Positions 1 to 37,533 of a stretch of DNA of 37,533 bases are shown here, piece after piece. The translations under genes and the position numbers were made by a program. Within the stretch, counting starts at the first letter, position 1; each line of letters opens with the position of its first letter. Origin of the DNA: Candidatus Caccovicinus merdipullorum (GTDB lineage Bacteria; Bacillota; Clostridia; Lachnospirales; Lachnospiraceae); NCBI GenBank assembly GCA_018715905.1, contig DVKS01000195.1, positions 1 to 37,533 of the forward strand, in the 5' to 3' direction. The notes under the pieces are model-generated. The model was not told the DNA's origin. It did no database searches and saw nothing but the letters and a program-made list of their open reading frames with translations.

Positions 1-13
1 CAGCCAGATGTGT

Positions 14-118
14 TATATTGATAATACAAAGGGGAAAGCCAGAGACGCACGGCCTACCCTTAAACAGTTAAGCTAATATTTTTATCAGCCGTTCACTATT
101 GCGAGTAGTGGGCGGCTA
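14..118 (+). ncRNA. Candidate antisense RNA (type I antitoxin-like) converging on the holin-like toxin gene
   Basis: -10-like TATATT at 14-19 on + strand; hairpin GCCGTTCACTA-TTGCGAG-TAGTGGGCGGC followed by TATTTTCTT near 88-125; convergent with the small toxin ORF. The -35 would lie outside the window. Confidence 0.4.
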
Positions 119-208
119 TTTTCTTCCCCGAAAGATTGTATAACACAATCCCACGAGGGCTACAATGAACATTCCAATCTGAACCAGGTCCTGATATGTA
201 ACATACAT
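116..208 (-). CDS. Putative holin-like small hydrophobic toxin, about 30 aa (MYVTYQDLVQIGMFIVALVGLCYTIFRGRK)
   Basis: Short polar N-terminus, one TM segment, basic tail, as in Firmicutes holin-like toxin peptides; strong RBS (GGAGGG) upstream of the internal ATG at 208. Confidence 0.6.
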   Translation of the reverse strand: MYVTYQDLVQIGMFIVALVGLCYTIFRGRK

Positions 209-300
209 TGGCTTGCCCTCCTTTCTTTCGTCTGGAGGGTTAGCCCCTCCGATCATGGGAGGGTAGGCCGCCTTTATGCGCTCTGACTTTCCGTGTCGCC

Positions 301-329
301 AGTATAACATATCTTTCCCGGTATCTCAA
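301..329 (-). promoter_or_regulatory. Sigma-A-type promoter of the small toxin gene
   Basis: On minus strand TTGAGA - 17 nt - TATACT (TCTCAA at 324-329, AGTATA at 301-306 on +). Confidence 0.55.
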
Positions 330-466
330 TCACATTATTCTGTTTTCCTACTGCACTTCGGCAAGCTTTCCCGCCACCTCTTCCTCGACTATCTGTCGGT
401 GCATTTCTGTTGCGACGTCGCAACACTCTGCCTCGCATTTGAAGCGTGGACGAAGCGTGAGAAAAT

Positions 467-1378
467 TCACTTAACCCTCTGCATGGCCGTTCTTTCCGTG
501 CTGCTTGTCCACGTCCTTTTAAAGCATTCCAGACCCCCGCCTTTAAGCGCTGCGCTGTAAATCTCCCCTGCCCCTGAAAGGAAGGGCCGCAATCGGTCTG
601 CCTTATCAGGCTCCCTTAACTTTCGAATCGCCCTGGCGTGGATCCGGCTCACTGCCGCCGGCGCCTCTGATCTTCCTCTGCCAATCTCCGAAAAACTCAT
701 CCCAGCCTGATATCTTTGATAAATCACCTGCTGCTGGTCTTCCGGCAATTCCCCCACGCACCTCCACAGCTCACGGGAAAGCGCTTCATGCTGCATCCGA
801 TCTATGATTTCATCCTCCAGGCAGCCGGCAGAGGGGATTAAGTCCCCTACTGTTGCGTCACCCCGCCCATCAGGGCCTCTTACATTGGCATCCAGGCGAA
901 CCAGAACGCCTGTTCCTTCGCTTTTCTGTATTTCGTTGATATTTTTATCGTCTTCACCACAAAAGTCGCTTATTTCGGCTTCTGAGGGCTTTCTGCCGTA
1001 TTCCCGCAAAAATGCATTGTACGCCTGGCTGTATGCCCTCTGCTGATCCTGAACCTTATGGGGAAGACGAAGGCTGCTGCCGTTTGCCTGGGTGTATCTA
1101 CGAAGCCTCTGCCGGATCCAGCGGTCCGCATAGGTAACGAAACTTGCGCCCTGGCCTGGATCATATCCGGCGGCAGCATCATATAAGGCCATAAACGCCT
1201 CTTGTTCCAGGTCTTCCAGGTCTACGCCATGCCCCCGGTATCTCCAGGCAACGGAACGCAGGTAAGGTTTCATCTGCTCGTAAAGCAGGGCCATGCTCCC
1301 TTTTGCGTCCTTTCCGGCCTGGATCCACGCCGCCAGATCTTCATTGCTGGGCGTTTCCCTCTGCCTTTCGCTTGTCAT
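467..1378 (-). CDS. Sigma-70 family RNA polymerase sigma factor (mobile-element type)
   Basis: 303-aa ORF with region 2-like YLRSVAWRYRGHGVDLEDLEQEAFMALYDAAAGYDPGQGASFVTYADRWIRQRLRRY and region 4-like ELPEDQQQVIYQRYQAGMSFSEIG...AIRKLR. Confidence 0.85.
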   Translation of the reverse strand: MTSERQRETPSNEDLAAWIQAGKDAKGSMALLYEQMKPYLRSVAWRYRGHGVDLEDLEQEAFMALYDAAAGYDPGQGASFVTYADRWIRQRLRRYTQANGSSLRLPHKVQDQQRAYSQAYNAFLREYGRKPSEAEISDFCGEDDKNINEIQKSEGTGVLVRLDANVRGPDGRGDATVGDLIPSAGCLEDEIIDRMQHEALSRELWRCVGELPEDQQQVIYQRYQAGMSFSEIGRGRSEAPAAVSRIHARAIRKLREPDKADRLRPFLSGAGEIYSAALKGGGLECFKRTWTSSTERTAMQRVK

Positions 1379-1393
1379 CTCAACCCACTCCTT

Positions 1394-1636
1394 TTATGCT
1401 TTTTTGGCAGGAGTTATTCTGGGGGGAATATAAAAGACCGGCTGCCGGTGCTCATAAGCCCAGGCAATTTCATAGGCCACGCCTCTCGCTCTGGCCATAT
1501 CCTCAAACACGCCTGCCAGAACAGGCTTTGACCGGTATCGGCTGAGAACGTAGAGGGCGGCTCTGCCCTGATAAGGCTGAACGTAAACCTCTCCAAAATC
1601 CAGATAGCTGTTACAGTCCTGACTGCGAATTTTCAT
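1394..1636 (-). CDS. Hypothetical protein, 80 aa
   Basis: Co-directional ORF in the replication module between sigma and nuclease genes. Confidence 0.55.
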   Translation of the reverse strand: MKIRSQDCNSYLDFGEVYVQPYQGRAALYVLSRYRSKPVLAGVFEDMARARGVAYEIAWAYEHRQPVFYIPPRITPAKKA

Positions 1637-1651
1637 GCGGTAAATTCCTCC

Positions 1652-2128
1652 TCACTTAAGCGCCTCTCGGGCGAAATATTGAAATGTGTTTGCAATGTAG
1701 TAGCCGCTGTATTCCGGCGATATGAACTGAACATTGGCCCCATAGCGGACTTCCCAGGTTTTCAGGCTGGCCATGTATGCCGAAGGCTTTAACTGGGTGT
1801 TATAGCGGTGGCTGATGATATCAGAATACCCTCCAGGAGCTTCGACCATCAGGTAAACCTTGCAGCCATCATTCCTGGCTCTTAAAAATTCCTTTTCAAA
1901 CCGGTCCCGCTCCTGGGCCAGATTGCCGGATAACTCTTCCAGACTAGCCTTGCGCTCGATCACAATATCACGGTGAAAATAAATATCCTGGCCGGCGGCA
2001 GAGGCAGGAATAAGAAGGGTGTAGTCCCCATAATCCAACTTAGTTTTCTGATAAGCTATTCCTTGACGCTGGAAATATTCCAGGATGTGCCCATTTTGCT
2101 TTTCCCGGCTGTCAACCAGGATAGTCAT
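1652..2128 (-). CDS. ERCC4-domain-type nuclease
   Basis: MTILVDSREKQNGHI...KLDYGDYTLLI...VIERKASLEELSGNLAQERDRFEKEFLRA contains the ERCC4/XPF-like (V)DSRE...GDY...ERK signature. Confidence 0.8.
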   Translation of the reverse strand: MTILVDSREKQNGHILEYFQRQGIAYQKTKLDYGDYTLLIPASAAGQDIYFHRDIVIERKASLEELSGNLAQERDRFEKEFLRARNDGCKVYLMVEAPGGYSDIISHRYNTQLKPSAYMASLKTWEVRYGANVQFISPEYSGYYIANTFQYFAREALK

Positions 2129-2175
2129 GTGCCTTAAAAGGTGTTTTACTTCATCCAGGGAAAATCTGTAAGATT

Positions 2176-2433
2176 TTATCGTTTCGCCTCCTTCAGTGCC
2201 TGCCCCTTGCGGTCCAGTTCATCCAGGATAGCCTTTATCAGGGCTGTGCAAAGCGGCTGATCTTCATACTGCCGCACAATTTCCCTGGCCTCTGCCACAA
2301 CAGCATCCCAATACGCCGCATCCAGGCTGACAAAGTAATACTTTTTGAAGAAATTCCATACATCGCCAAAATACTTAAATTCTATGGCCATTTCCTTGTT
2401 TGATGCTGCTATTTCAATCCCTCCTTTGCACAC
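2176..2433 (-). CDS. Hypothetical protein, up to 85 aa
   Basis: Small co-directional ORF overlapping the end of the helicase gene. Confidence 0.5.
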   Translation of the reverse strand: MCKGGIEIAASNKEMAIEFKYFGDVWNFFKKYYFVSLDAAYWDAVVAEAREIVRQYEDQPLCTALIKAILDELDRKGQALKEAKR

Positions 2434-3722
2434 GAAGATGCAGAACCTTTTTCCCGTTCATCGAAAGGTGTCTCTCGGGTCCGTTTAAAGCCAGTATAAT
2501 CCTGCACATGTGATTCCTCAAACGTCATTGTTACACCAGAAAAGTCGAGGTAAACCTTTCCCAAAGCGCCTTGCCGGTTTTTCGCTACCTTGATCCCCTT
2601 CTTGGATCCATCAACGTTGTCCAAATTCCAGAGAAGGAGGATCTGGGAGGCATCCTGCTCAATATCGCCGCTCTCGCGCAGCTCTGACATGCCTGGTTCT
2701 TTTGCGCCCTCAGAGAGCCGATTGAGCTGGGAAAGAAGGATGATAGGGCAGTGCAGTTCCATTGCGACCGCCTTGAATGCTTTCGAAATCTCTCCCACTT
2801 CAGCCGCGCGATTCCCGTACCGGCGTTCAGGGCGGACAAGCTGCAGGTAGTCAACGATGATGCAATCCGGCTGCATATGCCGGCACATTCCCCGGATCTG
2901 CGACACTGACTTGCTGCCATCTGAAATCCAGATATCCAGATTGCGTAAAGTTTTGTTTGCGGATTCAAACCGCGGACCCTCGTCTCGAAGAAAAGCCTCT
3001 GCCAGTCGGATCCGCTGCAGATCAATGCCTGAAAGCCTGGAAGCCATCCGCTCGTAAACTTGACGGCTCGACATTTCTAAGCTGAACAGGATCACTCGCT
3101 TCCCCGCCTGTGCCATGTTTAAGAGAATCTGAGTAACAAATGCGGACTTTCCGACCGCAGGACGTGCGCCAATAACCATTATGTCCCCCTGTTCAATGCC
3201 GCCCAGATATCTGTCCAAACGCGGAAAGCCTAAGTGTAGCATCTTATCGGGCCTCGCACAAAAGTGCTGTTCTGCCTCCCTGGACACAATATCTTTAATC
3301 TGGCAGACCTCCGCTTGTTGACTGTCCAAAAGCCCCTCAAGGGAGCTTACTAGGCCGCCGATTTGGGTTTCAACCCCGTCTGGCTGAAAGCGAACTGAAT
3401 TAATAATTCTGCTCGCTTCCCGCGCCTTGTAACCATTCACGACAGCTGCAGCATATTGTCCGGCGGCGGCAGAGGAAATCGAACTGTCAGCGCATTCCCG
3501 CAGACTATCCAGAAGTACCTGCTCGGGGACGTCTGGAAGCTTCTGGGCCAATTCCACAGGCGTCAGGCGATAGCCGAAATCTGCTGCTCGCTGAAATTCC
3601 AAAAAAATCCGGCCCAACAGGCCGTCATGAAACATACTGCCCTCCAGAGCACCACAAGCCTCGATAGCCTGCGGTGTCTGGAGGATTGCGCCAATCAATG
3701 CCCTCTCCGAGTTAAAAACCAT
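2409..3722 (-). CDS. DnaB-like replicative DNA helicase
   Basis: Walker A GARPAVGKSAFVTQILLNMA, Walker B CIIVDYLQLV, LLSQLNR, ESGDIEQDASQILLL; RBS GGGGAGG before ATG at 3722. Confidence 0.9.
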   Translation of the reverse strand: MVFNSERALIGAILQTPQAIEACGALEGSMFHDGLLGRIFLEFQRAADFGYRLTPVELAQKLPDVPEQVLLDSLRECADSSISSAAAGQYAAAVVNGYKAREASRIINSVRFQPDGVETQIGGLVSSLEGLLDSQQAEVCQIKDIVSREAEQHFCARPDKMLHLGFPRLDRYLGGIEQGDIMVIGARPAVGKSAFVTQILLNMAQAGKRVILFSLEMSSRQVYERMASRLSGIDLQRIRLAEAFLRDEGPRFESANKTLRNLDIWISDGSKSVSQIRGMCRHMQPDCIIVDYLQLVRPERRYGNRAAEVGEISKAFKAVAMELHCPIILLSQLNRLSEGAKEPGMSELRESGDIEQDASQILLLWNLDNVDGSKKGIKVAKNRQGALGKVYLDFSGVTMTFEESHVQDYTGFKRTRETPFDEREKGSASSCAKEGLK

Positions 3723-3723
3723 G

Positions 3724-4491
3724 CTATTCCTCCCCTTGGTCAAGATAATCAATAATGGTCCGGTTAAAAAAAGTGCTAAGATCCTGATAAAATTTCAGCT
3801 CAGTCCCTTCGCCCCGTCTCTCCTCCACATACGAATCCACAGCCAGATAGATTTGCCTGGGAGTTAACCTATAGCGTGTTCCATCAATCACCCGGCCTGG
3901 TCCAACAAAACCGCGATAGTACTGAAAGGCTTTTGCTCGTCCTCGCTTTTTCGGATAGATTCCATAAATCCTCGCGAAATCATCCTTGTCTTGCTCCAAC
4001 TCAGTCGGTTTATCCACGCAAGATTCATCAGCTTCAGAATGCGCTGCGTCAGATGCGCAAGACTTTTCTTTAGTTTTCTTTAAAATATTTATTTTATTAT
4101 GTGCCTGATTGGGCACTACCCCCTGTGCCTGATTGGGCACTACCCCAGTGTCTGATTGGGCACTGGTGTCTAATTGAGCACTGGTGTCTAATTGAGCACT
4201 GGTTATCCCTTGTGATTGGCAAAATGTAATTTCCAGGGTAGATCCACGCTGATCTGGATTTAAAACTTCAATCAGCCCCACCTCACGCAATCGCCTGATA
4301 GCTTTCTTCGTGTTCCTGACCCCGCAATTAGCCCACCTGGAGATAAACGTGGCAGAAAGGGGGCAGCTGTCCCTCTGGAACCCAAAAGTGAAGCGCAGGA
4401 TACATAGAGCCACCTTAAGCTCGGTGCCATTCAAGTCTGCCGCCCCAAGCCGCTCCAATAAATCGTTGGGAATTTTGGTAAAGTTTTCCAT
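3724..4491 (-). CDS. Phage-type replication initiator (replication protein O N-terminal-like)
   Basis: ENFTKIPNDLLERLGAADLNGTELKVALCILRFTFGFQR...ATFISRWANCGVRNTKKAIRRLREVGLIEV winged-helix initiator pattern, directly upstream of the DnaB-like gene. Confidence 0.75.
   Translation of the reverse strand: MENFTKIPNDLLERLGAADLNGTELKVALCILRFTFGFQRDSCPLSATFISRWANCGVRNTKKAIRRLREVGLIEVLNPDQRGSTLEITFCQSQGITSAQLDTSAQLDTSAQSDTGVVPNQAQGVVPNQAHNKINILKKTKEKSCASDAAHSEADESCVDKPTELEQDKDDFARIYGIYPKKRGRAKAFQYYRGFVGPGRVIDGTRYRLTPRQIYLAVDSYVEERRGEGTELKFYQDLSTFFNRTIIDYLDQGEE
4101..4201. repeat. Five direct iteron-like repeats inside the initiator gene
   Basis: GTGCCTGATTGGGCACTACCCCCT / GTGCCTGATTGGGCACTACCCCA / GTGTCTGATTGGGCACTG / GTGTCTAATTGAGCACTG / GTGTCTAATTGAGCACTG, each with GTGCC...GGCAC-like dyad symmetry and bordered by AT-rich 4081-4100. 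Confidence 0.85.
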
Positions 4492-4505
4492 ATCTCGTAC
4501 AGAAA

Positions 4506-4856
4506 TCACCCGCCAATCTCACTACCATTTAGGTATTCGGCCAATTTCCCTAAGTTGACCAAGCGCTTATTTCCCACCGCCCGAAAAACTATCTTTCCCT
4601 GAAGACATAATTTCCGAACGTAATCATAAGATAGCCCCGTTCTGGCTGCCGCCTCCTTGACAGAGACCATTTCTGGTACCTGCACCTCCTCTGCGACCGG
4701 TATTCGAATGGCTGTCTCGAGTACAGACATTTCCTCCAAAATTGCCCGTTCCCTTCGCTCATGCTCCGGCGTCCATCGGTTCCCCGTTTGCAAAAGGATC
4801 TCTGTCCTTTGCCTGGCGAGGTCCGTATACCGATCAATCATCTGCTGTCGCGTCAC
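4506..4856 (-). CDS. Excisionase/MerR-like helix-turn-helix protein
   Basis: C-terminal VSVKEAAARTGLSYDYVRKLCLQGKIVFRAVGNKRLVNLGKLAEYLN is the excisionase-type HTH pattern. Confidence 0.75.
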   Translation of the reverse strand: MTRQQMIDRYTDLARQRTEILLQTGNRWTPEHERRERAILEEMSVLETAIRIPVAEEVQVPEMVSVKEAAARTGLSYDYVRKLCLQGKIVFRAVGNKRLVNLGKLAEYLNGSEIGG

Positions 4857-4893
4857 CTTAAAAACCTCCCTTCACGTTCTTCAATCATGTAGA

Positions 4894-5088
4894 TCATTCT
4901 TCCAGAATTTCTAAAATGTCAACACCAAGGGCTTCTGCCACTCGCCCAAGGGTAGCTGGGAGAACGCTCCGACCAGCAATAACCTTTCCCACTGTTGGGA
5001 TGGGCATGGACGCCTTCCGGCACAAGTCACTTTTGTTCATCTTAGCCCGGGCCATAGCGAGCTCCAATTTGCGTCTATCTGCTTTCAA
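4894..5088 (-). CDS. XRE/Cro-like HTH regulator, about 64 aa, probable TTG start
   Basis: LKADRRKLELAMARAKMNKSDLCRKASMPIPTVGKVIAGRSVLPATLGRVAEALGVDILEILEE; GGAGGTG RBS before TTG. Confidence 0.7.
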   Translation of the reverse strand: MKADRRKLELAMARAKMNKSDLCRKASMPIPTVGKVIAGRSVLPATLGRVAEALGVDILEILEE

Positions 5089-5227
5089 GTAATCACCTCC
5101 TCCGATACATGAGTATATTATAAATGATACCAAAGTAACGGTCAACACAAAATTTATACAAAAGTATCTATACATGTCTTGAATAATGTGTTATGCTTAT
5201 TTCAAAGTTAATGAGGGGAGTGGTAAA

Positions 5228-5782
5228 ATGGCCTTTTCAGAAAATTTAAAGAGGATTCGTAAGAGCAAGGGAATGTCTCAGGCAGACTTAGCCAAAAAGG
5301 CAAATCTGTCGGAGGTTTCTGTCAGAAAGTATGAAAGCGGAGAGCGAAATCCTAAACTAGAAACAAGAATATTATTAGCTAATGCACTCAGCGTGCCCTT
5401 TGATGAACTAAATGGTGGGCCTTGGGTGGAGAAAAAAGACGGAAATATGTTTTTCTATAACGAGCATCATTATCCGAAGTCCCAATATGATTCAGATTAT
5501 AAAATAAAACCACAAAACTTCGAAAGCAGCGTTTTTCTTTCCGCCAAGGAGCTGTTGATAAAATATCGCAAAGCTTTGGGAATATATGAAGAAGCTTTAA
5601 AGAGCGCAGTGTTGGAATTGGACCGTTTACGCGGAGAAATGGCTAATATCGAAAAAACAATAGATCTATTGGAAAATGAGAAAAGAGTAATCCAAAACGA
5701 AATCATGCTTTTAGAAGCTGATATGAAAACTTCTTCCCAGACAAATACTGAGCCGATGCCGGATAAAAGGGAGATGGAATAA
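5228..5782 (+). CDS. XRE-family repressor with C-terminal coiled coil
   Basis: MAFSENLKRIRKSKGMSQADLAKKANLSEVSVRKYESGERNPKLETRILLANALSVPFDEL; divergent from the XRE gene at 4894-5088. Confidence 0.8.
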   Translation: MAFSENLKRIRKSKGMSQADLAKKANLSEVSVRKYESGERNPKLETRILLANALSVPFDELNGGPWVEKKDGNMFFYNEHHYPKSQYDSDYKIKPQNFESSVFLSAKELLIKYRKALGIYEEALKSAVLELDRLRGEMANIEKTIDLLENEKRVIQNEIMLLEADMKTSSQTNTEPMPDKREME

Positions 5783-7135
5783 ATGGCAAGTGTAAGAAAG
5801 CGTGGCAATTCCTACCAGATCACCGTAAGCAACGGCCGCAGGGCAGATGGTACACAGATCATTGAAACAGCCACATTTACCCCAGAGCCAGGAATGACAC
5901 CGAAACAGACAGAAAAGGCCCTGGAGCAGTTTAAAATTGAATTTGAGCGAGAGGTGAAATCTGGCCAGAACGTGAAGGGCCGGCGCATGACGCTAAAGCA
6001 GCTAAGTGAAATCTTTCTGGAAGATAACCGGCCTGTCGGGGATCCAGAAGAAGATGCCATATCCATTACCACTTGGGCTAGTTATAAAAATAGCTTGACG
6101 CTTCGAATCATCCCGCGAATGGGGCACATGAAGATTAATAGTATTGTGCCTAAAACCTTAAAAGATTACTGTAGGGAGCTGCGCCAGGATGGCGCTCGAT
6201 CAGACGGAAAGCCAGGAGGTTTGTCTGAATCCACCATAGCAAGAGATTGCTCCATCATTAGTTCTTTGCTGTCTTATGCGGTGGGAGAGGGCTTGCTTAC
6301 CATTAACCCGCTGATCTATGCGGGGAAACAGAGCAAGGGCAGGAAGGCTCGGAAGGAATACAAAGTAGACTATTTTACCATTGAGCAAACACAGCGTTTC
6401 CTCTGGGCGCTGGATAATCCAATTCCAATCCGCCATAGGGCGCATGGGCAGGTAGATGATACCGGAAAAGCATATCATGTACGGGAGTATGTCCAGCTCT
6501 GGAAGCTTTCTCTTAAATGGCGGGCCTATTTTTACCTGGCCTTGTTTGTTGGGGACCGCAGAGGCGAAAATATAGCACTCACTTGGGAGGATATCAACCT
6601 GGAAACTGGAGAGGTGCGAATCGATAAATCTACCGCTTACGTAGAACGAGAAATCTTCCAGAAAGGAACTAAAACGTACAAATCGCGTACTCCTATTGTG
6701 CCGCCTGTTGTAACCGGAATTCTCAAGCAGTGGAAATCTGAACAGAAACAGATGAGCCTGGAACTTGGAAGCTATTGGCGGGGATACCGCGGGAAAGAGT
6801 TTGATAAGAATTTTGTATTCATCCAGAATAATGGCAAGCAAATGCATCCATCCAGCCCATATCATCAGTTTAAACGCATTATTCGAATCTATAATGAGAA
6901 CGTGGCAGAAGACGAAGCGAGCATGATCCCGCCAGGAGCTACACAACACGATCTCCGGCACACTGCAGCGTCAATCTTGATTGCAAATAACATGGATCCG
7001 CGTTCTGTGGCTGGCATTCTGGGGCATGCGAATGCAGCGACTACGTTAAACATTTATTCTTACTTTTTTGAAACCAAAAACAAGGAGGCTGCTGACATTA
7101 TGGCGAGCGCTTTGGCCAAAACATCCAGCAGTTAA
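5783..7135 (+). CDS. int: Site-specific tyrosine recombinase (integrase)
   Basis: Arm-binding-like N-terminus, GDRRGENIALTWEDI, HDLRHTAASILIANNMDPRSVAGILGHANAATTLNIYSYF catalytic R...HxLRH...GH...Y. Confidence 0.95.
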   Translation: MASVRKRGNSYQITVSNGRRADGTQIIETATFTPEPGMTPKQTEKALEQFKIEFEREVKSGQNVKGRRMTLKQLSEIFLEDNRPVGDPEEDAISITTWASYKNSLTLRIIPRMGHMKINSIVPKTLKDYCRELRQDGARSDGKPGGLSESTIARDCSIISSLLSYAVGEGLLTINPLIYAGKQSKGRKARKEYKVDYFTIEQTQRFLWALDNPIPIRHRAHGQVDDTGKAYHVREYVQLWKLSLKWRAYFYLALFVGDRRGENIALTWEDINLETGEVRIDKSTAYVEREIFQKGTKTYKSRTPIVPPVVTGILKQWKSEQKQMSLELGSYWRGYRGKEFDKNFVFIQNNGKQMHPSSPYHQFKRIIRIYNENVAEDEASMIPPGATQHDLRHTAASILIANNMDPRSVAGILGHANAATTLNIYSYFFETKNKEAADIMASALAKTSSS

Positions 7136-7279
7136 GAAAACAGATTACAATGAATATTGCTATGATATGAAAACTCGAAAAATAATCGCAGGCAGGGGGC
7201 GGCATTGTAGGGGAGTTGTGAAACGCGACATCCCTACAGTCAAAGCCGTTCATGACCAAGTGTCAAAATTAACTATGCG

Positions 7280-7301
7280 TTAGTCAAATGTTAGTCAAAT
7301 G
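7280..7301. repeat. Tandem 11-mer TTAGTCAAATG x2 between integrase and tRNA
   Basis: Exact direct repeats at 7280-7290 and 7291-7301; possible integrase arm-type sites. Confidence 0.5.
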
Positions 7302-7350
7302 AGAAAAGCCGCCCTACTTAAGGACGGCTTAAATTAACCTCATAAACACG

Positions 7351-7372
7351 AAAAACCCTGATAAAATCAGGG
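7351..7372 (-). terminator. Rho-independent terminator downstream of tRNA-Thr
   Basis: Minus strand CCCTGATTTTATCAGGGTTTTT. Confidence 0.8.
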
Positions 7373-7384
7373 CTTCTCACAAAA

Positions 7385-7456
7385 GCTGCTGACGGGAATC
7401 GGACCCGTGACCTCCGCACTACCAATGCGACGCTCTACCGACTGAGCCACAGCAGC
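7385..7456 (-). tRNA. tRNA-Thr (anticodon GGT)
   Basis: Reverse complement GCTGCTGTGGCTCAGTCGGTAGAGCGTCGCATTGGTAGTGCGGAGGTCACGGGTCCGATTCCCGTCAGCAGC folds as a cloverleaf; acceptor GCTGCTG/CAGCAGC, anticodon loop TTGGTAG, GGTCCGATTC T-loop. Confidence 0.95.
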
Positions 7457-7588
7457 ATCTTTCTGTCGCGAGGCATTTCCTCACTTCAAGCGACTTAGGT
7501 ATTCTATCATAAGTTTTCGAATTGTGCAAGACAATTTTGAATTTTTTTTTGGATAATTTATGAAAGAATAAAGGGACAGAAAAATCGG

Positions 7589-7617
7589 GTGACAGCGATT
7601 ATCAGGTAAGTTATAAT
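7589..7617 (+). promoter_or_regulatory. Sigma-A-type promoter at the start of the accessory island
   Basis: GTGACA - 17 nt - TATAAT, upstream of CDS 7737-8945. Confidence 0.6.
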
Positions 7618-7736
7618 GAAATGCAAAGAATGTGCGGCGTTTTCGGCAGATGAGAAAAGAGCCGCAAAGAATCAGAGGGTGCCAGGGAGCCTGAAACAAG
7701 GATGTGGAAAGTGCAGCCGGCAGGGAGGAGACAGGG

Positions 7737-8945
7737 ATGAATTGGGAAAAAGGACAGGAAGGGAGAACAAGAATTTCCGCGAACAATAGGAAGCTTCTCA
7801 GGGAGGCCGTAAGGACGCCGGAGGAGATGGTGGAATTTTTAAAAAGCGGGGCGGAGTTTCGAAGCTTTGATTATCTTCTGCGGCAGCTGTATCCTGGAGA
7901 AGATTTAATGCCCCGGCTGGTTTCGGGGCTGGAGAAGGTTACCGGGGAAAGCCACGACAGCATTGCAAGGAAAGCGCGGAACTGGCTGAACGGAAAGAAT
8001 ACGCCGAAAAGCCGGGAACTGCTGTTTCAGATCAGCTTTGTTCTGGGCCTGGATGAATTTGGGGCGGACCGTCTGCTGGCCTGCGCTTCAGAGACGGGCA
8101 TCCATTATCGGAATCCCAGAGAACTGGCATACGCCTGTGCCCTTCGTCTGGATCTGCCTTATGAAGAGGCGGATGAGCTGGCCGGGGAGGCGGAGACTGT
8201 CTGCGGGAAGATCAAGGAGAAGAAAGAGAAGGAAAAGAAAGAGAAAAACGAGAAGAACGAGAAGCTAAGGGGAATGGAGACAGGGCGCCTTTTCACCCGG
8301 CAGGTGCGGGACGCCTTCGATGAGGTCTGGTCAAAGGAGGAATTTCGGGACTTTATTCAGGAGTATGGAGATTCCCTGGGAACCCTTCATGAAACGGCAT
8401 ACCGGGACTTCCAGGATATGCTGACGAAGCTTCAGCGTCCGGAAAGCGGCGTGGACCTGAAGGAAAAGAAATACAGTATGGAGGAGATCCTGACGGATTA
8501 TATCCGGATGAAGGTTCCGGAGACCAAGCGGGTAGGCGGGTATTCCGCTCTGCAGCGGCTGGTAAAGAAATACTGGCCCAATGAAAGCAGCCTGATTAAT
8601 ATGCGCAGAAGGAAAGAGGATGTAAGCCGGAAGGCCATGATCCTTTTGTATCTGGTGACGGAAGCCCTGGAAGAGGCGGAAGACCCGGATGATCCGGATG
8701 CTTATTTCTGGGAAGATATGGAAGAGGAGGACGAAGACAGCATGCTGGAGATCCGAATCCGCCAGATGGATATCTTTCTGGAGCGGTACGGCATGAATCC
8801 CCTAGACTGCGGCAGTCCCTTCGATCTGATGGTGATGTACGCCATGCGGACCCAGGGAGATGAACTGACGAGAGAAGGGATGGGCGACCGGATGCGTCAG
8901 GTAGTGGAAATCCTGTTTTCAGAAGAAGAAACGGAAAAAAGTTAA
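7737..8945 (+). CDS. Hypothetical HTH-like regulatory protein
   Basis: 402-aa ORF, RBS GGAGGAGA; HTH-like ESHDSIARKARNWLNGKNTPKSRELLFQISFVLGLDEFGADRLL; Lys/Glu-rich linker. Confidence 0.7.
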   Translation: MNWEKGQEGRTRISANNRKLLREAVRTPEEMVEFLKSGAEFRSFDYLLRQLYPGEDLMPRLVSGLEKVTGESHDSIARKARNWLNGKNTPKSRELLFQISFVLGLDEFGADRLLACASETGIHYRNPRELAYACALRLDLPYEEADELAGEAETVCGKIKEKKEKEKKEKNEKNEKLRGMETGRLFTRQVRDAFDEVWSKEEFRDFIQEYGDSLGTLHETAYRDFQDMLTKLQRPESGVDLKEKKYSMEEILTDYIRMKVPETKRVGGYSALQRLVKKYWPNESSLINMRRRKEDVSRKAMILLYLVTEALEEAEDPDDPDAYFWEDMEEEDEDSMLEIRIRQMDIFLERYGMNPLDCGSPFDLMVMYAMRTQGDELTREGMGDRMRQVVEILFSEEETEKS

Positions 8946-9023
8946 AGGATGGCCGCCCCCGGAGGCTTATAATGAAAGAAATCGAAAAGGGGGGAGGCAT
9001 GCTGGTTGAAAGGGAGAAAATTC

Positions 9024-11993
9024 ATGTTAAGAGGCAGGAATCTGCGTCAGCCTGGGGAGACCTTGATTCTGGGAGAGACAGAATACTGTGTGGAGGGGGT
9101 ACAGGGCCAGGGCGGAAGCGCTGTGGTTTATCGGGCCCGATATGAGGATTCGCTGAATCGGGGATGTTATCATCACGTTTTGATTAAGGAATTGTTTCCG
9201 TATCATCCCAAGGGATGGGTATACCGGGATGAGCAGGGGTGGATTCGGTGCTGTCCGGAGGGGGAAAATCTGATGGAGCAGTGCCGGAACCGCTTTTTCC
9301 AGGGAAACGCGGTGAACCTTAAGCTGTTAGAGGCGCTGCCGGAGAAGATATCAGGCAATTTAAATTCCTATGAGGCATATGGAACCTGCTATTCGGTGCT
9401 GTATGTCCATGGCGGCCAGGATCTGGAGCATTTCCTGGAAGGGGAGAAAGAGAGCTGGTCCCTTCTCCGGGCAGCTGAGGTAATGGAACAGATTCTGGAC
9501 GCTCTGGAGCCTTTTCATGAGAACGGTCTTCTCCACCTGGATATCAGTCCGGATAATATTCTGATGCTGCCGGGAAGGGCCATGCTGATTGATTACAACA
9601 GTGTCTGGCCGGAGAATCCGGGGGAGCAGGAGGAATTTTTTTTCAGTGAAAAAGAAGGGTATACTGCGCCTGAGGTGCGGCTTAAGGAAATTCGGGAAAT
9701 CGGGCCGGCCGCGGATCTTTACGGGGTCTGCGCGGTATTTTTTACCATGCTTACGGGAAGGCGTCTTACGCCGGAAGAGTCCATGGGAAAGGGACTGGAG
9801 CGGGCCTTCCCGAAAGACCTGGATATCTTTCGCGGTCAGCCGGAAACAGCCGCCTGGCAGACGGTGCGGATCATCAAAAAGGGGCTGCATCTGCTTCCAA
9901 GAAAACGGTATGGATCCGTGAATTCTCTGCGGGAAGATATTCAGGAGCTTCTTTTGCGGCTTCATGGCTGGGGGATCTCCCACAGCGCCTTGTGGGAAGG
10001 CAGCCTGCGGGAGTGGAAAAAAAGCCGGGACAGGGAGACACAAGACCTGGAGCGGGTTCTGATGCTGACCGATGGCCTGGAGGGTTCCGGAGGAAGGCGG
10101 GGCCAGAACCCGGGGAAACGGGCGGAAAAATGGAATGAGAGAGATTTTCTCCCCCTTTTGGAGCGGGGAGAATGCTTCCTTTTATATGGCGCGGGGGGAA
10201 TGGGCAAGACCCGTTTCCTTAAAATGCTGCTCAGGCAAAGCATGGCCCGATACAGCCCGGCAAAACCTGTTTTTCTCTACATTTCCCTGGCGGATTATCC
10301 GGAAGGCGGGGAGGAGTTACGGTATATTCGAAAGCAGATTCTGCGCAAGCTTATGTTTCTGGAAGGGGGCCAGGGGGTGGAGGAGGCGCTAACATGCCTG
10401 GATCAGCTTTTCTCCGAAGAAGAAGGTCCGGGAGCCGTCCTTCTTCTGGATGGGCTCAATGAGGCTGGCCCGCGGCGGCAGAATCTGTTAAAGGAAATTG
10501 AGGGGCTGGGGAGATTTTCGTTCCTGGGAATCCTGGTAACGGACCGCACAGATGGGGTGAAGGCATACGGCCTTTCCGGCTTTTGTCCGGCGCGCCTGAT
10601 GGAACTGACCAGGGATCAGGTGGAAGAGACCCTTCGCCGACGGCAGATCCCCTGTCCGGAAGAGAAGATGATGCGTCTTCTGGAAAATCCCATGATGCTG
10701 TGGCTGTACGGGCAGACGGCGGTGATGGACCGGGAATTGGGGAGAGAGCAGGAGGAGACCGAGGCAATGACCATGGAATCTCTGGCCGGGGGATATCTGG
10801 AGAGGCTGTGTGCCGGCCAGCTGCGGCTGTATTCCGGAGATCAGGCGCAGCAGCTGCGGCAGGATTATCTGATCCGCCATCTTCTTCCTGACATTGCCAG
10901 GGAAATGAAGCGGAAGAAACGGCCCCTCCTTACGCTGGAGGAACTCTACCGGCCGGTAAGGCAGAGCTATGAACGCTTAAGGAGCAAAGCCTTTTCCCTG
11001 GCGTTTCCCCAGTACATGGGAAAGTCCAGGCTGATGCTCCAGGGAATCGCCAGTGAAAGCGAGTGGTTCGACTACGCGGTATCGGAACAGCTTTTAGGAG
11101 CCCTGGATCTTCTTAGAATAAGCGGAAATGGAAATTACGGACTGATTCATGAAAATTTCGCCGACTGCCTGGCCGGACAGGCTAGGGAAAACCACAAAAG
11201 ACTTGCCCGGTACAGGCGAAGGGCAGGCGGGAAAAAGTTCCTGGCAGGAGCGGCCCTCCTTCTCCTGATCGGGGGAGGAGGCGCGGCGGCCTGGCATCAG
11301 TGGGGGCCCAAAACCTACAGCGCCCAGGAAAAGCTGGTGTTCAGGAACGCGGCCCAGCGGCTGATGATCAACCTGCAGGTGCTGGATATTCAGCTGATGA
11401 CCCAGGAAACCATCCTGGAGGAAGCCATGGACAGCGCTGTGCTGGAGGGAGAGCCTGAGCAGACCGCCATGTTTGCCCAGTCCATTGAGAGAAAACGCCA
11501 GGAGCTGTCTTCCCAGCTTTCCGTGGCTTCTGATGGCAGCCGCTGGGTTCTGGAATTAGAGGAGATGAACGGCTCTGTTCCTCTGGAAGAACTGCAGGAA
11601 CTTTATGCAAAGCCCTGGGAGATGGAGAGACTGATGAATGAGGCCCTTGGCTTTCTTGAGGAAGCCTTCTGCAGTCCGGACAGCCCTTATACCACCAGAG
11701 AAAAGCGGCTGCCTCTGGCAGAAGCTTATCAGAACTATCTGGATGCCTATGCAAGGGAGTGCTATGTGGAGCTGAATCTGGTTCTTTCTTCCATGGAACC
11801 GGAGGCGGCAGCCATGGTGCAGGAGGCAACAGCGGAAATGAGCGTGCTGAAGCAGTATATTCTCGCCTACCCCTTAAGCGGAGTGACCCAGGAGGAGATT
11901 CAGGCCCAGCTTACCGCTGCCCGGAATCAGAAAAAAGACGCGGCGGACGCCATGCGGCTTGTGAATTATCCTATGGAGGCAGCGGGATGGTGA
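9024..11993 (+). CDS. Ser/Thr protein kinase fused to NACHT/STAND-like P-loop NTPase, TM segment and C-terminal extracytoplasmic helical region
   Basis: Kinase motifs VQGQGGSAVVYRARY, VLIKELFP, LLHLDISPDNILML, LIDYNSVW, GYTAPEV; Walker A LLYGAGGMGKTRFLKMLL; Walker B GAVLLLDGLNEA; TM KFLAGAALLLLIGGGGAAAW. Confidence 0.85.
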   Translation: MLRGRNLRQPGETLILGETEYCVEGVQGQGGSAVVYRARYEDSLNRGCYHHVLIKELFPYHPKGWVYRDEQGWIRCCPEGENLMEQCRNRFFQGNAVNLKLLEALPEKISGNLNSYEAYGTCYSVLYVHGGQDLEHFLEGEKESWSLLRAAEVMEQILDALEPFHENGLLHLDISPDNILMLPGRAMLIDYNSVWPENPGEQEEFFFSEKEGYTAPEVRLKEIREIGPAADLYGVCAVFFTMLTGRRLTPEESMGKGLERAFPKDLDIFRGQPETAAWQTVRIIKKGLHLLPRKRYGSVNSLREDIQELLLRLHGWGISHSALWEGSLREWKKSRDRETQDLERVLMLTDGLEGSGGRRGQNPGKRAEKWNERDFLPLLERGECFLLYGAGGMGKTRFLKMLLRQSMARYSPAKPVFLYISLADYPEGGEELRYIRKQILRKLMFLEGGQGVEEALTCLDQLFSEEEGPGAVLLLDGLNEAGPRRQNLLKEIEGLGRFSFLGILVTDRTDGVKAYGLSGFCPARLMELTRDQVEETLRRRQIPCPEEKMMRLLENPMMLWLYGQTAVMDRELGREQEETEAMTMESLAGGYLERLCAGQLRLYSGDQAQQLRQDYLIRHLLPDIAREMKRKKRPLLTLEELYRPVRQSYERLRSKAFSLAFPQYMGKSRLMLQGIASESEWFDYAVSEQLLGALDLLRISGNGNYGLIHENFADCLAGQARENHKRLARYRRRAGGKKFLAGAALLLLIGGGGAAAWHQWGPKTYSAQEKLVFRNAAQRLMINLQVLDIQLMTQETILEEAMDSAVLEGEPEQTAMFAQSIERKRQELSSQLSVASDGSRWVLELEEMNGSVPLEELQELYAKPWEMERLMNEALGFLEEAFCSPDSPYTTREKRLPLAEAYQNYLDAYARECYVELNLVLSSMEPEAAAMVQEATAEMSVLKQYILAYPLSGVTQEEIQAQLTAARNQKKDAADAMRLVNYPMEAAGW

Positions 11994-12062
11994 TGGCCGG
12001 ATACCAGAACCGGGGAGAAGAGCAGGAGGAAAAGAAAGAGGAGAAGGGAAGGAAGCAAAGGC

Positions 12063-12848
12063 ATGAAAAAAGGGAGAGGAACAGGGCTTAAGGGCCGCCG
12101 GAAACTGGCTGCGGTCCTTTTGGGGCTGCTGATCTTATCTGCCTGCAAAGCCGGGGAAGACGCCTTTTCCCGGCAGAAGGAAATTGTGGATGAGACAGCC
12201 CGGATTGTACTTTTGATGGATCAGGACAGCCGGGACTATGATCTGGCCCTTCAGGAGATCGGCAGATACCTTGATGAGCCGGATCCGGAAATTCTTGCTG
12301 CCGTTCAGCAAAAGGTTCAGGAATCCACGGCGGAGTTTCAGACCCGGCAGGATCAGGCGGAGTCTTATGAGATGACGGAGGATTTCGCGGACATTCTTGT
12401 GGAGAACCATATTGACCCGGAAGAATACCAGATGAATGCCGATTCACGGATCAGCAGCCTGGGCAGATTTATCACCCGGCTGCAGACCATGGACACATAT
12501 CTGGAAATGGTCTCCATCCTTCCGGGAACCGTGGAGGATGACCTGCGATTTATGTATGAATATAACCTGGAGGAGCAGCGGATCATCCGCGGATACCAGT
12601 ACTGTGCGGTGAATTACTGGTTTGCTTCCTGGGAAGGGGAAGGCGCGGAGTACGCCAAGGAGCAGATCGCGGATCAGCTGGAGTCTTTCGTGCTGGAGGA
12701 ATCGATCTGGGAGACCAGTCAGGAAGGGGCGGAACAGAGGATGGAGGTATATTTGAATCAGCTGGAGGAGCAGATTTCCGAATTGACAGATTATATCGGC
12801 GAAGCGCAGGAAGAATTATATGAAATGGAAAAGGAAAACAGTCCGTAA
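12063..12848 (+). CDS. Predicted lipoprotein
   Basis: Basic N-terminus, hydrophobic LAAVLLGLLILSAC with lipobox LSAC; acidic helical mature region. Confidence 0.75.
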   Translation: MKKGRGTGLKGRRKLAAVLLGLLILSACKAGEDAFSRQKEIVDETARIVLLMDQDSRDYDLALQEIGRYLDEPDPEILAAVQQKVQESTAEFQTRQDQAESYEMTEDFADILVENHIDPEEYQMNADSRISSLGRFITRLQTMDTYLEMVSILPGTVEDDLRFMYEYNLEEQRIIRGYQYCAVNYWFASWEGEGAEYAKEQIADQLESFVLEESIWETSQEGAEQRMEVYLNQLEEQISELTDYIGEAQEELYEMEKENSP

Positions 12849-12854
12849 AGAACG

Positions 12855-12894
12855 AGGGCTGGCAAAAAGTTATAAGCTTTTTGCCAGCCCTTTC
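12855..12894. terminator. Bidirectional terminator between convergent lipoprotein and XRE genes
   Basis: Perfect 14-bp stem GGGCTGGCAAAAAG / CTTTTTGCCAGCCC with TTTC tract on +; overlaps the 3' coding end of the XRE gene. Confidence 0.75.
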
Positions 12895-13193
12895 ATGTAG
12901 GCCAGAGCCAGTTTTTTATCCTCCGCAGAAAGGGTGGTGAAAAGGGACAGGCATTCAGACTGTTCCCTGGTAAGGCTGGGGCGTTCAGGATCCGGATCAA
13001 AAAATTCCGAGATGGAGATGCCGAATCCTCCGCACAGCTTCTGCAGAGTTAAAAGAGAAGGCTGGTTCTGTTTATTCATCATGGTGTTTAATGTGGAATA
13101 GGTAATTCCGGACGCTTTTGCCAGATGGTAGTAAGACCAGCCCCGTTCTGCGCAGAGTTCCCGGATGCGTTCGAGGGAATTAAATTCTGTCAT
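12870..13193 (-). CDS. XRE-family HTH regulator, 107 aa
   Basis: MTEFNSLERIRELCAERGWSYYHLAKASGITYSTLNTMMNKQNQPSLLTLQKLCGGFGISISEFFDP; RBS AAAGGAGGGGGTTGC before ATG at 13193. Confidence 0.9.
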   Translation of the reverse strand: MTEFNSLERIRELCAERGWSYYHLAKASGITYSTLNTMMNKQNQPSLLTLQKLCGGFGISISEFFDPDPERPSLTREQSECLSLFTTLSAEDKKLALAYMKGLAKSL

Positions 13194-13456
13194 GCAACCC
13201 CCTCCTTTGAGATTGTTTTTGGCGGGTTCCAAGGCCGGAAACCCTGGTATCATCATATCCGAATTGAGAAAAAACGTACAGATATTGAAAACCGTTATGG
13301 AAATATAACGTAAAATCGTTGCAAAGGAAATAAGTTGCAGTTTTTTAAAAAAAGTAAGGTAGACTATCAGCAGCAGGAGAAATCCTCCGCAGTCAGAAGT
13401 GAACAGAATTCTGCGGTTTGCGGTCAATTGTTCATTGTCATTATGACGAAAAAACG

Positions 13457-13485
13457 TTGTAATTATGACTTAATTTTGATATAAT
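13457..13485 (+). promoter_or_regulatory. Sigma-A-type promoter for the Hsp70/AAA+ operon
   Basis: TTGTAA - 17 nt - TATAAT upstream of CDS 13591. Confidence 0.6.
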
Positions 13486-13590
13486 GATATGGTAAAAAAT
13501 TACAAATGCCGAAACACTTCTGCTGCGGGCGAAAAATCCATTGGAACCAAGGAAAGGGCGGAGGCCCACATTGTTAAGGAGGTAAGCAGG

Positions 13591-14712
13591 ATGAGAACAT
13601 TTACGAAGGAACAAAGTCAGGCATTGTTAAACCAGGCGGAAGAAATGATGAAGCACATGGAGGAAGGCCAGAGTGTAAGGGACGTGATGGCCAGGATTTA
13701 TGTGGAAAATCTGGATGAAAAGACCATGAGCCAGGGACAGATGATGGCGGATGCCATCATTCAGGGGATAAAGGATTTTGATTCCGATTACCAGGAGGCC
13801 CAGGGTGATCTGGACCGTTTTATCCGGAAATTCCAGGATAAGGCCGATGACGGAAAAAGCCGTGAGGAACGCTGCAATTACTGGCTGAAAACAGCCGCCG
13901 CCGTTTCCGCAGCAGCTCTGGCCATGAAAGAGGGAGGAATTGACGAAGAAGAGATCATGCGGGAAATCGAAGCCCTTGCTGTGACAAAAGAAGAAGCCAC
14001 GCCGGAACGGGAAAAAGAACTGCGGGATCAGGCCAGAGAAGCCATTAAGCAGTCGGGAATTATGCTGGGAGCCCTGGCTGCCCAGGCGGAAGAACTGGAG
14101 GGGGTTTCCCCGGATGAAGCGGCGGAAATGCTTCTTGTTTTCGGAAACCAGGAGATGGAGTACCGGGCTGTGGCAGCCATGATCGCGTACACGAAGATCA
14201 AGAAGGGTGAGTTTGAAAATGTGCCGGTGGAAATGACTGCCGCCCAGGTAGCCTGCATCGTATGCGCGGAAGTGGAACAGACCCGGATCGCGGAAGCGGT
14301 GGGAAAGGGCAGTCTGGCGGTGGATGTGGCGGCAGCTCTTCTTAACGCTCTGGGCGCGGTGGTTATTGCTGCCTTTGCCATCAGTCTTGCCGCGGCGGGG
14401 CTGGAATTTGTTTTGAACCTTTTTCCTCTTATCCTGGCGGTTCCTGGCTGCATGGTGGTGGGAGCTTTGGTCACTCACGGGGTCTGCCGGGCCTGGAAGC
14501 TCTGGAAAAAAGACAGCCGCAGAATCGCGGAAGGTACGGCCGCGGCAGTTCGATTTGTGCTGGACGGCATAAAGGCGATTCTTTCCTTTGCCGCAGGAAC
14601 CCTGATTCCGGGAATCGTTAAGAAGGCAGAGGAAATTTATGCCCGGGTGCGCAGCAGGGGACAGAAGGCGGAACAGGTGCAGGTTCTGGAAGAAGCGGGA
14701 GCTCAGTTATGA
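13591..14712 (+). CDS. Hypothetical helical protein with C-terminal hydrophobic segments
   Basis: Internal ATG with RBS AAGGAGG; hydrophobic LLNALGAVVIAAFAISLAAAGLEFVLNLFPLILAVPGCMVVGALV. Confidence 0.75.
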   Translation: MRTFTKEQSQALLNQAEEMMKHMEEGQSVRDVMARIYVENLDEKTMSQGQMMADAIIQGIKDFDSDYQEAQGDLDRFIRKFQDKADDGKSREERCNYWLKTAAAVSAAALAMKEGGIDEEEIMREIEALAVTKEEATPEREKELRDQAREAIKQSGIMLGALAAQAEELEGVSPDEAAEMLLVFGNQEMEYRAVAAMIAYTKIKKGEFENVPVEMTAAQVACIVCAEVEQTRIAEAVGKGSLAVDVAAALLNALGAVVIAAFAISLAAAGLEFVLNLFPLILAVPGCMVVGALVTHGVCRAWKLWKKDSRRIAEGTAAAVRFVLDGIKAILSFAAGTLIPGIVKKAEEIYARVRSRGQKAEQVQVLEEAGAQL

Positions 14713-16214
14713 TCCGGGTGCTGAAGATTCAGCAGACGCCGGTTTTAAATTTCCGGGATCTGCAGAAACGGTTCTGGCCGGCGGAGATTTTCAGACAGAT
14801 GGAGATTTTTGCGGAATTTGCTTCCGTTCACTGCCGTCCCATCAGAACTCAGCTGGCGGACAGAGAAAGTGGAAGAAAATACTCGGCGGAGTATTTTACC
14901 AAGGATTTCTGGATGGGGATTCTTCACCGGAGCCGGTGGCCGGGAGAGGAAAATCTTATGGATTGTTTCATGGCGGCGGCAAAGGCGGAATTGGGCATTC
15001 GGGGAAACGATGAAGAAAGGGATCCGGAGGATTCGCGGCAGGATGAAGAGAGAGAAGCCGGCATGAAACGGGAGGTTCGTGACGGCGGACTGGAGGAAAA
15101 GCTTGCCTTTATTGCCAGAGAAAGGGGCAGTGAGGCGGATTATGGAGAAGTTATCCGGCTGCTGGCAATCTGTGAACTGTCAGAAGTGGATCCGCGGAGG
15201 CTGGAGCCCTGGGCCTGGAAGAATCCGGAGACGGCAGAAAGCGGGGAGGAACCAGAGGAGATCAGCCTGTTTCCTTATGAGAATACGGTGCAGCTGATGA
15301 CCGGCGGCCGCGTTCGGAAATTCTGGTATCATGACGATGACGTTCTTGCTCCAGGGGCCAGAATCCATACGGTGAAAGTGGAAGCCAGGGGGAGCGCCAA
15401 TCAATACGCGGTTCTGCGGATTGAGCTGTACAGCGAAAAAACCGGAAAGTGTGTCCAGAGCCTGTCCTTAAAGAGCGGGGAGTATCGGTACTGCAGCGTC
15501 TCACGGGAGAGAATTATCAAATTTCTGCCGGATGTATGCGTCAGCGATGAGTTGTGCCTAATGCGGCAGAGATACAGTCAGAAGGAACTTACGGTCATCC
15601 CCAAAGACGGGGAATCCTGGACATTAAAAACGGAGGAAGTCACAAGCTTTGCCCCGGGAAGCAGACAGCAGGGATTTCTGCTGATCCAGGGAGGAAAGGT
15701 AAATTCGCGATTTTACAGACCGGCGGAAGACTACTTTATCCGGCTTAAGATGGATATGCTCACTCTCCCGGCAGTGGAAGCCCTGATTACGGAAACCGGC
15801 TATGCCGTTTTGCTGGAGGACGGTTCTGTGGCCTCCAGCCGGCCGGAGACATGGAAAAAAGGAATCGTCTCCCTTTCCATGGAGGGGAGGGCTCCTGTTC
15901 TTTCCGGGGCAGACAGTCTAAGCTGCAGGGAGGCAGCCGTTTCCTTGTCAGGAAAAAGCCTTGCCTTTTTGGGAAACGAGGAAAATAAGCATGAAGTTCT
16001 GTTCTCGGGAAAAGGCAGGAACTTTTCTATCCGGGAAAGAGACGGACGCAGGGAAGTATGGCTGGAAGAGGGGAGGAAAGTTGATGTGGAAATTAAGACA
16101 GGGCAGATTCTCAGGAGATGCCAGGCAAAGCCGGATGGAGGGCGAGGGTATGGTCCAGAGAAAAGATCTGGCGAACATACAGCGATGGGAGAAGGGAATA
16201 GAAGCTGCTCTTGA
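14709..16214 (+). CDS. Hypothetical protein, 501 aa
   Basis: Long ORF, ATGA overlap with previous gene; C-terminal half possibly beta-rich. Confidence 0.75.
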   Translation: MIRVLKIQQTPVLNFRDLQKRFWPAEIFRQMEIFAEFASVHCRPIRTQLADRESGRKYSAEYFTKDFWMGILHRSRWPGEENLMDCFMAAAKAELGIRGNDEERDPEDSRQDEEREAGMKREVRDGGLEEKLAFIARERGSEADYGEVIRLLAICELSEVDPRRLEPWAWKNPETAESGEEPEEISLFPYENTVQLMTGGRVRKFWYHDDDVLAPGARIHTVKVEARGSANQYAVLRIELYSEKTGKCVQSLSLKSGEYRYCSVSRERIIKFLPDVCVSDELCLMRQRYSQKELTVIPKDGESWTLKTEEVTSFAPGSRQQGFLLIQGGKVNSRFYRPAEDYFIRLKMDMLTLPAVEALITETGYAVLLEDGSVASSRPETWKKGIVSLSMEGRAPVLSGADSLSCREAAVSLSGKSLAFLGNEENKHEVLFSGKGRNFSIRERDGRREVWLEEGRKVDVEIKTGQILRRCQAKPDGGRGYGPEKRSGEHTAMGEGNRSCS

Positions 16215-16974
16215 CCTGCGGCTGAAATTTGATTTCGGCCAGGTGCTGAAAAGGGCCTTTGAGGAATGGAGGGAGATTCCGGCCCTTACCCGGCAAAGTG
16301 AGGCGGCGGACATTGTCCTTTCTGCCTTTTATCAGCAGGGAAAAATCAGCGATTATCTGGAGAAACTGGAAGCCTTCGCGGACCGGATCCCATCCATGAG
16401 CAGCCAGGAGACGGTACGGAATCAGGGCTACTATAATTATCTGTTTTTCCTGCGTCAGTTTGTGGAGGACATGAAGCCCAAATATGAAGCCGCCAGGGAG
16501 GCGGCAGAAAAAGCAGAACCGGCTGAAACCACCCCTGCCAATGTGCTGCGCTTCATCAGCAGTGAATGTGCTTCTGTGGCAGCCCTTAAGGACCTGCCAA
16601 AGGCCAGGGAGGCGGTAAGAAGACTTAAGGATTCTCTTGTTCTGGGAAAGGCCAGGACTTCATTAAATATTCAGGACCTGGCTTTCGTTTCGGAAAGCAT
16701 GGAGCTTTTGGAAATGGCGGTGAGAAGCGGGGATACCAGAGAACTGGAAGAGGCAGAGGAAAATCTGATGCAGAGAAAACGCGCCCTGAAAGAAAACATC
16801 GACAAGGGAAGCGGGCTGTATGACATCATCAAGGCAGAAATGACGGAGGAGTGGTTTGAGGCACTTAATCCGGAATCGGACCGCTGCCTTGTGATGGATA
16901 TGCCGAAAGAGAAGATCCGCCAGCTTTACATCGAAAAAATCAGCCGCATACGGAAGAAGACAAATGGACTGTAA
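16150..16974 (+). CDS. Hypothetical helical protein, about 274 aa
   Basis: MVQRKDLANIQRWEKGIEAALDLRLKFDFGQVLKRAFEEW...; co-directional, overlapping previous gene end. Confidence 0.7.
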   Translation: MVQRKDLANIQRWEKGIEAALDLRLKFDFGQVLKRAFEEWREIPALTRQSEAADIVLSAFYQQGKISDYLEKLEAFADRIPSMSSQETVRNQGYYNYLFFLRQFVEDMKPKYEAAREAAEKAEPAETTPANVLRFISSECASVAALKDLPKAREAVRRLKDSLVLGKARTSLNIQDLAFVSESMELLEMAVRSGDTRELEEAEENLMQRKRALKENIDKGSGLYDIIKAEMTEEWFEALNPESDRCLVMDMPKEKIRQLYIEKISRIRKKTNGL

Positions 16975-16996
16975 TCGTCCGGGGAGGTACAGAAAA

Positions 16997-19057
16997 ATGG
17001 AGAGAAAGACCATTGGAATTGATCTGGGGCACTGCGAAACGGCGATGGCGTTTCCCAGACAGCCTGATGCAAATGACAGCAGATATGAGGTCAGGAGACT
17101 GGTGGGAGAAAAGAAGGATCAGGTAGTGGCGACCCAGCTTATCCTTACCAATGAACAGATGAAAAAGCTGTCCGGACATAAACGGCCGGAATATTCCCTT
17201 CTTTCCGGTCTGGGAGAGATCCGGATTGGAAATAAGCTCCCGGCCTATGTCCCGGATGGAGAAAAATTCTGTTATTTTAAGGTGCCGCCGAAATATTTTG
17301 ACCGTCCTTACGGAAATACGGAATGTGCAAAAGAGTGCGGCATCACCCACGGAATGCTGATGGCATGCTTTGCCTTTGCTCTGGTCAGAAACATTTTCCT
17401 GTACAACGTGGGGGACCTGAGTGAAAACGACCGAAAAGAAACGGATCTGCTCATCGGCTGTCCTACCACCAGGGACTGGACCTCTCAGGAGGCCCAGACA
17501 GAATATGGGGCGCTGATTAAGAAGGCCACCAATGTTCATGCCGTCCGCATCGTGCCGGAATCCAGAGCAGCCATGTTCAGCAGCGTAGAAAATGAAAAGA
17601 TTAAGGTTTCTGCCCTGAAAGGCGCTGTGGTCTTTGACTTTGGCTCATCGACCGCGGACTGTACATATATGCTCTTAGGCCGGAAAATGATTGAATTCAG
17701 CTGGGGGCTGGGGGCCTCGGAGATCGAACGCCAGATGACCATGGCGGCATACCAGAAGGCCGTGGAGACAAACGGCGCCTTTCATGCCGCCATGACTTCC
17801 ATAGCAGACGTGGAAGACGAACTTCGGACGGCTAAGGAAAGCTATTTTGATCACCGTTTTCCGCCCAAGGGCCATCCGATCATCTGCAGTTTTGAACGTG
17901 AAGAGGATGGAATGACCGTAGATCAGATGATTCGGATCGATGATCCGTTCATGAAGCAGGTTACAGCGGAAAGACCTATCCATGTTCTCTGCGACAGCAA
18001 GAATACTGTGTCCGGTTCCTGGGAAGAACTCTGCCTGGCTTTTTTTCGGGAGGCCAGGGAGCGGATCAGCCAGGCATCTTACACTTTTGTGGACGCTTCC
18101 GGAAAGAAACAGACGAAACAATGTGAGATCGACACCATTGTGCTCACCGGAGGTGCCAGCCGGATGGAATTTATTGCTGAATTATGCCGGGAAGCTTTTC
18201 CTGAGGCGAAGATTCAGAAAGAAGATAATCCTTCTCACACCGTGTCCAATGGTCTGGGATGGGTGGCGGTATCCGATGCTAATCTGGAATCCTGCAGAAA
18301 CGAGGCGCGGAAGCTGATCGATTCCCGAAAATCCTGCAGCATCACGGCTCTGAAGGAAAATCTGGAGTCAAAGATCTTCGATTTAATCTGCCAGACCGCG
18401 GAAAAATGCACTCAGGAGTGGGCCGACGCGCCGGGAGATAATCTGTCTCTCCAGGATCTGCAGAAGAAGATTACCGCGGAGATGAACAGAGCGGAAACCA
18501 AAAATAAGATTAACGCGGCCTGCGCGCAGATTATTACGGAATGGAAAAAGGAGCTGTCCTCAGCCATGGAAGAGGCGGTGAACGGACAGGTAGGCAGGCT
18601 CTATTCGGAAAAGGTGGCCAGAGGGCTGATGATCCCGACGGATGTGTGGGAGACTCTCCAGGCGGGAAATATGAAGCTGGACCAGATGGATGTTTCCAAT
18701 ATCTTAAAAGGCATTGATGTTTCCTCCATTGCCAGGCAGATTGCCCAGTGGGCCATTATCGCGGCAGCCAGCGGCGTAGGCGCGATTTTCGGCCCCGTTG
18801 GAGCAACCATTGGATTCTTGGCCGGTCTGGTAGCGGCCGCCTTTATCGGCGATGATAAGATGGAAGAAAAACGGCCCAGGAAAAAACGCCAGAACGCGGC
18901 AGCTACGGTGAAGAAGAAGATCCGGGAATCCAAAGCCCAGCTGATGCAGGAGTTTCAGAAAGATTTTTCCCGGTTTGAATCGGAATATTCCAAACATGTG
19001 GATCAGTCCTTAACGGCGGCTTTTGAGATTGTATCCTTAAAACGATTTTCCATGTAA
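16997..19057 (+). CDS. Hsp70/DnaK-like (actin-fold) ATPase with divergent C-terminus
   Basis: Phosphate-1 MERKTIGIDLGHCETAMAF, phosphate-2 GAVVFDFGSSTADCTYML, adenosine motif TIVLTGGASRMEFI; C-terminal glycine-zipper AAASGVGAIFGPVGATIGFLAGLVAAAFIG. Confidence 0.85.
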   Translation: MERKTIGIDLGHCETAMAFPRQPDANDSRYEVRRLVGEKKDQVVATQLILTNEQMKKLSGHKRPEYSLLSGLGEIRIGNKLPAYVPDGEKFCYFKVPPKYFDRPYGNTECAKECGITHGMLMACFAFALVRNIFLYNVGDLSENDRKETDLLIGCPTTRDWTSQEAQTEYGALIKKATNVHAVRIVPESRAAMFSSVENEKIKVSALKGAVVFDFGSSTADCTYMLLGRKMIEFSWGLGASEIERQMTMAAYQKAVETNGAFHAAMTSIADVEDELRTAKESYFDHRFPPKGHPIICSFEREEDGMTVDQMIRIDDPFMKQVTAERPIHVLCDSKNTVSGSWEELCLAFFREARERISQASYTFVDASGKKQTKQCEIDTIVLTGGASRMEFIAELCREAFPEAKIQKEDNPSHTVSNGLGWVAVSDANLESCRNEARKLIDSRKSCSITALKENLESKIFDLICQTAEKCTQEWADAPGDNLSLQDLQKKITAEMNRAETKNKINAACAQIITEWKKELSSAMEEAVNGQVGRLYSEKVARGLMIPTDVWETLQAGNMKLDQMDVSNILKGIDVSSIARQIAQWAIIAAASGVGAIFGPVGATIGFLAGLVAAAFIGDDKMEEKRPRKKRQNAAATVKKKIRESKAQLMQEFQKDFSRFESEYSKHVDQSLTAAFEIVSLKRFSM

Positions 19058-19090
19058 ACTTATTGGGGTCAGCGGGGAAAGGAGAGAGAG

Positions 19091-21058
19091 ATGGCGGACA
19101 GTGTACAGAAACGGATTCTTGGGCAGTGCAGAAACGCCCTTCTGGGGGGAGTGCCCATCCTTTATATCAAAACGGATTCCCATATTTTGATTCAGAAGCT
19201 GCTTCTGGATGAGACATCTCCCCTGGTGGTTCTGTTAAGCAATGGAGGACGGAAGGGGACGGAGGAGCAAAGGGAGCTGAAATATATGCGTCCTATTTAT
19301 GAGCTGGAAAATCCTCAGGACAGGCAGCTTCGATATTGCTTAAACTACCGGAATTCCCTCCCGGAGATGGATTCCGGCGGGCTGTACCGGGAGCTTTATG
19401 CCAGCCCCAGGGATATGGCCAATGAACGGATGACTGGCCCCTTTTTATGGTCGGTAAACATGCCGGATGATCCTCAGGAATTAAAGCGGATATACCGCGG
19501 GCTGGAGCAGTACGTAACGGCTCACGAGGACGAAAACCATCCCCAGTACCCGGTGCTGCAGCGGAGCGTGGTTATCTTGTATTCCTCCCAGGTGTTTCTC
19601 TCCCCCATGCTGAGAACTTACACGGAGTTTATCGATGTGGGATATCCCGATGAGGAGGAGATCCGGGAGCTGATTAAATCGGAATCCGGCGGGGACCGGA
19701 ATCTGATCGAAAACGAGGAATATCTGTCGGCTCTGTGTACGGATTTTCTGGGATTTACCACAGAGGAAATCGTCATGACCATGCAGAGGATCATGGCTGC
19801 TTCCTCCCTGCAGCGTTCTGATGAGGCGGAAGGAATCATCAGGGAGCATAAGCGCCAGAAAATGCAGGGAGGCATTCTGGAACAATGTGACCCGGAGGGG
19901 AATATCGGCGGAATGAATCAGTTCAGAGCGTGGCTGATGAAGCAGGTAAAACCCTTAAAGTATTCTGCTTCTTACATGAGAAAGAACGGAACGCCCCCGC
20001 CGAAAGGGGTGCTCCTGTGCGGAATTCCGGGATGCGGAAAATCCGAGGCAGCCAAGTTTACTGCCCAGATCTTAAATCTTCCCCTGCTGAAAATGGATAT
20101 TGGAAGCCTGATGGATAAATATCAGGGCGTTTCTGAACAGAGGATGCGGGATGCGCTGAAAATGGCAGAGGCCATGGCCCCCTGCGTCCTGTGGATCGAT
20201 GAACTGGAGAAAGGATTCAGCGGCGCCGGTTCCAACGGAGATTCTTCCTCCTTTAAGCGGATGTTCGGTTATCTGCTGGGGTGGATGCAGGATAATCAGA
20301 AGCCCTGCTTCATCTTTGCCACTGCCAATGATATCGGCGGTCTTCCCAAGGAATTTTTCCGGAGCGGACGATTTGACGGGCTGTACGCGGTATACCTGCC
20401 TACCGCCGCGGAGTGCGTCAGCATTTTTAAGTCCTGCATGGAAAGAATCGAAAAAAATATGGCCAGAGCCCGGCACTGCAGGAGAGAGGAGGCAGTGATT
20501 TTTTCCCCGTCCTGTTATGAGGATAATATGCTGCGGCGTCTGGTGAATGATACTTTGGTCCTTCCGGATAAAAGTCCCAGAATGATCATCGGATCCGACA
20601 TTCAGAAAGCGGTGAATCTGGCCATGGGGAGACTGTTCAACGAAACCAGGATAAACGGCGAAGCCTGGGACAGGGCCCTGCGTCAGGTGATTGGCTCCGG
20701 GGATTTCAGCACCTTCGGAGACGGCGAGGAAAACAGGGACAGCATCGCGGTCAGTTACTGCAGAATGCTGCGGAAGGGATTTATTCCTACGTCGGATCAC
20801 GTTCTTTTTCGGAAAGAGGATTATCATGTGGAATTCGCGGAGGAATATGAACGGTTAAAACGGATGTCCACCGTCTCCATGAGCGATGAGGAATTAAAGC
20901 AGCATAAAGAGCGGCTGAGGCAGTTTGAAATTTTGCAGGACAGCGGCCGGCAGTTTGCGGACCCTTATGATGCTTCCGTGTATCATTTTTTGAGAAACCG
21001 GATTAACCAGATGGCGGCGCTGCTGGAAAGGCGGGAGAGGGAACTGCTGCTTCGCTGA
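19091..21058 (+). CDS. AAA+ ATPase, Ycf46-like
   Basis: GTPPPKGVLLCGIPGCGKSEAAKFTA, CVLWIDELEKGFSG, FIFATANDIGGLPKEFFRSGRFDGLYAVYLP; N-terminal ALLGGVPILYIKTDSHILIQKLL. Confidence 0.9.
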   Translation: MADSVQKRILGQCRNALLGGVPILYIKTDSHILIQKLLLDETSPLVVLLSNGGRKGTEEQRELKYMRPIYELENPQDRQLRYCLNYRNSLPEMDSGGLYRELYASPRDMANERMTGPFLWSVNMPDDPQELKRIYRGLEQYVTAHEDENHPQYPVLQRSVVILYSSQVFLSPMLRTYTEFIDVGYPDEEEIRELIKSESGGDRNLIENEEYLSALCTDFLGFTTEEIVMTMQRIMAASSLQRSDEAEGIIREHKRQKMQGGILEQCDPEGNIGGMNQFRAWLMKQVKPLKYSASYMRKNGTPPPKGVLLCGIPGCGKSEAAKFTAQILNLPLLKMDIGSLMDKYQGVSEQRMRDALKMAEAMAPCVLWIDELEKGFSGAGSNGDSSSFKRMFGYLLGWMQDNQKPCFIFATANDIGGLPKEFFRSGRFDGLYAVYLPTAAECVSIFKSCMERIEKNMARARHCRREEAVIFSPSCYEDNMLRRLVNDTLVLPDKSPRMIIGSDIQKAVNLAMGRLFNETRINGEAWDRALRQVIGSGDFSTFGDGEENRDSIAVSYCRMLRKGFIPTSDHVLFRKEDYHVEFAEEYERLKRMSTVSMSDEELKQHKERLRQFEILQDSGRQFADPYDASVYHFLRNRINQMAALLERRERELLLR

Positions 21059-21094
21059 TGGGGAAAGACAAAGAAGGAAGGAGAGGTGACAGGA

Positions 21095-21745
21095 ATGGTT
21101 GCAGAGACCATAATCGTCCTGGGAATCGCCGCCGCGGTGCAGATTCTGTTTAGTGTAATCGGAGGACTGATTAAACTGTGGGGAAGCCAGGAAATGCCGG
21201 AAACGATTCAGGCCGAGATGAGCGATACGGACCAGGCAAAAATCCGGGATACGCAGCGGCTGATGGCGGACTGCTTCGGAGACAATGTAACAGAACGCAT
21301 CCGAAACGCAAGCAACAAAGAGAGGATCGCGCTGATGGCGGATTTCGCGGAGCGGCTGGCCAGGGAGTATGATCTGGATATTGAGGTTGACGTTACGGTC
21401 AGCAATCTCCAAAACTGCGGAGCTTATAACTGGAAGGAAAAGAAGGCTGTGTTCAACATCGCCCTTCTGATGGTTGACGGCGATCATGAACAGTTCGCCT
21501 ATTGCGTCCGGGAAACTCTGGATACCATTATTCATGAGCTCCGTCATGCAGTTCAGCATAAGAGCATAGAACAGCCTGGATTTTGGAATGTGGAGGATGA
21601 GGTGAGAAACGCCTGGGCCAATAATATGGCTTCCGGCAATTATATCCGCCCGGAGGTGGATATGCGGGCTTATGCCATGCAGCCCATTGAACGGGACGCG
21701 GTTACCTTTGCCGCTTTAGTGATGAAGGGGGTGGATGAACAATGA
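21095..21745 (+). CDS. Membrane-anchored putative zinc metallopeptidase
   Basis: N-terminal TM ETIIVLGIAAAVQILFSVIGGLIKLW; DTIIHELRHAVQHKS contains HExxH. Confidence 0.7.
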   Translation: MVAETIIVLGIAAAVQILFSVIGGLIKLWGSQEMPETIQAEMSDTDQAKIRDTQRLMADCFGDNVTERIRNASNKERIALMADFAERLAREYDLDIEVDVTVSNLQNCGAYNWKEKKAVFNIALLMVDGDHEQFAYCVRETLDTIIHELRHAVQHKSIEQPGFWNVEDEVRNAWANNMASGNYIRPEVDMRAYAMQPIERDAVTFAALVMKGVDEQ

Positions 21746-22140
21746 GAATTTCGTTTAAGGAGTTTCACCGTTTCCTCAGCGAAGACGATTATACGGATAA
21801 GGAGATCAGACATTTATTCCATGCGGTGAAAGCCATGGATCAGGAAAGCCGGCGCTGGGTTCTGCGCTGGTTTAATCAGGGCAGCTACCCGGATCAGGAG
21901 ATTGAAGGGGTTACGGCGAAGTATCTGGTGGAAACCTGCGGATATCGTCCCCTGAACGCGCTGATTATCCTGGACTGGCTGAAAGCGGATCCCCAGGCGG
22001 CGAAATACTTTGTCCTGAAGATCCCATCCACCATTCCGCCGGGAGAGGCGATCGGTGAGGAGATCGAAAAAATCATGGAGGCAGAGGGAATACCGGTCCA
22101 AAAGGCCGAGGAGGAAGAGGAGCTGGGGGATATTTTATAG
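21742..22140 (+). CDS. Hypothetical protein, 132 aa
   Basis: ATGA overlap with preceding gene; same operon. Confidence 0.75.
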   Translation: MRISFKEFHRFLSEDDYTDKEIRHLFHAVKAMDQESRRWVLRWFNQGSYPDQEIEGVTAKYLVETCGYRPLNALIILDWLKADPQAAKYFVLKIPSTIPPGEAIGEEIEKIMEAEGIPVQKAEEEEELGDIL

Positions 22141-22172
22141 GAAATGGGCTGTCGGGAAATAGATATTTCCAG

Positions 22173-22212
22173 CAGGGGCCGGTACGACTCAAACGAGTCA
22201 CACCGGCCCCTG
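22173..22212. terminator. Long near-perfect hairpin at operon end (terminator or structured RNA)
   Basis: CAGGGGCCGGTACGACTC-AAAC-GAGTCACACCGGCCCCTG. Confidence 0.6.
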
Positions 22213-22227
22213 ATATTTACTCTATAA

Positions 22228-22328
22228 GTCCGCCGCCGGATAGGCGGCATGCATTCAGGGATGCCAAATGCGCCGCCAGATTTTTGCGGGATCGCTGGTG
22301 CGTTGGCTGCCGGCGCATGAAGGTTTAC
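22228..22328. repeat. About 100-nt structured intergenic repeat, copy 1
   Basis: GTCCGCCGCCGGATAGGCGGCATGCATTCAGGGATGCCAAATGCGCCGCCAGATTTTTGCGGGATCGCTGGTGCGTTGGCTGCCGGCGCATGAAGGTTTA; strongly similar to 32224-32324. Confidence 0.85.
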
Positions 22329-22414
22329 TCAAAAAAGATGGCTAATGACATTGTGATCAGTTTATGTGCCGCATTACCTTACCCACACACCTTGTAACTT
22401 TTTCGTTAAGCCTA

Positions 22415-22444
22415 TTGACTCTGATACTTTGGAAGAGATATAAT
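22415..22444 (+). promoter_or_regulatory. Sigma-A-type promoter of PadR operon
   Basis: TTGACT - 18 nt - TATAAT, 52 nt upstream of the PadR start codon. Confidence 0.7.
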
Positions 22445-22495
22445 ATAGTCACTACTTAGCAATCCTAAATAGCGAAACTAAAGAGAGGCGACGAT

Positions 22496-22855
22496 ATGAA
22501 TAATAAATATGTCCAGCAATTCAAAAAAGGTTCTCTGGAAATGATACTCTTATGCCTCATCGGACGCAAGGAAACTTATGGATATGAAATTATAACCGAA
22601 TTGAACAATAGTGCGTCTGTTTTGGGATATGCGAAAGAGGGAACCATTTACCCCATTCTGTATCGTTTACAGGAAGCAGAACTAATCAAATGCCGATTGG
22701 CTCCGGCTGCGGCAAATGGCGGCTCAAAAAAGTATTATTCTTTAACGGATAAAGGCAGGAATGTACTTGATGAACTAATCTTATTTTGGTCAAGCTATGA
22801 AAACTGCGTAAACGGCTTTATAGAAAGTTATCAACAAGTGAGGGAGTCCAAATGA
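22496..22855 (+). CDS. PadR-family transcriptional regulator
   Basis: KKGSLEMILLCLIGRKETYGYEIITELNNS...GTIYPILYRLQEAELIKCRLAP...KKYYSLTDKGRNVLDEL. Confidence 0.93.
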   Translation: MNNKYVQQFKKGSLEMILLCLIGRKETYGYEIITELNNSASVLGYAKEGTIYPILYRLQEAELIKCRLAPAAANGGSKKYYSLTDKGRNVLDELILFWSSYENCVNGFIESYQQVRESK

Positions 22856-23310
22856 AAGAACAATATATCAAACAGGTTGAAAAGGAACTATCTTTGCCAC
22901 GCAAAATGAAAAAAGAGGTTGTGCGTGACTTGAATGAAGTTTTTGCGTCTGCTATGGAGCATGGAGAAACAGAGCAGCAGATTATCCAGCGTTTGGGGAC
23001 GCCAAAAGAATTTGCAGACAGCACCGCAGAACAGTTTGGCATTGATAACACCAAATCGAAAAAAAGGAACGGTATCATTTCTGCTCTTGCTGCGTTCGTT
23101 ATGGCGGCTGCTGCCTTTTCGGTATACGCTGTTGCACAATCAGGAAAAGTACCAGAAGGAGCAATCGGACAAGCAGACGCGGCAACAAATATACAGATTG
23201 AGGGCGCGTTTGCCTTTGACATTTCACAAATCCTTTTGGCTATTGGGTTTGCAGCAACAGCTATTGCTGTTTTGTTCATTATCCGAACCATACATGAAAA
23301 CAGGAGGTAA
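22852..23310 (+). CDS. HAAS/DUF1700-type membrane protein paired with PadR
   Basis: YIKQVEKELSLPRKMKKEVVRDLNEVFASAMEHGETEQQIIQRLGTPKEFADSTAEQFG plus two TM segments; ATGA overlap with padR. Confidence 0.8.
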   Translation: MKEQYIKQVEKELSLPRKMKKEVVRDLNEVFASAMEHGETEQQIIQRLGTPKEFADSTAEQFGIDNTKSKKRNGIISALAAFVMAAAAFSVYAVAQSGKVPEGAIGQADAATNIQIEGAFAFDISQILLAIGFAATAIAVLFIIRTIHENRR

Positions 23311-23313
23311 CCG

Positions 23314-23686
23314 ATGAAGAAGTATATTTTTGTATTCACAATCATGGTTATGATTTTTTTTGCCTGCGAATGAGTACACAGAGGGGCTTCCTGTTGCGCC
23401 TGGTACGGTTGCATGGGCTGCACTTGATACAGAACATGAGAATTGCAATATCAACCTTACCGGCATTAGCGAAAACAACTATAATGAGTATATGGAGCTT
23501 TTGAACCAAGAAGGCTTTTCTGTAATTGAAAATGTGTCAGAGGAAATCGGGGGAGAAAACTATGTTTCTATCGGAACAATTTTATCAAACAACGAAAAGT
23601 GGTTAAGTATCAGTTACATACCAGATAGTCTAACTATCTACATTTCCTTTGACAATAACGAAAGAATTGTCAAAACGTTTGACTGA
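23314..23686 (+). pseudogene. Frameshifted exported protein, third gene of PadR cassette
   Basis: ATG at 23314 gives MKKYIFVFTIMVMIFFACE-stop; removing one T from the T8 run at 23354-23361 joins it to PANEYTEGLPVAPGTVAWAALD... up to 23686. Confidence 0.65.
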
Positions 23687-23757
23687 GAGCTTAGGAAAAG
23701 GATTTTCCCGGTTGCCAAAATCCTATTGCCTGGATTACTAAGGTATGCGGGCAAATC

Positions 23758-23797
23758 TCCGCTGCGGGAAGAACCAGCGGCGGGCAGCGGACTTTCC
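23758..23797 (+). terminator. Candidate terminator after PadR cassette
   Basis: TCCGCTGC ... GCAGCGGA followed by CTTTCC. Confidence 0.45.
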
Positions 23798-23852
23798 GGA
23801 AAAAACTTATAATTTTTCATTTTTTCCATGCTATTCTGAAGATACAAAGAAA
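23798..23852 (+). promoter_or_regulatory. Promoter-like element, copy 1
   Basis: GGAAAAAACTT-33 nt-ATACAAAGAAAT with extended -10-like TGCTATTCT; gap-free match to 28021-28075. Confidence 0.5.
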
Positions 23853-23905
23853 TCAAATCAGTTCACCGAAACGAAATATTTCGAGAAAAAACAGGAGGCA
23901 GGAAG

Positions 23906-24475
23906 ATGACAAATTTAACGTATACTTATACAATAAAAGAAGGAAAGTCTGTGGAGGAATTCATCTCCATGGTGGATATCTTTTTACAGAGCAGCGAAAA
24001 CATGGAGACGCAGCGGGTTCCCGTAGAAGGAGAAGTTCATAATGCTCTCCAGGCCAGAGTGAAGAATGGAAAACTAAAGCAGGTAATCGGCATGGACAAG
24101 GCCATTACCCTGCGCTTTCTGGAAAGTTTTGGCGAAGGACATTCTGTATGTATCCAGATCGGCGACGCGAAATGGATGGACAAGGGAATTGTGATGACCG
24201 TTTCTATGTTCGTACTGTGGCCTCTGACGGTAACCTCCGGGGTCGGTATTTACAGGCAGAAGCAGCTTCCGGCAAAGATTAAGAAGGCGGCGGATACTTA
24301 TTTCGAGACGAAAGCTTTAGTCTGGAAGGAAAAGGGAATGGCTGCGAAGGCAGCCCAATGTGCCGGCGATGCCCTGAGAAACGCCAGTGACGCAGCGGAA
24401 CAGTTTGTCAACAGTTCAGCCGGGCAAAAGATCGGCTGTTATATCGCCAGGAATTTGTGGAGAGTATTTCGATAG
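23906..24475 (+). CDS. Hypothetical protein with one hydrophobic segment
   Basis: 189-aa ORF, RBS AGGAGGCAGG; IVMTVSMFVLWPLTVTSGVGIY. Confidence 0.75.
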   Translation: MTNLTYTYTIKEGKSVEEFISMVDIFLQSSENMETQRVPVEGEVHNALQARVKNGKLKQVIGMDKAITLRFLESFGEGHSVCIQIGDAKWMDKGIVMTVSMFVLWPLTVTSGVGIYRQKQLPAKIKKAADTYFETKALVWKEKGMAAKAAQCAGDALRNASDAAEQFVNSSAGQKIGCYIARNLWRVFR

Positions 24476-24490
24476 AAGGAGGATGAACAG

Positions 24491-25573
24491 ATGACCACAA
24501 AAGATATCACAGAGCAGACAAGAGATCGAATTCGCGGCTGTCTGATCGGCGGCGCAGTGGGCGATGCCCTGGGTTATCCGGTGGAATTTTTGTCCTACAG
24601 CCAGATCATTCATTCTTTTGGGGAAAAAGGGATAACAGAGTATGTTCTGGATGTTCAGGAAGGAAAGGCAGTTATTTCGGATGACACGCAGATGACCCTG
24701 TTTACGGCGGAGGGATTGTTAAACAGCGCGGGCAAGAAAAAGGAGGAAATTCCTTATGAAGTTTATCGGTCTTATCTGAACTGGTACCAGACGCAGAGGG
24801 GCAGGCGGAAGCCGGAGATGGGAAAAGGAAAGGCCGGGGCAGGCAATCCCGGCAGAGACAATTCCCGGCTGATGGAAATTCCGGAATTATATGTGTGCAG
24901 GGCGCCGGGGAATACTTGCCTGAGCGCGCTTTCCTCCGGCCGCATGGGGGATATGGAAGAATCCATCAACATGAGCAAGGGCTGCGGAGGCATTATGCGG
25001 GCAGCTCCGGCGGCCATTTACCGCAAGCCGGATGAGACCTTTACCAGGAAGGAAATTGATCTGCTGGGAGCCCGGCTGGCGGCGATTACCCACGGCCATC
25101 CTCTGGGGTATATTCCGGCGGCGGTACTTGTACATATTGTGAACATTGGCGTGTACGGCGGCAGCCAGCCGGGAATGGGACTGGCGGATGCGGTGAAAGA
25201 GGCCGTGGAGACAGCCCGGGAGCTGTTTCCGGAAATCGGATTTATGCCGAAGCTGGCTGCCCTTGTGGACCGAGCTGCAAAGCTTGCGGGAAATGAAAAG
25301 GAAGACATTGAAAATATCCGTGAACTGGGCGAAGGATGGGTGGCCGAGGAAACTCTGGCCATTGCCGTTTACTGCAGTATCCGGTATTGCGATAATTTTT
25401 CTAAAGGGGTGGCTGCGGCAGTAAATCACAGCGGGGATAGCGATTCGACGGGAGCAGTCACCGGGAATATTCTGGGCGCGTGGCTTGGACTTGAAGGAAT
25501 CGAGGAGAAATGGCTGAGAGATCTGGAACTGCGGGAGCTGATTTTAACCATGGCAGACAGCCTTTGCACCTGA
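24491..25573 (+). CDS. ADP-ribosylglycohydrolase family protein (DraG/ARH-like)
   Basis: RGCLIGGAVGDALGYPVEF, ISDDTQMTLFTAEGLL, GCGGIMRAAPAA, THGHPLGYIPAAVL, NHSGDSDSTGAVTGNILGAWLG. Confidence 0.93.
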   Translation: MTTKDITEQTRDRIRGCLIGGAVGDALGYPVEFLSYSQIIHSFGEKGITEYVLDVQEGKAVISDDTQMTLFTAEGLLNSAGKKKEEIPYEVYRSYLNWYQTQRGRRKPEMGKGKAGAGNPGRDNSRLMEIPELYVCRAPGNTCLSALSSGRMGDMEESINMSKGCGGIMRAAPAAIYRKPDETFTRKEIDLLGARLAAITHGHPLGYIPAAVLVHIVNIGVYGGSQPGMGLADAVKEAVETARELFPEIGFMPKLAALVDRAAKLAGNEKEDIENIRELGEGWVAEETLAIAVYCSIRYCDNFSKGVAAAVNHSGDSDSTGAVTGNILGAWLGLEGIEEKWLRDLELRELILTMADSLCT

Positions 25574-25631
25574 GAAGATCAGACGGATAGGCGGGAATTT
25601 GACAGAAGGAGAGAGTTGAGGAGGCGGAGCC

Positions 25632-26840
25632 ATGAAGCTGACCATTCATTTGGAAAAGCCGGGCTGCGGGGACGGGATGTATGAGATTCGCGCCAGGGGA
25701 TATCTGGCGGCAGAATTATTCTGGAGTAATGAAAAGGGAATTCTGGAAGAATATACTGCTTTTGCCTGTATCCCTTTGGGACTGGACGGAGAGGGAGTTT
25801 TCCGTTTTCAGGGCGGACGGGGGATTCCGCCGGAAGCTTCCTCGGTGACCGTCCGGGCGGTGGACGGCAGCCTGAAGAAATGGGAGGAGGCAAGCGCCAT
25901 CATTCCCATGGATTTTCGCAGTCCTTTGCAGGATGCGGAACAGAAGATCTGTGTCATGAGCGACCTCCATCTTTCCCGCCGGGCCGGGCGCCTGAAATGG
26001 GTGCTTAGACAGGGAAAGAAAGCGGATCTGGTGCTTTTGCTGGGAGATCTGGTAAATGACGGGCTGCCGGAGCAGTTTCGGCTGTTTTCCCGGTGCCTGG
26101 AGGAAGCGCTGCCGGATGTGCCGGTGCTGGCAGTGCCGGGAAATCACGATTTCCCCAGAAATCCTCTGCCCTTAGCTGGGGAGAAAAGAGGAGATTTTCG
26201 CGGGGTGTTTCAGCAGATGGCAGAAAGGGCAGGAAACCTTGGGATTCAGCTTAAGGCAGATCCCAGAGGCGGTTTCTGCGCCCGGGCAGGCAGGATCCAG
26301 GTGATCGGGCTTTATGGGGCATCCAACTGGCGCAGGCTGCGCCTGGAAAAAGATGGGCAGCTGGCGTTCTTGGAAAAGGAACTGGGGGAAAAGCAGGGGG
26401 AGGAGCCGGAAGAAAAGCTGGGAGAAAAACCAGAAGAAAAGCCATTCCTGCGCCTGATTCTCTGTCACGCGCCCCTGCTTGACCATAATCCCCAGCGGAG
26501 AAAGGGACAGTCTCAGCCTTACCTGGGCGGGGACCGTGCTTTGCAGAAATTGCTGGATGGCCAGGAGAACTTTCTGTTTCTTTCCGGGCACACCCACTTG
26601 TCCCCAAACCTGTATCAGGGAACCGTGGAGATTCTGCCGGGAAACCGGATTTATGCCAATGTGGGGAGTACCTGTCCCTGCGAGATGAAAGGGGAGGAGC
26701 CGCTGACTCTTAAGGAGTGGAGAGAGCCGGTGATGACAGAGCTGATCCTTGGGAGAAAAACTGCTTCGATCATTTCTCGGTCCCTGGTGACAGGAAAAGC
26801 GTTTCCCAGAGGATATTACCGTTTTAACCTTTTTTCATGA
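25632..26840 (+). CDS. Calcineurin-like metallophosphoesterase
   Basis: VMSDLHLSRR, LVLLLGDLVNDG, VPGNHDFP, LILCHAPL, FLSGHTHLSPN. Confidence 0.92.
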   Translation: MKLTIHLEKPGCGDGMYEIRARGYLAAELFWSNEKGILEEYTAFACIPLGLDGEGVFRFQGGRGIPPEASSVTVRAVDGSLKKWEEASAIIPMDFRSPLQDAEQKICVMSDLHLSRRAGRLKWVLRQGKKADLVLLLGDLVNDGLPEQFRLFSRCLEEALPDVPVLAVPGNHDFPRNPLPLAGEKRGDFRGVFQQMAERAGNLGIQLKADPRGGFCARAGRIQVIGLYGASNWRRLRLEKDGQLAFLEKELGEKQGEEPEEKLGEKPEEKPFLRLILCHAPLLDHNPQRRKGQSQPYLGGDRALQKLLDGQENFLFLSGHTHLSPNLYQGTVEILPGNRIYANVGSTCPCEMKGEEPLTLKEWREPVMTELILGRKTASIISRSLVTGKAFPRGYYRFNLFS

Positions 26841-26978
26841 GGGATGTTCTGGCACATTCAATGGGCAGAAGGAAGGCCTGTAGGAATAAGGGCTGGAAAA
26901 AGAGGGGGACAGAAGATATAATGGTGGCATCATTATAAGTCAGTATAGAAGACTACGGAAAGGCGGGAGATTGTGGTC

Positions 26979-27941
26979 ATGATGCAATCAAAGCATGGGA
27001 AATATGAGACAGCCATCGATAAGGAATTAAAGCTCATCCACCGGCAGGAGGAATCTCTGCGGCGGGCAGCGATGAAGGGGAAAACGCCCCAGTGGAAAAC
27101 GGCTCTTGAGGAAAAAGTGCCCGGTTCCATTTACGAAAACCTTCAAAAGGCATTCCGGAAGGCCTTTGCCATTGTCTTTGAAAAGGGGACAGGCTTGATT
27201 GAGAAAACTTATAACCGGGAATCTCTTGAGGAGGACTGCCAGGTTCGGGAGTTCGCCTTTCAGGTGAAGGCAAACCGGAAAACCTTAAAAAAAGCCAGAA
27301 AGGATGCCCGGGCCGGCAATCTGCGCAATCTGGCCATTACCAGCGCGGAAGGGATCGGCCTTGGGGTTCTGGGCATCGGCCTGCCGGACATCGTCATGTT
27401 TGTGGGCGTCCTGCTGAAAGGAATTTACGAGACGGCTCTCCAGTATGGCTATGCATACGATTCGGATCAAGAGCGCTGCTTCATCCTGAAGCTGATGGAG
27501 ACGGCAGTGCTTAAGGGAGAGGACTGGGAGGAAGGAAACCGGGAGATCGACCGATATATTGAATCTTCCGCTGTGGAATGCGCCGTAGAAGAAGAGTCTG
27601 GGACGGAAGAATCTGGAGAGGCAGAGCCAGGGGCGGAAGAATCCGGGGAGGAAGAGTTCGAAGCGGAAGGGCCCGGGGAGCAGCAGCAATCGGAGGCATG
27701 GGAGAAGGACCTGAAGGAGCGGGTAAAGGAGCAGACCGGCCGGACGGCCGATGCCTTTGCCATGGACATGGTGCTTCTGAAATTTATCCAGGGCCTGCCT
27801 GTGGTAGGAATCCTGGGCGGCGCAGGGAATCCTCTGTACTATAATAAGGTGATTAAGTATGCGGAATTAAAGTACAGGAAGAGGTATCTGCTTAAGCTTC
27901 GGGAAAAATTCCGCAGTCAACAGGATGCAGGGAAAAGATGA
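26979..27941 (+). CDS. EcsC-like protein
   Basis: ITSAEGIGLGVLGIGLPDIVMFVGVLLKGIYETALQYGYAYDSDQERCFILKLMETA resembles the EcsC family core; acidic linker at about 27585-27700. Confidence 0.7.
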   Translation: MMQSKHGKYETAIDKELKLIHRQEESLRRAAMKGKTPQWKTALEEKVPGSIYENLQKAFRKAFAIVFEKGTGLIEKTYNRESLEEDCQVREFAFQVKANRKTLKKARKDARAGNLRNLAITSAEGIGLGVLGIGLPDIVMFVGVLLKGIYETALQYGYAYDSDQERCFILKLMETAVLKGEDWEEGNREIDRYIESSAVECAVEEESGTEESGEAEPGAEESGEEEFEAEGPGEQQQSEAWEKDLKERVKEQTGRTADAFAMDMVLLKFIQGLPVVGILGGAGNPLYYNKVIKYAELKYRKRYLLKLREKFRSQQDAGKR

Positions 27942-27965
27942 TTTATTGGAAACCTTCATGAGTCG

Positions 27966-28006
27966 GCAGCCGGTGTTTGCGTGACAGCATTCCGGCTGCT
28001 TTTTTC
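27966..28006 (+). terminator. Rho-independent terminator after EcsC-like gene
   Basis: GCAGCCGG ... CCGGCTGC followed by TTTTTT. Confidence 0.75.
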
Positions 28007-28020
28007 TATATCACCAGGGC

Positions 28021-28075
28021 GGAAAAAACTTGAAGTTTTTTCATGACGCTGTGTTATCCTGAGAATACAAAGAGA
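28021..28075 (+). promoter_or_regulatory. Promoter-like element, copy 2
   Basis: GGAAAAAACTT-33 nt-ATACAAAGAGAT with extended -10-like TGTTATCCT. Confidence 0.5.
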
Positions 28076-28148
28076 TTACAACACCGCCTATCCGGCGGCA
28101 GAACTTTCAGAGAAAACGGATACACGAAAAAAGGAAGGAGAGGCAGTC

Positions 28149-28874
28149 ATGAAAAAGCAGGATAAGATCATTCCGATGAACGATATTTTTGATGAGAACG
28201 AAGCGGTAAAATACATGAAGTCCTATATGTTTATCAAAGGGTTTGCCTTTGGAAAAGGGCTGAGGCAGACCATCCTTTCCCTGGCAGTAGCCAGAAGGCT
28301 TCATGAGGGGCAGTACCGGAAGGATGGAACGCCTTATATTTCCCATCCGCTGAAGGTATGTACCACGCTGATTAGCTACGGAATCGAGGATGACGTGACC
28401 TTATCTGCGGCGCTTCTCCATGATGTTTTGGAGGACTGCAAGGAAAAGCTTCCCCTGGAGGGGAGCGAGCTGGTGCTGGAATACGGACTGGATCAGGAGA
28501 TTCTGGAGATTATCCGGCTTTTGACCAAGGAATCAGGGCTTGATGATTACGAATTAAGCGTCTATTTTAAACGAATCGAGGAAAATCCCAAGGCGGCTCT
28601 CATCAAGCTGGCGGACCGGCTTCACAACAGCAGCACCTTGTATACTTTTTCCAATGAACGGATGAAGAAGTATCTGCGGGAGACAAAGAAATTTATGATT
28701 CCCATGGCTTCCTATTGCAAGAAATATTATCCGGAATATAATAACGCATTCTGCATTTTGAAGAATAATATTGAGATGCTTAATTCGACCATGATGGTGA
28801 TGCTGGAGAAACTGGAGGAAGGAGCAAAGGGAAAAAGAGAGGAGGAGAATGAATATGGAAGAGCGGTACTATGA
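28149..28874 (+). CDS. HD-domain hydrolase, RelA/SpoT hydrolase-like
   Basis: ALSVARRLHEGQYRKDGTPYISHPLKV-type region (actual LAVARRLHEGQYRKDGTPYISHPLKVCTTLI), SAALLHDVLEDC, LIKLADRLHNSSTL. Confidence 0.88.
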   Translation: MKKQDKIIPMNDIFDENEAVKYMKSYMFIKGFAFGKGLRQTILSLAVARRLHEGQYRKDGTPYISHPLKVCTTLISYGIEDDVTLSAALLHDVLEDCKEKLPLEGSELVLEYGLDQEILEIIRLLTKESGLDDYELSVYFKRIEENPKAALIKLADRLHNSSTLYTFSNERMKKYLRETKKFMIPMASYCKKYYPEYNNAFCILKNNIEMLNSTMMVMLEKLEEGAKGKREEENEYGRAVL

Positions 28875-29550
28875 ACGGATGGCGGCGGCTTATCTCCGGG
28901 GCGTGGCGGCTGCGAAAGACATAAGAGTCCCGGAGAAGACGGCAGCGCTTTTTGCCGGGAAATGGGAAGAGATGACTGGAGAGGATGTAAAAAAACTTCT
29001 TCTTGCGGGGCAGAGTCTGGGAATTCGCCTTCACTATTTTAAACGCTCCTCCGGAGAGCTGCCCCGGGTGAAGCGTACCCTGGGGATTCTGCGGGGGCTT
29101 TCGTTTCAAAGCCTCCTGGACATGGGAAGCGGAAGAGGCGTATTCCTGATTCCTTTTCTGGAAGCCTTCCCGGGGATCCGAACGCTTTCTCTGGATCTTC
29201 TCCCAGGCCGGGCGGAATTTCTGCAGACCCTGTCCGCAGGGGGAATTTCCAATCTTACCGCCATTCAGGGCGATATCTGCAAAGAAGAAATTCCGGAAAA
29301 TGCCTTTGACATCGTTACTCTTCTGGAGGTGCTTGAGCATATCCCAAACGCAGAACTGGCCGTGAAGCGGGCGGTGGAGATTGCCGCAAAATACGTGATT
29401 GTCTCCGTTCCTTCAAAGCCGGACGATAATCCGGAGCACATCCATCTGCTGACGAAGCCGGTGCTGACGAAGATGTTTACCGAGGCCGGATGCAAAAAGC
29501 TCCATTTTGACGGGGTAAACGGACATTTGATTCTTTTGGCGGCAGTGTGA
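28855..29550 (+). CDS. Class I SAM-dependent methyltransferase
   Basis: LLDMGSGRGVFLIPFLEAFP, LSLDLLP, IQGDICKEEIPENAFDIVTLLEVLEHIPN. Confidence 0.88.
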   Translation: MEERYYERMAAAYLRGVAAAKDIRVPEKTAALFAGKWEEMTGEDVKKLLLAGQSLGIRLHYFKRSSGELPRVKRTLGILRGLSFQSLLDMGSGRGVFLIPFLEAFPGIRTLSLDLLPGRAEFLQTLSAGGISNLTAIQGDICKEEIPENAFDIVTLLEVLEHIPNAELAVKRAVEIAAKYVIVSVPSKPDDNPEHIHLLTKPVLTKMFTEAGCKKLHFDGVNGHLILLAAV

Positions 29551-29582
29551 GCCAGCCGACAAGGAGAAAGGAGTCATATCGA

Positions 29583-30692
29583 ATGACAGGGAATGAACAT
29601 AAATTTGACAGGCCTTGCGTGGTGGTAATGGGAGGGTCCTTCAATCCGCCGACCATTGCCCATCTGCGGCTGATGCTGGCTGCCGTGGAGGCGGTAGGGG
29701 CTCAAAAAGGCATTTTTGTCCCCTCCAATGACGCTTATGTCAGGAAGAAGATGAAACGTCAGCATCTGGAGCGGGAGACCATCCCGGAGCAGCTCCGCCT
29801 GGAGATGCTGGAAGTGATGTGCGGCGAAGACAGCCGTCTGACCGCGGAACCTTGTGAGTATGGGCGGGATGAACGGGCGAAAACCTATGAGACCATGGAA
29901 ACCATTCAGGAGAAGTATCCCCATGCTCTTATCTATTTTGTGGCGGGAGGCGACAAGCTGAAGGTTATGTCCCGCTGGCATCGAAAGGAAGAATTTCTGG
30001 AGAAATTCCGGATCCTTGTGGTGAAGAGAGAAGACAGCAGTCCTGAGGCCATCATCGACAAAATTCCATTTCTGAACCAACATCGGGACGCCTTCGCCCT
30101 GCTTAAGGAACCCGTGGGACTGGAGGGAATCAGCTCCAGCAAGGTAAGGGATTTATTAAGGCGGGGCGATGAGAAGGGGAAAACCCTTGTCCACCCCGGG
30201 GTATGGAGGCTTTTGCTGGAGGATGGACGGCTGGAGACGGGGATCACCAGCTTCCGGGGAGATTATCATTTTCTGAGCAATTTCTATGAGTCGCCGCTGG
30301 AATATGAAGGATTACGTTATCAGAACGCGGAGGCAGCCTTCCAGGCTCAGAAATGCACGGATGACGGGGAAAAAGCAGAGTTCTGCAGTCTGGCGGCCAA
30401 TAAAGCCAAGAGACTGGGACGCCAGGTAAAGCTGAGGGAGGACTGGGAAGAGGTAAAGACCGGCCTGATGCTTCAGATTGTCCGGGCAAAATTCGCCCAG
30501 AATCCAGAACTTGCGGACGAGCTTTTGCGTACCGGGGACCGTAAGCTGATAGAGGGCAATACCTGGCATGATGTTTTCTGGGGCATGGACCTTAATACCG
30601 GCCAGGGAGAGAATCATCTGGGCCGGATCCTGATGCAGGTGCGAGAGGAGATGCGGGAGGAAAAAGCAGGGGAAAAACGCCAGGAAAAATAA
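29583..30692 (+). CDS. Fusion of nicotinate-nucleotide adenylyltransferase-like and NADAR (YbiA-like) domains
   Basis: N-terminus VVVMGGSFNPPTIAHLRLM...ISSSKVRDLLRRG; C-terminus FRGDYHFLSNFYESPLEYEGLRYQNAEAAFQAQKC...GNTWHDVFWGMDLNTGQGENHLGRILMQVRE. Confidence 0.9.
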   Translation: MTGNEHKFDRPCVVVMGGSFNPPTIAHLRLMLAAVEAVGAQKGIFVPSNDAYVRKKMKRQHLERETIPEQLRLEMLEVMCGEDSRLTAEPCEYGRDERAKTYETMETIQEKYPHALIYFVAGGDKLKVMSRWHRKEEFLEKFRILVVKREDSSPEAIIDKIPFLNQHRDAFALLKEPVGLEGISSSKVRDLLRRGDEKGKTLVHPGVWRLLLEDGRLETGITSFRGDYHFLSNFYESPLEYEGLRYQNAEAAFQAQKCTDDGEKAEFCSLAANKAKRLGRQVKLREDWEEVKTGLMLQIVRAKFAQNPELADELLRTGDRKLIEGNTWHDVFWGMDLNTGQGENHLGRILMQVREEMREEKAGEKRQEK

Positions 30693-30734
30693 GAGCAGCC
30701 AAAACGCGGCGGAAAGAGGAAGGAGAAGAGAAGG

Positions 30735-31376
30735 ATGAAGGAAGGAATGACGGAGCTGGTGTTTATTTTGGACAGAAGCGGTTCCATGTTCGGGCTGGAG
30801 AAGGATACGATCGGGGGATTTAATTCCATGATTCAAAAACAGAAGGAGGAGGAGGGAGAAGCTGTGGTGACTACCGTGCTGTTTGATGACCGGTATGAAT
30901 TGATTCATGACCGTTTTCCTCTTTCGGCAGTAGGGGAAATGACCAGGAAGGAGTATTTCGTAAGGGGAAGCACGGCTTTGCTGGATGCGGTGGGCAAGAC
31001 CATTGTAAAGATTCAAAACGTCCAGGAGCATTTGCCGGAGGAAGCCAGAGCGGAGAAGGTAATTACCGTGATCATTACAGATGGTCTGGAAAACAGCAGC
31101 CGGGAATACAGCCGGGAACAGATTTCCCAGATGATTACCCGGCAGAGGGCGAACGGATGGGAATTCTTATTCCTTGGCGCGAATATGGATGCAGTAGCTG
31201 AGGCGAAAAGCCTGGGAATCCAGGAAGAGAGGGCGGCCTCCTATCGGAATGACAGCCAGGGCGTCAGACGGAATTATCATGTAGTAGGAGCGGCGGTCAG
31301 CGCCATGAGGCGGCGGGAAACCGTGGGCAGGGAGTGGAAGAAGGAGATCGATGAGGATGGGGAAGAGAGAAGATAG
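30735..31376 (+). CDS. von Willebrand factor A (vWA) domain protein
   Basis: TELVFILDRSGSMFGLEKDTIGGFNSMI (MIDAS DxSxS), RGSTALLDAV, VIIITDGLEN-like VITVIITDGLENSSREY. Confidence 0.9.
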   Translation: MKEGMTELVFILDRSGSMFGLEKDTIGGFNSMIQKQKEEEGEAVVTTVLFDDRYELIHDRFPLSAVGEMTRKEYFVRGSTALLDAVGKTIVKIQNVQEHLPEEARAEKVITVIITDGLENSSREYSREQISQMITRQRANGWEFLFLGANMDAVAEAKSLGIQEERAASYRNDSQGVRRNYHVVGAAVSAMRRRETVGREWKKEIDEDGEERR

Positions 31377-32190
31377 AGATGATAGGGAGCAGTTCCGGGA
31401 AACTACAATCATCAAATACCCTCGAACGCCCCATCTGGAGGGCTCCCGCCTGCAGCCGGGAGATGAGGATCTGTCCCAGATCCCTTTCCGCCAGATCGCC
31501 GGGCGGAATCTGGTGGTGGAAGAAAAATGCGACGGAGCCAATTCTGCCGTCTCCTTTTCCCCTTCCGGGCAGCTCCTTCTCCAGAGCCGGGGACATTACC
31601 TGACCGGAGGCTGGCGGGAACGGCATTACAATCTGATGAAACAGTGGGCCAGCGCTCACCGGGACGCGTTTTACCAGGTTTTAGGCAGCCGGTACGTGAT
31701 GTACGGGGAATGGATGTACGCGAAGCATTCGGTATTTTATGACGCTCTGCCCGGATATTTCCTGGAATTTGACATTCTGGACCGGGAGAGGGGCGTATTT
31801 TTGGATACGCCTTCCCGCAGAAAACTGACAGAGAAGCTGCCGGTAACTTCGGTGCCGGTGCTGGCTCAGGGAAGATTTACGAAAAAGGATGATCTGCTGT
31901 CCCTTTTGGGGCCTTCCCGGTTCATTACGCCAAAGAAAACGGAAAGGCTTCGCCAGGTGTGCGTCCAGAATGGCCTGGATCCGGAGCGTCAGATTAGAGA
32001 GACAGATCCCTCTGGCCGGATGGAAGGACTTTACCTTAAAGTTGAAGAAGAGGGAATCGTGACAGAACGGCTGAAATATGTGCGGGCATCTTTTGCCCAG
32101 CAGGTGGATGAATCCGGAACACACTGGCTGGACCGGCCTATTGTGCCGAACCTTTTAGCAGTTCCGGTGGAATCCTTATTTTTACCCTGA
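31351..32190 (+). CDS. ATP-dependent RNA ligase family protein
   Basis: Motif I VVEEKCDGANSAV, RYVMYGEWMYAKHSVFYDALPGYFLEFDILD, motif IV MEGLYLKVEEEG, motif V RLKYVR. Confidence 0.85.
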   Translation: MRMGKREDRDDREQFRETTIIKYPRTPHLEGSRLQPGDEDLSQIPFRQIAGRNLVVEEKCDGANSAVSFSPSGQLLLQSRGHYLTGGWRERHYNLMKQWASAHRDAFYQVLGSRYVMYGEWMYAKHSVFYDALPGYFLEFDILDRERGVFLDTPSRRKLTEKLPVTSVPVLAQGRFTKKDDLLSLLGPSRFITPKKTERLRQVCVQNGLDPERQIRETDPSGRMEGLYLKVEEEGIVTERLKYVRASFAQQVDESGTHWLDRPIVPNLLAVPVESLFLP

Positions 32191-32358
32191 AAGTCCGCCG
32201 CCGCATGAAGGTTTAGCCTAATGGTCTGCCGCCGAATAGGCGGCGTTAATTCAGGGATGCCAAATGCGCCGCCAAGACTTTTATGGGATGGCTGGTGCGT
32301 CGGCTGCCGGCGCATGCAGGTTTACCCTGAAAGTCCGCCGCCGGCACATGAAGGTTTA
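32186..32358. repeat. Short-full-short cluster of the intergenic repeat (full copy 2 at 32224-32324)
   Basis: Short unit AAGTCCGCCGCCGCATGAAGGTTTA (about 32191-32215), full unit 32224-32324, short unit AAGTCCGCCGCCGGCACATGAAGGTTTA (about 32331-32358); TTTACCCTGAAAGTCCGCCGCCG is exact at 32181 and 32321. Confidence 0.85.
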
Positions 32359-32373
32359 GGAGGAAATGAAGAA

Positions 32374-33543
32374 ATGGATACGTGGAAAATGGTGAAAGCA
32401 GCTATGCCGGGGCCGCCCTGCTGGGAGACGGACTGGGAAATCCTTTCTTCCTGCGGGCTGACTGGATTCTTCGGGGAAATGGAAGGAACCATGCAGAATC
32501 CCCGCTGGCATGGAGAAAAGGATGTGATGACCCATACCCGCATGGTCTGCGATGCTCTGGCCGGTCTGGAGGAGTTTCGTTCCCTTTCGGAGAAGGTCAG
32601 GCATGAGGTATTTCTGGCAGCCCTTCTTCATGATATTGGAAAGATCCCCTGCACCCGGCTGGAGGATGGGCAGTGGACTTCGCCTAATCATGGGCGGGTT
32701 GGTTCCAGGATGGTCAGAGAATTTCTCTGGCGGGAATGGGAGATGGCAGGGGAAGCGGATCTTCAGGCCCTTCGCGAGTGCGTCTGCCTGCTGATCCGGT
32801 TCCATATGGTTCCCGGCCATATTCTGAGACGGAAGGACGGGGAAAGAACATTGATCCAGATCAGCGCCTGGGGGGAGGCGGCGCCGGACTTTTCCCTTAA
32901 GCTTCTCCATCTTCTGGCGGAGGCGGACCTCCGGGGAAGAATCTGCGAGGATACCGAGGAAAAGCTCCTTGAGGTGGAGCTTAGCCGTCAGATGGCCCGG
33001 GACGCAGGATGCTTTGAACAGCCGGCCTTATTTCCTTCAGAGGCGGCCAGGCGGGATTTCTTTCGAGGAAGGACGGACTGGCCGGGCCAGGAGCTTTATG
33101 ACGATGCCTGGGGAGAGGTGGTGGTTCTCTGCGGACTTCCCGGAACAGGGAAGGATACCTGGATTAGCCGGAATCTGCCGGGGCTTCCTTGCATTTCCCT
33201 GGACGAGATCCGAAAGAAGCAGAAGATTTCGCCAACGAATTCACAGGGACAGGTAATCGGGGAGGCAAGAAAGCTGGCCAGAGAATACCTCAGGAAGAAG
33301 CAGCCTTTCGTGTGGAATGCCACCAGCTTAAATTCCATGACCAGGGATCGGATCATCAGCCTGGCGGAACAGTATCATGGGGCGGTGAGGTTAGTGTATC
33401 TGGAGACAGGCTGGGATACGGGACTGGCCAGAAACCGGCAGAGAAAAGAAGAAGTGCCGGAGGCGGTGATCGGACAAATGCTTTCCCGGCTGGAACCGCC
33501 GGGGCCGGATGAGGCCAGGCGGGTGGAGTGGCATTGTGTGTAA
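32374..33543 (+). CDS. HD phosphohydrolase fused to polynucleotide kinase-like P-loop domain (HD-Pnk type)
   Basis: HD: TLLHDIGK-like FLAALLHDIGKIPC with upstream H; kinase: VVVLCGLPGTGKDTWISRNLPG, FVWNATSLNSMTRDRIISLAEQYHGAVRLVYLE, RNRQRKEEVPEAVI. Confidence 0.88.
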   Translation: MDTWKMVKAAMPGPPCWETDWEILSSCGLTGFFGEMEGTMQNPRWHGEKDVMTHTRMVCDALAGLEEFRSLSEKVRHEVFLAALLHDIGKIPCTRLEDGQWTSPNHGRVGSRMVREFLWREWEMAGEADLQALRECVCLLIRFHMVPGHILRRKDGERTLIQISAWGEAAPDFSLKLLHLLAEADLRGRICEDTEEKLLEVELSRQMARDAGCFEQPALFPSEAARRDFFRGRTDWPGQELYDDAWGEVVVLCGLPGTGKDTWISRNLPGLPCISLDEIRKKQKISPTNSQGQVIGEARKLAREYLRKKQPFVWNATSLNSMTRDRIISLAEQYHGAVRLVYLETGWDTGLARNRQRKEEVPEAVIGQMLSRLEPPGPDEARRVEWHCV

Positions 33544-33574
33544 GCAGATATGAGCGCAGGAAGGAGAACGAAAA

Positions 33575-34102
33575 ATGCGGCTTTTTGATTTGTTTTCAGA
33601 GAAAAGAAAAAGAGAGGAAAAAACGGAGAAGAAAGAAGGCAAGGGGATGGCTTCAGGAACCGGAAACAGAGAAGAAACGGGAAATCTTCCCCCAAGGCCA
33701 TTTTATTCTTTAGGGAAAGGCTGTTATCTGGCCTATGAGCAGAAGCCAAACGGCCTGGGCGGATACCGCGATGTGAATGTGCGGCTGTATGAGGGGGAAA
33801 GGCTGGTTCGCGCTCTCACCGATGAGAACGGGCAGTTCCTGGATTTTCCGGGGATAGAGCATGGTTCCTGGGAACAACATCTGACCCGCCCCTTCGAGCC
33901 GGTTACCCGCTTTGCTGTCAGCTACAACCGGTTTAAGGAGGATGGTCTGGCGGAGCTTGTCTGGATGGTTCAGCCGGACGGACGCTACTGGGAGGACGAA
34001 GATGGGTTCGGAGGAGAAAACGATGTGGAGGTGGAATTATACGCGAAATTCGATGAGAACGGCCAGTTCGTGACTCCCTTCCGGAGCAGGGACAAAGGAT
34101 GA
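33575..34102 (+). CDS. Hypothetical protein, 175 aa
   Basis: Co-directional ORF, RBS GGAAGGAGAA. Confidence 0.7.
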   Translation: MRLFDLFSEKRKREEKTEKKEGKGMASGTGNREETGNLPPRPFYSLGKGCYLAYEQKPNGLGGYRDVNVRLYEGERLVRALTDENGQFLDFPGIEHGSWEQHLTRPFEPVTRFAVSYNRFKEDGLAELVWMVQPDGRYWEDEDGFGGENDVEVELYAKFDENGQFVTPFRSRDKG

Positions 34103-34106
34103 TGCC

Positions 34107-34514
34107 ATGAAAAAAAGGATGAGACGGCTTTTCCTTCAGGCCATGGAAGGGGACAGCAGGGCCTTTTGTAAGCTGGGAATCCTCTTCATCCGGGGAAAAG
34201 CAGGGCAGAGAGATGTAAAACTGGGGAGACTTTTTCTGCGAAAAGCCGTTGAACTGGGAAATGAGGAGGCGTATTTTTTGTATCATCGGCTTTTTTCCCG
34301 GAAAAAGAAGGTAATTGATGACCTTTCTTATGAGGAAATGTTCAGGGAGTATCAGACTGCAAAAACATGGAAGAAGAGACGGAGGCTGTTAAAATACCTT
34401 CGTCTGGGAACAAAAGCGCAAAAGAGGAACAGAATATTAAAAGCGCTGCGGAACGGAGTAAGATATCCGGAACCGTCAGAATCCCCCTCTTTTGGCAAGA
34501 AGGACGGTTTATAA
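34107..34514 (+). CDS. Sel1-like repeat protein
   Basis: AFCKLGILFIRGKAGQRDVKLGRLFLRKAVELGNEEAYFLYHRLF resembles Sel1 repeats. Confidence 0.6.
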   Translation: MKKRMRRLFLQAMEGDSRAFCKLGILFIRGKAGQRDVKLGRLFLRKAVELGNEEAYFLYHRLFSRKKKVIDDLSYEEMFREYQTAKTWKKRRRLLKYLRLGTKAQKRNRILKALRNGVRYPEPSESPSFGKKDGL

Positions 34515-34518
34515 AAAA

Positions 34519-34570
34519 GTCCGGCGTTAAATCTGAAAACAGAGAAAACGCCGGATTTGCTGTTTCTGTA
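34519..34570 (+). terminator. Terminator at the end of the island
   Basis: TCCGGCGTT ... AACGCCGGA followed by TTTGCTGTTTCT. Confidence 0.65.
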
Positions 34571-34603
34571 CAGCGGTCCAAATGGTTTTGTCTTTTGCGG
34601 CAG

Positions 34604-35263
34604 CTAGGAGACTGCCAGCCGTTTTACCTGTGTCAGTGCCTTTGAAACAGGAGGCAGGGAAATGACGATGACGGTCAGCACGCCTTCCGCCAGGATGTAG
34701 GAATAGTTGTAAATAATTGGATAAAACGTTGCCAGGGACTGCGGAAAGTTTTCCGGCATATAGTCCATCCAGTACAGATAACCGCCAAGGGAATGAAATG
34801 CGCCGCGGATAAGAATTCCCAGAAGATAGCCTTTTATCAGCCCATTTTTTGATTTGTAAAACAAGCCTGCCAGTCCAAGGCCGGCGAATGCCAGCACATA
34901 GTCACAGCATACCTGGAAAAAGGACAGCACATAAGGTTCCTGGAGAAACTGCAGGATACCGTAGGCCAGGCCGGTCATCAGGCCGGGTAAGGGACCGTAC
35001 CAGTATCCGATCAGGCAGATGAACAGCATACTGAACAACGTTACGGAACCACCGTAGGGAAAGGCAAAAATCTTCATATAAGAAGTAAGAAAGGACAGCG
35101 CCATGGCTGCTGCGCAGAAAACCAGCTGCTTTGTGGAAAGTTTTCGGGAATGGCTGCTTGCAGAGTGCCAGAAAGAGGCGGTACCCAGAAAAAGTATGAC
35201 AGCTGCCGCACACAGACCATACCCGAAAACGGTCAGTCCGCCTTCTGATGTAACGATTGACAT
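34604..35263 (-). CDS. ThiT-like energy-coupled thiamine transporter S component
   Basis: About six TM helices; GGSVTLFSMLFICLIGYWYGPLPGLMTGLAYGILQFL...GAFHSLGGYLYW...YNYSYILAEGVLTVIV. Confidence 0.8.
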   Translation of the reverse strand: MSIVTSEGGLTVFGYGLCAAAVILFLGTASFWHSASSHSRKLSTKQLVFCAAAMALSFLTSYMKIFAFPYGGSVTLFSMLFICLIGYWYGPLPGLMTGLAYGILQFLQEPYVLSFFQVCCDYVLAFAGLGLAGLFYKSKNGLIKGYLLGILIRGAFHSLGGYLYWMDYMPENFPQSLATFYPIIYNYSYILAEGVLTVIVISLPPVSKALTQVKRLAVS

Positions 35264-35309
35264 AATAATTCCTCCTTTATTTCACTGCATTTTCCAGTGG
35301 AGCGCTGTG

Positions 35310-35338
35310 AGTATAGCGCCGGCCGGAGTGATTGTCAA
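35310..35338 (-). promoter_or_regulatory. Sigma-A-type promoter of ThiT-like gene
   Basis: Minus strand TTGACA - 17 nt - TATACT. Confidence 0.8.
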
Positions 35339-35411
35339 TAAAAAAGTGTGTCCGCACCGGATTTTCAGCAGGAGAACGAAAAAAGAAGAAATCATGCGTA
35401 TACCTTTTTAT

Positions 35412-35750
35412 TTATAAGATAGGCTCAATAACTGCACGGAAATATCGGTCTAATTCCTCAGGCGTTTGCTTCATTCGGCCTCTGATCCGCAGAGCACCAT
35501 TTCTACAAAGCTGCCGGAAATATGGTTGACTAAAAAATCCTGCGGAATATCCGAGTTGTTTTTCCTGTTTTGATTGACAAACTGATTTTGTATCAGTTCG
35601 TTTAAGCTATCCTTGAAATACCGCAAGAATAGTTCGCTGCTTTCACAGGAAAGCAATTCAAGTATATTATTTTCATCATTCGGCGCATTTCTGTCGGAAT
35701 ATAATCCGTGAGTATGGGTGCAATCCAATGCGCTGCTTTATGACAGAAAA
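35412..35750 (-). pseudogene. Decayed TetR-family regulator (C-terminal remnant with frameshift)
   Basis: SSELFLRYFKDSLNELIQ...IPQDFLVNHISGSFVEMV then another frame RIRGRMKQTPEELDRYFRAVIEPIL-stop; no N-terminal HTH in frame. Confidence 0.6.
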
Positions 35751-37039
35751 TTCGAGTGACTGTCAGCAGCCTGTTTCACGGTCTGCGGGCAGTTCCTTGT
35801 AAATTGCCCAATCTCTAATCTGCCGAATATCTTTTTGGAATAAAGAGAAATCAAAAACGCAGCTGCCGCGGCCACAAGTAAAACTCCCCATGTATGTGCA
35901 GCAAAAATGTCGAACAAAACACCGTAAATCGCCTGACCAACCGGTTGTCCGCACATAGCAATAGAAATCAGTGCCGCCATGATTTTGCCGACTAATTGAG
36001 GCGGGGTCTGTGTCTGGACTAATGTGTAAATCTGAACCATAAAGAGTGCAGAGGCACCCATAGCGGTAAAACTCATGAAAGTAATTACCCAATACGATAC
36101 AACAGGGGGCATATTCAGGAAAAGGGAAATTCCCATAACCGCTACGGCAGCCGAACAAACCAGAAGCAGCACATACGAATTTTGGATTTTCAGCTTTTCC
36201 GATACGATGGCGGTTAAAATCCCGCCGCACAGACCGCCCAGCGCCAGTGCCCCCTGTGTGAAGCCGTACATGGTATCAGACATCCCCAGCACCTGTGTAA
36301 TCAAGATGGGGGTTCCCACAATCATCACCGCACTCAAAACCAAATTGAAGCTGGACACCAGAAAGACCACCGAAAAGAAAATGGGTTTTTCTGTCTTTAC
36401 AAACTGATAGCTTTCTTTCAAGTCCATTCCCACAACTCGAAATATGCCGGCTTCGCGCAGGCGTTTTTCATGTGGTATGCGGATAAAGATTTCCATGATG
36501 GCGGAAAAAGTAAAACAGGCCGCACTCAAAAGCAAAATCGGATAAATACCCCAAAGGGTGAACATCACGCCGCCGATCACCGGCCCCAAGAGGCCGGAAA
36601 GCGTGTTGACCTGATTGATTACTGCATTTCCGGCCATCAGTTTCTCTTTCGCTACCAGAAGCGGAACACTTGCCTGTACTGCCGGCTGGTACGTGCCGGA
36701 AATACCATAGAGCAGCATCAAGACAACAATAAAAAGCGGAACCGTTGGGATCTTCTCCAGCGAAAGGTAAAACAGCATGATAATGGCTGCCGTAGAGAAG
36801 TCCAGCCATACCATAATGTTACGCTTGTTCACACGGTCAGCCAATACGCCGCCGGCCATGGAAAGAATGACCATCGGAGCAAAGGAGCAGGCGGTCACAA
36901 CGCCAAACAACGTAGATGAACCTGTTTCCCGCAACAGATACAGCGGCAGGGCAAATCGCAAGATAGCATTGCCGAAAAGAGAAATAATTTGGCCGATTAC
37001 GACGAGAGTAAAATCCCGACGGAAAAGTTTCGTCTGCAT
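35738..37039 (-). CDS. MFS transporter, drug-efflux type
   Basis: About 12 hydrophobic segments; GGVLADRVNKRNIMVWLDF MFS loop; RBS GGAGGTGCTTT before ATG at 37039. Confidence 0.88.
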   Translation of the reverse strand: MQTKLFRRDFTLVVIGQIISLFGNAILRFALPLYLLRETGSSTLFGVVTACSFAPMVILSMAGGVLADRVNKRNIMVWLDFSTAAIIMLFYLSLEKIPTVPLFIVVLMLLYGISGTYQPAVQASVPLLVAKEKLMAGNAVINQVNTLSGLLGPVIGGVMFTLWGIYPILLLSAACFTFSAIMEIFIRIPHEKRLREAGIFRVVGMDLKESYQFVKTEKPIFFSVVFLVSSFNLVLSAVMIVGTPILITQVLGMSDTMYGFTQGALALGGLCGGILTAIVSEKLKIQNSYVLLLVCSAAVAVMGISLFLNMPPVVSYWVITFMSFTAMGASALFMVQIYTLVQTQTPPQLVGKIMAALISIAMCGQPVGQAIYGVLFDIFAAHTWGVLLVAAAAAFLISLYSKKIFGRLEIGQFTRNCPQTVKQAADSHSNFLS

Positions 37040-37132
37040 AAAGCACCTCCATAATTTGTTTTTCAAACCGACCGCCGGTTTGAAAAAGTGTCTAAAATAA
37101 ACTGCTCATTGAGAGCAGCTCATTTTAGTGAG

Positions 37133-37533
37133 TCAGTCCGTGCGCTGAGACTTGCAGTAGCTGATATAACCGGCTATCATTTCGTCATCTAAAAGCTGAT
37201 TGATACCAGCACCCTGCAATAAGTCATTGAATGTTTTGCACCGATTGCGCATCCCCGCTTCATCCGTCATGCTAACCAACGGATTGAGCCATACGTTCGA
37301 CAAGACCATGATGGCCTCTGCCAGTTCACCGGGATTTGTTGCCTGAATGGAACCATCGTCAATTCCCTGCTGCAGGATCGGCAGGATAAATTTTGGAGCA
37401 ACAATCTGATAGAGCTGGGCAATCTGCATTGCCAAAAAGCGAGGATTATCCAATAAGCAGGGAGTAACTGTGAGCATCAAACTTTGATTAGAATTAAACA
37501 AAGCAGCCTTAAAGATTGCCCGCAGTTTTTCCA
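37133..37533 (-). CDS. TetR-family regulator, C-terminal part (5' end beyond window)
   Basis: Open to window end; AMQIAQLYQIVAPKFILPILQQGIDDGSIQATNPGELAEAIMVLSNVWLNPL resembles TetR C-terminal ligand domains; adjacent to MFS gene. Confidence 0.6.
   Translation of the reverse strand, partial: EKLRAIFKAALFNSNQSLMLTVTPCLLDNPRFLAMQIAQLYQIVAPKFILPILQQGIDDGSIQATNPGELAEAIMVLSNVWLNPLVSMTDEAGMRNRCKTFNDLLQGAGINQLLDDEMIAGYISYCKSQRTD

Follow-up and report, generated by a model that had tools for sequence, protein, structure and literature searches.

Seven tightly packed genes, here named A to G, are kept together as a rare yet clearly conserved set in gut Clostridia, and we give an even chance to the reading that their products form a single membrane-associated machine, which remodels proteins at the cost of ATP and includes its own zinc peptidase, the genes being an exchangeable accessory cassette beside the gene of an XRE repressor. 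They lie in a window of 37,533 nucleotides (the whole stretch of DNA analysed) from Candidatus Caccovicinus merdipullorum. A first-pass annotation had proposed a dedicated remodelling or proteolytic machine composed of chaperone, unfoldase and protease. A membrane-linked remodelling or proteolysis machine is still the most economical reading because of the co-occurrence of the genes, the rarity of this accessory operon, the intact AAA+ and peptidase sites and the lack of a match to any named system. The chaperone part of the proposal did not hold, since protein D lacks the substrate-binding domain SBD-beta, and proteolysis is possibly not obligatory.

Operon layout and conservation of the gene set

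Genes A–G occupy positions 13591–22140 of the forward strand, with a candidate promoter 5' and a strong hairpin 3' of them. All seven co-directional open reading frames (ORFs) of the first-pass annotation are present in the window, with the tight spacing it described and with ATGA overlaps exactly at 14709 and 21742. As a small correction, C overlaps the end of B rather than starting after it. Gene A (13591..14712, 373 aa) belongs to a frame open from 13489, its start at 13591 being backed by homologues and a GGAGG. It is followed by B (14709..16214, 501 aa), C (from about 16150, or 16135 or 16084, to 16974; approximately 275 aa), D (16997..19057, 686 aa), E (19091..21058, 655 aa), F (21086..21745, 219 aa) and G (21742..22140, 132 aa), the last joined to F by an ATGA overlap. 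The candidate sigma-70 promoter (TTGTAA-N17-TATAAT with an extended -10 TG, 13457..13485, forward strand) is a consensus match only, and the region contains no more such matches than expected by chance; its position and the TG fit. On the same strand, a GC hairpin 3' of G (22173..22212, MFE -32.6 kcal/mol, z -8.6) is a candidate 3' end or terminator of the operon and is not followed by a long T tract.

Co-direction alone is weak evidence for an operon, since most of the stretch from 7.7 to 34.5 kb is co-directional, and a chance grouping of unrelated genes running in the same direction would account for that much. A gene-neighbourhood survey of 85,462 species genomes with protein D alone as bait yielded 16 loci, all in Clostridia. 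B and E are present at 16/16 of these loci, G at 15/16 and A, C and F at 14/16 each. The D proteins share mostly 23–50% identity among loci, and no flanking gene family is common to more than 3 of 15 loci. Since the genes are co-retained despite the divergence of D and the unshared flanks, we regard A–G as a selected unit; the recurrence of the same genes at 16 loci whose sequences have diverged and whose flanks are unrelated already refutes chance grouping, whose probability we consider negligible. The survey thus bears out the co-occurrence of the genes in other genomes. The operon is also accessory, as had been claimed: its distribution is patchy and rare, with only 2/11 genomes of the source genus carrying it.

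Among close pairs of loci, A, B, D, E, F and G have dN/dS values well below 1, indicating purifying selection, while C and an additional gene, U, evolve faster (up to approximately 0.67). Gene order varies among loci (UBCDEFGA, UBCEDFGA), and some loci carry FG twice or D more than once. Locus L049 is otherwise nearly intact and retains G, F being absent, so that proteolysis may not be obligatory. The flanks of the other 14 loci scanned contain mostly housekeeping genes, and clear enrichment of known defence systems was not seen there. A phage or plasmid location of the operon was rejected: D is absent from the phage collection, plasmid records hold one remote relative (on a Calothrix plasmid) and IMG/VR one remote contig.

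Proteins encoded by the operon

Protein D consists of an Hsp70-type ATPase domain (approximately residues 1-410) and an all-helical C-terminal domain (412-679; model pLDDT 86). By sequence the relation to HSP70 is distant (Pfam only E=0.04; profile against PDB 2.8e-6). By fold it is clear, as Foldseek relates the AlphaFold model to the nucleotide-binding domain (NBD) of Hsp70/BiP (E ~1e-11 to 2.4e-12, TM to target <=0.68), and the divergent Hsp70 of the first-pass annotation is thereby confirmed. D has an actin/Hsp70-type nucleotide-binding fold. Its catalytic residues D9, K95, E188, D214, D221 and GG385-386 are found in 18/18 family members and T219 in 17/18; K95 and E188 are equated with K70 and E171 of DnaK by position rather than by residue-level superposition. 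After residue 408 the model comprises essentially helices only, without a beta-sandwich substrate-binding domain, and a conserved hydrophobic interdomain linker motif was not found at the end of the NBD. For these two reasons D should not at present be called a chaperone, and a DnaK-type chaperone was rejected. Neither GrpE nor DnaJ Pfam matches were detected in the operon proteins, nor an HPD motif (J-domain) in any member of the A, B, C and G families. A hydrophobic stretch of D is missing in several members; present in only part of the family, it was dismissed as a general membrane hairpin.

It is quite improbable that D is instead a filament-forming, actin-like ATPase, the operon building a membrane-attached scaffold (compartment, secretion or segregation) with E and F as assembly and processing factors. 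Such a scaffold would agree with Pfam MreB_Mbl being matched by 8/18 D members as against three for HSP70, and with a C-terminus like that of LeoB/LeoBC (PADLOC, 3e-9), but the best 50 fold matches of the D model, those listed, belong to the Hsp70 family and not to MreB or ParM. A viral fold library likewise returned mainly ordinary Hsp70 matches for D.

Protein E is an AAA+ ATPase (Pfam AAA, 6.8e-25), as the first-pass annotation had stated, and its active site is intact: its Walker A and B, sensor and Arg residues are invariant in 15/15 members, the pore-loop aromatic being Y/F in only 11/15. Profile comparison against PDB retrieved the Cdc48/p97 D2 domain (6.5e-51) and Rix7 across both domains (residues 134-525). 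E combines an N-terminal domain without Walker A with one active AAA domain, the single Walker A lying at residue 311, and the name Ycf46/Cdc48-type is given on this architecture rather than on direct sequence comparison with Ycf46. Protein F is a gluzincin-like zinc peptidase (H-E-L-R-H; motif HExxHxxQ ... YxxQPxExDA) in which H150, E151, H154, Q157, Y196, Q199 and E202 are conserved in 13/13 members, E202 presumably being the third zinc ligand. With an intact peptidase active site and an N-terminal transmembrane (TM) segment at residues 9-27, followed by most of the positive charges, it is indeed the HExxH membrane protein that had been predicted; by hydropathy, 10/13 members have such a segment. 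DUF3920 is matched weakly by 10/13 members (22.4 bits for the F protein of the window, the curated gathering score being 27.3).

No curated family matches A, B, C or G, and profile searches of PDB gave no credible relative of these four proteins or of F. A is helical (family alignment of 14) and ends in a C-terminal hydrophobic TM segment or hairpin, TM segments being seen by hydropathy in 14/14 members. Its N-terminal domain is common to proteins encoded beside other Ycf46-like AAA genes at sister loci L062-L064 (hhalign 92%, E 7.9e-7). A glycine-zipper assignment of A was rejected, as GxxxG motifs do not cluster. B (alignment of 14) has a helical N-terminal and a beta-rich C-terminal part (AlphaFold pLDDT 79, pTM 0.56), with weak propeller-like Foldseek matches (TM ~0.16). 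C (alignment of 13) is mostly helical by sequence, is the fastest-evolving of A–G (dN/dS 0.38-0.67) and adjoins D in most loci; some members of its family carry an N-terminal TM segment. A relation of C to the membrane partners of about 300 aa encoded beside sister D genes was rejected (hhalign probability 0.3%). By eye the C-termini of these partners resemble GrpE, a likeness that Pfam does not back. G is a small protein (alignment of 13).

The cassette slot and its candidate regulator

In the source genus, a slot beside a conserved repressor gene holds A–G in one genome and quite different NTPase cassettes in related ones. New here is the observation that three congeneric genomes (G005, G006 and G007) carry other cassettes in the slot of A–G. 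In G006, a cassette of dynamin and HerA is bordered on the left by the genes that also precede A–G (HTH, kinase-NACHT, lipoprotein, XRE) and on the right by the same flank as in the window (EcsC, ADP-ribosylglycohydrolase ... RNA ligase, HD-Pnk). In G005 and G007 the same left flank is followed by dynamin, M48 peptidase, dynamin, kinase, PP2C, vWA, trypsin-FHA and dynamin. Two same-genus searches with flank genes turned up no cleanly empty site, since another cassette fills the slot in every congener with the left flank. G003, also of the source genus, has A–G without the kinase of the slot. The downstream RNA-repair/NAD block (24491-33543) was excluded from the system, since G006 has it without A–G and in G003 it lies on another contig.

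The repressor gene (12873..13196, reverse strand) is divergent from the operon and encodes an XRE-family HTH protein of 107 aa (MTEFNSLERIREL...), a likely regulator. Orthologues with 73-84% identity occupy the same place in G005, G006 and G007 (tblastn). The gene is slot-specific, being absent beside the operon in L043-L058, and in other genomes the operon is accompanied by U, a different HTH-like gene. A palindrome RACG-W6-CGTY occurs twice between the XRE gene and the operon: candidate operator 1 (AACGTAAAATCGTT, 13307..13320) on the XRE promoter side and candidate operator 2 (GACGAAAAAACGTT, 13445..13458) overlapping the -35 box of the operon promoter, which starts at 13457. RACGWWWWWWCGTY is found only twice in the window, a count reached by 0/100 dinucleotide shuffles, and the whole 3 Mb genome has three sites, the third within a coding frame. 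G006 also has two such candidate sites, and in both genomes the pair lies in the gap between XRE gene and cassette. Judged from these sites, the XRE protein probably controls the cassette.

Proposed working and comparison with known systems

The XRE protein would bind the palindromes at its own promoter and at the -35 box of the operon and thereby hold the cassette at a low level until something induces it. D, of Hsp70 type in its ATPase but lacking a peptide-binding domain, would switch with ATP and ADP and move or assemble its own helical C-terminal domain, with C, by its position, as a putative partner. E, as a Cdc48/Ycf46-type hexamer, may recognise A through the N-terminal domain of A and thread or pull substrates through its pore. 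A and F would reside in the cytoplasmic membrane, the active site of F probably on the cytoplasmic side, where E may hand substrates to F, or F may cleave A, D or another target; B and G could serve as scaffold or adaptor. The most likely role of A–G is perhaps in a conflict or stress response at the membrane, a functional niche that it would share with the cassettes of dynamin, peptidase and kinase genes in the slot of sister genomes. Points against this explanation are the mostly housekeeping flanks without clear defence enrichment, the lack of any known nuclease or toxin-type effector among A–G, the absence of F in L049, a pore-loop aromatic of E in only 11/15 members and the partial hydrophobic stretch of D; further ones are the absence of XRE beside the operon elsewhere and the G003 operon lacking the slot's kinase.

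More specifically, A–G might be an anti-phage system in which E or D, once activated by phage, converts A into a form that damages membranes while F serves as the protease that activates or quenches the response, a possibility that we hold only tentatively. The rare, patchy distribution (2/11 genomes in the genus) would fit, as would the swap with dynamin, kinase, PP2C, vWA and trypsin cassettes, which resemble the GTPase-centred conflict systems of PMC7159879, the phage resistance known for a bacterial dynamin (PMC8844932), and the sharing of the N-terminal domain of A with glycine-zipper proteins beside Ycf46-like AAA genes (compare the SpoVK-type pair of PMC11090510). However, A itself lacks the glycine zipper, defence-island enrichment is absent at 14 loci, PADLOC fits A–G only by AAA-domain and LeoB C-terminal matches, and phage records lack D altogether, plasmid records nearly so. 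Somewhat doubtful is an envelope or protein-quality-control machine, an FtsH-like kit for stress tolerance rather than conflict, in which E and F degrade damaged membrane proteins delivered by D and C. An AAA protein with a membrane zinc peptidase facing the cytoplasm follows the logic of FtsH, and most loci have metabolic flanks, but a stress-housekeeping module would be expected to be widespread, whereas A–G is rare, patchy and duplicated, FtsH models match E through the AAA domain only, and F can be missing, as at L049.

It is unlikely that the remodelling machine represents a so far undescribed kind of immune machine bound to the membrane, with a chaperone-domain-less Hsp70-type ATPase taking the place of the dynamin GTPase as conformational motor and working with a Cdc48-like unfoldase and a zinc peptidase, in a repressor-controlled, cassette-swapping slot.

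If the proposed explanation of A–G is right, Hsp70-type ATPase domains would also serve bacterial conflict or stress cassettes as motors that are not chaperones, and the four unannotated families A, B, C and G would obtain a common context. One XRE protein and one palindrome might govern interchangeable cassettes, whose inducer and function could be compared in parallel within a single genus.

PADLOC, NCBIfam, Pfam and paper searches gave no named system matching A–G, in agreement with the first-pass annotation, which had recognised no named defence or stress system, and no publication describing the operon was found. PADLOC models fit by no more than the AAA-domain and LeoB C-terminal matches. 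The GTPase-centred, NTP-dependent conflict systems (Kaur et al. 2020, PMC7159879) are operons combining NTPases, a subset with an HSP70-domain protein without peptide-binding domain and related classes with peptidases. A–G likewise mixes NTPases, such an HSP70-domain protein and a peptidase, and the alternative slot cassettes (dynamin, kinase, PP2C, vWA, trypsin) resemble this class. In contrast, A–G lacks TRAFAC GTPase, tubulin, GrpE and DnaJ (no Pfam matches), E is Ycf46/Cdc48-like instead of MoxR AAA, and A, B, C and G are not among the components described in the available text of that paper; GTPases of this type occur in the alternative slot cassettes, not in A–G.

The IetAS anti-phage system also encodes an ATPase with a protease, but E reaches 50.6 bits where the NCBIfam IetA equivalog requires 510 and has an extra N-terminal domain, and A–G carries a zinc peptidase, no serine-protease domain having been found in it. 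FtsH offers a functional analogy as AAA unfoldase with membrane zinc peptidase, although in A–G the parts are separate proteins, no M41 domain is matched, E has no membrane segment and it reaches 54 bits against a cutoff of 600 for FtsH_fam, by its AAA part only. Residues 429-674 of D match C-terminal parts of LeoB (2.9e-9) from the bacterial dynamin system LeoABC, whereas the ATPase domain of D is Hsp70-type, not a GTPase, and A–G has no LeoA match. Extended Type III-A CoCoNuT operons contain a SpoVK-type AAA and glycine-zipper pair (PMC11090510), which A–G resembles in a Cdc48-group AAA protein with only the C-terminal ATPase site intact and a neighbour with hydrophobic C-terminus. Unlike CoCoNuT, A–G is without McrB/McrC (no Pfam or PADLOC match to McrB GTPase or McrC homologues of CoCoNuT or McrBC Type IV restriction), vWA and HEPN, and A is without glycine zipper and nuclease-like middle domain. 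The sister loci L062-L064 look close to this SpoVK-type pair.

Conservation of the A-G genes as a unit

The seven co-directional ORFs A to G (13591-22140, + strand) encode an Hsp70-type ATPase (D), an AAA+ ATPase (E), a membrane zinc peptidase (F) and four proteins without a curated family. The positions given for all seven ORFs in the first-pass annotation held on re-checking of the window, except that family alignments let C start at about 16150, within the 3' end of B; by the same alignments A starts at 13591 and D at 16997. A promoter-like candidate, TTGTAA-N17-TATAAT with an extended -10, lies at 13457-13485 and a hairpin 3' of G at 22173-22212 (-32.6 kcal/mol, z -8.6).

A two-pattern scan of 85,462 species genomes with D alone as bait revealed 16 loci, exclusively in Clostridia (Lachnospiraceae, Oscillospiraceae, Clostridium sp.). 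The genes, which had been proposed to form one machine, are conserved as a unit: six-frame HMM searches found B and E in 16/16 loci, G in 15/16 and A, C and F in 14/16 each, one locus (L056) being cut by a contig end and the loci being partly non-independent (L047, L048 and L053 are closely related, L052 and L058 are from the same genome). Gene orders are ABCDEFG, BCDEFG-A or BC-ED-FG-A, with FG, D, C or A duplicated in some loci. An additional HTH-like gene, U, comes first in most loci (12/16) and is absent from the window. No flanking family was common to more than three of the 15 loci compared (169 flanking ORFs). Comparisons of close loci give dN/dS values of 0.09-0.35 (D), 0.12-0.14 (E) and 0.16-0.39 (F); of the genes A to G, C evolves fastest (0.38-0.67). 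The system is rare. Among 392 genomes of the order, the D profile had matches in 9, for the most part distant sister forms, and among 299 of a phylum sample in 1; two of 11 genomes of the genus carry the operon. A literature search covering few subscription papers found no described system with this gene set, and "undescribed" is meant in that sense; PMC7159879 and PMC11090510 concern related yet distinct systems.

Predicted properties of the gene products

ATPase and peptidase motifs are intact. E combines a Cdc48/p97 D2-like AAA domain (6.5e-51) with an N-terminal domain devoid of a Walker motif; its catalytic residues are invariant and the pore-loop aromatic is present in 11/15. F carries HExxHxxQ and an invariant distal E202. 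By hydropathy, most F members have an N-terminal TM with positive charges mostly C-terminal to it, and the catalytic domain thus probably lies in the cytoplasm. In L043 the F-G pair is tandemly duplicated (12026-14250), HExxH being intact in both copies.

The chaperone role previously ascribed to D is not supported. In the AlphaFold model (18-row alignment, pLDDT 86) residues ~1-410 match Hsp70/BiP nucleotide-binding domains with catalytic residues kept. The predicted remainder is helical and has no beta-sandwich, and therefore the chaperone peptide site is missing; as modelled, D is an Hsp70-type domain without the chaperone domain. By sequence alone, D members match MreB (8/18) and HSP70 (3/18) weakly. 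Sister Hsp70-like proteins pair with ~300-aa TM proteins (L060, L020, L068, L069 and L046, 16244-19137), and the C-termini of some of these, judged by eye, resemble GrpE; in L068 a HerA-like gene comes next, and a sister form occurs also on a Calothrix plasmid.

All 14 members of the A family end in a C-terminal region with one hydrophobic segment or two (hydropathy). The N-terminal ~76 residues of A recur at the N-terminus of glycine-zipper proteins of ~520 aa, the genes of which directly adjoin Ycf46-like AAA genes (L062 11123-12682; L063 1718-3271; L064 2611-4179); since the same domain occurs beside such AAA genes, it may be the AAA-facing part of A. Besides their strong glycine zipper, the ~520-aa proteins have a middle part that by eye is PD-(D/E)xK-like, with QxK, and is probably inactive. 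B has a helical and a beta-rich part, its propeller-like fold matches (TM-scores ~0.16) being trustworthy no further than "beta-repeat". Relatives of C and G were looked for and none were found.

A slot with exchanged cassettes

The flanks are more informative on the operon than its own sequence. On the left lie genes for HTH (7704), kinase-NACHT (9006), lipoprotein (12063) and XRE (12873). In the congener G006, both flanks are kept at 50-87% protein identity, the right one partly reordered locally; common to both genomes there are EcsC, ADP-ribosylglycohydrolase, phosphoesterase, HD, methyltransferase, NMNAT-NADAR, RNA ligase and HD-Pnk. This two-sided synteny argues against an assembly or contamination artefact of the draft genome. 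G006 lacks A-G; its flanks enclose, among other genes, those for a dynamin GTPase of 869 aa and a HerA-like ATPase of 1044 aa. G005 and G007 share the left flank, after which come genes for dynamin, M48 peptidase, dynamin, protein kinase, PP2C, vWA, trypsin-FHA and dynamin (domains assigned on G007, G005 matched by gene order). Thus a single chromosomal position next to the XRE gene accommodates three NTPase cassettes that are unrelated to one another, and is a swap slot. Two of the three, A-G and that of G005/G007, encode peptidases.

The three-gene unit at 7704-12848 encodes an HTH-like protein, a Ser/Thr kinase-NACHT-like NTPase fusion (995 aa, with a hydrophobic segment) and a lipoprotein-like protein; kept beside the same XRE gene in G005, G006 and G007, it is possibly a fixed part of the slot. 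The right-flank genes named, together with vWA, make up an RNA-repair and NAD/ADP-ribose block (24491-34514) that occurs independently of A-G. Replication-type genes, a sigma factor, HTH and a tyrosine integrase that adjoins tRNA-Thr (7384-7456, -) occupy 1-7456, apparently an integrated element ending before the operon region.

Candidate operator and possible role

Comparison of XRE-cassette gaps yielded the palindrome RACG-W6-CGTY, with candidate operators on the XRE side (13307-13320) and over the operon -35 box (13445-13458). The window holds exactly two copies versus a mean of 0.01 in shuffles, a count that is no independent test as the pattern derives from these very sites. The source genome has one further copy, within a coding frame; G006 has two in the matching gap and four in all, G005 and G007 one each in the gap, and other congeners tested a background of 2-5 per genome. 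We favour the palindrome as an operator candidate because it recurs in congeners with different cassettes.

XRE may repress the operon, E would act on A, and F would cleave a substrate of the complex, presumably in conflict or stress. The other loci show no defence-island enrichment, which keeps a conflict role on its own well below an even chance; our tentative leaning towards it comes from the company in the slot and the AAA/glycine-zipper kinship.
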